Shown here: positions 1-40,728 of the stretch, piece by piece
Position numbering within the stretch: position 1 is the stretch's first letter
Layout of the letters: every line of letters starts with the position of its first letter
Virus record (IMG/VR): IMGVR_UViG_3300025138_000097
Coordinates: 1 to 40,728 of that record
DNA: 40,728 nucleotides
Origin: a virus
Strand: one strand, 5' to 3'
Made by a program: the position numbers and the translations under genes
The notes under the pieces: generated by a model
The model's input: the letters and a program-made list of their open reading frames with translations, nothing else
Told to the model about the DNA's origin: nothing
Databases searched by the model: none

Positions 1-469
1 TCAATCGCCACTCTGCTGTAGCCTCTTGTCCTATTAGTCCCTCACCTGTAGTAGATGAAAAAATCGGACAGGGAGTCCCAGCAAATTTCATCGAATCAAA
101 CACGTTTCTATTTTGGCACATTAAAGCAACTGCTGCGACCTTCATACCCATATCATATAATACTTTAGCATTCTTTAATCTTACACAGTTTTCGTCATTG
201 TAGACTTGTCCTGTGCTTATACCTATTATCTGTGTTTGTACTGCACCAGCTACACCTACTGTACATAAATCTGAACCACTTGCGTTAATGCTAGGGCTAA
301 TTGCACTAGGAGGGTTTGTCTTTACTGTACTCTTAGCATTTGTACTTGTTGTTACTGTGCTGTTACTTGTACTGTTAGTTACTATAGGGTCAGCAGAATG
401 TGCTACTCCTACTAAGAAAATTAAGACTACAAATCCAGCAAATAAATTGTTACGCAATCTGTTAGACAT
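1..469 (-). CDS. Secreted protein, partial at window edge (paralogue of the gene at 35,359-35,925)
   Basis: The ATG at 469-467 lies directly after the TAG stop of the upstream gene, and the reading frame runs open to the left edge, so the C-terminus is missing. About 156 residues are visible. They begin with a signal peptide (basic MSNRLRN, hydrophobic core, predicted cut after AHS near residue 25). A Thr/Ser/Asn-rich stretch follows, then a conserved block with PPSAISP, SDLCT, ENC, a GMKVA segment and a Cys-Gln pair. The same elements in the same order occur in the secreted protein at 35,359-35,925. The product is expected in the periplasm or envelope. I do not recognise a named family. Its place directly after the fibre cassette matches the second copy, except that there four oxygenase genes intervene. 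Confidence 0.8.
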   Translation of the reverse strand, partial: MSNRLRNNLFAGFVVLIFLVGVAHSADPIVTNSTSNSTVTTSTNAKSTVKTNPPSAISPSINASGSDLCTVGVAGAVQTQIIGISTGQVYNDENCVRLKNAKVLYDMGMKVAAVALMCQNRNVFDSMKFAGTPCPIFSSTTGEGLIGQEATAEWRL

Positions 470-844
470 CTAAGCTGTACTAATCCATCCAACTGAATTA
501 TCTGCTTGATAAGCATCTTCATCCCAAATTACTTTTTCTGAAGGTGGTTCTCCTAATGGAGACACATAATCATCATTAGCATTTAAGCTCCAAGAAGCAA
601 AAGGTTTATCTGTTATAAATTTATCCTTTGCTTCATCATAAACATAATCTATACCAGCATATTGTTTTCTAATGTTGTTGTTATATGAAGTCTGTATATA
701 TGTACCAGCTCCAAATAAAGCAACACAAAATGCAATACCAACTGCTTCTGATTCGTTCCCATCACTATCAAGACAATCAGAATTGCCTATAACATTAACT
801 GCTGTTACTACGTTGTTTTCATCCAATGTTGCAAAGTGTGCCAT
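470..844 (-). CDS. Short fibre-associated protein typical of marine phages (copy 1)
   Basis: This 124-residue protein starts MAHFATLDENN and contains DGNESEAVGIAFC, QTSYNNNIRKQYAGI and a C-terminal Trp-rich part. Proteins of this pattern occur widely in marine myo- and podoviruses close to tail-fibre genes. Their exact role is not established. A fibre accessory or virion component is an inference from position. It lies 8 bases after the glycine-rich adhesin gene and abuts the secreted-protein gene. A paralogue at 38,202-38,606 is nearly identical over the first half and diverges towards the C-terminus, as expected for a host-facing variable end. Confidence 0.8.
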   Translation of the reverse strand: MAHFATLDENNVVTAVNVIGNSDCLDSDGNESEAVGIAFCVALFGAGTYIQTSYNNNIRKQYAGIDYVYDEAKDKFITDKPFASWSLNANDDYVSPLGEPPSEKVIWDEDAYQADNSVGWISTA

Positions 845-852
845 ATATACTC

Positions 853-1830
853 CTAATTTTGAAATTTGTAACGAATAATAACAACACCAGAACCACCGTT
901 TGCGGAGTTAGAGTTACGACCACCACCAGCACCACCACCTAAGTTTGCACTACCAGCTTGGGCTTGAGCTTGACTTGATACTGGATGTCCAGCAACAGCC
1001 CCTCCTGCACCACCATTACCACCACCACCAGAACCACCTGATGAAGCTCCAGCTTGACGGCCACCACCGCCTCCACCACCACCAGCATAAGTTACATTAG
1101 AGCCTGTTATATCAGAAACTGCTCCGTTTCCACCAGCTCTACCAGAAGCACCATTTTGGCCAGCAGCACCTTTACCGCCACCACCACCAGCACGTTCATT
1201 ACCTGCAGCTTCACCACTACCACCAGAATTACCTTGGCCTGAAGCACCGCTACCACCAGAGGTTGGGTTGTCTCCACCTCCACCACCACCAGAACCACCA
1301 CTTGCACCATTAGTAAAGTATTTACCACCAGCACCGCCACCAGTAGATGTTGTTCCTAAACCTGATGAGTTTGCACCATTAGAACCAGGATTTCCTGAAG
1401 AACCGCCACCACCAACTGTGATTGTATATGATTGAGCAGAAAGAGTTATGTTAGCAGCTTCTAGCATACCTCCAGCACCTCCACCACCTGCATAACCACC
1501 ATTGAAATGTGGGCCACCAGAACCACCACCACCAGCAACAACTAATACTTCTGCAACTGCATTTCCAGCTGCATTACCAGCAGCACTTACAGCAAATGTT
1601 CCTGAAGAATTAAAAGTGTGAACTTTAAAATTACCATCAGTAGCTACACTACCACCTGAAGCAGTTACATACAGTGCATTACTAGTTCCATAAAAATCAC
1701 TAAGCTGTATTTCACCTGAACCTGTAACTCCACCCTTTCCATAGTATTCACTAATTGCTATAGGGTTAGAGCCACCATACTCCGTTTGTATTTCACTAAA
1801 TTTAATTTGTCCACTACCTTGTATAGCCAT
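853..1830 (-). CDS. Glycine-rich tail adhesin (copy 1)
   Basis: This protein has 325 residues. A short non-repetitive N-terminus with SGQIKFSEI and ISEYYGKGG probably attaches it to the fibre. Around residue 50 a beta-rich segment begins. From about residue 95 there are long runs of Gly separated by short Ala/Ser/Asn linkers. The C-terminus is SGVVIIRYKFQN. Gly runs of this kind resemble the polyglycine-II sandwich of T4-like gp38 receptor-binding adhesins (family knowledge). Receptor binding at the fibre tip is inferred. The start codon overlaps the stop of the fibre gene (TAATG), so the two are translationally coupled. The paralogue at 38,615-39,562 keeps both ends and replaces the Gly-rich middle. 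Confidence 0.75.
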   Translation of the reverse strand: MAIQGSGQIKFSEIQTEYGGSNPIAISEYYGKGGVTGSGEIQLSDFYGTSNALYVTASGGSVATDGNFKVHTFNSSGTFAVSAAGNAAGNAVAEVLVVAGGGGSGGPHFNGGYAGGGGAGGMLEAANITLSAQSYTITVGGGGSSGNPGSNGANSSGLGTTSTGGGAGGKYFTNGASGGSGGGGGGDNPTSGGSGASGQGNSGGSGEAAGNERAGGGGGKGAAGQNGASGRAGGNGAVSDITGSNVTYAGGGGGGGGRQAGASSGGSGGGGNGGAGGAVAGHPVSSQAQAQAGSANLGGGAGGGRNSNSANGGSGVVIIRYKFQN

Positions 1831-3335
1831 TATTTAGCCTCCAGTTTTTCTACTTTCGCAGTAAGCTCCTTGATTGCCTCTACTAATAAACCAATTGTTT
1901 GGTCGTACTGTAAGACTTTATATTCTTTACCATCATCGTGCTTTAAAGGGAGTTCTTTTTCTGATACTGCGGAAGGTAATACTTTTTCAACATCCTGTGC
2001 AATTAGACCTGCTGATTTTTTATCATCTGCGTTATAAGTAAATGTAACACCATTTAACTGATTAACTTTAGATAATGCATCTGTAATTGGCTCTATGTCG
2101 TGCTTCAATCTTTCATCTGAGATAGTAGTTGAGAAAGCAATTACGTCAGCATCAACGTGTAATTCAGCAGAAGCATTAAGCCTCATATATTCAGAACCAT
2201 TTATATGCCATTCGTGAGTAGCAGTACCAATTGCCGCAAAGTCATTAGTATCTCTACCAATGTGCGTAACACCTTTTCTCAAGTCACCTAGTGATTCTGA
2301 TAAGTGAGCATTGTCAATTGAGTCATCTGTGTAATGCTCAGAGTTAATTGCATTGTCTACTAACTTTGCACCATTTATAGCATCGTCAGCTATATGTGCA
2401 TTGTCAATACTTCCGTCAGCGTAATGCTCTGAGTTAATTGCATTATCTGCAATTTTAGTACCATCTACAATGTCTGCTGCTAAGTGTTCTCTGTCAATAC
2501 TTCCATCAGCATAATGTTCACTGCCTATAACTCCATCAGCAATCATATCTCCGTGATTAATTGCATCATTACCAATCTTAGCTGCGGTTACTGCGTCATC
2601 AGCAATGTGTGCTGTGTCAATAGAGCCATCAACATACTGAGAAGAGTCTACAGAATTTGCTGCTAACTTAGCTAAAGTAACTTGTGAGTTTCCAATATGT
2701 GCTGTTTCTATTGAACCATCTACATATTGATTTGTACTAACACTATTTGTACTCATCTTAGCTAGAGTAATTTGTGCATCAGCAATGTGGGCTGTGTCAA
2801 TAGAAGCATCAGTATAGTGTTCACTATTAATTGCATTGTCTGCAATCTTAGCTCCTGTGATTGCATCTGCTGCTATCGAAGCTGTACCTACTGTAGTCCA
2901 ATCTAAGACACCTGAACCATTTGTAAGTAACACCTCATTAGCATTACCATCATCATTAGGAAATACTAGCGTGTAACTAGCATTAGCTGAATGTGGTGGA
3001 CTTTGTAATTTTATTCCATGTGAATTTTGTGAACAGTTTAATTGAATGTAACCATCTGCCGAGCTACCATCACCTTTTGCTATTGGTTGGTCTAATTGTG
3101 TTTGTACTGCTGATGTAACACCATCTAATCTATTTAATTCAGCAGCATCTGTTGTTATAGCTGTGCCACTAATCTTCCATTGACCAGCAGTAAGGTTAGG
3201 CTTAATAGCAGTTGTGCCATCAAGTAAGTTGTCTACATTATCTAAATTTGTATTTAATTTTGTACCCCAAGTATCCGCAGAAGCACCAACCTCTGGCTTT
3301 ACAAGGGAGAAAGTAGTAGTTGTTGTATCTGCCAT
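1830..3335 (-). CDS. Tail fibre with C-terminal S74 intramolecular chaperone (copy 1, complete)
   Basis: This 501-residue protein has three parts. The N-terminus (residues 1-110) holds [15 protein letters not shown] and is probably the virion-binding part. From about 150 to 350 there are degenerate repeats of the type [18 protein letters not shown], suggesting a trimeric beta-helical shaft. The last ~100 residues are a peptidase S74 / endosialidase-type chaperone with [40 protein letters not shown] and a terminal coiled coil. In this family the chaperone trimerises the fibre and then cuts itself off between Ser and Asp, here Ser406-Asp407. The fibre acts in host recognition. The gene ends in TAATG with the adhesin start. 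A second, right-truncated copy lies at 39,562-40,728. Confidence 0.88.
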
Positions 3336-3353
3336 GCGTTTACTCCGTTATAT

Positions 3354-3644
3354 TTAAAAAGTACCTTGCCATACTCGAAACTTGTCAAACTCACCACTTA
3401 GTATGTTTTTTTTGACAACATCTTTTCGAGCCTCTATATCATCCCATCTTACTCCTGCATCCTTGCACCATTGAGCCATGATGTGTAAAGGTATAGTGCC
3501 TACCAGTTTATTATCACCAGTAAAACCTATCTTAGCCTTTCTTAAATCTTCTGCTCTGTCTAGGCTAGGTTGTGTATCAAATGTACGTGCAACTTCAATT
3601 TTATCTTCTTTTCGGTTGTACTGTACTTGTTCTTTTATTTTCAT
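3354..3644 (-). CDS. Conserved small protein between capsid and fibre genes
   Basis: This 96-residue soluble protein is charged and contains LDRAEDLRKA, LVGTIPLHIMAQWCKDAGVRW and a C-terminal SGEFDKFRVWQGTF. Small proteins ending in a similar F-R-x-W pattern occur next to capsid genes in other marine podoviruses, but I cannot name the family or role with confidence. It is the first gene after the strong terminator that follows the capsid gene, so it probably depends on read-through or its own promoter. An AAAGGG element lies upstream of its ATG. Confidence 0.7.
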   Translation of the reverse strand: MKIKEQVQYNRKEDKIEVARTFDTQPSLDRAEDLRKAKIGFTGDNKLVGTIPLHIMAQWCKDAGVRWDDIEARKDVVKKNILSGEFDKFRVWQGTF

Positions 3645-3654
3645 AGTTACCCTT

Positions 3655-3692
3655 TATAAAAGTGTGGGAAGTTTAAGGAGGACTCCCCACAC
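3655..3692 (-). terminator. Rho-independent terminator after the major capsid gene
   Basis: In minus-strand RNA, GTGTGGGGAG (3692-3683) pairs with CTTCCCACAC (3671-3662). This gives ten pairs with a single G-U and an 11-base loop, followed by TTTTAT. It lies 16 bases beyond the capsid stop codon and before the 96-residue gene. Such a terminator would help keep capsid mRNA abundant relative to the downstream fibre genes. Confidence 0.85.
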
Positions 3693-3707
3693 CATTATTC
3701 TACATTA

Positions 3708-4667
3708 TTATGATGTAGAACAGTCAGCAACTAAACCTGATGCTTTTTCATTTTTAGAAATAAGCGTTAGTTCAGTCAATACTTGACGTTTAGTTGAGTC
3801 ACCAGTTTTAGCTAACTCTGTATTCTTAGTTGGTCTAAGAACACCACAACCCCACATATCAGATTGCATAATCCAAACATCACGACCTCTGTTTTCACGA
3901 GTAGGTGTAAATTCTACTGTACCCCATGGAGTAACGTAGATGTCTACAGCCTTAACAACAGTTTTACTTGTTGCTTCGATGTGAGAACGTTGGTTGTTGT
4001 AACCTGTAAACGCTAGAGCTTTGTTCATCTGGAATGAGCTAAGATACACAGTATCTGGCTTACCACCATTTGTCCAAATAGACTCCATGACAGTATCAAA
4101 GTCTGCTTGTGTAAACACAGTCTGAGTTCCATCAGTTCTAGCTGTATTACCCGGAACAGTTCCAGTCGGATTTGCTCCGCCTGAACCACCAATGTTTGCA
4201 ACATTAGTTTTTACATATGCTCCACATCCTGCTAACTCACGTGCTGCTGATGCTGAACCTGCCTCGTACTTATTGTTATCAAACAAAGCTTTTTCAATAT
4301 CTAGCTTTTGTTCTTTAGCAATTTTAAGCACTTGGTAAGCCATCTCTGCTGCTCTACCTGCTTTATCAAGACCTTCGTCTGTATCAGGAATTATCACTGC
4401 GTTTTTAAAAATTTGAGAATAATTTCCTAAACGAGTCGTGGCTACACGAGCTTCGCCTGCTGTATCATCACCTTCAATGTGAGCATTTGCTGCACTTGCA
4501 CGTAATGTATCAGTCTGCCACTCATGGTATGTGTTACTTGCTTTTACTTTTTTTGTAGATGAATAAAAGGGAGTTTCTTCAGGAGAGATGTCATAAATAA
4601 CATTCTCTAAGTCTTCTCTTAGACCCTTTACATCATAACTGTCGAACGTGTGGGCTGGTTGAGCCAT
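3708..4667 (-). CDS. Major capsid protein, SU10-like (DUF5309 family)
   Basis: This 319-residue protein forms the icosahedral shell. The N-terminus carries the family signature TFDSYDVKGLREDLENVIYDISPEETPFYSS followed by TYHEWQTD. Other parts typical of the HK97-fold SU10 capsid proteins are the helix with EMAYQVLKIAKEQKLDIEKAL (about 110-135), a Gly-rich insertion (about 160-180), QADFDTVMESIWTNGG and the C-terminal STKRQVLTELTLISKNEKASG. The length fits the family. It follows the scaffold gene by 12 bases and is followed by a strong terminator, both usual for this gene. Confidence 0.92.
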   Translation of the reverse strand: MAQPAHTFDSYDVKGLREDLENVIYDISPEETPFYSSTKKVKASNTYHEWQTDTLRASAANAHIEGDDTAGEARVATTRLGNYSQIFKNAVIIPDTDEGLDKAGRAAEMAYQVLKIAKEQKLDIEKALFDNNKYEAGSASAARELAGCGAYVKTNVANIGGSGGANPTGTVPGNTARTDGTQTVFTQADFDTVMESIWTNGGKPDTVYLSSFQMNKALAFTGYNNQRSHIEATSKTVVKAVDIYVTPWGTVEFTPTRENRGRDVWIMQSDMWGCGVLRPTKNTELAKTGDSTKRQVLTELTLISKNEKASGLVADCSTS

Positions 4668-4679
4668 AGTATTTCTCCA

Positions 4680-5675
4680 TTATGTATTTTGTAAAATTAG
4701 ATTCAGAGCATCATCAATTGAGCCTGATTCCTTGAGTTTTGCCTGTTGGCGTGAACGAATTTTTGCAGTTGGAGTTGCTACTTTTTTAGCACCGGGTTTT
4801 ACGACAGGTCTCGCAGACTTAGTTTTAACTACTGCCTTTGATTTGCCTGAGATAATATCCTGATACTTCATAGCATCGTGTAATACTTTTATAGCTCGAT
4901 AGTCAGATATGTCTGAAATTTCCTCAGTTGTGTAACCATACTGAGATTTACCTGTATTGACTAACTGTTCCCTTAACTTGCTGCCTTTTGTAGAGTCGGC
5001 AAACTCAGGGATTTCTTTTTGTAGTATTTGCATCTGTTCTTGTAAATAAGCTTGTTTAGCGTTCTGTTGGGCAACACTATTTTGTTGTGATGCCTGTTGG
5101 AGTTGTGCCATTTGCTTATCATGATTAGCCTTTTGCTCCTCATACTCAAGATTTTTTTGCATGTACCCGATTGGGTCAGCATCAAATTCTGCTTTCGTAG
5201 GTTTAATTGGCTCTGGTGCAAATCCACCATTTTGGAGCTGTTGGTATAATTCAGCCATCTGCTGTCTTTCGTTATTCAAGGCTGTGTAAACTGCTTCAGC
5301 TTCTTTCTTTTGTGCTGCAACATCTTGCATACCTTGTTGGACGTACTTTTGTCCACTATAGCCTTGCTTTAAGTCATCTAAGGATACCTGTTCTTCCTGT
5401 CCATTTACTTTGACAGAATATCTATCAGGCTCTTCTTGACTGGCTTCCTCTATTGGGTCTTCGTCATCCTCAGAGTCAGAGGCTTCAATTTCTGCAGCTT
5501 CTTCTTCTGTTATTTCTTCTTCATCTTCAACTTCATCAATAACATCAGCCTCAGCAGTAATTTCTTCTGTTTCCTGAGATTCTTCTATTATTTCTTCAGT
5601 TGTTTCTTCAGGCATAAGTATGCTTGATACAGCACTGTCTATGTCTGTTATTGGGTTTTCAGTCTCGTTAGCCAA
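4680..5675 (-). CDS. Head scaffolding protein
   Basis: This 331-residue protein has no globular signature but the classic scaffold composition. A very acidic, Glu-rich N-terminus (residues 17-85) is followed by an SVKVNGQEEQVSLDDLKQGYSG module. A long Gln/Ala-rich coiled coil spans about 105-235, and a basic Lys/Arg-rich C-terminal tail covers about 275-320. Scaffold proteins bind the inner face of the capsid protein through a basic C-terminal helix (family knowledge). It sits between portal and capsid genes, which is the normal place. I did not see a protease for its removal in this block. Confidence 0.85.
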   Translation of the reverse strand: MANETENPITDIDSAVSSILMPEETTEEIIEESQETEEITAEADVIDEVEDEEEITEEEAAEIEASDSEDDEDPIEEASQEEPDRYSVKVNGQEEQVSLDDLKQGYSGQKYVQQGMQDVAAQKKEAEAVYTALNNERQQMAELYQQLQNGGFAPEPIKPTKAEFDADPIGYMQKNLEYEEQKANHDKQMAQLQQASQQNSVAQQNAKQAYLQEQMQILQKEIPEFADSTKGSKLREQLVNTGKSQYGYTTEEISDISDYRAIKVLHDAMKYQDIISGKSKAVVKTKSARPVVKPGAKKVATPTAKIRSRQQAKLKESGSIDDALNLILQNT

Positions 5676-5687
5676 GGTACTGTACTC

Positions 5688-5930
5688 CTATTTAAGTTTT
5701 CGATTGTGCATTACTTCATCCGTTTTGATGGAGTCGAAATAATCATCAATCTTTCTAATGGCACATATCATATGATGTGCCTCCTCTCGCTGTTCTGTAC
5801 TAGAATCAGCGTCTACAAAAACAGCAACTTGCTGCTCAGTAATCTCTTGTAAGGCTAATTGAAACGTGTCATCAGCCTGTAATGTCTTCATTCTAGCAGA
5901 TTTTTCAACAATTGAAAGTTTCTGTGCCAC
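5688..5930 (-). CDS. Small protein between portal and scaffold genes
   Basis: This 80-residue, mostly helical, charged protein (MAQKLSIVEKSARMKTLQADDTFQLALQ...) has no signal peptide or metal motif. Its start overlaps the stop of the portal gene by one base, and the scaffold gene follows 12 bases later, so expression is coupled to head assembly. Short helical proteins at this position are common in SU10- and P22-like head modules, but I do not recognise this one. Confidence 0.7.
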   Translation of the reverse strand: MAQKLSIVEKSARMKTLQADDTFQLALQEITEQQVAVFVDADSSTEQREEAHHMICAIRKIDDYFDSIKTDEVMHNRKLK

Positions 5931-8023
5931 TAGAACCTACCTCCTGTTACTGCTTGTGCTGGTGATTCTTGTGGGTATCTAGCTTGTTCTTGTGCTGCTT
6001 TAATTTGAGCTGTATCAACAGAAGTACCATATTTACCTAATATTTCTGCTACTTTAATCATTAACTCTTGGTCAAGTGCATCTCGCTCTCTGTCATCTAC
6101 TGCAATAGCTTTTTGTGCGTCAATCTGCAATTTAATCATGTTCATTTCTGCAGCTTTATCTGCTTTATATTGTTCAGCTTGTACAAGAGCCTCACCATCT
6201 GTCATTTCAGGATTTTCTTGTGCTTGTTGTTGTTGCTGTTGTATTAGCTGTTGTTCCATCTCTGGTGTCATTGGATTAAAGTATCTGTCAATGTTACGTA
6301 CACCTTGTAAAGCCAACATATCGCCTAGTGTATTACGTATTCCTGTCATAGTAACTAAACCATTGCCATTTCCATATTGATTCCATATTTGCAATTGCAT
6401 CTGTAGTGCTTGATTAAGTGCTGCATGTCTTTCACCTTCTTGCCCTGTACCAACACCAACATTTACGGACATATCCATGTCTGTATTCCATACTCTTGGG
6501 TCAACTGGTTGAAAATTACCATGCAAACGCATGAGGGTCTCTTCACAACTGTTTTCTACTAAAAGATGTAACATTAGCTTAAATAATCTTTTCATGCCAC
6601 CTTCGGCAATATTTCGAGCCATAACTTCTATTTGTGCTGACCCTTGTTGTGCTTGGAGGCGAGCTGCAGTAGCTGAGGTATTTTGTAAGGCATCAGGGTC
6701 AAGACCCATAGATGCTCGGCTTACACCAGATTTAGCTTCAACAGCATCGTCCATGTATTGCATCGCAGTTAATACCTGACCTGCGACAAAAGGAGTTGCA
6801 ATATCTACCAAGGCTTGTGGTGACTTCATTCTTACAAGTCCACCAATTTCATTGTTCATTAAATCATCAACATTAACTTGTCCTTGTACGTAACCTTGTC
6901 TTGGCGAATTTGTTAGTGCTACGTTATCCATCATTCCTCTAAGCATTGCTGTAGAAGAGTCTTGGTCATTCATAAGTAAATCAGCTACGCTACGACCAAA
7001 GAATGTGTGTGGCTCAGGGTCTACTTCAAATACTGCAAATGGAACATCACCATATGGTTCACACTCTAATACTTTGTTATCACCACCTGCCATTAATATT
7101 CTGTACATAATAGCTACACCAGTACCTTCCTTATCCATTTTCATGTACGCTTCTGTAACAGAAACTTTTTTCATTGATACATCAGCAGATTGGTCTTCTT
7201 CATCTTGCTCATAGCCTTTACGCTCAAATGCTTCAGAATCTGTAAAAGTGTCATCTGAGCTTAACCCTGACAAATTAGATATTTCTTCAAAGTCATATCC
7301 CATTTGTACTAAATCACTAACTCGCATTTCTGTACGATGAGCTACAATTAAAGCATCATCTACACTTTTTGCGTTTCTGTCTACAATAAACTCTTCAGGT
7401 GGTACTGACTCCATTTGCAAATTACCTGTGTTTTTTTCGTGACTTATTTTTAAAGAATGCATAGGTACTTCTATTTCTACACCCATTTCGTCCATTTCCA
7501 TTTCTACTTCAACAGAATGTTCTAATACTGTAACGTCTTCATCATCGACAATAGCTATCATTTCTTCTTCAGTAACGTTTGTGTATGAATGTATTTCAGC
7601 TTCTTTATTATCTTCCCACCATATTTTGATAACACCAGTTTTTTTAACTAATGCATCATGTATAGCATCAGTTAACAATCTGTAGCCATCTAGTTGCTGA
7701 AATTTCCAATGTGCATACTTTGTAGCTTGTTCAGCACCTAAAACATCTTCTTGACTTGTAGGTATAAATTCTACAGGGTTTTCAGAAGATAAAAACACAC
7801 GCATAAGACTAGGCTTTATAGCACGAATAGTATCTCTTACTTTAGTTGACACTATTCTAGAACGACCATCTTCTTGACCAATATCTACTTCACCTTCAAA
7901 GTAACGTTGAGACTTTATTCTGTCTTCAGCTATTTCGCTTTCTACAAATGATACTGCAGCATCTAAAGCATCTTTGGCTATGTTTTGAACTTCATCATCA
8001 GTCATTTTCTTTAGTTCTGCCAT
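5930..8023 (-). CDS. Portal protein (P22/SU10-like)
   Basis: This 697-residue protein would form the dodecameric DNA gate at the capsid vertex. It is recognised by length and by its pattern. The N-terminus has DRIKSQRYFEGE and RIVSTKVRDTIRAIKPSLMRVF. HWKFQQLDGYRLLTDAIHDALVKKTGVIKIWW follows near 105-140. Later come ESVPPEEFIVDRNAKS, FFGRSVADLLMNDQDSSTAMLRGMMDN and GVSRASMGLDPDALQ with TAARLQAQQG, all found in long P22-like portals. A Gln-rich barrel-like C-terminus (IQQQQQQ near 600) follows. It abuts the ejection-protein gene upstream (one-base overlap) and is followed by the scaffold and capsid genes. Confidence 0.9.
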   Translation of the reverse strand: MAELKKMTDDEVQNIAKDALDAAVSFVESEIAEDRIKSQRYFEGEVDIGQEDGRSRIVSTKVRDTIRAIKPSLMRVFLSSENPVEFIPTSQEDVLGAEQATKYAHWKFQQLDGYRLLTDAIHDALVKKTGVIKIWWEDNKEAEIHSYTNVTEEEMIAIVDDEDVTVLEHSVEVEMEMDEMGVEIEVPMHSLKISHEKNTGNLQMESVPPEEFIVDRNAKSVDDALIVAHRTEMRVSDLVQMGYDFEEISNLSGLSSDDTFTDSEAFERKGYEQDEEDQSADVSMKKVSVTEAYMKMDKEGTGVAIMYRILMAGGDNKVLECEPYGDVPFAVFEVDPEPHTFFGRSVADLLMNDQDSSTAMLRGMMDNVALTNSPRQGYVQGQVNVDDLMNNEIGGLVRMKSPQALVDIATPFVAGQVLTAMQYMDDAVEAKSGVSRASMGLDPDALQNTSATAARLQAQQGSAQIEVMARNIAEGGMKRLFKLMLHLLVENSCEETLMRLHGNFQPVDPRVWNTDMDMSVNVGVGTGQEGERHAALNQALQMQLQIWNQYGNGNGLVTMTGIRNTLGDMLALQGVRNIDRYFNPMTPEMEQQLIQQQQQQAQENPEMTDGEALVQAEQYKADKAAEMNMIKLQIDAQKAIAVDDRERDALDQELMIKVAEILGKYGTSVDTAQIKAAQEQARYPQESPAQAVTGGRF

Positions 8024-10647
8024 TAGTTATCCTCTGTCATTGTTTTGTATATTTGCGTACCTGTAATAGTTGGTGTCATTCTAAGTGACTCAAACATAAT
8101 AGTTGTTAATTCTTGCAATTGTCTTTCATTTACAGTTTTATCTTTTACTGCTTTGTACAATGTACTGAATATTTTACGTGCTTCTGTGCCTTTTGTTTTG
8201 ACCATCATTTCAGCTAATTCTTTATTAATAATTGCTAATCTTCTGCCTTCTAATATATCTGTTCGTGCAATTTTATTAAGTAACTTACCAACAGTTGCTG
8301 ATGCATCTGATGTGCCTTTTAATGCCCCACCTATAACTCCTTTTTCAACTGAAACTGCATCTCTTTTCATTTCTTCAACTGATGCACGTACAAATGTTTT
8401 TGAGTTTTGATTAACTGCTGCTTGTAAAGCTAATGCTGCTTCTGATTTATCTAATTCTTTAATAATTGCTTTATATTGTTTTTCATCTGGTATTAATAAT
8501 CTTAATTTTTGTCTAGCACTTTTACTAGAAAATTCTTTAAATAATTTTTGCATTGATTGAACATCAGCACCTTTTGTTGCAGTTGCTTTAACGTTTCCTA
8601 TCATTCTATCTAATTCAGCACGTAAACCCATCGCTACCATTTCTCGTTCTTCTTTACCTATATTTTTATCGTTAAGTTTTCTAGCTAAACTTGCAACAGT
8701 AACTTTTGGTGTCAAAGCAGTTTCACCAATTTCTACTGCATTAGTACGTGTAATAACTTCTTGTCCTTTTAATAATGCTTTTTCGTAATTTGGATTTAAT
8801 TTTTTTAACGCTCCTGTAAGTTCATACCTCATTTGATTTGCATAAACTGAAAGACCGCTTTTCTTTACAGGGTCATATGCTAAATTACCTAATGCTCTTT
8901 TTAAATAATCTAATTGCATCATGTTTGGTTGTTTAATTACTTTAAACAAACCATCATCTCCAACTATCATACTTATTTGTCCTGCTTCTTTACCTTGCAT
9001 TTGCAACAATGCGTTTGCCTCTTTTAACGCAGTTCTTTTTAAATCTTCAGGCATTCTTTGCAATACATCTAAAACAATTTCACCTTCTTTGGTGTTATAG
9101 TTAATTTTAGTGTTGTATGCTTTTTTGTAAGCTTCTCCACGTGGTTTTGCTGAGTCTGCATACAATTTAAGTTGCACACCTTCAGCATCTTGTTTAATTG
9201 GTGGGTTTGTACCGGGCACATCAGGCAAATCAGCTATATTTTTGTTAATACTTTTTTCTAAAGTACCTCCGACAGATTGCAATCTACCTTTAATAGCAGT
9301 GTCTATTATTTCTGCTGCTGCTCCACCCGATGCTGCAATAGCGTCTGTTAGAGCTCTTGTTGCTTCTGTAGCATCTGCAATCATTTGTTGTGAGCCACCT
9401 TTATTCATGTCTTTTAAAACATCTTTTAAAGCACGACCTGATTCATTTAAAATGTTTTTAAGAAGAGTTGCTGCACCAACACCTACACCAAATGCTTCTT
9501 GTATCATAGGAATTGATGATTGTTTTAAACCATTTTTTACAGCATGATAACCATAAGCAATAGCTTTTGGAGCTAAATATGATAGTGAGCCAGTTGCTAG
9601 ACCTATTGCACCTTGTTGCACAGCTTGTGCTATAGCAGCAGATTCTCTTTTTTCACCTTCGCTACCTAAGTAACCACTAACACCACCTTCAATAAAATTA
9701 AATACACCACTAGCTCCTGCTGTAGCAAATATACCTGTAGCTAAAGGTACTGTTGCTAACCACGTGTAAAAAGTAGCAGGCAATGCTAAGGCTACTGGTA
9801 ATGCTGTAGATACTGCACCAAATATATCAGCAGCCATTGCTTTAGTAGGTTCTGCTGTACCATAAGCCTCACTCATAGCTCTTATATTATTTTTAATTAA
9901 ATCACCATCGCCACCAAAATAATTTACTATGCCACCTAATGCTTCATCAGTGCCTTTACCTACAAATAATGGTGATTGTAATAATCTTGCTCCTAATCCT
10001 TTTCCGGGGTTTAAGTCTAGTAGATTTTGTGCATCATCGACAGCTCTTAAATCGTTAACTGTTTCGCCTTCAAATTGTCCACCGAGTTGTGTAGCTTGAA
10101 ATTCTGCTAACGCTTGTTCTACATAAGCAGGGTCACCTGTACTAAATCCTGCATCTTGGTCAATATATCCACGTGTTCCATTTGCCATTTGATAAACAAA
10201 TCTACCTGAAGATACTCCATCTGCATTTTTAAAATCGGCTAATATTTCGTATGGTTTTGCTTGTTCTTCTACAGGCTGTGCTGATTCAACAACAGCTTGG
10301 TCAACAGCAGAATTATCAATCACTTGTCCTGTGTCATTTGTAATAGCTTGTTGATTGTTTAATACACCAGTAGGCTCTATAACATTTTGAAAACTATCAA
10401 CGCTTTCTGTCATAACCGGTTCTTGCATAGAGGTTTGTGACGCTGCTGCTTCTAATTGTGCCTCTAGGTTTGCTCTTGATGTATCAGCAACAACTGGTGG
10501 TTTATAATCAGGATATTGAGTTCTTAATGTATTAACTAAATACTGAATGTCAGCTTTTATTTTATTAGCTTCTTCAGGTGATGAGGCTTTTTGTAACGCA
10601 GCATCAGCTCTTATAATAGTTTGTTTTAATTGTTCTAAGTCAGCCAT
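8023..10647 (-). CDS. Large internal virion / ejection protein candidate
   Basis: This 874-residue protein lies directly upstream of the portal gene. A coiled-coil N-terminus (ASSPEEANKIKADIQYLV) and a low-complexity linker are followed by PYEILADFKNADG near 145. A strongly hydrophobic Gly/Ala-rich stretch covers about 270-345 (ALPVALALPATFYTWLATVP and nearby) and could insert into a membrane. A long helical Lys/Glu-rich C-terminal half follows. Size, membrane-active segment and position match proteins ejected with the DNA in podoviruses such as P22 gp16/gp20 or T7 gp15/gp16. This is inferred from architecture, not from a conserved motif. Stop and start codons overlap those of both neighbours. 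Confidence 0.7.
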   Translation of the reverse strand: MADLEQLKQTIIRADAALQKASSPEEANKIKADIQYLVNTLRTQYPDYKPPVVADTSRANLEAQLEAAASQTSMQEPVMTESVDSFQNVIEPTGVLNNQQAITNDTGQVIDNSAVDQAVVESAQPVEEQAKPYEILADFKNADGVSSGRFVYQMANGTRGYIDQDAGFSTGDPAYVEQALAEFQATQLGGQFEGETVNDLRAVDDAQNLLDLNPGKGLGARLLQSPLFVGKGTDEALGGIVNYFGGDGDLIKNNIRAMSEAYGTAEPTKAMAADIFGAVSTALPVALALPATFYTWLATVPLATGIFATAGASGVFNFIEGGVSGYLGSEGEKRESAAIAQAVQQGAIGLATGSLSYLAPKAIAYGYHAVKNGLKQSSIPMIQEAFGVGVGAATLLKNILNESGRALKDVLKDMNKGGSQQMIADATEATRALTDAIAASGGAAAEIIDTAIKGRLQSVGGTLEKSINKNIADLPDVPGTNPPIKQDAEGVQLKLYADSAKPRGEAYKKAYNTKINYNTKEGEIVLDVLQRMPEDLKRTALKEANALLQMQGKEAGQISMIVGDDGLFKVIKQPNMMQLDYLKRALGNLAYDPVKKSGLSVYANQMRYELTGALKKLNPNYEKALLKGQEVITRTNAVEIGETALTPKVTVASLARKLNDKNIGKEEREMVAMGLRAELDRMIGNVKATATKGADVQSMQKLFKEFSSKSARQKLRLLIPDEKQYKAIIKELDKSEAALALQAAVNQNSKTFVRASVEEMKRDAVSVEKGVIGGALKGTSDASATVGKLLNKIARTDILEGRRLAIINKELAEMMVKTKGTEARKIFSTLYKAVKDKTVNERQLQELTTIMFESLRMTPTITGTQIYKTMTEDN

Positions 10648-12080
10648 TAATAATCGTTCATTATTCTATTTAGATTTGCATCGTCATCTTTCTTTTTTAC
10701 TTTGGCTCTTATTGGTGCGTCATAAGTTTGCATGTTTTGGTCAAGCACGTGTTTTTCATATTTACCATAATAAATTGAATACCCATCTTCGCCTAATGTA
10801 CTTACACGTTCATTGTATGTGTTCAATGCTTCCATAAGTTTATCAAGTCGATTTTGTGTAATTTTTTGCAACGTTTCAATTTGGAAATCTAAACTACCAG
10901 TGAATGATGCTTGTAAGAATTTTCTTTCTTCAACTGTGTCTAAACCCCTAGCACCAATACCTAATGCACTTATTAATGGGAAAACATCGCCACCCATTGA
11001 AGCTTGTAATAATTCTGTATTAATTGCTTGTTGTCCATCACCTAATCCTAAAGCTGATAACATTCTAGATGCTTGTGTATATAAAGGTTCAAATACACCT
11101 GTTCTAATTTCTCCTTCATCAGCCTTATCAAGTATATCTTGCATATCATGAATTTTTCGTATCTGTTGAATTAATTTTGGTGCATTTTCATGAATTGTAG
11201 TAAATCTTTTTAATTGTGGTTCTACTGCAGCAGTAACCCATGCATCTTGTTCTTCATCTTCAATTGTTACATCTACATTAACACCACCTGTACCACCAAC
11301 TATAATTGCTCGCATGTCATTTTCAAAACTATGGTCAGGAACACCATCGCCATTAGAATCTCTTGTGTAATAAGTAGGGTTTTCATCTCGGAAGTTTCTT
11401 AATGCTTCTTGCTCTACTTGGAAGCTTGCTAAATTATCTTGTGGTACACCTATAATGCTTAGTTGTTCTTCACTCCATCCACCCGGAGGTGGAGATGCTA
11501 ACAATATTAATCTTTTTTCTGTATCTGACTTAGTTTCCTCATTAACTGGAATTTTTAATAATGCTCTTTCTACATCTGACACGTTTTCTATGCCACCTTT
11601 ATCCTCAATAATCTTCATAGCATATTCATGGTCACGCATTGTTTCTGTGCCTTTTACGTCTTGTGACATTTCAAAAGCCTTAGCAGGTGTAATAATTTTA
11701 CCTCGTACCATTGCAATTAAATCAGGTCTCTCTTTTCCTTTAAGATATTCTATGGTTTGATTAATTTTTCCTTGTAATGCCTTGGCATCAGCTTCTGCTT
11801 TTTTTGTAGCATTTATACTATTAATTCTAGACTCTACACTATTAGCTAAATTTGCGTCAGGCTCTAATCTAAGTGTATTAAAACCAAGACCCATCCGATA
11901 CACATCTTCTTGGCTCATGCCTTTAAACATTGAGTTGCTTATCCCTTGAAATGCACCACCAATGCTGTTGTTAGCCATTTGGGTTGGCTGTTCTTCTTCT
12001 TGTTTATTACCAAGCAGTCCACCTCCTGCCATTTGACCTAACAAAAGTCCACCAAATAATTGTCCAAGTCCTAATGACAT
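10647..12080 (-). CDS. Internal virion protein candidate with GARGL motif
   Basis: This 477-residue protein starts with a Gly/Leu-rich hydrophobic segment (MSLGLGQLFGGLLLGQMAGGGLL). A long helical region follows. Around 360-385 is ALGIGARGLDTVEERKFLQ, after which comes a helical end with ETLQKITQNRLDKLMEALNTYNERV. A very similar motif, GVGARGLNTAAEQKFLQ, occurs in the 201-residue protein at 17,984-18,589, so the two share a domain or ancestry. Position among the ejection-type genes suggests a virion or DNA-delivery role. The motif itself has no function I can assign. Confidence 0.65.
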   Translation of the reverse strand: MSLGLGQLFGGLLLGQMAGGGLLGNKQEEEQPTQMANNSIGGAFQGISNSMFKGMSQEDVYRMGLGFNTLRLEPDANLANSVESRINSINATKKAEADAKALQGKINQTIEYLKGKERPDLIAMVRGKIITPAKAFEMSQDVKGTETMRDHEYAMKIIEDKGGIENVSDVERALLKIPVNEETKSDTEKRLILLASPPPGGWSEEQLSIIGVPQDNLASFQVEQEALRNFRDENPTYYTRDSNGDGVPDHSFENDMRAIIVGGTGGVNVDVTIEDEEQDAWVTAAVEPQLKRFTTIHENAPKLIQQIRKIHDMQDILDKADEGEIRTGVFEPLYTQASRMLSALGLGDGQQAINTELLQASMGGDVFPLISALGIGARGLDTVEERKFLQASFTGSLDFQIETLQKITQNRLDKLMEALNTYNERVSTLGEDGYSIYYGKYEKHVLDQNMQTYDAPIRAKVKKKDDDANLNRIMNDY

Positions 12081-12081
12081 T

Positions 12082-13308
12082 TTAGCCTCCGTATGCTTGT
12101 GTGGCTGCTGTCAAGTAATCAAACAGACCATTTTGTTTAGTTGTAGTTTGGGTTTCAGGTACTGGTGTGTTACCAAGTGCAGCAGTTACATAGCCAAGAC
12201 TATTTACTGGCTGGTTAGCAAATCCTTTAAACTGCCCTTGAGCTGCATCAAATAATGCTTGTTGCATAGCTTGTTGTTGCATACCTTGTTGCATTAAGTT
12301 ATTATTAACTTGCTGACCCATACCAAATCCAAGATTAGATATTTGTGCTAATTGGTTAGCTGCCCCTAATCGTTGGTTTTGTCCTTGCATTCCTGCTGAT
12401 TGATTAGCTAAACTAGCTTGCAATTGATTGTTAATGTCTTGCATGCCAGCTTGTTGATTAGCTAGACCAGCTTGCATTCCTGCTGATTGGTTAGCCAGCC
12501 CTGCTTGTAATGCGTTTCCTTGATTAGCCAATGCACCTTGCATGCCATATTGTTGATTCATACCTTGTGCTTGAAGAGCATTACCTTGATTAGCTAAACC
12601 AACTTGTAAAGCATTACCTTGATTCATGCCTTGTGCCTGTAACGCATTGCCTTGGTTTGCAAGTCCTGCTTGTAACGCATTAGCTTGGTTTGCCAATTGC
12701 CCTTGCATATTGTTACCTTGATTAGCTAGTTGACCTTGAAAATTATTACCAATGTCTTGTAAGGCTGCATTTTGTGAGTTTTGAAACCCTGCTTGTCTTA
12801 GACCTGCTGATGATTGAGCTAACTGGCTTAATGTATCTCTACCAATCTCACCCATAGCAATACCATGTCGGCTACCACCAAAAGCATTTGCTGCCTGTGC
12901 TTGCCCTTGTAAGGTGTTAAGACCCATGTTAGCACCTCGTAGTATGTCAGCTTCATTAGCTTGCACTACAGCATTATCATATTGATTCATGTAAGGGTTT
13001 AGACTTGTTGCAGCTAGTGTTTGTGGTGTTACATTTGTACCAGCAACATTTGAGCCGGCAACATTAGAGCCAGTTACATTTTGTCCGATTACATTAGAAC
13101 CTGTTACGTTGTAATTACTTGGTGTAATATTTGAACCAGCTACGTTTGTTGGATTGACTGCTGCACTTGTTCCTGCTACACCTACTTGACTAGGCTTGTA
13201 ACCCATACCTAACGCAGAACCCATGCCTGCACCTTGTATACCTTGTGCTGCTAGGCTATTAATGTTTGGTGGAGTTTTTTGACCACCGGGTAGTCCTTGA
13301 TTTGCCAT
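12082..13308 (-). CDS. Gln/Asn-rich virion protein with pentapeptide-like and 11-residue repeats
   Basis: This 408-residue protein has two repeat blocks. Residues 54-95 repeat a five-residue unit such as GSNVA/GSNVT. Residues 194-310 repeat an 11-residue unit LANQGNALQAG about ten times, with one 7-residue interruption. A non-repetitive part (105-190) with NPYMNQYDNAVVQANEADIL and GGSRHGIAMGE lies between them. Eleven-residue periodicity is typical of right-handed coiled coils. It overlaps or abuts its neighbours in the tail/ejection operon, so a tail, tube or ejected component is likely. I cannot assign it more closely. Confidence 0.65.
   Translation of the reverse strand: MANQGLPGGQKTPPNINSLAAQGIQGAGMGSALGMGYKPSQVGVAGTSAAVNPTNVAGSNITPSNYNVTGSNVIGQNVTGSNVAGSNVAGTNVTPQTLAATSLNPYMNQYDNAVVQANEADILRGANMGLNTLQGQAQAANAFGGSRHGIAMGEIGRDTLSQLAQSSAGLRQAGFQNSQNAALQDIGNNFQGQLANQGNNMQGQLANQANALQAGLANQGNALQAQGMNQGNALQVGLANQGNALQAQGMNQQYGMQGALANQGNALQAGLANQSAGMQAGLANQQAGMQDINNQLQASLANQSAGMQGQNQRLGAANQLAQISNLGFGMGQQVNNNLMQQGMQQQAMQQALFDAAQGQFKGFANQPVNSLGYVTAALGNTPVPETQTTTKQNGLFDYLTAATQAYGG
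12379..12729 (-). repeat. 33-bp coding tandem repeats (11-residue units)
   Basis: Within the 408-residue gene, about ten 33-bp units each encode a variant of LANQGNALQAG. One shorter unit lies near residues 293-299. Units differ at synonymous and some coding positions, so they are not very recent copies. A second block of 15-bp units (13,024-13,149) encodes GSNV-type pentapeptides. Confidence 0.75.
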
Positions 13309-13979
13309 TATAGACCTCCATATAAACTTGTACGTGGTCGGTAATTACTTGTTAATTTTTTAGCTTTTACTGCGTTTTGATGTGCTATGTCTTTTGCTTT
13401 AGGAACATAAGTTGATTTTTGTCCGTAAGCACTTTCTAATTGACTGTTTGTACTATTTGGACTTACTTGTTCTTCGTGTGCTACTCTATCTTTTGTACTC
13501 CAAGTATTTGGATTGTATGGATTGTAAGCAGGTTTTTGCCCACCAAAGTTAACACTTACGTTACCACCGCCACCGCCACCGCCACGTGCTAAATTTTGTG
13601 GCACAGCGTTTCCAAACAAATTGTTGTAAGCATTCATGTTTGCTGGGTCTCTTGCTGTAAGTTCTTTGAGTGCTTGGTCATATAATCCAATTGAGCCATA
13701 ACCTTGCATACCATTAGCATATGTTGTAGGAGTTGGCATACCTGCTGTCGCATCTGTAGGAGCTAATAAACCAAAAGCTGCTGCAGTATTTGCATTGTTT
13801 TGCATTGCCTGTGTTTGATTTGGATTTAGAGCTGCGACTTGTCCACCTGTGTAAGGCATGTATTTAATTTGTTGTACAGCTTCTGCCCTTTGTAAGTTTC
13901 TGTCAGCTGGAGCACGTACCCATTCAGGTATTGTTGTCTCCGTTTTTTTGCTACCACCTTTTCCGCCACCACCACTCAT
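13308..13979 (-). CDS. Conserved podovirus virion protein, Gly-rich N-terminus
   Basis: This 223-residue protein begins MSGGGGKGGSKKTETTIPEW followed by RAEAVQQIKYMPYTGGQVAALNPNQTQAM. A similar N-terminus (Gly/Ser-rich start, then P-E-W and 'Y-P-Y-G-P-x-V-A-A-L') recurs in proteins between tail and ejection genes of other marine podoviruses. A run of nine glycines sits near residue 137. Function is unknown, and a tail or ejection role is inferred from position. The next gene starts at its last base. Confidence 0.65.
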   Translation of the reverse strand: MSGGGGKGGSKKTETTIPEWVRAPADRNLQRAEAVQQIKYMPYTGGQVAALNPNQTQAMQNNANTAAAFGLLAPTDATAGMPTPTTYANGMQGYGSIGLYDQALKELTARDPANMNAYNNLFGNAVPQNLARGGGGGGGNVSVNFGGQKPAYNPYNPNTWSTKDRVAHEEQVSPNSTNSQLESAYGQKSTYVPKAKDIAHQNAVKAKKLTSNYRPRTSLYGGL

Positions 13980-13980
13980 G

Positions 13981-14358
13981 TCAAAACTCCTTCAATAATG
14001 TTGTAAACTGTTCTGACCAGCCTCTTGACTGCAAGACTTTTTTCCACCCTTTGCGTCCTGCTACTGTCATGCCATCACAGCCTTGTAATTTACCCCATGC
14101 CATTGCGTCATCGTGCATGTCCGTAATTTGTTTAATTCCATAGCCTTTATCACCACCTGCTAAGAATACATGAAGCACTTTCTTATTAGGATACACGATA
14201 ACTTCTGTTACTGCACATCCGTTTGCACCCATCCATAGTTGCATGTGACCACTTATGACCCCATCAACAATGTCTTTAAAGTCATGCGTTTCACCACCTT
14301 TTTTCAGTGCTGACTCAATCCATGCTTTACCACGCATAAGTTCTTCTTGTATATTCAT
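13981..14358 (-). CDS. GNAT-like-fold small phage protein
   Basis: This 125-residue protein has a pattern seen in many phages next to tail genes: IESALKKGGETHDFKDIVDGVISGHMQLW, then TEVIVYPNKKVLHVFLAGGD, then a C-terminal DGMTVAGRKGWKKVLQSRGW. The strand-turn-strand core and the G-R-x-G-W end resemble an acetyltransferase-like (GNAT) fold. Whether it binds acetyl-CoA or acetylates anything is not shown by the sequence. It overlaps the 71-residue gene upstream by four bases and lies one base from the 223-residue gene downstream. Confidence 0.65.
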   Translation of the reverse strand: MNIQEELMRGKAWIESALKKGGETHDFKDIVDGVISGHMQLWMGANGCAVTEVIVYPNKKVLHVFLAGGDKGYGIKQITDMHDDAMAWGKLQGCDGMTVAGRKGWKKVLQSRGWSEQFTTLLKEF

Positions 14359-14570
14359 GGGTCTAATTTTATCCTAATCCATGCACCATTTTTAGAAACT
14401 ACAGGACAACCCTGTGCCTTATCGTACATAATAATGCCATCTTGTGTAGCTTTACTATCTGCATTATAAAACTGTAACTTGTTTCTTGTTGTAGTTATAA
14501 ATGTATTTAAACGTTCACCCCAAGGTTTCCAATCGCTACCTAATGGTGGTGGTGGATTTGCGACACTCAT
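14355..14570 (-). CDS. Small conserved virion-region protein
   Basis: This 71-residue protein has a Pro-rich N-terminus (PPPPLGSDWKPWGERLNTF) and a compact C-terminal part (KLQFYNADSKATQDGIIMY, PVVSKNGAWIRI). The C-terminal half looks like a small beta module of the type often found in tail or fibre accessory proteins. It overlaps both neighbours by four bases (ATGA type), so it is translationally coupled to the nozzle and GNAT-like genes. Role unknown. Confidence 0.7.
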   Translation of the reverse strand: MSVANPPPPLGSDWKPWGERLNTFITTTRNKLQFYNADSKATQDGIIMYDKAQGCPVVSKNGAWIRIKLDP

Positions 14571-16048
14571 CGTCTACCTCCAGCATTTGCTTCTATACGC
14601 ATGACACCTGACCGCCAATTATCATTACCTACACCTTGTACTTTTATTCTTACTTGTCTACCCTGAAACCTTACATCAGTAGGATTAGACATTGTAAATG
14701 CACCATGTGATGTTTCCGTATCATTAGGATGAAAACGTGTTTTAAATGTAACTTCTACTTGTCCTTGTGTTTTTTCGTCAGGTATAAGCTGTGTTACTTT
14801 CATAATGCTATCACCATTGCCAAGACTAATTGAACCTGATTCTGCAAAAGGTTTAGCAGAGCCTGTGTGCGTGTAACCTGTCTCTTGATTGTAAATATTA
14901 CCACTTGCATCTGCCCATATTGGATTTGAAAATATACCTTGGTCAACACCTGCTGTTCTGCTTAATTCACCAGTAATCCAATGTCCTTCTTTGTAGTCTA
15001 ATGCTACATATCTATCGTTTTCGTTTGACGTTGCTGATGGATAAAACCACCATATTTCACTGTGTTGTGAATTATGCACAGCATAAACTTTTGTTTTTTG
15101 TGAAGGGTTCATGCTATCAAATACATAGTCTGCTACTTCACATGCAATTTCTTTTGCTACTGAACCATCAAATGTAAAGAACCCATTTTTACCCATCCAA
15201 AAAGCACCTTCATCAATTGCAACTGCTCCACGTCTTGACGCTACACCACATGCTGTACCTACTCTTTCAAATCCATACACGAATGGAGCACCTGAATAAC
15301 TTGCAATGTGTGCATCATTGTCTGTGAGTATTAGTGTACGACCTCTCATTCGTAAGCCACACATTATTTGACCAGTAGTTTGTAATTCAAAATCACCAGC
15401 TTGGTTGGTAGCTGCTGCACTCCACGTAGTGTTATTTTCTTGGTCACACCATTGTACTTTTCGAGGATTACCACCAGCACCTAAAGCAAAAACAAATCGT
15501 TCTTCTGTTACTACAATGCCTTTATTATTTATTGGTGCATTATTTAGAGCTGTAGGTTTGACACCAGTGTTGAGTAGCCATTGATATATCTTTCCATCTT
15601 TAGAAGAACATGCTATTAAGTTCTGTCCGTAAGTATCTAATGACCAAGTTGTAGCTTCAGAATATACACCTGATGCAGTTGGAGCATTACCCCAATTAGA
15701 TTGACCATAGAACCCACCACCATAACCTGTATTTAAAGCACCACTTACTGTACCACTAGTTAAACCAGTAGGAGTTATATCAAAAACTGTTTGTGAGGGG
15801 TTTACATAATATAACTTTTCGTGTGTTCCAGCAGCTAAATGTTCTGACGAAGTATTGTCTAACCATGAAATCATAGCTCTTGGTGGTGATGCAAATGCAC
15901 TAGCTTTTCTTGTTGTCCATCCACCTACAGGTCGCAAAGACCCATCAAGCCATCTGACAAGACTAGCATCTCTCCAACGATTAGAAGCTTGGAAATCTGT
16001 TCCATTTCTATATTGACCCGGTGGTATTTGTAAAGGTATTAATGCCAT
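14567..16048 (-). CDS. Tail nozzle / DNA-stabilisation protein candidate (P22 gp10-like)
   Basis: This 493-residue, beta-rich protein begins PPGQYRNGTDFQASNRWRDASLVRW with LRPVGGWTTR. This opening is common in marine podovirus proteins annotated as stabilisation or nozzle proteins. Repeated Trp/Tyr/Gly-rich strands follow (EHLAAGTHEKLYYVNP, YGQNLIACSSKDGKIYQW, ALGAGGNPRKVQWCDQENNTTW, GAFWMGKNGFFTFDGS), which suggest a beta-propeller. P22 gp10 closes the portal channel and holds the tail needle (family knowledge). The assignment rests on overall pattern and gene order, not on a diagnostic motif. Confidence 0.55.
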   Translation of the reverse strand: MALIPLQIPPGQYRNGTDFQASNRWRDASLVRWLDGSLRPVGGWTTRKASAFASPPRAMISWLDNTSSEHLAAGTHEKLYYVNPSQTVFDITPTGLTSGTVSGALNTGYGGGFYGQSNWGNAPTASGVYSEATTWSLDTYGQNLIACSSKDGKIYQWLLNTGVKPTALNNAPINNKGIVVTEERFVFALGAGGNPRKVQWCDQENNTTWSAAATNQAGDFELQTTGQIMCGLRMRGRTLILTDNDAHIASYSGAPFVYGFERVGTACGVASRRGAVAIDEGAFWMGKNGFFTFDGSVAKEIACEVADYVFDSMNPSQKTKVYAVHNSQHSEIWWFYPSATSNENDRYVALDYKEGHWITGELSRTAGVDQGIFSNPIWADASGNIYNQETGYTHTGSAKPFAESGSISLGNGDSIMKVTQLIPDEKTQGQVEVTFKTRFHPNDTETSHGAFTMSNPTDVRFQGRQVRIKVQGVGNDNWRSGVMRIEANAGGRR

Positions 16049-16049
16049 A

Positions 16050-16970
16050 TTATGCTGCTATCTGTGTCCAAGTTACGGAATCATTGGTTATGATTTCCCA
16101 TTTTTCTCTACCTATTGTAGCTACACCAGATGTTGCACTTAATGCACCCGATGTACTTTGTACTCTGTTGCATGTTGCTAAAATACTAGATTCAGGTTGC
16201 GTAACTGCATGTCCTTGAAATATTTGTTCGGAATCTGAGACCACAGTCGCAGTTCCAATTGAGGATGCGATACCACCTCTCGTGGCAAATCCTAATACTG
16301 CAATACTAGCATTAGCTGTTGGTGTACCTGAACCAAATCTTACTTTGTTACATATAGCTGCTACTGAAGAAGTTGCTGGTAAAGTTACTGCAATTGAAAC
16401 TACAAACACTCCAGAACCTGTAAGACTAGCTACTGCCGATGAAGTCGCAGAGCCACCTCTTGTAGCAAAACCAACTGAAGTAATTGCACTTGTTGGAGAC
16501 GCTGTTGCTCCACTAGTTCGAGTTCTTGTTCCATTGCCTGTTGAGTTAACAGAAGTTTGCGATGAACCTTCTATTAATACCGAACCTTCAGGAATTCTTC
16601 TTGCTACACAAGATATACTTGATGCAGCACTTGCTGTAGCTGATGATTCACGTACTCTCTTAACTTCAGCACTAACTGACGATGTTGCTGTTACTACTGT
16701 TTGTAAATCTCCTTGAGTAAATGCATTGATACCATATGACCCCATGCCATAAGCAAATTCATCAATACGTTCTATGATTACAACTTCACCACTACAACTA
16801 GCAGAAGCTGTTACTGTAGTTGTAGCACCACCCATTCCAATTGCTACTGCAAAACCGACAGCAGGTATTGTACAAGTTGCTGTTAGTGAGGCTGAGGCAT
16901 CCTTAACATCACCAGCACTCGACCCCCAACTACGTAGTCCATAGTACGACTCACCATACTCAAAAGCCAT
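16050..16970 (-). CDS. Ser/Thr/Ala-rich repeat tail-region protein
   Basis: This 306-residue protein has low sequence complexity and internal repeats. YG-rich motifs occur twice in the first part (FEYGESYYGLRSWG and FAYGMGSYGINAF). GFATRGG is repeated in the middle, and AICNKVRFGSG / ATCNRVQSTSG recur at a spacing of roughly 100 residues. The C-terminus (WEIITNDSVTWTQIAA) is unique. Predicted mainly beta strands with regular hydrophobic alternation suit a fibrous or sheath-like tail component. It lies one base from the nozzle candidate. Function is inferred only. Confidence 0.6.
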   Translation of the reverse strand: MAFEYGESYYGLRSWGSSAGDVKDASASLTATCTIPAVGFAVAIGMGGATTTVTASASCSGEVVIIERIDEFAYGMGSYGINAFTQGDLQTVVTATSSVSAEVKRVRESSATASAASSISCVARRIPEGSVLIEGSSQTSVNSTGNGTRTRTSGATASPTSAITSVGFATRGGSATSSAVASLTGSGVFVVSIAVTLPATSSVAAICNKVRFGSGTPTANASIAVLGFATRGGIASSIGTATVVSDSEQIFQGHAVTQPESSILATCNRVQSTSGALSATSGVATIGREKWEIITNDSVTWTQIAA

Positions 16971-16975
16971 TTACT

Positions 16976-17356
16976 TTAGTTCAGCGTTATATCTAAGTCA
17001 CCTGTCGGTACTCGAAACACGTCACCAGTTTCAATAACTTTAGAGGCAGACAATGTCGCATATGCCATCATGTTTCCTGATGAGGCTGCATCAAATACTG
17101 CAACGTGTGTTACTGTTCCGTAGTTACCTGTAGCTGTAGGAAATTCTACTGCTGCGTTGTTAGATGTTGTAGCACCTGACGTTGTAAAGTTGACTGCTTT
17201 TCTTGTATAGCCACCACCACTAACTTCAGTACCACCACCAGTTTCACCCGGAGCACCTGTAAACAATGCTAAGTAATGCTGAGATGGAGCTGAGTAAGCT
17301 GCACCTGCAAATACGTGGTCTAAAATTTCTGTTTCTAAAAAGTTTGTAAAACTCAT
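16976..17356 (-). CDS. Tail-fibre-like small virion protein
   Basis: This 126-residue protein matches a widespread phage family by pattern: TNFLETEILDHVF, HYLALFTGAPGETGGGTEVSGGGYTRKAV, a central VEFPTATGNYGTVTHVAVFDAASSGN, and a C-terminal GDVFRVPTGDLDITLN. Members are usually annotated as tail-fibre or tail proteins, and the fold is probably a compact beta sandwich. It overlaps the head-tail adaptor gene by four bases, so it probably belongs to the neck or tail tip. Confidence 0.72.
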   Translation of the reverse strand: MSFTNFLETEILDHVFAGAAYSAPSQHYLALFTGAPGETGGGTEVSGGGYTRKAVNFTTSGATTSNNAAVEFPTATGNYGTVTHVAVFDAASSGNMMAYATLSASKVIETGDVFRVPTGDLDITLN

Positions 17357-17982
17357 ACTAATCCCCTCACTTTAAGAGTTAATCCTGACCCACTATAACG
17401 TGCATTGTCAGAATATTCATTTAATCTAGCAACTGCTGCACTATACATCTGTGCCCAGACTGCTACCCTTTGGTCTTCTGCTAAGTAAGGTGCTGAATGT
17501 AATAACGCTCCGTAGAGATATACATCAGGTGCTTCTAGCAAAAGCCAATTATCTGAGGTGCTTGCACTAAGGGAAGGTATCTTCTGATAGTAAAGCAACT
17601 CAAAATCTGTGTCGTTTCCCGGAGTTGGGTACAATTGAAATTGTCCATCTGCGTGTGTGTACATTCTAGGTGTACCTGTGGCATCTGACTCTGATTGACG
17701 TTTGTCAGCCATAGCATCTCTAGAAACAAGGTTTAATACCGATGTTCCTGTGCCTGTAAGATGTAATCGTATTGTTTCTAACCAATCAGGAGGTGTTTGC
17801 ATGTACTCATCTAATGCTGATTGTTGACCACTAGACCTTGCTTCCATCTTAAAGTGTCTAATATCTCTATTCATTTGAGCTTCAGCTAACGTAATAAAGT
17901 CAGCTATTACTGCTGTTAAATCATCTCTGTTAACAAAGTCAGCTATAGAAGCTTTTAGTTCTGTGTAATTAGATAAAGCCAT
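17353..17982 (-). CDS. Head-tail adaptor protein (SU10/P22 gp4-type)
   Basis: This 209-residue helical protein has the usual adaptor layout: YTELKASIADFVNRDDLTAVIADFITLAEAQMNRDIRHF near the N-terminus, then TPPDWLETIRL, then PRMYTHADGQFQLYPTPGNDTDFELLYYQKIPSL. A C-terminal helix with YLYGALLHSAPYLAED follows, then WAQMYSAAVARLNEY. Adaptors form a ring below the portal that receives the nozzle. It overlaps the next gene by four bases. Confidence 0.78.
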   Translation of the reverse strand: MALSNYTELKASIADFVNRDDLTAVIADFITLAEAQMNRDIRHFKMEARSSGQQSALDEYMQTPPDWLETIRLHLTGTGTSVLNLVSRDAMADKRQSESDATGTPRMYTHADGQFQLYPTPGNDTDFELLYYQKIPSLSASTSDNWLLLEAPDVYLYGALLHSAPYLAEDQRVAVWAQMYSAAVARLNEYSDNARYSGSGLTLKVRGLV

Positions 17983-17983
17983 G

Positions 17984-18589
17984 TTATCTAAATCCTTGTG
18001 TTAGTCTTGGTTGCATTTCCATTTCATAGTTACCATCTCTTAAACCTTGTAAAAAGACTTCTACCATTTCTGGTTGTGTTTGTTCTAGAAAATTAACATA
18101 ATTTTGTTCGTCAGCAGTTAAAGCTGTTATGCCTTCACGAGCCCTAAATCCATTCATAGCTTCTGGGGTTAACGTATCACCAGTAAAGCCATATGTTTCA
18201 GTATTACCATCTACACCTATACCAAGATTCCTTACACCAGAACCCATTGTCTCTTGTAAAAATTTTTGTTCTGCTGCAGTATTTAATCCTCTAGCTCCTA
18301 CCCCTGCCATTACTGCTGGGTCTATCATCATCATTGGGTCTGTACCACTAGCATTGTTTGTGTTTACCATTGAACGCATATTAACAGGACTTAAATCATC
18401 TGTAGTTGTTGTAGGATTAGTAGTTGTGTTACCACCCATAATGTTAGTCAAGAAATTATCTCCAGCAACTTTTCCAGCACGTTTCTCTGCACTAGTACCG
18501 AAACCCATAATTCCAGCATCACCAATAAAATTTCTAGCTCCACCTTGCAACATATCTAAAATTTGCTCAAATGTAAGTTCATCTTTCAT
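17984..18589 (-). CDS. Virion-region protein with GARGL motif
   Basis: This 201-residue protein has an N-terminal helical part (TFEQILDMLQGGARNFIGD), an Asn/Thr-rich linker, then GVGARGLNTAAEQKFLQETMG near 115-135. The last motif resembles GIGARGLDTVEERKFLQ in the 477-residue protein at 10,647-12,080. The C-terminus has TPEAMNGFRAREGITALTADEQNYVNFLEQ. It sits between the 1,058-residue virion protein and the adaptor. The shared motif argues that both proteins belong to one structural or delivery complex. I do not recognise a named family. Confidence 0.65.
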   Translation of the reverse strand: MKDELTFEQILDMLQGGARNFIGDAGIMGFGTSAEKRAGKVAGDNFLTNIMGGNTTTNPTTTTDDLSPVNMRSMVNTNNASGTDPMMMIDPAVMAGVGARGLNTAAEQKFLQETMGSGVRNLGIGVDGNTETYGFTGDTLTPEAMNGFRAREGITALTADEQNYVNFLEQTQPEMVEVFLQGLRDGNYEMEMQPRLTQGFR

Positions 18590-18620
18590 GCTTTCTCCTG
18601 TCTAATTTAGCAGTAGTATA

Positions 18621-18788
18621 TCATTGTAATAAACCAAATTTTGGACTAAATTCTTGTTTACCATCCATAATCCCTTTTGTATCTTTGGTTGACTTTGTTG
18701 ACTTCTTGACTGTATTGATTGACCACTCTCCTGTAAACTTCTTGTGATTTGCTGGTAGCGTTCTTTCTGTTTTTATATTGCTCGCCAT
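18621..18788 (-). CDS. Possible small overlapping gene (55 aa)
   Basis: An ATG at 18,788 follows AAGGAG at a spacing of seven bases. The frame encodes a basic 55-residue protein (MASNIKTERTLPANHKKF..., with Lys/Thr-rich KKSTKSTKDTKG). It overlaps the last ~130 bases of the 1,058-residue gene in another frame and fills the gap before the 201-residue gene. The AAGGAG also encodes Lys-Glu in the larger protein, so it may be fortuitous. I regard this gene as possible, not established. Confidence 0.35.
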   Translation of the reverse strand: MASNIKTERTLPANHKKFTGEWSINTVKKSTKSTKDTKGIMDGKQEFSPKFGLLQ

Positions 18789-21700
18789 TACGATTCTCCT
18801 TCCAATTGTTTTGTAAGAGGTCACCATCAGACCTATAGTAACCTAATTCTACTTCACCTAAGTCTGCATCTATTATAGCCTGTTTTACCAGTTTTTTAAA
18901 GTCAGCATTTTTTATTGTAGGCACACTATCTTCAAACAAAGTATAGTTAATTATATCTGCACCTGTTGCACTAGATGTTGGTGATATAAAATCGTTTCCT
19001 ATTTGTTTAGTTAATTGAGCATACAATCTTTCGTTCTCTTCTTTAGTTAATTGCCTGCCTATATCTAAATCTACAGCGTTTTGATTAGCTACTTTTTTAT
19101 CTGCAAAAGCTCTGCGATATGAAACACCATCTTGTTTAAATAGTGTTCCTACTACTGCAGCATATGTTTCTACTAAATCTATGTCAGCCTTATTAATACC
19201 ACTAGCTTGTGTACCTGAAAGAATACCACGTACTTGCACATTAGGATTTATTTCTCCTTTCCAACCACCAAAGCCTAAGAAGTTACCCGGAGATACAATA
19301 CCTATTTCTTTAGCTAACATATCTACACCATTTTCATCTAAGAATACGCTGTACATATCTTTAGTGTAAGCAGCTACTTCTTCAGGTTTTGCGTTTTTAA
19401 TTCCGGGTAAGAAATCTGTTGTTGTTCCCGGTACAGCTTCTAAATTAATGTATCCAAGATTATCTTCGATGCCATCAGCAAAACTATAAGATGCTTTTAA
19501 GAATTCATCTAAATTGTATTCGCTATCGTAAACAGTTGTTTGGTAAAACTTATCAAATTTTCTTTGATTTTCAGGAAAGATGTCATTGGCATTATTACCC
19601 CAGCCTTTTTCTTTTACTGTAGCATTAATAAAGCTTTTCATAGCATCGTTACGTGCTTTAACTGCTACCCATACAGATGATTGTGCTTGATGTGGTCTCC
19701 AACCATTCTTAGTAGCTATAGACTGAACAATCTTTTCCATCACTTCATACTGTCCACTACCGGGAACTTCAGAGTCTAACCCAAAAGCTCTTGCCATCCA
19801 CAAATCTTGTGTTGTTGTGTTTGCTGTAACTTTAGATGGGTCTATCTCAATCATTAGATTTTCATAGAATGAGTTTGTTTTTCTACCTTCCCAAGGTATA
19901 CCATTAAGTACGTCAACTATTTTTTTACTTTGTGCAGCAGGAAATCTACCTGTTTCTATAGGCATTCCTGCTTTGTATTGTGAATAAGCTTTAAATGCAA
20001 AAGATGTGTTTGTCGCAACTGATGCTCCTTGACTAGTTATTGCAATTATCTGTGCTAGTTTCTCTGCTTCTACTTTATCACCATTGACAAGATTTAGTAT
20101 TTGTTTAGATGAATCTTCATACCACATTCTTGCATCAGCACCTTCAGTAGCCATTCTATCGATTTGTGTTATCAGTTTGTTTAGCTTTTGTGGTGTGTCT
20201 ACAGATTTGGAAAAGCCTACATATGTACCATCGTTACGTCTTTTAAAATTGCTTGATTTCATTAATGGTGCAGTTTCACCTAACAAACCACTATCTACAC
20301 CTAATGATTCAGGGTCACCTCTTAGCAGGACATCTTTGTTTCGTAAATAATTAGGTAATCTATTAGCTCGTTCTGCTGCTGTTAATGCAACGTCACCTTG
20401 TGTTTGAAATGCTTCTAACTCACCTAATACTCTGTTTCTATAGTTATCATCACCTTTTATAGCAGCTTGTCTCTCGAGGTTTACAATCTCTTCTTCTAAC
20501 ACTTGTTGACGTTTTGTTAATAAAACTCGCTCATCTTTAGTAAGCGATGTATCTTCCAGTCTTTTTTTAATTTTATTGATGTCATTACGTGCTTTATCAA
20601 CACTACCATCAGCTTGTAAAATTCTTGATTGTTCTGCTCTAGGTGAACTACCACCTGCATTGTTTTCTATGTCTTGTGCACCATGTTGAAACTCATGTAA
20701 TGTTTTACCTAAAGATGAATATGCTTTTGCTTTTGGTGATGCACTATATTCTTCTAATGATTTTTTAGCAGCAGGATTAAAACCTATAGTAGGATTACCA
20801 GCATCTCTAGCATAATAACCAAACGCACCACCTTGTAAATTAAACACATATGGTTTGACATCTATGTCTGCTAATTCAGGATATGCCTTCATTAATTCTG
20901 GATGATTTAAACGTTGGTCACCTCTAATAACTAAGTTTGTATCCATAGGTTCAGTTATATCTTTTAGACTTGCATTAGAATCATCAATCTCCATTCTCCA
21001 GCCACCATCTTGACCTTTAGCAAATCCAGTTTCTTTCCATATAGTGTCAGCATCAACACCTTTACTATGCATTTCTTTAGCTTTGTTTAATTTATCAGTC
21101 TTTCCAAGTCTTACTGCTCCTTTCTCACCTATCATAAATCCAAGAGGTTTAGGTGTAACCATATCTAATAGATTTGCACCCGGCATTATGTTTGTACTTG
21201 TTGCTAGTGGGTTGCTACCATTTTGAAAGAATTCAGCTAATGCTTGTTGTTGTGCAATTTTAGGTAGTTTTAATATATTTTTTGGTAAGAATGTTAATGC
21301 TATTAATCCTTCTAAACCATGTTGCTGAAACAGTTCACGTCTGCCTTGTTCCGTACTTAACATTTCTACAGCCATATTACCTACAGCACTTGCCATAGCT
21401 TCATTTTCTATAGATTGTTCTGATGCACCTCTAGTTCTAAATTCTTTAAAAGCTGCCTCATATTTTTCAGGTGTTATTGTGTCATAGAATACATCACCTA
21501 AATTAGTATTTGCACCATCAAGCAACCTTAACAAGCCTGTGCCAGTCTCTATAGGATTATAAACTGCTTCAAGTGTGCCTTTAGCTAATGGAGCTACTTG
21601 CGATGGTAAGTTATATAAAGTATTATCTAGTGATTGAAAAAAGTCAGCTTCAGTAGTTGTAGGTCTAGGCTCGTAACCTAATTTGCTGAGACCACTAGGA

Positions 21701-21834
21701 ATTAAATCAACTATTTCATTAGCAACTTCTTGCGATGGTATATAGTTTTCTCTATAAAAAGACAAGCCCCCAAGTAATCCATCATACAGTTTACCAACTA
21801 TACTTTTGTCATCTTCTTCTAATAAACCTGCCAT
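18658..21834 (-). CDS. Very large virion protein with zincin-like (HEFQH) domain
   Basis: This 1,058-residue protein follows the large terminase directly. The N-terminal 230 residues are helical and include a GTLEAVYNPIETGTGLL segment seen in ejection-type proteins. At about 250-400 is a region matching the LPD23 type of large polyvalent phage proteins: DADTIWKETGFAKGQDGGWR, IDDS, HPELMKAYPEL, then KTLHEFQHGAQ with the HExxH zinc motif at 380-384. GELEAFQTQ at 471-479 could supply a third ligand. At about 565-665 is a second polyvalent-type region (MWYEDSSKQIL, IAITSQGASVATN, SFYENLM). Such proteins are thought to enter the cell with the DNA. Peptidase activity is inferred. Confidence 0.75.
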   Translation of the reverse strand: MAGLLEEDDKSIVGKLYDGLLGGLSFYRENYIPSQEVANEIVDLIPSGLSKLGYEPRPTTTEADFFQSLDNTLYNLPSQVAPLAKGTLEAVYNPIETGTGLLRLLDGANTNLGDVFYDTITPEKYEAAFKEFRTRGASEQSIENEAMASAVGNMAVEMLSTEQGRRELFQQHGLEGLIALTFLPKNILKLPKIAQQQALAEFFQNGSNPLATSTNIMPGANLLDMVTPKPLGFMIGEKGAVRLGKTDKLNKAKEMHSKGVDADTIWKETGFAKGQDGGWRMEIDDSNASLKDITEPMDTNLVIRGDQRLNHPELMKAYPELADIDVKPYVFNLQGGAFGYYARDAGNPTIGFNPAAKKSLEEYSASPKAKAYSSLGKTLHEFQHGAQDIENNAGGSSPRAEQSRILQADGSVDKARNDINKIKKRLEDTSLTKDERVLLTKRQQVLEEEIVNLERQAAIKGDDNYRNRVLGELEAFQTQGDVALTAAERANRLPNYLRNKDVLLRGDPESLGVDSGLLGETAPLMKSSNFKRRNDGTYVGFSKSVDTPQKLNKLITQIDRMATEGADARMWYEDSSKQILNLVNGDKVEAEKLAQIIAITSQGASVATNTSFAFKAYSQYKAGMPIETGRFPAAQSKKIVDVLNGIPWEGRKTNSFYENLMIEIDPSKVTANTTTQDLWMARAFGLDSEVPGSGQYEVMEKIVQSIATKNGWRPHQAQSSVWVAVKARNDAMKSFINATVKEKGWGNNANDIFPENQRKFDKFYQTTVYDSEYNLDEFLKASYSFADGIEDNLGYINLEAVPGTTTDFLPGIKNAKPEEVAAYTKDMYSVFLDENGVDMLAKEIGIVSPGNFLGFGGWKGEINPNVQVRGILSGTQASGINKADIDLVETYAAVVGTLFKQDGVSYRRAFADKKVANQNAVDLDIGRQLTKEENERLYAQLTKQIGNDFISPTSSATGADIINYTLFEDSVPTIKNADFKKLVKQAIIDADLGEVELGYYRSDGDLLQNNWKENRNGEQYKNRKNATSKSQEVYRRVVNQYSQEVNKVNQRYKRDYGW

Positions 21835-23135
21835 TACACTATACCTTTGAGTTTACGTCTCAATGGTTTATCCCAGTTCTCGTTAAATGGTTTGTATCCT
21901 ATAGCCATATATCTCATTGCATCTGCACCATGTGAACTCCAATCGTGTCTTGGTCTCATCCTCCATGTCTTGCCATTGTCATCCCAGTCTCTACTGTAAG
22001 CAAGTAATGAGTCAATCAGTTTCTCACATGATACCTCATCAAAATAGCATTTGTCTAGCATTGTTCTGACTTGTTGTATGCCATCGTCAACTAATAATGA
22101 TGGTGCTATCTCTATGTTTCTAATACCTAAGTCTTCCAGCATTTCAATACGTGACTTACCTGACCCTAATTCTCTAACTCTTACATCGTGAGGTAGTACG
22201 TGTTGGTCATAAACATAACCTTTGTCTTGCAACACTCTAACGTAATGCTCTAATCCTACACCACTAGCTTCATAGTAATCAATAATGTGAACCTCAGTTC
22301 CTACAAACTGTGCAAAGATTATTGACGTACTGTCACCAATTCCTAAATCCCAACTTGTTATAACACCTTTGGCTCTATCGTATGTTACTTTACCTATTCT
22401 GTCCTCATCTTTAGCTCTGCGTAATTCAGCAGAATAATATGCACCTTCACTATATACTAAAAAACCACCTTCCCATATATGCTCATAAGACTCAGGACGT
22501 TTTTCTTTGTCTTCTAATCTTTGTTCATTTAATACACTAGGAAACCAACCATTATCTTGCCAATTCATTTCAACAATCTTGGCTTGACTTGGAAACTTCT
22601 CACGAAATCGTTCATGTGTCGCTGAATATTTAGACTCAGGATTCCATGTAACCCATATCTCTGAGTTAAATCCTATACTCTTATCTTCTTCACGTACTGT
22701 TGGCATAAGCAAATCCCATGCTCTACCACTTACTGACTCAGCTTCATCAACCCAAGCTATAAGAATACGTGACTGTGATTTAATACTGTCTAATGAACGT
22801 CTCAATCCTGCGAAAGTGTAGGTTATGTTGCCATCTTTACTACGAATGTAACGTTCACCTATTTCATAATACTCTGCTAACCATGGCACTGATAATATAG
22901 CTGTCTTTACTTCTGCCATAGATGATTCATTAAGCGAATTCATAAACTCACGACCACAAAGTATTGTGCCTCTGACACCTGACATGCCCCAACGATAACC
23001 AAAAACTGCTGTCATTAATGCAAAGCTTCTGGTTTTAGAACTACCTCTGCCTCCATAGCTCCCTCTAATTCGAGCTGTGCCTTCAAAGACAGGGATTAAC
23101 TTATCAGGTAATTGTATGTCTACTACTTCACTCAC
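21834..23135 (-). CDS. terL: Terminase large subunit (ATPase and nuclease)
   Basis: This 433-residue protein is the DNA-packaging motor. The N-terminal ATPase has a Walker A GGRGSSKT at 28-35 and a Walker B ILIAWVDEAE at 124-133 (Asp130-Glu131), followed by PTVR and a WVTWNPES coupling-type motif at 161-168. The C-terminal RNase-H-like nuclease shows Asp263 (SWDLGIGDST), an acidic IIDYYE near 284-289 and Asp405 (HGADAMR). The pattern is that of the Terminase_3/PBSX-like group. It overlaps the small subunit by eight bases. The start after MSEVVDIQLPDKL gives a usual family length. Confidence 0.93.
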   Translation of the reverse strand: MSEVVDIQLPDKLIPVFEGTARIRGSYGGRGSSKTRSFALMTAVFGYRWGMSGVRGTILCGREFMNSLNESSMAEVKTAILSVPWLAEYYEIGERYIRSKDGNITYTFAGLRRSLDSIKSQSRILIAWVDEAESVSGRAWDLLMPTVREEDKSIGFNSEIWVTWNPESKYSATHERFREKFPSQAKIVEMNWQDNGWFPSVLNEQRLEDKEKRPESYEHIWEGGFLVYSEGAYYSAELRRAKDEDRIGKVTYDRAKGVITSWDLGIGDSTSIIFAQFVGTEVHIIDYYEASGVGLEHYVRVLQDKGYVYDQHVLPHDVRVRELGSGKSRIEMLEDLGIRNIEIAPSLLVDDGIQQVRTMLDKCYFDEVSCEKLIDSLLAYSRDWDDNGKTWRMRPRHDWSSHGADAMRYMAIGYKPFNENWDKPLRRKLKGIV

Positions 23136-23499
23136 TCTTACTGACTAATTGTATAACAGTTGGCTTCATAGATTCATCACTAGATTTTATGTCTTGCTCC
23201 ATCTTATCGTGATAGCCATGCTTACCTAATACAAGCTTAGTTATAGCTGAGTTAAATGTGCTGTTGAGACCCCCGTTTATAAGGGTTCTTTCTTGGTTTT
23301 GAATTGTTAGCCTTAATATGTCGGAAAACTTCTTATTATCTTTGTCTTTTGCCCACTCATATAATGTGTCTCGATGAACACTTAAATGTTTTGCCATTCC
23401 CTCAATACTTGGAATCATATCTCCATACATTTGATAGTCATCTATGTAAGCAAGAGCTTTAGCTTCTATCTCTTCATTCCACTTAGTTGGTCTAGCCAT
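23128..23499 (-). CDS. Terminase small subunit (P22 gp3-like)
   Basis: This 123-residue protein has an N-terminal MARPTKW followed by a helix-turn-helix-like segment (SIEGMAKHLSVHRDTLYEWAKD). The signature of the P22 gp3 DNA-packaging family then follows: LINGGLNSTFNSAITKLVLGKHGYHDK. The small subunit recognises the packaging site and delivers DNA to the large subunit, whose start overlaps its 3' end by eight bases. A P22-type small subunit is compatible with headful packaging. That bears on the apparent circular permutation, but does not prove it. Confidence 0.88.
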   Translation of the reverse strand: MARPTKWNEEIEAKALAYIDDYQMYGDMIPSIEGMAKHLSVHRDTLYEWAKDKDNKKFSDILRLTIQNQERTLINGGLNSTFNSAITKLVLGKHGYHDKMEQDIKSSDESMKPTVIQLVSKSE

Positions 23500-23690
23500 T
23501 AAAATCCTCTCCTGTCATAAGTGTGCCAATACTCATAATCTTCTAGTAAATTACCAAACAATTCTTCTGCTTTATTTCTGACAGCATCCCATCCTTTTCT
23601 ATTAGCAAGATACATAATATCTCTAGCGTTATCCTGCGAACAATTTAAACTTTGCAACTCTTCCATACATTGTTCACAACTCTTAGACAT
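23499..23690 (-). CDS. Small Cys-containing protein
   Basis: This 63-residue protein contains CEQCMEELQSLNC near the N-terminus and an Asp/Tyr/Trp-rich C-terminus (LLEDYEYWHTYDRRGF). The C-x2-C plus a nearby Cys could bind one metal or form disulphides, but the set is too small for a named zinc finger. The terminase small subunit starts at its last base, so the two are co-translated. Function unknown. Confidence 0.65.
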   Translation of the reverse strand: MSKSCEQCMEELQSLNCSQDNARDIMYLANRKGWDAVRNKAEELFGNLLEDYEYWHTYDRRGF

Positions 23691-23870
23691 TTATTTACCC
23701 CAAGAATTTTTAGCAGTAGCCTGTGCTGTCTTAGTTAATTCACCAAAATGAAATAGTCTTACACTTGTAGCAGTATGTGTCTTGTTACTATGCAGTGTGC
23801 CATCGTCCATCTTGTGCATGTTGCCATTAAACGCTGTACCATTCTTTAAATAATGTTTAACACCTTTCAT
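23691..23870 (-). CDS. Small conserved marine-phage protein (MKGVKHY type)
   Basis: A 59-residue protein starts MKGVKHYLKNGTAFNGNMHK with DDGTLHSNKTHTATSV and LFHFGELTKTAQ. It overlaps the upstream gene by ATGA, and its TAA is directly followed by the ATG of the next gene. Short proteins of this pattern recur near packaging genes in marine phages. The role is unknown. The basic, His-rich composition and a beta-turn motif NGTAFNGN suggest a small structured, possibly virion-associated protein. Confidence 0.72.
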   Translation of the reverse strand: MKGVKHYLKNGTAFNGNMHKMDDGTLHSNKTHTATSVRLFHFGELTKTAQATAKNSWGK

Positions 23871-24028
23871 CCTATGCCCCTGTTCTTTGCAGTTTTAGCA
23901 GCCTGTCTAAAATTTAGTGCTGTTGGTCTACCCTTAGCACCTTTAGGTTTCATTCTTTCACCACTACCAGCTTTGATTCTTTTTTGTTTAGCCTTTATGT
24001 TGTCGTACAATCCTCTTTTCTTTAACAT
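23867..24028 (-). CDS. Small basic conserved protein (KRGLYDNI type)
   Basis: A 53-residue, strongly basic protein starts MLKKRGLYDNIKAKQKRIKAG with SGERMKPKGAKGRPTALNFRQ and AAKTAK. This pattern is shared by small proteins of many cyanophages and other marine phages. GGAGATAG precedes the ATG, and ATGA overlap couples it to the next gene. The charge suggests nucleic-acid binding, but no function is established to my knowledge. Confidence 0.78.
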   Translation of the reverse strand: MLKKRGLYDNIKAKQKRIKAGSGERMKPKGAKGRPTALNFRQAAKTAKNRGIG

Positions 24029-24040
24029 AGCTATCTCCAG

Positions 24041-24114
24041 TAATTAGTTAGGACACTCCAATATAATTGTAAACACTACTTTGCAATACCAAAAAAAAAT
24101 GTCCTAGCTAATTA
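24041..24114. repeat. Imperfect 15-bp inverted repeat with 44-bp spacer
   Basis: TAATTAGTTAGGACA (24,041-24,055) is the reverse complement of TGTCCTAGCTAATTA (24,100-24,114) at 14 of 15 positions. The right arm covers the stop codon of the NinB-like gene. The spacer holds a run of nine A's and, on the minus strand, TTGCAA...TTTACAATTATATT, which could include a promoter for the downstream packaging genes. In minus-strand RNA the odd position is C-A. In plus-strand RNA it would be a U-G pair. Confidence 0.55.
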
Positions 24115-24517
24115 ATTCTCTCCAATCATCAGGTAAATTTAAACGTAACCCTAAATCGTTTTCTACCCATGCAATTATTTCATCTAAATAAATACCCATC
24201 TCTTTTGTGCTAAGACTTGTTGTTGATTTTAGCACCACTCTTTGTTGCTTGGCAACTTCTTCAACTCTGGTCTCTAAAAATTCTGACTGACAATGAACAT
24301 GAATAGCATCCTTAGTGTTACCTGTTTCCGTTTTGATTTGTTCTATGATTGACCAATACATAGCATTTTGTTTCTGCGTTCTAGTCATGTTGTTAGGTTT
24401 AATAGATATAACAGCTTCATCACCACTAGAGTTCTTAAAGAATGCTGTAGTCATACCTTTAACAATTTCAGCTTTAGGTTTGTCTCTTTTTATTATTCTA
24501 TTTAATGTCTCAGTCAT
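24104..24517 (-). CDS. NinB-like recombination protein
   Basis: This 137-residue protein has a central TRTQKQNAMYWSIIEQI and a C-terminal LSTKEMGIYLDEIIAWV with LPDDWRELI, the layout of lambda NinB/Orf-type proteins. Those load recombination functions onto SSB-coated single strands (family knowledge). The neighbourhood fits: a DUF1364 HNH-like gene overlaps its start and a VRR-NUC gene is upstream, a combination seen in lambdoid nin regions. The N-terminal 35 residues are atypical. Assignment is by pattern only. Confidence 0.55.
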   Translation of the reverse strand: MTETLNRIIKRDKPKAEIVKGMTTAFFKNSSGDEAVISIKPNNMTRTQKQNAMYWSIIEQIKTETGNTKDAIHVHCQSEFLETRVEEVAKQQRVVLKSTTSLSTKEMGIYLDEIIAWVENDLGLRLNLPDDWRELIS

Positions 24518-24738
24518 TTTAAACCTAGCTTTCTAAGTTGTCGTTCTGTTCTAGTAATAGCAAACTGTGCCATCTCTTTAATAAAATAGGGTTTGTAGTA
24601 TGGATGGTCAAGAGTGTCGTACAGCAAGTGACATGCATGACATCCCCAAAAGCCTAAGTCATCACCATGTTCATCTTTAGCCTTTTGCCCCATCGCACCA
24701 GAATTTTCGTGGCAGTAGACTACATTGCAGTTGCCCAC
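24514..24738 (-). CDS. DUF1364 nuclease-like (HNH-type) protein, start uncertain
   Basis: With a GTG start at 24,738 the product has 74 residues: CHENSGAMGQKAKDEHGDD, GFWGCHACHLLYDTL and a helical C-terminus. This matches the zinc-binding HNH-like DUF1364 proteins of phage recombination regions. In the same frame, upstream of the GTG, codons read ITKSARGKACTFRSDVCDSG, the expected family N-terminus with two further Cys. No ATG, GTG or TTG occurs there. The frame opens at ATT (24,813-24,811), which overlaps the stop of the VRR-NUC gene. The true protein is probably about 99 residues, starting at ATT by coupling, or a start codon was lost. Confidence 0.7.
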   Translation of the reverse strand: MGNCNVVYCHENSGAMGQKAKDEHGDDLGFWGCHACHLLYDTLDHPYYKPYFIKEMAQFAITRTERQLRKLGLK

Positions 24739-24808
24739 ACCACTATCACAGACATCACTACGAAACGTGCAGGCTTTACCTCGTGCTGATTTAGTTATTG
24801 CATTCTGT

Positions 24809-25159
24809 TTAATGACCTATACCCCAATCTATAAATTTTTCTATTACATCTGCTACACAATATACAACAGCACACTCAGCACCATTATCAGATAGTTTAT
24901 TCATCATTTCTGTTTGGTTTTTACTCACTCTACCTTTTGGTATTAAACCATTCTTTGGTCTTTTAACTTCTAAAAAATAACTCATGCCTTCCCATACAAA
25001 AAATAAATCTGGCACGCCACTTTTAACACCTTCAGCTCTAAACTTTGCAGCCTCAATTTTTCCACGTTTACCACCATTAGGAATAGCAAAATAACAAACA
25101 CGTCTAATGTCTAAATATTCACATATAGCTTTTTGTACTAAATGCTCATCATTTTTCAT
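24809..25159 (-). CDS. VRR-NUC domain nuclease
   Basis: From the ATG at 25,159 the product has 116 residues and is a complete VRR-NUC domain. The motifs are EHLVQKAICEYLDIRR, IPNGGKR, FRAEGVKSGVPDLFFVW (catalytic Asp in GVPDL) and the FLEVKRPK strand (Glu-x-Lys), with SKNQTEMMNKL at the end. These PD-(D/E)XK enzymes cut branched or flapped DNA in recombination. An upstream TTG at 25,237 would add 26 residues with no family resemblance, in a region already coding for another gene, so I prefer the ATG. Confidence 0.85.
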   Translation of the reverse strand: MKNDEHLVQKAICEYLDIRRVCYFAIPNGGKRGKIEAAKFRAEGVKSGVPDLFFVWEGMSYFLEVKRPKNGLIPKGRVSKNQTEMMNKLSDNGAECAVVYCVADVIEKFIDWGIGH

Positions 25160-25322
25160 TAGTTTTTTTCTCTTTGACTCTATCCATAACCATACTAAAT
25201 TTAAGTTGGTCACATAAATTGATAATCTGGTCTTCAATATCTTCTTTTAATTTTCTGTCATCTATTTTAGAAAGCAGACCATATAATTTATAAATTGTTT
25301 CTACCGCATCATCATTCGACAT
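25149..25322 (-). CDS. Small helical protein between HTH and VRR-NUC genes
   Basis: A 57-residue, charged helical protein (MSNDDAVETIYKLYGLLSKI...DRKLKEDIEDQIINLC) fills the space between the HTH gene and the nuclease. Its start overlaps the end of the HTH gene by 11 bases, and its stop overlaps the start of the VRR-NUC gene, so the three are co-translated. Continuous overlap is the main evidence that it is real. Function unknown. Confidence 0.6.
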   Translation of the reverse strand: MSNDDAVETIYKLYGLLSKIDDRKLKEDIEDQIINLCDQLKFSMVMDRVKEKKTNEK

Positions 25323-25515
25323 TACGTTGCAGATTTTCCTCTGCTCCTAAATAATTTGCTAGACCATAGATTGCCCAATGCAGTGTTGGTTTGTCTCCTT
25401 TAATACGATGTGTAAGTCCACTCAATGAACACCCTAAAAAATTAGCACATTCTCCCTGTGTTATTCCTAATCTTTTAATTTCAGCAGGAATAGAATTGTA
25501 ATATATTGTTTTCAT
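25312..25515 (-). CDS. Small Cro/CI-type HTH transcription regulator
   Basis: This 67-residue protein is a minimal helix-turn-helix unit. ITQGECANFLGCSLSGLTHRIKG (about residues 18-40) is the HTH, and the rest resembles Cro-sized XRE proteins (AIYGLANYLGAEE). It sits at the divergence point of the two main transcription directions. Its own promoter carries a perfect ATATC-N6-GATAT palindrome (25,545-25,560) overlapping the -10 box. The same palindrome is found at four plus-strand promoters. It is therefore the best candidate for the factor that binds these sites and represses itself. No clear Shine-Dalgarno precedes its ATG, suggesting low translation. Confidence 0.78.
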   Translation of the reverse strand: MKTIYYNSIPAEIKRLGITQGECANFLGCSLSGLTHRIKGDKPTLHWAIYGLANYLGAEENLQRNVE

Positions 25516-25541
25516 AGTAATAATATATTGTAAAAGATTCT

Positions 25542-25571
25542 ATTATATCAATTAAGATATTTTGTGTAGGT
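25542..25571 (-). promoter_or_regulatory. Promoter of the HTH gene with ATATC-N6-GATAT operator (site A)
   Basis: On the minus strand the sequence reads ATATC-ttaatt-GATATAAT. TATAAT (25,547-25,542) is the -10 box and shares its first bases with the right half of the palindrome (25,545-25,560). The transcript would start about 20 bases before the ATG of the HTH gene. The -35 region is weak, as would suit an autoregulated promoter. Confidence 0.7.
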
Positions 25572-26051
25572 TTGTTTAACTTTTTTTTCTAGATTTAATT
25601 TCGCTTTCAGCGACTTACCTATGTAAAGCTAAGGGATAAATCCCTTTTTAAGAGCAAGTAACTTTTGTTTTTTTTCTTATCGGGTAATTCCTGAGCTGAG
25701 GCTTTCGGGGCAAAGAAATCCCTAACCACTAAGAAAGCAGTTAGAGATTGTCATCGGTATAAGTCCTTCGCAGTATTTATCCGTATGCCTGAAACCATTA
25801 CAACTAATCAGGTTAGAGTCATCGCTACCTTGTAATAGGTACTCAGCCTTCTGCACTCTACGCTAGATTTTTTTATCGCTTCAAGGTGGTTACCAGTATA
25901 AAGCTTCTTATCTAACATCAATCAACAGCTTCTTGGAATACATAGCTAAATCTCTTTTTTTACTGTAGTGAGTGAAGCATGTATAGGCTAGACATATCTA
26001 CAGTCGTATCCTGATAGTTGCTAAGATGTCATAAGAGGGTATAATACGTCT
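25561..26051. other. Long gene-free region with a chain of hairpins
   Basis: No plausible gene is present in either strand. Successive hairpins can be drawn. AAGGGAT/ATCCCTT at 25,631-25,646 is followed by T5, terminator-like on plus. AATCCCTAAC/GTTAGAGATT (25,717-25,726 with 25,740-25,749) has one mismatch. CGGTATAA/TTATCCG lies at 25,755-25,783 with a bulge, CCTGA/TCAGG at 25,788-25,812, and TACCT/AGGTA at 25,826-25,841. CTAGATTT followed by CGCTT occurs near both 25,590 and 25,864, and AGCTTCTT occurs twice near 25,912 and 25,927. It may encode a structured RNA or hold the replication origin. Confidence 0.45.
26018..26045 (+). promoter_or_regulatory. Promoter of the candidate small RNA
   Basis: TTGCTA (26,018-26,023), a 16-base spacer and a perfect TATAAT (26,040-26,045) form a good sigma-70-like promoter. 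It lacks the ATATC-N6-GATAT palindrome of the neighbouring promoters, so it is probably not under the same control. The expected start is near 26,052. Confidence 0.6.
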
Positions 26052-26120
26052 CAAACAGCAGGGGCAACTGCCAGTTTAGAAGAACCTCAAGAGAACTTAA
26101 TCAAGCTCTTGGGGTTTTTT
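26052..26120 (+). ncRNA. Candidate ~70-nt small RNA
   Basis: Between the promoter at 26,018-26,045 and a strong terminator lies a ~70-base segment without an ATG. Its first half contains the short inverted repeat AACTG-c-CAGTT and a GGC-AACT-GCC hairpin. Its second half is the terminator stem. A short RNA bounded by its own promoter and terminator, independent of the next gene (which has its own promoter at 26,201), is the simplest reading. The alternative is a short attenuated leader. Target unknown. Confidence 0.5.
26083..26120 (+). terminator. Strong rho-independent terminator
   Basis: AACCTCAAGAG (26,083-26,093) pairs with CTCTTGGGGTT (26,106-26,116), eleven pairs with one T-G, followed by T's to 26,120. 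An inner CTT-AATC-AAG extends the stem after a two-base bulge. It isolates the plus-strand early promoter from upstream transcription. Confidence 0.85.
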
Positions 26121-26200
26121 GTTTTCTAAACCAAGAACTGCAAATCATACTCTCTTTTAAGAACTACTCAAAACTTTATTTAAAAAATAATTGTATTTAA

Positions 26201-26282
26201 TTACACAAACTGTATCGTATCTGATATAATGACTTTGTCATCGAGACATTTGGTGACACTTTTAACTTAACTAGGAGATACA
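26201..26282 (+). promoter_or_regulatory. Early promoter with operator site B and 5' hairpin
   Basis: TTACAC (26,201-26,206), an 18-base spacer and TATAAT (26,225-26,230) form the promoter. The palindrome GTATC-N6-GATAT (26,212-26,227; one half-site change) overlaps the -10. Six bases after the -10, TGTCAT (26,236-26,241) pairs with GTGACA (26,253-26,258), so the mRNA should begin with a hairpin. The leader ends in TTTTAACTTAACTAGGAGAT before the ATG at 26,283. Confidence 0.78.
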
Positions 26283-26444
26283 ATGAAACCAACAATGAAG
26301 AAAATTAGAAAGCATTTTGAACATCCTGAACATGCAAATAGGTTAGAAAATAGTTTTAAAGCTAGAGCTAACAAAAGAATAGAAATTGCTAAACGTAACG
26401 CTGAAGCAAAACTTGATGCAATTGAAACAGGATTTTTTAAATAA
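26283..26444 (+). CDS. Small basic helical early protein (53 aa)
   Basis: This is the first gene of the plus-strand early region, encoding 53 residues (MKPTMKKIRKHFEHPEHANR..., NKRIEIAKRNAEAKLDAIE). It is almost entirely helical and highly basic. An AGGAG lies seven bases before the ATG, in the conserved leader used by the other early promoters. Small basic early proteins often bind host enzymes or DNA, but there is no motif to name this one. Promoter, ribosome site and length together support it as real. Confidence 0.72.
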   Translation: MKPTMKKIRKHFEHPEHANRLENSFKARANKRIEIAKRNAEAKLDAIETGFFK

Positions 26445-26452
26445 TTTTAACC

Positions 26453-26470
26453 GGGGAGGGCAACCTCCCC
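26453..26470 (+). promoter_or_regulatory. Intercistronic hairpin with GCAA tetraloop
   Basis: GGGGAGG-GCAA-CCTCCCC is a perfect seven-pair stem closed by a GNRA loop. There is no T-run after it, so it is more likely an mRNA processing or 3'-protection element between the first two early genes than a terminator. Confidence 0.6.
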
Positions 26471-26488
26471 ACAAACTAGGAGATACAA

Positions 26489-26785
26489 ATGACTAAAGCA
26501 GTAAATATATTAAGTGATGCACTTAACAAAATGGCAACTGATGATGAGGACAAAATGTTTCAACCATCAGCAAATAAGTTTGAAGATTTTAAAGTAGGAA
26601 ATAAAGTTAAGTGTTATCATTTTTGGATGATGGAAGATTCTTATCTTGGTGAAGTTACATTACTCGAGAAAAGGTCAGCAGAAAAAGATGCAGACATATT
26701 AGGTTTTACTACTCAATACTGGACTGTTGAATTCGATGATGGTCATGTTAGTGACAAGTGGTTTAAATCTGATACACCTAAATAA
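26489..26785 (+). CDS. Early hypothetical protein (98 aa)
   Basis: This 98-residue acidic protein has an N-terminal helix (MTKAVNILSDALNKMATDDED) and a beta-rich C-terminal part (FKVGNKVKCYHFWMMEDSYLGEVTLLEK, QYWTVEFDDGHVSDKWF). The second half looks like a small SH3- or Tudor-like barrel: V-G-x-x-V near the start, then W-x-V-E-F-D-D-G. This fits a protein- or nucleic-acid-binding module, but that is inference. It has the same AGGAGATACA ribosome site as the gene before it and is followed by a terminator. Confidence 0.7.
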   Translation: MTKAVNILSDALNKMATDDEDKMFQPSANKFEDFKVGNKVKCYHFWMMEDSYLGEVTLLEKRSAEKDADILGFTTQYWTVEFDDGHVSDKWFKSDTPK

Positions 26786-26791
26786 TACAAT

Positions 26792-26823
26792 GGGGAAGTC
26801 TATGAAAATAAACTTCCCCTTTT
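26792..26823 (+). terminator. Rho-independent terminator
   Basis: GGGGAAGT (26,792-26,799) pairs with ACTTCCCC (26,812-26,819) and is followed by TTTTA. It ends the first early unit. The next promoter begins inside its tail, so its -35 region overlaps the terminator stem. Confidence 0.8.
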
Positions 26824-26885
26824 ATATCGTCTATGATATAATCACATTGTGATTGATTGAATCACATAACAAAATAGGAGCTACA
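26813..26885 (+). promoter_or_regulatory. Early promoter with perfect operator site C and 5' hairpin
   Basis: TATAAT (26,837-26,842) overlaps a perfect ATATC-gtctat-GATAT palindrome (26,824-26,839). The -35 region is poor and lies in the preceding terminator, which may make this promoter activator- or extended-10-dependent (TATGATATAAT). Six bases after the -10, TGTGATT (26,848-26,854) pairs with AATCACA (26,860-26,866). The pairing is kept although the arm sequence differs from the other copies. Confidence 0.75.
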
Positions 26886-27047
26886 ATGATTAAAGATATT
26901 AAACACCTAAAGGCTGAAGACAAGCCAAGAACATATTGCCTTAACTGCAAATCTGAGACAGGTTATGGCAGAGGTACTGAACCAACTAGACATGACATCC
27001 ATTGGTGTTCATCTCCATGTTGGAAAGAATACTTAGAGGAGAAATAA
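26886..27047 (+). CDS. Small zinc-ribbon-like protein (53 aa)
   Basis: From the ATG at 26,886 (TAGGAG six bases upstream) the product is 53 residues: MIKDIKHLKAEDKPRTYCLNC, then HWCSSPCWKEYLEEK. Two Cys pairs (C-x2-C and C-x3-C) about 25 residues apart, with a nearby His, suit a single zinc site. An earlier in-frame ATG at 26,853 lies inside the leader hairpin and is unlikely to be used. The role may be DNA, RNA or protein binding. No family is recognised. Confidence 0.7.
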   Translation: MIKDIKHLKAEDKPRTYCLNCKSETGYGRGTEPTRHDIHWCSSPCWKEYLEEK

Positions 27048-27048
27048 T

Positions 27049-27366
27049 ATGGAAACTTTAGAAGATTTTAAACGTGGAGATGCTTGGCAGTCACAATGGG
27101 AAGCTAACTTTGATAATGCACGTGATGAGTGCATGTCTGAGGCTGACAATATTTTGATGGAAGTTGAACACATAGTTCACGACTTAGACCAAAGACTTGA
27201 TGTACAAAATACTCGTGTCTTGGCTAAAGCCATTGACCAATTAGAAGAGCTTATTAATTACAGGTATGTTTATCCATATAACAATGAGCCATACGATTAT
27301 ATTTTTAAGGAACAGATTGTTCAGATTGTAAAAGACCGGCTATCTTATGATTTGGAGGTTAAATAA
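27049..27366 (+). CDS. Early hypothetical helical protein (105 aa)
   Basis: This 105-residue acidic, helical protein (METLEDFKRGDAWQSQW..., EADNILMEVEHIVHDLDQRL, DQLEELINYRYVYP) starts one base after the zinc-ribbon-like gene, with GAGGAG upstream. The next small gene begins at its last base. No signal peptide, metal motif or known domain is visible. Overlap with neighbours and normal ribosome sites support it. Confidence 0.68.
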   Translation: METLEDFKRGDAWQSQWEANFDNARDECMSEADNILMEVEHIVHDLDQRLDVQNTRVLAKAIDQLEELINYRYVYPYNNEPYDYIFKEQIVQIVKDRLSYDLEVK

Positions 27367-27467
27367 TGAACACATCAGATTACTACTTCGATGAGATTAA
27401 CTCTGAAGAAAATTTACAGGAATTAGATAACAATGAACCACAAATTGAGGAGAATGAAAATGAGTAA
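27366..27467 (+). CDS. Very small acidic protein (33 aa)
   Basis: ATG (27,366) overlaps the stop of the previous gene (TAATG), and the frame gives 33 residues, MNTSDYYFDEINSEENLQEL followed by an Asn/Glu-rich tail. The next gene starts inside its end. Such short acidic peptides can mimic DNA or inhibit host proteins, but nothing in the sequence shows that here. It is supported only by coupling and gap-filling. Confidence 0.45.
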   Translation: MNTSDYYFDEINSEENLQELDNNEPQIEENENE

Positions 27468-27696
27468 CCAACAAAATAGAGTCTTAGCATATGTTAGGAC
27501 TAACGGAAGTATAACATCACTTGAAGCCATAGAAAATTATGGCATAACTAGACTTGCTTCAACTATTCACACAATGAAAACAAAAGGTCATGTCTTTGAG
27601 CATGAACATGAAGTTAAAGTTTCTAATCGGTTTGGAGAAGATTGCAGAGTCACAAGGTATCATTACAAAGGTATGGAAAATAAGGAGAATTCATAA
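27460..27696 (+). CDS. Winged-helix DNA-binding protein (HTH_39 type)
   Basis: From the ATG at 27,460 (GAGGAG eight bases upstream) the protein has 78 residues: QNRVLAYVRTNGSITSLEAI, ENYGITRLASTIHTMKTKGH and a basic beta-hairpin wing (VKVSNRFGEDCRVTRYHY). This is the pattern of the small HTH_39 phage winged-helix family. It precedes the annealing-protein gene directly, the next ATG lying at its stop. It could be a transcription or replication regulator. An upstream ATG at 27,433 lacks a ribosome site. Confidence 0.78.
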   Translation: MSNQQNRVLAYVRTNGSITSLEAIENYGITRLASTIHTMKTKGHVFEHEHEVKVSNRFGEDCRVTRYHYKGMENKENS

Positions 27697-28367
27697 TGGA
27701 ACAAGTATTAGATAAATATGGTTTGCCATTACTTGAAGCAATGTCCATACAAGGCAAAGAATATGTATTGGTTAAGACTAGGCTTCAGTATTTTCGTAAA
27801 CATTACGAGAACGCTGACATTAAAACTGAGATACTGCATTTTGATGGTGACAGTATTATGGTCAAAGTTATTATCTTTGTAGATGGCAAGAGTGTATCGG
27901 AAGGTATTGCTCATGAAGAAAAAGGTAAAAACTCTATTAATGCAACATCTTTTTGCGAAATAGCACAAACTTCAGCATTGGGAAGAGCTCTTGGCATATT
28001 AGGAATAGGCATAACAACGTCAGTTGCGACATGGGATGAGGTTAATGGTGCTATCAAGCAGCAAGAAGCTAACGCTAGAGAAAACGAATTGGCTCAATAT
28101 AAAGCTGAAAGTCTATCTGCAAAATTAATTATGTCTATTGAAGCAGACGATGAGGAAGGTGTTACTGAAGTTGAAAAAGATTATAGAGGTGACACACCAT
28201 TAGCAACAAGAGTTAAACTTACGTTAAGCCCGGAACATTTGGAGTGGATGGCTGAACGTAAAGAACGCAAGTCTTTAGAAAGTAAAGAAAAGGCACAAAC
28301 TAAACATGAAACTAATGTTCAAGCAGCAAAAGAGTTTGCAGAAAAACAAAAAAACTCAGAGGTATAG
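27696..28367 (+). CDS. Putative single-strand annealing / recombination protein
   Basis: This 223-residue protein has an N-terminal half with VKTRLQYFRKHYENADIKTEIL, a strand MVKVIIFVDGKSVSEGIAHEE and the signature FCEIAQTSALGRALGILGIG. Such a 'E-x-A-x-T-S-A-x-G-R-A-L' motif recurs in phage proteins placed next to ssb and compared with ERF/Rad52-like annealing proteins. The C-terminal 100 residues are a charged helical tail. With SSB directly downstream and NinB-like, DUF1364 and VRR-NUC genes elsewhere, a recombination-mediated replication or repair role is likely. The family assignment is inferred, and a lipid- or nucleotide-binding alternative cannot be excluded. Confidence 0.5.
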   Translation: MEQVLDKYGLPLLEAMSIQGKEYVLVKTRLQYFRKHYENADIKTEILHFDGDSIMVKVIIFVDGKSVSEGIAHEEKGKNSINATSFCEIAQTSALGRALGILGIGITTSVATWDEVNGAIKQQEANARENELAQYKAESLSAKLIMSIEADDEEGVTEVEKDYRGDTPLATRVKLTLSPEHLEWMAERKERKSLESKEKAQTKHETNVQAAKEFAEKQKNSEV

Positions 28368-28447
28368 TAGCACCTACGCTGAAGTCGGGGAATCCTATCC
28401 TCGTTAGTTAAAGACAAATGCTACTGGATTGATTGCCCTAAGCAATC
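28366..28447 (+). promoter_or_regulatory. Structured RNA leader upstream of ssb
   Basis: The 105 bases before the ssb gene fold as follows. AGTAGCA (28,366-28,372) closes with TGCTACT (28,419-28,425). Inside is CGGGGA/TCCTCG (28,386-28,391 with 28,398-28,403, one G-U). After it, GATTGC-CCTAA-GCAATC (28,431-28,447) forms a perfect hairpin. The ribosome site AAGGAG follows. No coding frame explains it. Autogenous control by SSB or RNA processing are possible. No known riboswitch class is recognised. Confidence 0.5.
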
Positions 28448-28472
28448 ACCTAATTTAATTTAAGGAGACGTT

Positions 28473-28922
28473 ATGAACAAAGTAATATTACAAGGCACGT
28501 TATCAGAAGAACCACAATTTAAACCTACTAAAAATGGCGGTGTTGTAGGTTTATTGAGAATTGAGACAATTGAACATTACAAAGACTACCAGACACAAGA
28601 AGCAAAGCAAAGCTCACAGTGGCATCGTACAGTATTGTTTGGTAAGCTTGCTGAGACTGCACAAGGTATGAATTTACGAAAAGGTAATAATCTTATAGTT
28701 GATGGGCAATTAATAACTCGAAGTTATGTAGACAAAACTGGACAAAAAAAATGGACAACAGAAGTCACTCTTTCCGGTTTTAAAGGCTCAATACAATTAA
28801 TTGATAGTGCAGGTGAATTTGAAGGTGACATGGCAATAGGTGCAGTTTCTGAACCTGTAGCATCACAAAGAATAACACCAGTAGCAACTGACGAGGAGTT
28901 TGAAGATGAAATACCATTTTAA
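28473..28922 (+). CDS. ssb: Single-stranded DNA-binding protein
   Basis: This 149-residue OB-fold protein begins MNKVILQGTLSEEPQFKPTKNG and contains SQWHRTVLFGKLAETA, LRKGNNLIVDGQLITRSYVDKTG and WTTEVTLSGFKGSIQLI, the standard SSB core. A linker and an acidic tip ending EDEIPF follow, as in bacterial SSBs, where the tip recruits partner enzymes. It coats single strands in replication and recombination. It has its own structured leader and AAGGAG. The lipoprotein gene begins inside its 3' end. Confidence 0.93.
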   Translation: MNKVILQGTLSEEPQFKPTKNGGVVGLLRIETIEHYKDYQTQEAKQSSQWHRTVLFGKLAETAQGMNLRKGNNLIVDGQLITRSYVDKTGQKKWTTEVTLSGFKGSIQLIDSAGEFEGDMAIGAVSEPVASQRITPVATDEEFEDEIPF

Positions 28923-29094
28923 AATATTAGCATTGGCACTATTAGTTACAGGATGTAGTGCTCTGCAAGACAAACGTGATTCATTGTTAATACCACCTGA
29001 TGTAATTGGTAATCAACAATTGATTTGCTCAAGCGAAGACATGAAGTTATGTTCAGGTTTTCTTACTCAGAAAGATATAATTAAGGAGAAATAA
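28906..29094 (+). CDS. Small lipoprotein overlapping ssb
   Basis: From the ATG at 28,906 (GAGGAG seven bases upstream, inside the acidic tail codons of ssb) the product is 62 residues. MKYHFKILALALLVTGC is a lipoprotein signal with the lipobox VTGC and acylated Cys17. The mature part is about 46 residues with two further Cys (LICSSEDMKLCSGF). It should be anchored in a membrane facing the periplasm. Early expression does not suit a lysis spanin. Small early lipoproteins of other phages block receptors or DNA entry, so superinfection exclusion is a reasonable but unproven idea. Confidence 0.72.
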   Translation: MKYHFKILALALLVTGCSALQDKRDSLLIPPDVIGNQQLICSSEDMKLCSGFLTQKDIIKEK

Positions 29095-29095
29095 T

Positions 29096-29281
29096 ATGTT
29101 GACATGGAAGCCCAAAAATAAGTTTAAGCCTTATATCTCGGTATCACTAAACAAGAGTTATATTGAAGAAACGTGGTCAAAAGAAGCATTTGAAAAAGTA
29201 ATGCGTAAACATGGTGTTGAATTAGACAGAAGAAAATCTATGACTAGATTGGTTGAGGAAAATTATGACTTACTTGCTTAA
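29096..29281 (+). CDS. Early hypothetical protein (61 aa)
   Basis: This 61-residue basic protein (MLTWKPKNKFKPYISVSLNK, SKEAFEKVMRKHGVELDRRK, MTRLVEENYDLLA) has AAGGAG upstream. A beta strand followed by two helices could be a ribbon-helix-helix-like DNA-binding unit: the strand PYISVSL, then helix, then SMTRLVEEN. That is only a fold guess. Its end overlaps the 37-residue membrane gene. Confidence 0.6.
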   Translation: MLTWKPKNKFKPYISVSLNKSYIEETWSKEAFEKVMRKHGVELDRRKSMTRLVEENYDLLA

Positions 29282-29378
29282 TGCTACAACTCCTCTTCTT
29301 GCATTAATTGGTACAGGACTGGTTTCAGCCGGTCTTGTACTACTCTTAATGACACTAGGTATGCCTGATGAAAAGTAA
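29265..29378 (+). CDS. Single-span membrane micro-protein (37 aa)
   Basis: ATG at 29,265 with GAGG upstream encodes MTYLLNATTPLLALIGTGLV followed by SAGLVLLLMTLGMPDEK, which is one transmembrane helix and a short charged tail. It overlaps the genes before and after it, so it is read as part of the early operon. Hydrophobic composition throughout supports a real membrane peptide. Function unknown. Confidence 0.5.
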   Translation: MTYLLNATTPLLALIGTGLVSAGLVLLLMTLGMPDEK

Positions 29379-29562
29379 ATACTCCGATGAAGACCTTATG
29401 GCTTTTGCTGATAAAGAAACTTCAGGTGAGAAGGCTATGGATATATTAGGTGACCTACTTAAAGGTGATAAAGAGTCAAAAATTTTAGCAAAACGTATTG
29501 CTGTTTATGTAGAAACTCGTAATGATTTAATAAATTTATTATTGCAAGGAGAAAACAAATGA
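29368..29562 (+). CDS. Anti-sigma-factor-like small protein
   Basis: This 64-residue protein reads SDEDLMAFADKETSGEKAMD, then ILGDLLKGDKESKILAKRIAVYVETR. The pattern D-E-x-L-M-A-[FY]-A-D-x-E...A...L..D.....A matches the N-terminal domain of bacterial anti-sigma factors (zinc-free FecR/ChrR-like start). The following catalytic or membrane parts are absent, leaving only the sigma-binding unit. If so, it could redirect host RNA polymerase. The similarity is by eye and the protein is short. It overlaps both neighbouring micro-protein genes. Confidence 0.5.
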   Translation: MKSKYSDEDLMAFADKETSGEKAMDILGDLLKGDKESKILAKRIAVYVETRNDLINLLLQGENK

Positions 29563-29675
29563 GAAAGCTATGGTCATGGTTAATATTTTTTTATAGCATT
29601 GGTTTTATAATTGAAGTGTGTGCTGTTGTGTACATTGCTATGTGGTTTCATCAGTACGAACAATATATACTCTAA
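29559..29675 (+). CDS. Membrane micro-protein (38 aa)
   Basis: ATG at 29,559 follows AAGGAG and overlaps the preceding stop (ATGA). It encodes MRKLWSWLIFFYSIGFIIEV followed by CAVVYIAMWFHQYEQYIL, one long aromatic transmembrane helix. Its TAA overlaps the ATG of the next gene. Together with the 37-residue gene it forms a pair of early membrane peptides separated by the anti-sigma-like gene. Confidence 0.5.
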   Translation: MRKLWSWLIFFYSIGFIIEVCAVVYIAMWFHQYEQYIL

Positions 29676-29932
29676 TGGGTAAATTAAGAACCATTGTTTA
29701 TATACTAGACGATGGTACAAAGATTAATTGTAGGCAATTAGCTAATATACTTGGTGTAACTGAATCGGCTGCACGTAATAGATTAAACAGAAGTTCTGAC
29801 CCTAAAAAAGTTTACAAACCTTATGAATTAAAAGCAGGTAGTAAACGTCCTTGGGGTAGTAAAAAGAAGTTAGACGAGCAAAAAAAAGTTAAAGATTCTG
29901 AAATGTGGAAACTAGTTATGAAAAATATTTAA
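29675..29932 (+). CDS. Small HTH DNA-binding protein (85 aa)
   Basis: From the ATG at 29,675, which overlaps the previous stop as TAATG, the product has 85 residues. GTKINCRQLANILGVTESAARNRL is a helix-turn-helix, followed by a basic Lys-rich tail (KRPWGSKKKLDEQKKVK). A longer frame from 29,618 would start inside the membrane gene without a ribosome site. It may regulate early or late promoters, or replication. It ends just before the promoter of the DUF932 gene. Confidence 0.7.
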   Translation: MGKLRTIVYILDDGTKINCRQLANILGVTESAARNRLNRSSDPKKVYKPYELKAGSKRPWGSKKKLDEQKKVKDSEMWKLVMKNI

Positions 29933-29950
29933 CTTTATTTAATTAAATAC

Positions 29951-30035
29951 TTTACATTTTTATATCATCTATGGTATTATTTCTCTGTCAACGATATTTT
30001 ATTGACAAACTTTTAATTTAATAGGAGATACAAAG
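29951..30035 (+). promoter_or_regulatory. Early promoter with operator site D and 5' hairpin
   Basis: TTTACA (29,951-29,956), an 18-base spacer and TATTAT (29,975-29,980) form the promoter. ATATC-N6-GGTAT (29,962-29,977) is the palindrome with one change. Six bases after the -10, TGTCAA (29,986-29,991) pairs with TTGACA (30,002-30,007). The leader ends AATAGGAGATACAAAG before the ATG. Confidence 0.75.
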
Positions 30036-30866
30036 ATGGAAATAGTAAATGAATATAACAGAGTAGAAGAGCAAAGCTTGTTTACAAGACCTGCAGTTTA
30101 TTTAGATGACACAAACAATAAGGTTGTTGAAACACACAAATGTATTGTAAACGATGAAGGCTCACCAATAGCAGTAGTAGGTAAAAATTATAACCTAGTG
30201 CAAAACGCTGACATCATGCCACAGTTTCACGATGTAATACTTGCATCTAACTTAGACAAAACTGGCATGACTAAGAAAATCCAACAATCACACCAAGGTG
30301 CTAAGACAATTGTTACTTACACTTTTCCAGCACATGAGATGGAGATTGCTCCGGGTGATTCAGTACAGCTTAGAATTATGGTTCTTAACTCTTACGATGG
30401 TTCTTGGAAGTTTATGTCTATGGTAGGAGCTGTAAGAATGGCTTGTATGAATGGTCAAGTAATTGCTGATGCTTTTTCTGAGTATAGTGCTAAACACACA
30501 AGAAGTTTAGACGTTGACATGGCAGTAGCTAAACTTGAAACAGCTCTTGAGGTTTATACAAAAAATGTTGAGTTGTGGAAAAAGTTTCCTAAAGCTAATA
30601 TATCTAATGCACAAGCTACTGCAATTTTTCAAAAGATAGCTGGTAAGAGTGATAGGCTTGAATTGTTACTTGAAGAAACTTTTATCAAATATGTTGATGA
30701 AATGGGCAAAAATGTTTGGGCATTGTTTAACACATTGACTGATTGGTCTAGCCACGCTAAATTTAAGAATGAGGCTAACAAAGTAGCAACTGTATACAAT
30801 CGTGAAGCTAAAGTAAGAAAAGTGTTACCTTGGCTTAAAGAAATGGCTACCCAGAAAGCAGCTTAA
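30036..30866 (+). CDS. DUF932 family phage/plasmid-like protein
   Basis: This 276-residue protein carries the DUF932 pattern. A strand-rich N-terminus has IVNDEGSPIAVVGKNYNLVQNADIM (the 'V-x-x-x-Y-x-x-x-x-N' motif). IVTYTFPAHEMEIAPGDSVQLRIMVLNSYDGS follows, then ACMNGQVIADAFSEYSAKHT, then a long helical C-terminus. These proteins are common on phages and plasmids. Their role is uncertain, with links to replication or host takeover. It has its own promoter with operator and a terminator after it, so it is a single-gene unit likely expressed at high level. Confidence 0.82.
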   Translation: MEIVNEYNRVEEQSLFTRPAVYLDDTNNKVVETHKCIVNDEGSPIAVVGKNYNLVQNADIMPQFHDVILASNLDKTGMTKKIQQSHQGAKTIVTYTFPAHEMEIAPGDSVQLRIMVLNSYDGSWKFMSMVGAVRMACMNGQVIADAFSEYSAKHTRSLDVDMAVAKLETALEVYTKNVELWKKFPKANISNAQATAIFQKIAGKSDRLELLLEETFIKYVDEMGKNVWALFNTLTDWSSHAKFKNEANKVATVYNREAKVRKVLPWLKEMATQKAA

Positions 30867-30872
30867 ATAAAT

Positions 30873-30901
30873 AAGGGAGGTTAATAGCCTCCTTTTTTTT
30901 T
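30873..30901 (+). terminator. Rho-independent terminator after the DUF932 gene
   Basis: AAGGGAGG (30,873-30,880) pairs with CCTCCTTT (30,888-30,895), eight pairs with one G-T, followed by a long T-run. The next operator-promoter follows at once. Confidence 0.82.
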
Positions 30902-30909
30902 CTATTTAA

Positions 30910-30991
30910 TTACACAAAACATATCAACTATGATATAATGACCTTGTCATTGAGATTTTGATGACAATTTTAACTTAACTAGGAGATTCAC
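30910..30991 (+). promoter_or_regulatory. Early promoter with perfect operator site E and 5' hairpin
   Basis: TTACAC (30,910-30,915), an 18-base spacer and TATAAT (30,934-30,939) form the promoter. A perfect ATATC-aactat-GATAT (30,921-30,936) overlaps the -10. TTGTCAT (30,944-30,950) pairs with ATGACAA (30,961-30,967). The region shares TATTTAATTACACAAA with the promoter at 26,201, so the two are recent relatives. Confidence 0.78.
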
Positions 30992-31330
30992 ATGAGCGTA
31001 GAATTAAGAATAGATTCACATGACATTAGTGACATGGACGAAAGACTTGAAAGAGCCTTTGATATTAAAAACGAATGGGGTTCTGAAGCTGTTAGTGGTG
31101 AGAGAGATGACAGAATGGCTACAGATAATATGTTTCGTTTTCCGGAAGGAAGTGTACAAGCTGTCTTGCAACGTCAACAAGCTACTATCGAAGACCAACA
31201 TCAGACAATAGCTATGTTAATTGAAGACATTAAAAAACTTGACGCAACAGTAAGTGAGATTACTAATGCTTTAGATATTGCTGGTAAAAACTTTTTTGCA
31301 ATAGGTATGAAATCACAGGAGATAAAATAA
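30992..31330 (+). CDS. Early hypothetical coiled-coil protein (112 aa)
   Basis: This 112-residue protein has an acidic N-terminus (RIDSHDISDMDERLERAFDI) and a C-terminal coiled coil (AVLQRQQATIEDQHQTIAM, EDIKKLDATVSEITNAL). AGGAG in the conserved leader precedes the ATG. Its stop overlaps the start of the next gene (TAATG). The coiled coil suggests oligomerisation. Nothing shows the function. Confidence 0.68.
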   Translation: MSVELRIDSHDISDMDERLERAFDIKNEWGSEAVSGERDDRMATDNMFRFPEGSVQAVLQRQQATIEDQHQTIAMLIEDIKKLDATVSEITNALDIAGKNFFAIGMKSQEIK

Positions 31331-31596
31331 TGCAAATTGATAAAAACACACAAGCTGATTTTGATTGGTTTTCAGACGTGGTTAAGGATGATAGAGGTTC
31401 ACGTCCACGTGGTGCAGAAGCGGAATGGTTTTGTAACCTTTCTGAAGCTGACAGACAAATAGAAATTCAGCGACATATTGACAGCATTAACGAGATGGAA
31501 GTGTTTCTTGAAGCTGAACGCAAAGCTGACATTAAATACTTACAGTCGTTTGGCAAATTTACTGAAAAGCAATTATCTGATTGGGATTGTATTTAA
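31330..31596 (+). CDS. Last early gene, hypothetical (88 aa)
   Basis: This 88-residue acidic, helical protein (QADFDWFSDVVKDDRGSRPR, WFCNLSEADRQIEIQRHIDS, KFTEKQLSDWD) is coupled by TAATG to the preceding gene and followed by a strong terminator. The terminator separates it from the convergent minus-strand genes. No domain is recognised. Confidence 0.65.
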   Translation: MQIDKNTQADFDWFSDVVKDDRGSRPRGAEAEWFCNLSEADRQIEIQRHIDSINEMEVFLEAERKADIKYLQSFGKFTEKQLSDWDCI

Positions 31597-31613
31597 TTAA
31601 ACATTAACTAACT

Positions 31614-31638
31614 GGGGAGGCACTAGCCTCCCTTTTTT
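31614..31638 (+). terminator. Terminator ending the plus-strand early region
   Basis: GGGAGGC (31,615-31,621) pairs perfectly with GCCTCCC (31,626-31,632) around a four-base loop, then T6. It lies between convergent genes. On the minus strand there is no T-run after the stem, so it works for plus transcription. Confidence 0.87.
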
Positions 31639-32134
31639 AATCATCCCATTTAATATTTCTTTTACGATGTCCGTTCCAAGCTAACCAACCACCTAATCTA
31701 AGTGCATAGTAAGCTAAGTAATTTATAATTTTAAATCCATTAACATCAATACATATATCTCTAAAGAGCTCATCTGCCCATTTTTGAGACTTTTTCTCTG
31801 TAGCACCCTTCTTGCCACCTAAACACAGAACTTCGTATTTATATAGGTAATCGTGGCACACAGCACCACTCAAGAGGATGCCCATCGGTGATAATAGAGA
31901 TTTCATAGGTCGGGGTACTGAAGCTCCATCTAGTATGAACCCTTTGGGAATTTTATAATACGTTGGATGCGTGTTACCTTCATGGGTTATGTGAAATTTC
32001 CAGTCCTCAGTAATCTCCCAAGACCTCGTTTTAGTGAGCCATAGTATAATTCCACCTACAAGACCTTTGGATTTAGTCTCCATAGGTACTGGTTTCATGT
32101 GTGGCATCTCTTGGTATTCAATTTTTACTGACAT
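31637..32134 (-). CDS. DUF1353 protein (possible lysis or wall enzyme)
   Basis: This 165-residue protein shows the DUF1353 core: KIPKGFILDGASVPRPMKSLLSPMG, then SGAVCHDYLYKYEV, then KWADELFRDICI and a C-terminal YYALRLGGWLAW. Conserved DGAS, HD and AD residues look like an enzyme site, but no activity is established to my knowledge. It is the last gene of the minus-strand block, directly after a holin-like gene. No ordinary endolysin is found in the window, so this is a candidate for that job. Confidence 0.75.
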   Translation of the reverse strand: MSVKIEYQEMPHMKPVPMETKSKGLVGGIILWLTKTRSWEITEDWKFHITHEGNTHPTYYKIPKGFILDGASVPRPMKSLLSPMGILLSGAVCHDYLYKYEVLCLGGKKGATEKKSQKWADELFRDICIDVNGFKIINYLAYYALRLGGWLAWNGHRKRNIKWDD

Positions 32135-32147
32135 ATTTTTCTCCTTA

Positions 32148-32588
32148 TTATTTTCCCTTCGCTAATTGAGCTCCAAAATAGAACTCTATTATCATAGTTG
32201 CCCAGCCAAAAAGCTCATCCATTTTTACTACTGAACCTGCCTGTACTGTTACGTACTCTACAACATCAGGAGTAATTTGAAATAAACCTAAGAAATTAAA
32301 CCCTTCTTTAGTAGTTGGTATGACCATTTCAGTATTAAAAATGACTGGTGCAACTTGGGTAAAAATTACAAGAGCTAATATTACCAGTATTATTATTCTT
32401 CTGTTCCAAGCTGCCATAGGAGATTCTTTGTCTGCCATTGCCCTAGCTTGATTAATAGAATCATTACGAACCTGTAGGTTCTCAATCATCATTTTTTGTT
32501 GTTCTTGTGCAGCCTGACTTTTTAGTGCAAACAATTTAGCAACAAAGCCAAGAGCAATTGGAGCTATGTTTGTAAGAAAACCTATCAT
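32148..32588 (-). CDS. Holin-like membrane protein
   Basis: This 146-residue protein has a first hydrophobic segment (GFLTNIAPIALGFVAKLFAL), an amphipathic helix, then a strong membrane span (RIIILVILALVIFTQVAPVIF), and a C-terminal hydrophobic segment (FGWATMIIEFYFGAQLAKG). The layout resembles three-span holin-like proteins of phages and gene-transfer agents. Such proteins make the inner-membrane lesion that releases the lysis enzyme. The call rests on topology and on position next to DUF1353. Its start overlaps the upstream gene by four bases. Confidence 0.55.
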   Translation of the reverse strand: MIGFLTNIAPIALGFVAKLFALKSQAAQEQQKMMIENLQVRNDSINQARAMADKESPMAAWNRRIIILVILALVIFTQVAPVIFNTEMVIPTTKEGFNFLGLFQITPDVVEYVTVQAGSVVKMDELFGWATMIIEFYFGAQLAKGK

Positions 32589-32773
32589 AAAAGTTTCATA
32601 AGTAATTCAGCAATTCCTATATCGGTTGCTACCATGACAGCAAAGCCTATTAACAATCCTTTACCCATAGACATAAATTTAAGATTCATATTTTTAATCT
32701 CTCTTACGTCTTTATAAAGGTCGGCAATCTGCTTCTCGTGTTTATCGAGCTGTTTTTGTTGCAGTGCAGTCAT
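32585..32773 (-). CDS. Small single-span membrane protein (62 aa)
   Basis: This 62-residue protein has a charged N-terminal helix (QKQLDKHEKQIADLYKDVRE) and a C-terminal membrane span (GLLIGFAVMVATDIGIAELL). Cytoplasmic coiled coil plus one span is a shape found in phage holin and antiholin partners. Its start overlaps the 13-residue frame upstream (TAATG), and its end overlaps the holin-like gene, supporting membership in the lysis block. Confidence 0.6.
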   Translation of the reverse strand: MTALQQKQLDKHEKQIADLYKDVREIKNMNLKFMSMGKGLLIGFAVMVATDIGIAELLMKLL

Positions 32774-32814
32774 TAGTATTTTTTGACTGGTGGTTTTTTG
32801 TTTCTTTTTTTCAT
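32773..32814 (-). CDS. Possible 13-residue basic peptide
   Basis: ATG (32,814) preceded by ATAGGA encodes MKKRNKKPPVKKY and stops at TAATG, which is the start of the next gene. The stop-start overlap and the ribosome-like site make translation plausible. It could be a leader peptide that couples translation rather than a functional protein. Confidence 0.3.
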   Translation of the reverse strand: MKKRNKKPPVKKY

Positions 32815-32830
32815 AGTATTTCCTATGTTA

Positions 32831-33307
32831 TCAGTTGTTCAATGGATTGTCTAATGACTGTTGTATACGTTTCATTAATTTTTCTTCTGTGTCATCTAAT
32901 TGTATATCAAATTTGTCAAGCTTGTTATCCATTGTAGTTATACGTACATCAATAGATTGAAGCTTAGAGTCAATCCTGTTTTCTAGATTATATTGTGCTG
33001 TACGAAGTCTTGCAAGGTCTTCTTTTAATTCTACTTTTATATCACTAGCTACTTCTTCTACCCTCAGTACATCAACCGAAGTCTTTTCCATAGCTGATTG
33101 TATTGCTCCTAAGTCTAAATTTGCGATTCCTTCTACCTTCTGATACATTAAGAACGCACCATAAAGTGAGCCAACTATCGTGGACAGAAGAGCAAATGCA
33201 CCAACAAGCTGAGTATAAGTAAACCGCAGACCACCTAACTTAATTCTCTTATCAACTAAGCCTTCTATCTCTGCTACCTTATCACCTAAATCAGTTGTCA
33301 AATCCAT
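32831..33307 (-). CDS. Membrane-anchored coiled-coil protein
   Basis: This 158-residue protein has one central transmembrane helix (LVGAFALLSTIVGSLYGAFL, about 34-53). After it comes a long coiled coil with hydrophobic heptads (IQSAMEKTSVDVLRVEEVAS, LRTAQYNLENRIDSKLQSID) to the end. An N-terminal membrane anchor with an extended helical domain is also the shape of inner-membrane spanins, though those have the span at the very N-terminus. It overlaps the secreted-protein gene upstream by 17 bases. Role uncertain. Confidence 0.6.
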   Translation of the reverse strand: MDLTTDLGDKVAEIEGLVDKRIKLGGLRFTYTQLVGAFALLSTIVGSLYGAFLMYQKVEGIANLDLGAIQSAMEKTSVDVLRVEEVASDIKVELKEDLARLRTAQYNLENRIDSKLQSIDVRITTMDNKLDKFDIQLDDTEEKLMKRIQQSLDNPLNN

Positions 33308-33719
33308 CTCCTTGTTGCATTGATTTTAACAGTTCTATTTCTTGACGCAACTTTTCTACCTCTAGCCTACGTCTTTGTAGCTCAAGCTGATACAAGGTGT
33401 TACAGTTGATTCGTTCTCTTGGTGCATCAAGAGGAATAATAATTCTAGCATATACACCTAATTGTTTTGTTTGAGGGTTAAGTGGGTCATCTTTACCGAT
33501 TAAAGGTGTTACAGCATTGTTTACAATACCAGTTAAACCAACTTCAAAATTTGTACTACCACCTATGCTGTTTTTACAATCAAGGTCTCCAGCTCTAATA
33601 CTATCTGTACCATGACTAGTACCACTGCTAGGCAATTGTAGGTTTAATGATGTACTGTTAGCAAATGTGTGTGTTGACATTAGCATTAACAGTAACCACT
33701 TTATTTGAATTTTGAACAT
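33291..33719 (-). CDS. Secreted protein with C-terminal coiled coil
   Basis: This 142-residue protein has an N-terminal signal peptide (KIQIKWLLLMLMSTHTFANS). The core is NLQLPSSGTSHGTDSIRAGDLDC, GSTNFEVGLTGIVNNA and GVYARIIIPLDAPRERINCNTLYQLELQRRR, with two Cys that may bridge. A helical C-terminus (LEVEKLRQEIELLKSMQ) follows. The compact form with two conserved-looking Cys indicates a periplasmic protein. I do not know its family function. It overlaps both neighbours and is the last of five consecutive secreted-protein genes. Confidence 0.7.
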   Translation of the reverse strand: MFKIQIKWLLLMLMSTHTFANSTSLNLQLPSSGTSHGTDSIRAGDLDCKNSIGGSTNFEVGLTGIVNNAVTPLIGKDDPLNPQTKQLGVYARIIIPLDAPRERINCNTLYQLELQRRRLEVEKLRQEIELLKSMQQGDGFDN

Positions 33720-34078
33720 ATTCTAGTAGCTACCAAGGTCTTACTCATATCTTTACTCCTTAATTTAGACAATGAACAAACGTACCTAGCATCCTTAATG
33801 TTACTTTCTCTGATGTAAACATCAAACTTTACTTCTTTTAAATATCCTAATGGCACAATTTTGTACGCTGTGACAAAAGGTATTGGTGTTTCTAAATCTT
33901 CTTTAAATACTCCTATCTCATAATACTCTACATTAGGTCTTTTATTCCATAGCCTAATGTTAGTCTTCTTTATTCCATCTACCCCACTGACTGTCCACTC
34001 AGGATAGGTTGGAGTTTGCTCGTGACTATGTACTGTGTAATTAAACAGTAACAAACATAATGCTATTGAGCAACGCAT
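33701..34078 (-). CDS. Secreted protein, possible PapD-like Ig domain
   Basis: This 125-residue protein has a signal peptide (MRCSIALCLLLFNYTVHS). The mature part alternates strands: TVSGVDGIKKTNIRLWNKRP, EYYEIGVFKEDLETP, YKIVPLGYLKEVKFDVYIRE and a Cys pair (YVCSLSKLRSK, TRICSKFK). The order 'N-x-x-P-x-x-Y-E-[IV]' then 'P' then hydrophobic strand recalls the first Ig-like domain of periplasmic pilus chaperones. That is a guess from pattern. The pilin-like gene directly upstream, overlapping by 16 bases, makes it attractive. Confidence 0.5.
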   Translation of the reverse strand: MRCSIALCLLLFNYTVHSHEQTPTYPEWTVSGVDGIKKTNIRLWNKRPNVEYYEIGVFKEDLETPIPFVTAYKIVPLGYLKEVKFDVYIRESNIKDARYVCSLSKLRSKDMSKTLVATRICSKFK

Positions 34079-34554
34079 TGAGCTAAAACAACACTTTTGT
34101 AAGTGCCTCCCGGAAATGCTCTATTACCACCATATGTTGCAACTGATGTACTCTGTAGCCATACTGCCCCAACAACTGTTAAATCGTATTGTCGCATTGA
34201 GCCTGATTCCGTACTAGCAGTTTGGTATCCTGACATCCCAGATTCTCCAGTAGCTTTAACAGTTACAGCACCAGTCCACGTTACATTGTCAGACAATGAT
34301 GGACTTACAGTAAAGCTAGTAGGATAACTAACCTGTGCATAGTAAGCATTAGCTAGTGTAGTATCAAATCTAATAATAGGCACTTGTCCACCACTACTTG
34401 GCAAAGTAGTAAGTGTATAGGAATTTGGGTTTCCATATTTACCCGGCTCTGTAACCGCAATATTGCATCTGGATTCAACTGTACCATCAATATCTGCCGA
34501 CAAAGCTGGTGTTGCACCAAGTATTAAACTCATTGCTATTAATAGTTTCTTCAT
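34063..34554 (-). CDS. Secreted pilin-like / fimbrial-subunit-like protein
   Basis: This 163-residue protein has a clean signal peptide (MKKLLIAMSLILGATPALSA). The mature protein is a beta sandwich by pattern: DIDGTVESRCNIAVTEPGKYG near the N-terminus, hydrophobic strands through the middle, and RAFPGGTYKSVVLAQCVAQ at the end. An early Cys paired with a final Cys and the 'G-T-Y...V...C' ending are features of fimbrial subunits and spore-coat-U-type proteins. It would be exported to the periplasm or surface. A role in the phage is unknown. It overlaps neighbours on both sides by a few bases. Confidence 0.6.
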   Translation of the reverse strand: MKKLLIAMSLILGATPALSADIDGTVESRCNIAVTEPGKYGNPNSYTLTTLPSSGGQVPIIRFDTTLANAYYAQVSYPTSFTVSPSLSDNVTWTGAVTVKATGESGMSGYQTASTESGSMRQYDLTVVGAVWLQSTSVATYGGNRAFPGGTYKSVVLAQCVAQ

Positions 34555-35411
34555 TTGTATTGCTCCTCTATCATTTCATTCATTCTCGCATCCTGCGATA
34601 AGCTCCTTAATGCTCTCCTATTATCCACGATAGTACCACCTTGTAAAGCTACAGTATCAGGGTAATAATTGTCAGGAACAGAAGACACATAATATTTAGA
34701 TAAATTAGTTGCTTGATTTAATTGTTGCAATAATATAGATTGTGAAATTTCATTTGCAATAGTTAAAGCATTAGTGGTGTCCGCTAATAAAAACTCTAAA
34801 GAATCTTCTTCCTCGTCTTCTTCATTATTTTCTGCTTGGTCATCTTCTGATAAATCTCTGTCTGTTTCTTTTTGTGCCAATTGTACTGATTCATCTTCTA
34901 AAGCATCGTAGTCAGGAATGTCAGGTAATTTTGGTGGTTTAGGTTTTACATAACCCGGACAGCTAGGATTAGTTTGTGGGTCAAAGCAAGGGTCAAATCT
35001 GTATATGTACCTTACATCAGCACTTTCTATACTACCAGTACCTTCTTGCTTTAGTCTACCATTGCCAAAGACTGCAATAGGTGTGTAAGGCAAAGCTATA
35101 GTTCTTCTTATTTCAGTACCGCCTTCTCGTTGTGACCAGTCTTGTTTATCTTGAAAAACGTATCCGCCACCAATCTTGTCGTTTTCTAATGTAACAACAT
35201 AATCATCTGCTTTGTTTTTAACAGGTGTGTATTTGTACGTTACTCCAGATATGTCCATGCCACCAACAGCGTTAGTGCCGATGTACGAAGTATTCATAAG
35301 CCACTCTAAACCATTAAGTGCAGCGTTAGGTGTGTATCCAAATGTGTAGGCTTGTATGCTAGAAGAGCAGAATAGCAGAAGCAACAGCACCCATGACTTT
35401 GAGGGCATCAT
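34551..35411 (-). CDS. Secreted beta-rich protein with acidic linker
   Basis: I chose the ATG at 35,411 (AGGAG about six bases upstream) over an earlier ATG at 35,444. It gives a good signal peptide (MMPSKSWVLLLLLFCSSSIQA) and 286 residues. Residues after the cut form strands (GVTYKYTPVKNKADDYVVTL, GTEIRRTIALPYTPIAVFGN, YRFDPCFD with a Cys pair). A Pro-rich hinge, an acidic Asp/Glu-rich linker (EDDQAENNEEDEEED) and a helical C-terminus with NALTIANEISQSILLQQL follow. It looks like an envelope or surface protein, and no family is recognised. It overlaps the upstream gene by about 50 bases. Confidence 0.65.
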   Translation of the reverse strand: MMPSKSWVLLLLLFCSSSIQAYTFGYTPNAALNGLEWLMNTSYIGTNAVGGMDISGVTYKYTPVKNKADDYVVTLENDKIGGGYVFQDKQDWSQREGGTEIRRTIALPYTPIAVFGNGRLKQEGTGSIESADVRYIYRFDPCFDPQTNPSCPGYVKPKPPKLPDIPDYDALEDESVQLAQKETDRDLSEDDQAENNEEDEEEDSLEFLLADTTNALTIANEISQSILLQQLNQATNLSKYYVSSVPDNYYPDTVALQGGTIVDNRRALRSLSQDARMNEMIEEQYK

Positions 35412-35925
35412 CTCTTTTCTCCTGTGCAGATTTTTCATGTTCACGAGTTTCTACTGGTATTTTGTCTGTATGTACTTCCCAAGCTCTTGCAGCTTCATCA
35501 CCTATTAGACCTAAGTATGGACAACTTGTTCCAGCCATCCGCATTGCTTCAAATATAGCTGGGTCTTGACATAAAAGACTCACAGAAGCCACCTTCATAC
35601 CGGCTGAGTAAAGCATCCTTGCCTTCTTTAACAGCAAACAATTTGCCTCTGTGTATGTAGCTCCAAGGCTCAAGGATAAGATTTGAGTGCCTAAAGCACC
35701 ACTAGATGAGATAGTACATAGGTCTGAGTTATTTCCGCCTACATTTGGAGATATGGCACTTGGCGGTGCAGACTTGACTGTTGTTGTCATGTTGCCATCA
35801 GTTGTAACTGTAGACGTAGTGTTTTGTGTAATTGTGCTTTCATCAGCCATAGCTGCAAAAGACAGTATAAGAAACGTAGCTACTATGCCAAAAGCAATTG
35901 CGTTGTTTATTTTTTTATTTATCAT
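35359..35925 (-). CDS. Secreted protein, complete paralogue of the truncated gene at 1-469
   Basis: This 188-residue protein has an N-terminal signal peptide (NAIAFGIVATFLILSFAAMA). A Thr-rich stretch, then SAPPSAISP, SDLCT, ANCLLLKKARMLYSAGMKVA and SLLCQD follow, all in the order seen in the left-edge gene. The C-terminus adds a charged helix and a final hydrophobic segment (VMGAVASAILLF) that could insert in a membrane. It is the first of five overlapping secreted-protein genes, and its start overlaps the end of the fourth oxygenase. Function unknown. A terminal membrane segment plus signal peptide suggests an envelope-active protein. Confidence 0.75.
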   Translation of the reverse strand: MINKKINNAIAFGIVATFLILSFAAMADESTITQNTTSTVTTDGNMTTTVKSAPPSAISPNVGGNNSDLCTISSSGALGTQILSLSLGATYTEANCLLLKKARMLYSAGMKVASVSLLCQDPAIFEAMRMAGTSCPYLGLIGDEAARAWEVHTDKIPVETREHEKSAQEKRDDALKVMGAVASAILLF

Positions 35926-36508
35926 TGTTTTCTATACTAAATTCAAAAGGCAGTCCTAATACTTCTCTACCATCATACTCTTCAATTTCTTTATCTGCTA
36001 ATACATAATGCAAAAACACCTGCACACATCTTTTTCCTTCAAATGGTATTCGCCAGTGTTCTAAATCACAACCTCTGTAAACACACATATCACCTTTTTT
36101 AAGTAACAAAGGTTTACCTTCCATGTAAATTTCCCATTCATCACCACCTAAAAATAGTGTAGTAGAAATTTCACATTCAGGTCTATCTTTATGTGGAAGT
36201 AATTCATCACCACATTTATAAACTCTGCAATATGAATAAGATGGTTTTATTGGTTTACCTACAATTTTTTCTACTTCAGAAAGCATATCAACTAATAATG
36301 TTTCCATAGCTATATCAGCATAGTGTACATAAGTGTTTGGAATTTGTTTATCTTCCCAATGTCCAACAACCAAAGAAGGATATTTTAAATATTTATCTCT
36401 GTACATAATTGCTACAGCTTGTCTTTTTAATATTAAATAATTGTATAAAAAGTCTGCAAGATTACTTTGTATAGCCTTACGTTTAATTTGATAGCCATTC
36501 TTAATCAT
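35915..36508 (-). CDS. 2-oxoglutarate/Fe(II) oxygenase-like protein 4
   Basis: This 197-residue protein has a jelly-roll core. SYCRVYKCGDELLPHKDRPE places the metal ligands His106 and Asp108 (H-K-D). ISTTLFLGGDEWEIYMEGKP forms the middle strands. CDLEHWR gives the distal His151, and Arg160 (EGKRC) is where 2-oxoglutarate is bound. The complete H-x-D...H...R set suggests an active dioxygenase. Substrate unknown. The gene overlaps oxygenase 3 upstream by four bases and the secreted-protein gene downstream. Confidence 0.75.
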   Translation of the reverse strand: MIKNGYQIKRKAIQSNLADFLYNYLILKRQAVAIMYRDKYLKYPSLVVGHWEDKQIPNTYVHYADIAMETLLVDMLSEVEKIVGKPIKPSYSYCRVYKCGDELLPHKDRPECEISTTLFLGGDEWEIYMEGKPLLLKKGDMCVYRGCDLEHWRIPFEGKRCVQVFLHYVLADKEIEEYDGREVLGLPFEFSIENNDK

Positions 36509-37014
36509 GTGTAAAACCCTAAAACAATAACTATTCTTTCTTCTGTATCAGTGTGTGTTACATCAGTGTGCTTTACATTTCCAAATACAGCCATTTTATT
36601 TGCAACGCTTGAAATTTTTGTTCCATCCTCAAGTTGCGTATAACCATTATTAGTATTCATATAATATGTAGCCACATTAAGATGAATATCTTTTTTGTTC
36701 CAATCATGATGCCATCCACCTATTTTTTGTTCGCCTGTGTTGTAATATAGATTTATCTTTGCTCTTAAAAAATGTTGAATATTAAATTCTTTTTCAGCTT
36801 TTTTTAAAAGTGGCATTAAACTATCTAATTTAAAACTTTTTAAAGGGTGTTTATCAGAAAATGTATCAATAAAAATATGTGACATTTGATGTTCGTCATA
36901 TCCAGCTTTACGAACTTTTAAAGCTCTATACCAAGGAAAATCTTGTGATAACACTTCATCATAAAGATTATTAAATTCTTTTTCAGATAAAAAATTTTTA
37001 ATTTCTTGTACCAT
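36505..37014 (-). CDS. 2-oxoglutarate/Fe(II) oxygenase-like protein 3
   Basis: The ATG at 37,014 overlaps the preceding stop (TAATG), which I prefer to the ATG at 37,029. That start gives 169 residues. The core is LRAKINLYYNTGEQKIGGWH, then HDW (H-x-D within GGWHHDW), NVATYYMNTNNGYTQLEDGT, SVANKMAVFGN and VTHTDTEERIVI with the distal His and an Arg. The 'Y-x-N-T-N-N-G-Y-T' strand is characteristic of oxygenases found in cyanophages and other marine phages. All ligands are present. Substrate unknown. Confidence 0.8.
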   Translation of the reverse strand: MVQEIKNFLSEKEFNNLYDEVLSQDFPWYRALKVRKAGYDEHQMSHIFIDTFSDKHPLKSFKLDSLMPLLKKAEKEFNIQHFLRAKINLYYNTGEQKIGGWHHDWNKKDIHLNVATYYMNTNNGYTQLEDGTKISSVANKMAVFGNVKHTDVTHTDTEERIVIVLGFYT

Positions 37015-37601
37015 TAAAATCCATACCACCCAGTTATAATTTTTTTTTCACTATCATGCGAAACTTGGCTTACATGAGGATGTGTAAAATAAGAAGGCCA
37101 TATAAGCGTTAAACCTTTTATGCTTGGAGTAATAAGGTTTTGGTCAGGAAATTCAGTACCAGCATTTTCTAAAGTATCTAAATACGTCATAAAAACTAAA
37201 TGTCTTTTTCCTGACTCTGGACAGCCTCTATTTTCTATATGCGTTAACTTAAAACCTCCACCCTTTTCATAATGTTGATAATTAAAATATTCTTCAATTT
37301 CAAATTTATCTACTTCAGCAGCAAATGGAAACACTTTTATATAATTTTCTAAACAGTCTTGTAAGCAATCTAGGTATTCACCCCAAGGCTTAACTACACT
37401 ATAAGCATTAATATAAATATCAGTTGAATCTTTTATATCATTCACTGAAGTTTCTTCAGAGCTGTAAATCTTTGCTTTGCCTTTAACTTTGTATTCTTGA
37501 AAATCAGGATTATCCCAAAACTTAATTACTTTATTAATTGTTTTCATTGGCATAAACCATCCGCCAATGTGTGTGTCAGTTGGCAGCATATATCGTTTCA
37601 T
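37014..37601 (-). CDS. 2-oxoglutarate/Fe(II) oxygenase-like protein 2 (HxE variant)
   Basis: This 195-residue protein has YFNYQHYEKGGGFKLTHIEN, in which the first metal pair is His121-Ile-Glu123 (H-x-E instead of H-x-D). RHLVFMTYLDTLENAGTEFP follows, then LIWPSYFTHPHVSQVS with the distal His and KKIITGWYGF at the end. This is the marine-phage prolyl-hydroxylase-like type that often uses H-x-E and ends in '[KR]-x-I-x-T-G-W'. A Lys stands where many relatives have Arg. The gene overlaps oxygenases 1 and 3 by a few bases. Confidence 0.82.
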   Translation of the reverse strand: MKRYMLPTDTHIGGWFMPMKTINKVIKFWDNPDFQEYKVKGKAKIYSSEETSVNDIKDSTDIYINAYSVVKPWGEYLDCLQDCLENYIKVFPFAAEVDKFEIEEYFNYQHYEKGGGFKLTHIENRGCPESGKRHLVFMTYLDTLENAGTEFPDQNLITPSIKGLTLIWPSYFTHPHVSQVSHDSEKKIITGWYGF

Positions 37602-38173
37602 TTAAACTTAGCTCCAACTAACCAACCAATTAAAGACATTCTTTTGCCTTTTGTAACAGGTGTAACTCTGTGTGTTAAAAAAGATGGAAAAACAATTACT
37701 GAACCTTTTTGTTTCATGTCTATTTTTTCTTGTTTAGTAAATTCTGAATTTTGAATTTGAAAATCACCACCAACATAATCACTTGGTTCAGACAATTGTA
37801 TTACTACAGAAAGTTTTCTATGATATAACTCATTAGATGTCCATTGAATATCTTGATGCCAATCGTATTTGCCTTTGTATTTTGCATCGTATATAGAAAA
37901 TTGTAATGCTTGTAATTGATTTATATCAAATCCAAAATTAGCATTGTTTGAAGTAGTACCTAATCTATACACCAGATTAAAAAAATCAGAGTCTTTATAT
38001 TCGTCAAAGAAAAATACCTTTGACCTTCTATGGTCTGTATCTAATTCAAACTTATTATGATTAGCTAAATCTACTGTACCAAAGTTAAATTGTTTGTTTA
38101 AACCTCGTTCAACAATTCCATCTACAGTATCTTTATCGACTTGAGATGTGTAATAAATCCAATCAAATTTCAT
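37598..38173 (-). CDS. 2-oxoglutarate/Fe(II) oxygenase-like protein 1 (PKHD/P4H type)
   Basis: This 191-residue protein has the clearest prolyl-4-hydroxylase pattern of the four. YKGKYDWHQDIQW holds His106-x-Asp108. LSVVIQLSEPSDYVGGDFQI forms the central strands. GSVIVFPSFLTHRVTPVTKG carries the distal His168, and KRMSLIGW carries Arg178. It is the first gene of the cassette, 28 bases after the short fibre-associated gene, with AAGGA before the ATG. Known relatives hydroxylate proteins or small molecules. The substrate here cannot be read from the sequence. Confidence 0.85.
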   Translation of the reverse strand: MKFDWIYYTSQVDKDTVDGIVERGLNKQFNFGTVDLANHNKFELDTDHRRSKVFFFDEYKDSDFFNLVYRLGTTSNNANFGFDINQLQALQFSIYDAKYKGKYDWHQDIQWTSNELYHRKLSVVIQLSEPSDYVGGDFQIQNSEFTKQEKIDMKQKGSVIVFPSFLTHRVTPVTKGKRMSLIGWLVGAKFK

Positions 38174-38201
38174 TGACTTTTCCTTAATTAATTTTACATT
38201 T

Positions 38202-38606
38202 TTATTCTTGCAAAGTTACCCCATTTATTACCCAACCTTCTGTTTTTGGAGAAGCAGAATCAGCATTATAGACAGCTTCATCCCATCCCCAATAACCTAA
38301 CCCAGCAGGTTTTGCTATAGGTGGTTGCCAATCATTACTACCATCTAATGTCCAAGAGGGAAAAGGTTGTATTCTCAAAAATTCATCTGCTGATGCATCA
38401 TATTTACCACCAATTTCAGCATAATGTTTTCTTATTTTTTGATTGTATGAAGTCTGTTTGTAAGTACCAGCACCAAACAAAGACACACAGAATGCAATCC
38501 CTACTGCTTCTGATTCATTGCCATCACCATCTAAGCAATCAGAGTCTGCTATTACATTTATAGCGGTTACCAAATTATTGTCATCTAATACTGCAAAATG
38601 TGCCAT
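38202..38606 (-). CDS. Short fibre-associated protein typical of marine phages (copy 2)
   Basis: This 134-residue paralogue of the gene at 470-844 shares MAHFAxLD, DGNESEAVGIAFCV, LFGAGTYxQTSYNxxIRKxY and KPF/QPF-x-SW. The C-terminal third is different (LGYWGWDEAVYNADSASPKT, then EGWVINGVTLQE). It follows the adhesin gene by 8 bases, exactly as in copy 1, but is followed by the four oxygenase genes instead of the secreted-protein gene. Confidence 0.8.
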   Translation of the reverse strand: MAHFAVLDDNNLVTAINVIADSDCLDGDGNESEAVGIAFCVSLFGAGTYKQTSYNQKIRKHYAEIGGKYDASADEFLRIQPFPSWTLDGSNDWQPPIAKPAGLGYWGWDEAVYNADSASPKTEGWVINGVTLQE

Positions 38607-38614
38607 ATCTACTC

Positions 38615-39562
38615 CTAATTTTGAAATTTATATCTAAGAATAACAACACCTGAACCACCAGCATAACCAGAATAATTGGCACTTGGTGTGGCAATGCCAC
38701 CGCCACCGCCACCGCCAGTATTTGCAGAACCACCACTGCCACCAACTGATGGTGCATAAGGAGCACCACCAACTGCTCCAGTACCTCCACCGCCTGAGCC
38801 ACCAGAACCGGGGTCAGCGTAATTATTATTGTGAGAGTTTCCACCACCACCACCACCAGCTCTTGTAACTGAATCTACACTCCAAGCTGCTCCAGCTCCA
38901 CCATTACCAGTATTGGTATATGTTCCATCATTTCGACCATTTTGGCCAGCAGCTCCAGCTCCCCCTCCTCCGCCAGACCGAGAATTTGCTCCACCATTTC
39001 CACCATTATGTCCTTGACCTGAAATGCCTGAACCGCCTGAAGTCACGCTGCCATTAAACCAACCACCTCCAGCCCCAGAACCGCCACTTCCTCCAGCCAT
39101 ACCTCCACGAGTAGAAGTAATACCCATAGCAGAACTATTTGAACCAGCACCACCAACTGTTACAGTATAATTTTGTGCAGAAGATTCAACTGTTGAGGCT
39201 CTCATGCCTCCAGCACCTCCTCCTCCTCCAGACATATTTGAACCATGGCTTCCTATGCCACCTCCAGCAATTACTAAATAATCTACTGTAGCATCTGCTG
39301 CTCCTCCTGCTGCGGTATTGACTGCAAAAGTTCCTGAGCTGTTAAAAGTATGAATTTTGTAATTACCAGACGTTGTAATTGTGCCACCAGTAGCACTAAT
39401 AGGAACATAATTACTTGTGCCTTGAAAATCAGCGTGGACTTGTATTTCTCCACTACTTGGAGCATTACCTTTACTGTAATATTCACTTAAAGCGTGTGGA
39501 GCTGAACCACCATACTCTCCAGCAATGTCACCTATACTTAATTGTCCTGTACCTAATGCCAT
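38615..39562 (-). CDS. Glycine-rich tail adhesin (copy 2)
   Basis: This 315-residue paralogue of the 853-1830 gene has the N-terminus MALGTGQLSIGDIAGEYGGS with LSEYYSKGNAPSSGEIQVHA and the C-terminus GSGVVILRYKFQN. Both align well with copy 1. The middle, from about residue 100, is a different set of Gly runs and linkers. Conserved ends and an exchanged Gly-rich centre fit a receptor-binding tip under selection. TAATG couples it to the fibre gene. Confidence 0.75.
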   Translation of the reverse strand: MALGTGQLSIGDIAGEYGGSAPHALSEYYSKGNAPSSGEIQVHADFQGTSNYVPISATGGTITTSGNYKIHTFNSSGTFAVNTAAGGAADATVDYLVIAGGGIGSHGSNMSGGGGGAGGMRASTVESSAQNYTVTVGGAGSNSSAMGITSTRGGMAGGSGGSGAGGGWFNGSVTSGGSGISGQGHNGGNGGANSRSGGGGGAGAAGQNGRNDGTYTNTGNGGAGAAWSVDSVTRAGGGGGGNSHNNNYADPGSGGSGGGGTGAVGGAPYAPSVGGSGGSANTGGGGGGGIATPSANYSGYAGGSGVVILRYKFQN

Positions 39563-40728
39563 TATTTCTTCTCCAGTTTTTCTACTTTAGCAGTTAGCTC
39601 CTTAATTGCTTCTACTAGTAAACCAATTGTTTGGTCATACTGAACAGTTTTGTAAGCTATGCCATCATCGTGTTGTAAAGGTAATTCTGTTTCTGTCACT
39701 GCTGAAGGCATTACTTTTTCAACGTCTTGTGCAATAAGTCCAGCAGACTTCTTGTCATCTTTGTTGTAAGTAAAAGTTACACCATTTAACTGACCAACCT
39801 TAGATAAAGCATCTGTAATTGGCTCTATGTCGTGCTTTAATCTTTCATCTGAAATAGTAGTTGAGAAAGCAATAACATCATTTTCAACGTGTAATACTCC
39901 AGCGTTAGTAAGCCTCATATCTTCAGCACCATCTAAATGAAAACCAATAATAGTAGTATCTAAATTAATATAGTCGTTAGTATCTCTACCAATCTGAGTA
40001 ACACCTTTTCTCAAGTCACCTAGTGATTCTGATAAATGAGCATTGTCAATTGAGTCATCTGTGTAATGCTCAGAGTTAATTGCATTATCTTGTATGTTAG
40101 TACCATCTATACAATCATTAGCTAAATGTGCGTGGTCAATACTTGCATCTACATACTGACTAGAATCTACAGAATTCGCTGCCATCTTGGCTAGAGTAAT
40201 ATTTCCGTTTGTAATATGGTCTGTTTGTATCGAGCCATTCACATATTGGTCTGTATTAACACTATTTGTACTCATCTTAGCTAGAGTAATTTGTGCATCT
40301 TGTATGTGTGCGGTTCTTACTGCATCATCAATAATGGCATCTGTGTTTACAGAGTTTGGTGCTAAATGTTCTGCATCAATACTGTCTGCAACAATGTGTT
40401 CACTATTTATGACATCATCTCCAATGTTATCTCCATCCACACAATCTGCGGATAAGTGAACATGGTCTATACTACCATCTACATAAGAATCAGAATCTAT
40501 TGAATTTGCTGCCATCTTAGCTGCTGTAATTGCATCTGCTGCTATAGAAGCTGTACCTACTGTAGTCCAATCTAAAACACCTGAACCATTTGTAAGTAAC
40601 ACCTCATTAGCATTACCATCATCATTAGGAAATACTAGCGTGTAACTAGCATTAGCTGAATGTGGTGGACTTTGTAATTTTATTCCATGAGAATTTTGTG
40701 AACAGTTTAATTGTATGTAACCATCTGC
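39562..40728 (-). CDS. Tail fibre with S74 chaperone (copy 2, N-terminus cut by window edge)
   Basis: The frame is open to the right edge. The visible 388 residues start at [20 protein letters not shown], which corresponds to about residue 93 of copy 1, so roughly 92 N-terminal residues lie outside. The shaft repeats differ in number and sequence (SVNTDQYVNGSIQTDHI and similar). The end from [20 protein letters not shown] onward and the chaperone ([13 protein letters not shown], cleavage expected at Ser-Asp 95 residues from the end) are nearly identical to copy 1. The last ~180 bases match 2,879-3,059 with three substitutions that I count by eye. Confidence 0.88.
   Translation of the reverse strand, partial: ADGYIQLNCSQNSHGIKLQSPPHSANASYTLVFPNDDGNANEVLLTNGSGVLDWTTVGTASIAADAITAAKMAANSIDSDSYVDGSIDHVHLSADCVDGDNIGDDVINSEHIVADSIDAEHLAPNSVNTDAIIDDAVRTAHIQDAQITLAKMSTNSVNTDQYVNGSIQTDHITNGNITLAKMAANSVDSSQYVDASIDHAHLANDCIDGTNIQDNAINSEHYTDDSIDNAHLSESLGDLRKGVTQIGRDTNDYINLDTTIIGFHLDGAEDMRLTNAGVLHVENDVIAFSTTISDERLKHDIEPITDALSKVGQLNGVTFTYNKDDKKSAGLIAQDVEKVMPSAVTETELPLQHDDGIAYKTVQYDQTIGLLVEAIKELTAKVEKLEKK

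Follow-up and report, generated by a model that had tools for sequence, protein, structure and literature searches.

The DNA analysed here (the window) is a stretch of 40,728 nucleotides from a virus, IMG/VR record IMGVR_UViG_3300025138_000097, and the features of its control region are collected in Table 1. A leftward operon begins with the gene for a 67-residue helix-turn-helix (HTH) protein, P0001, whose transcript has a leader of ~25 nt with neither a Shine-Dalgarno sequence nor a 5' stem. The neighbours of this gene encode VRR_NUC, YbcO-like and NinB-like proteins, none of them a known Acr. To the right, four plus-strand promoters precede small genes with the Shine-Dalgarno sequence AGGAG, and we infer that these four rightward genes are early from their content (SSB and recombination-type genes) and position. 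A conserved noncoding element occupies the region between the two divergent transcription units.

Table 1. Features of the control region, with coordinates in the window
Feature	Position	Strand	Basis or remarks
67-aa helix-turn-helix protein P0001, proposed autorepressor	25312-25515	-	ORF; first gene of leftward operon
-10 box TATAAT, HTH promoter	25542-25547	-	Sequence
Operator 1, ATATCTTAATTGATAT	25545-25560	-	Perfect; at HTH promoter, 30 bp upstream of HTH start codon (25515)
Conserved structured noncoding element, probably ~540-nt leftward RNA	25600-26137	-	Conservation, folding energy, wobble pairs; context, outside the regulon
Predicted ~70-nt RNA	26053-26122	+	Sequence comparison; GTATAAT box 26040-26046, one hairpin, intrinsic terminator
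Operator 2, GTATCGTATCTGATAT	26212-26227	+	One change; first early promoter; -10 TATAAT 26225-26230
5' stem-loop, early transcript 1	26237-26257	+	First base is the predicted +1
Operator 3, ATATCGTCTATGATAT	26824-26839	+	Perfect; -10 TATAAT 26837-26842
5' stem-loop, early transcript 2 (GTGAT...ATCAC)	26849-26865	+	Leader pairing
Operator 4, ATATCATCTATGGTAT	29962-29977	+	One change; -10 TATTAT 29975-29980; upstream of DUF932 gene
5' stem-loop, early transcript 3 (GTCAA...TTGAC)	29987-30006	+	Leader pairing
Operator 5, ATATCAACTATGATAT	30921-30936	+	Perfect; -10 TATAAT 30934-30939
5' stem-loop, early transcript 4 (GTCAT...ATGAC)	30946-30965	+	Leader pairing

The original prediction held that the palindrome ATATC-N6-GATAT, always with the same six-base spacer, recurs at five promoters, and a sequence scan located each copy at its expected place. 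A mismatch scan agreed that three copies are perfect (25545, 26824 and 30921) and that two carry one change (26212 and 29962). At all five sites the right half of the palindrome was found to share three bases (TAT) with the -10 box, GATAT running into TATAAT at four of them and into TATTAT at 29962. The -35 boxes at these promoters are poor. The window contains 3 perfect copies compared with 0.03 expected from dinucleotide shuffles (none of 100 shuffles reached 3), and 6 matches with at most one change compared with 1.79 expected (1 of 100 shuffles reached 6). When TATAAT or TATTAT was also required in register, 6 matches were again seen against 0.22 in simulations, with a simulated maximum of 2. 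With two changes allowed the motif was not enriched in the window (27 seen, 25.9 expected), so the signal resides in the strong sites only. The sixth match with at most one change, at 23617-23632 on the minus strand, lies within a 63-residue ORF adjoining the terminase small-subunit gene; as it is coding and is degraded in relatives, it was rejected as an operator and is taken to be a chance occurrence.

Relatives of P0001 were found in IMG/VR (38 loci in one search; at least 84 stretches in another, of which 80 were kept) and none among isolate phages or GTDB species genomes. No near-identical isolate phage was found either. A blind scan of IMG/VR with the early-promoter motif returned 27 contigs, 19 from this phage group and 8 others, and the HTH gene was present on 19 of the 19, in agreement with the proposal that palindrome and gene occur together. 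The 8 contigs without the gene were rejected as counter-examples: they are copies of one unrelated promoter with no regulon. The palindrome was also concentrated at noncoding sites, its count in coding DNA of related loci (21 with the six-base spacer) equalling background. To examine the spacing, ATATC-Nk-GATAT was counted for k = 0 to 15 with at most one change in ~95 related loci (816 kb), each distinct context being counted once. Noncoding DNA gave 66 distinct contexts at k = 6 and between 1 and 10 at every other k, while reversed and scrambled motifs stayed at background and the coding counts were flat across k. At the level of sequence, this enrichment at a spacer of six is the signature of a selected dyad whose half-sites lie 11 bp, one helical turn, apart.

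At the HTH promoter itself, the palindrome was present in most relatives, its half-sites unchanged while the spacer bases varied (TTAATT, TCAATT, TTTATT, TTATTT, TAAGAT and TATGGT), and in close relatives the operator was kept 45 to 51 bp upstream of matched HTH codons. Its conservation is not universal, as degenerate copies occur in some relatives. The left half is degenerate at the HTH promoters of certain loci (designated here by L numbers), namely L028 (GTAGC), L034 (ATAGC/GAGAT), L035 (TCATC), L143 (CTACT) and L113 (TGTTC), and likewise the copy at the first early promoter of L074, L076 and L101 (CTCTC or CACTC with TGTAT). Since the -10 box dictates part of the right half, the left half is the sole independent evidence for the site.

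The AlphaFold2 model of P0001 (pLDDT 87.5, pTM 0.74) predicts a lambda-repressor-like helical fold. The best PDB matches found with Foldseek were a lambda-repressor-like protein (probability 0.96), Aca1, HipB, C.Kpn2I, 434 Cro and P22 c2, with weak E values of 0.2 or worse, which are usual for a 67-residue protein. No Pfam family matched P0001 at an E value of 0.1; the HTH_3 profile matched 5 of 22 relatives, with a best E value of 0.0011. The trait of Cro/CI proteins (XRE, HTH_3) of a palindromic operator overlapping their own promoter is present at 25545-25560 and in the relatives. The gene had been called Cro-sized, a description that stands for size and fold analogy and fails for the wider setting, no CI partner or lysogeny module being found.

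The strongest evidence that the 67-residue protein recognises the palindrome is a joint change of recognition helix and half-site, seen on comparing the sequences of relatives. The helix SLSGLTHRI pairs with the left half-site NTATC. More distant relatives, gathered by a scan for the conserved noncoding block and encoding proteins ~47 to 65% identical to the query proteins, have switched both. The helix TRSTLNHNI pairs with GTACG at the HTH promoter and, where readable, at the first early promoter (L133, L134 and L139), and L110 likewise has GTACG at the HTH promoter and a GTACG site at an early promoter. The helix (A/S)KSTMSHNI pairs with GTTCG at both the HTH and the first early promoters (L118, L123 and L138). 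The match between the two switched promoters is confined to the operator, and because their flanking bases differ, simple copying of one promoter to the other is unlikely. The association rests on approximately two evolutionary events. In the switched clade the HTH start codon lies at the expected transcript start, and the message is therefore predicted to be leaderless.

We consider it very likely that a dimer of the 67-residue lambda-fold protein acts on ATATC-N6-GATAT to shut four early promoters and its own, as a negative-feedback timer. The reading of the gene as an autoregulated repressor is thus upheld at the level of sequence comparison by its co-occurrence with the palindrome, by the spacer-six enrichment confined to noncoding DNA and by the switch of helix and half-site. 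The dimeric protein would recognise both half-sites in an operator that covers a sigma-70 promoter from about -25 to -10, and the bound dimer would block RNA polymerase. In L013, L016, L019 and L122, TTGACA or TTGACT stands 16 to 17 bp ahead of TATAAT and the dyad lies between them, so that occupancy of a site placed between the -35 and -10 boxes should exclude polymerase. Through the five copies, four rightward early promoters and the repressor's own leftward promoter would be shut off, the early genes being turned off as repressor accumulates. We infer dimer binding, timing during infection and, as the dyad overlaps the -10 box, repression rather than activation.

The opposite sign of control was weighed, in which the dyad would be a MerR-like activator site and the HTH protein would switch the early genes on. 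The position of the dyad in the promoter spacer and the poor -35 boxes of the window, some readable with a spacing of 18 to 19 bp, would suit such a site. However, the promoters of relatives have spacers of 16 to 17 bp rather than the 19 bp of the MerR type, and with TTGACA or TTGACT at that distance they are strong enough to work without an activator. The fold predicted for the protein is moreover lambda-repressor-like and not MerR, and the dyad overlaps the -10 box itself. Membership in the MerR type was rejected on the spacing in relatives and this overlap, and we regard activation of this kind as highly improbable.

A different protein of the early operon might instead bind the palindrome, and two putative DNA-binding proteins are encoded in the regulated operon, an 87-residue winged-helix protein (27433-27696, Pfam HTH_39), whose gene is widespread in relatives, and a 104-residue HTH protein (29618-29932). 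Neither gene has a palindrome-bearing promoter of its own, and both proteins diverge faster than the 67-residue protein while the operator is unchanged (97% versus 58% and 57% for L006; 74% versus 51% and 52% for L049). Operator and recognition helix of the 67-residue protein have changed jointly, and a role for either of the other two as the binder is very unlikely. Selection of the palindrome by a host regulator, or by RNA polymerase unaided, with the HTH gene as just one target, is extremely unlikely. The right half does coincide with the -10 box, but the left half (-25 to -21) corresponds to none of the known sigma-70 elements, the spacer does not depart from six, and the motif tracks both the phage group and its gene and alters when the protein does.

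Sequence comparison predicts that each of the four early transcripts has its first nucleotide exactly at the foot of a covarying 5' stem-loop, which the HTH transcript should lack. One arm of the stem begins at the seventh base after the -10 box, the expected +1, and its partner lies 7 to 12 nt beyond the arm. Among distinct leaders, 54 of 64 pair with the arm at nucleotide 7 after the -10 box, whereas 2000 partner shuffles averaged 18 and never exceeded 29. Of the ten that do not pair, two are HTH promoters read on the reverse strand and a third has a longer loop, so that the real proportion is higher. The stems occur as GTCAT/ATGAC, GTGAT/ATCAC, GTAAT/ATTAC, GTTAC/GTAAC, ATCAA/TTGAT and others, and several contain G-U pairs (e.g., GTCAT/ATGGC). 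Pairing that is kept while the sequence varies indicates an RNA structure and not another DNA operator. In E. coli, RppH and RNase E act poorly on blunt 5' ends of this kind (review, PMC3997798), which makes protection of the early messages a reasonable expectation. The pairing is supported by covariation; as for a stabilising effect, the blunt stem-loop may shield the early messages, and not that of the repressor, from 5'-end-dependent decay.

The noncoding element that separates operators 1 and 2 is conserved in ~80 loci, with blocks that are 99% identical, and contains no ORF of 45 or more residues. No relatives of it were found in GTDB genomes and no tRNA or tmRNA in the window. Rfam gave no gathering-level match, only two weak matches window-wide and chance-level miRNA/sRNA matches in the intergenic region. 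On either strand the consensus folding energy was roughly double the values for shuffled alignments (-119/-129 versus -53 to -65; in a repeat comparison, -116/-125 versus -58 to -67), and 32 shared pairs have changed on both sides. Within the helices predicted on both strands, wobble pairs favour the minus strand by 63 to 14 with the terminator excluded, and by 114 to 71 in a second count; the element is thus probably transcribed leftward. An automatic search for the promoter of this leftward RNA gave inconsistent best matches among loci, so the promoter is only suggestive. TTGACC-17-TATGAT or TATCAT occurs at a fixed place in L011, L012, L015, L018, L019, L023 and L026; in other loci the match is weaker or differently placed. 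On the plus strand, the combination of an invariant GTATAAT with a covarying hairpin and an intrinsic terminator predicts an RNA of ~70 nt, which would be antisense to the leftward RNA over its 5' part.

The phage has SSB and recombination-type genes, but the proteins scanned included no recognisable helicase, primase, polymerase or initiator. As a lead and not a conclusion, we raise the rather unlikely reading that the intergenic region is an RNA-controlled replication origin, with the repressor balancing leftward and rightward transcription across it. The ~540-nt RNA would prime replication by host enzymes and be checked by the ~70-nt antisense RNA, in the manner of ColE1. RNA-based origins have been described in extrachromosomal mycobacteriophage prophages (PMC7157519). 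The likeness to these and to ColE1 RNA I/RNA II is one of layout only, a long structured RNA accompanied, close to its 5' end, by a short antisense RNA; the element has no sequence or Rfam relation to them and no parABS, and its RNAs are predicted.

The closest comparison for the regulon is Sulfitobacter phage pCB2047-A (HQ332142), a distant relative with a large terminase ~45% identical. It has the same layout of divergent small HTH genes, with a dyad at the HTH promoters and at an early promoter. Its dyad, TGTCG-N7-CGACA (four close copies, at 18494, 18538, 19066 and 19100), is unlike the operator of the window, and its two HTH proteins are weakly similar to P0001. Phage pCB2047-A has an integrase and an excisionase and is temperate, whereas no integrase, as had been supposed, and no second antagonistic repressor were found among the proteins scanned from the window phage, in a record that may be incomplete. 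Given the shared arrangement, the system of the window resembles a familiar switch with a single repressor and no integrase. 434 Cro, P22 c2 and lambda CI share with it the predicted fold and autoregulation by promoter overlap, and the 434 operator, ACAA-N6-TTGT, has the same six-base spacer. Lambda-type systems, however, have a CI/Cro pair, tandem operator triplets and an integrase, where the window has single sites at five separate promoters. Aca proteins are small HTH proteins that repress a phage promoter through an inverted repeat within its core (PMC9410906), and Aca1 is among the best fold matches of P0001. Here, however, no acr gene was recognised among the neighbours, the gene for the 67-residue protein stands first in a leftward operon of its own, and control seems to extend to four further promoters. 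The Cro/CI/Aca-type autorepressor design is familiar and not a new mechanism. A literature search, covering papers outside subscription, yielded no close precedent for such a regulon in non-temperate phages.

The phage family is uncultured and probably marine, the latter a guess from the relatives of its genes. The collections searched contain no relative of it that has been cultured or had its genome sequenced; even so, the control circuit can be deduced from sequence. The noncoding element is a candidate for a new large family of phage RNAs. Since protein and site change together across relatives, their pairing is directly testable, and the natural variants offer a compact case of specificity change in a phage repressor. 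The blunt 5' stems constitute a second, RNA-level layer that appears to separate the early genes from the repressor gene. The circuit suggests that integrase-less phages of this group still carry a switch-like shut-off of their early genes.

The ~540-nt noncoding element lying between operators 1 and 2 probably represents a leftward RNA. A scan of IMG/VR with the core block of this element found matches in 67 stretches, and a search of GTDB genomes for the element gave 0 matches. On the opposite strand, a hairpin that covaries and then an intrinsic terminator lie 3' of an invariant GTATAAT box, an arrangement predicted from sequence to produce an antisense RNA of ~70 nt.

Positions and strands of the features
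Feature	Position	Strand	Basis
Structured noncoding element, ~540 nt	25600-26137	(-)	conserved in relatives
GTATAAT box, hairpin and intrinsic terminator	26040-26122	(+)	sequence, covariation
Blunt 5' stem-loops, one per early transcript (n = 4)	26237-26257, 26849-26865, 29987-30006, 30946-30965	(+)	covariation
Early promoters with the operator and a stemless leader	L012:563, L019:5596, L023:6340, L026:1788	(-)	sequence
Tail-fibre genes, two paralogous pairs, glycine-rich and Peptidase_S74	853-3335 and 38615-40602	(-)	
2OG-Fe(II) oxygenase genes and ferrochelatase-annotated PHROG match	35915-38173	(-)	

The four stem-loops sit at the predicted starts of the early transcripts and covary among relatives. 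The stemless leaders of four related loci carry CAACAACAACATAAC in place of the stem and are a distinct leader type. A weak match to freshwater-2, a cis-regulatory Rfam family, was also observed at 29486-29561 (+) (31.2 bits versus a gathering score of 49.9), its 3' end coinciding exactly with AAGGAGAAAACAAATG.

Elsewhere, the tail-fibre pairs occupy both ends of the record, and one protein encoded alongside the oxygenases matches a PHROG annotated as ferrochelatase.

In the temperate relative pCB2047-A, by comparison, the dyads are TGTCG-N7-CGACA (n = 4, within 18494-19116), located at its divergent HTH promoters and early promoter. At the HTH gene of seven related loci (L110, L118, L123, L133, L134, L138, and L139), the arrangement is TATAAT-N6-ATG, from which the HTH message is predicted to be leaderless.
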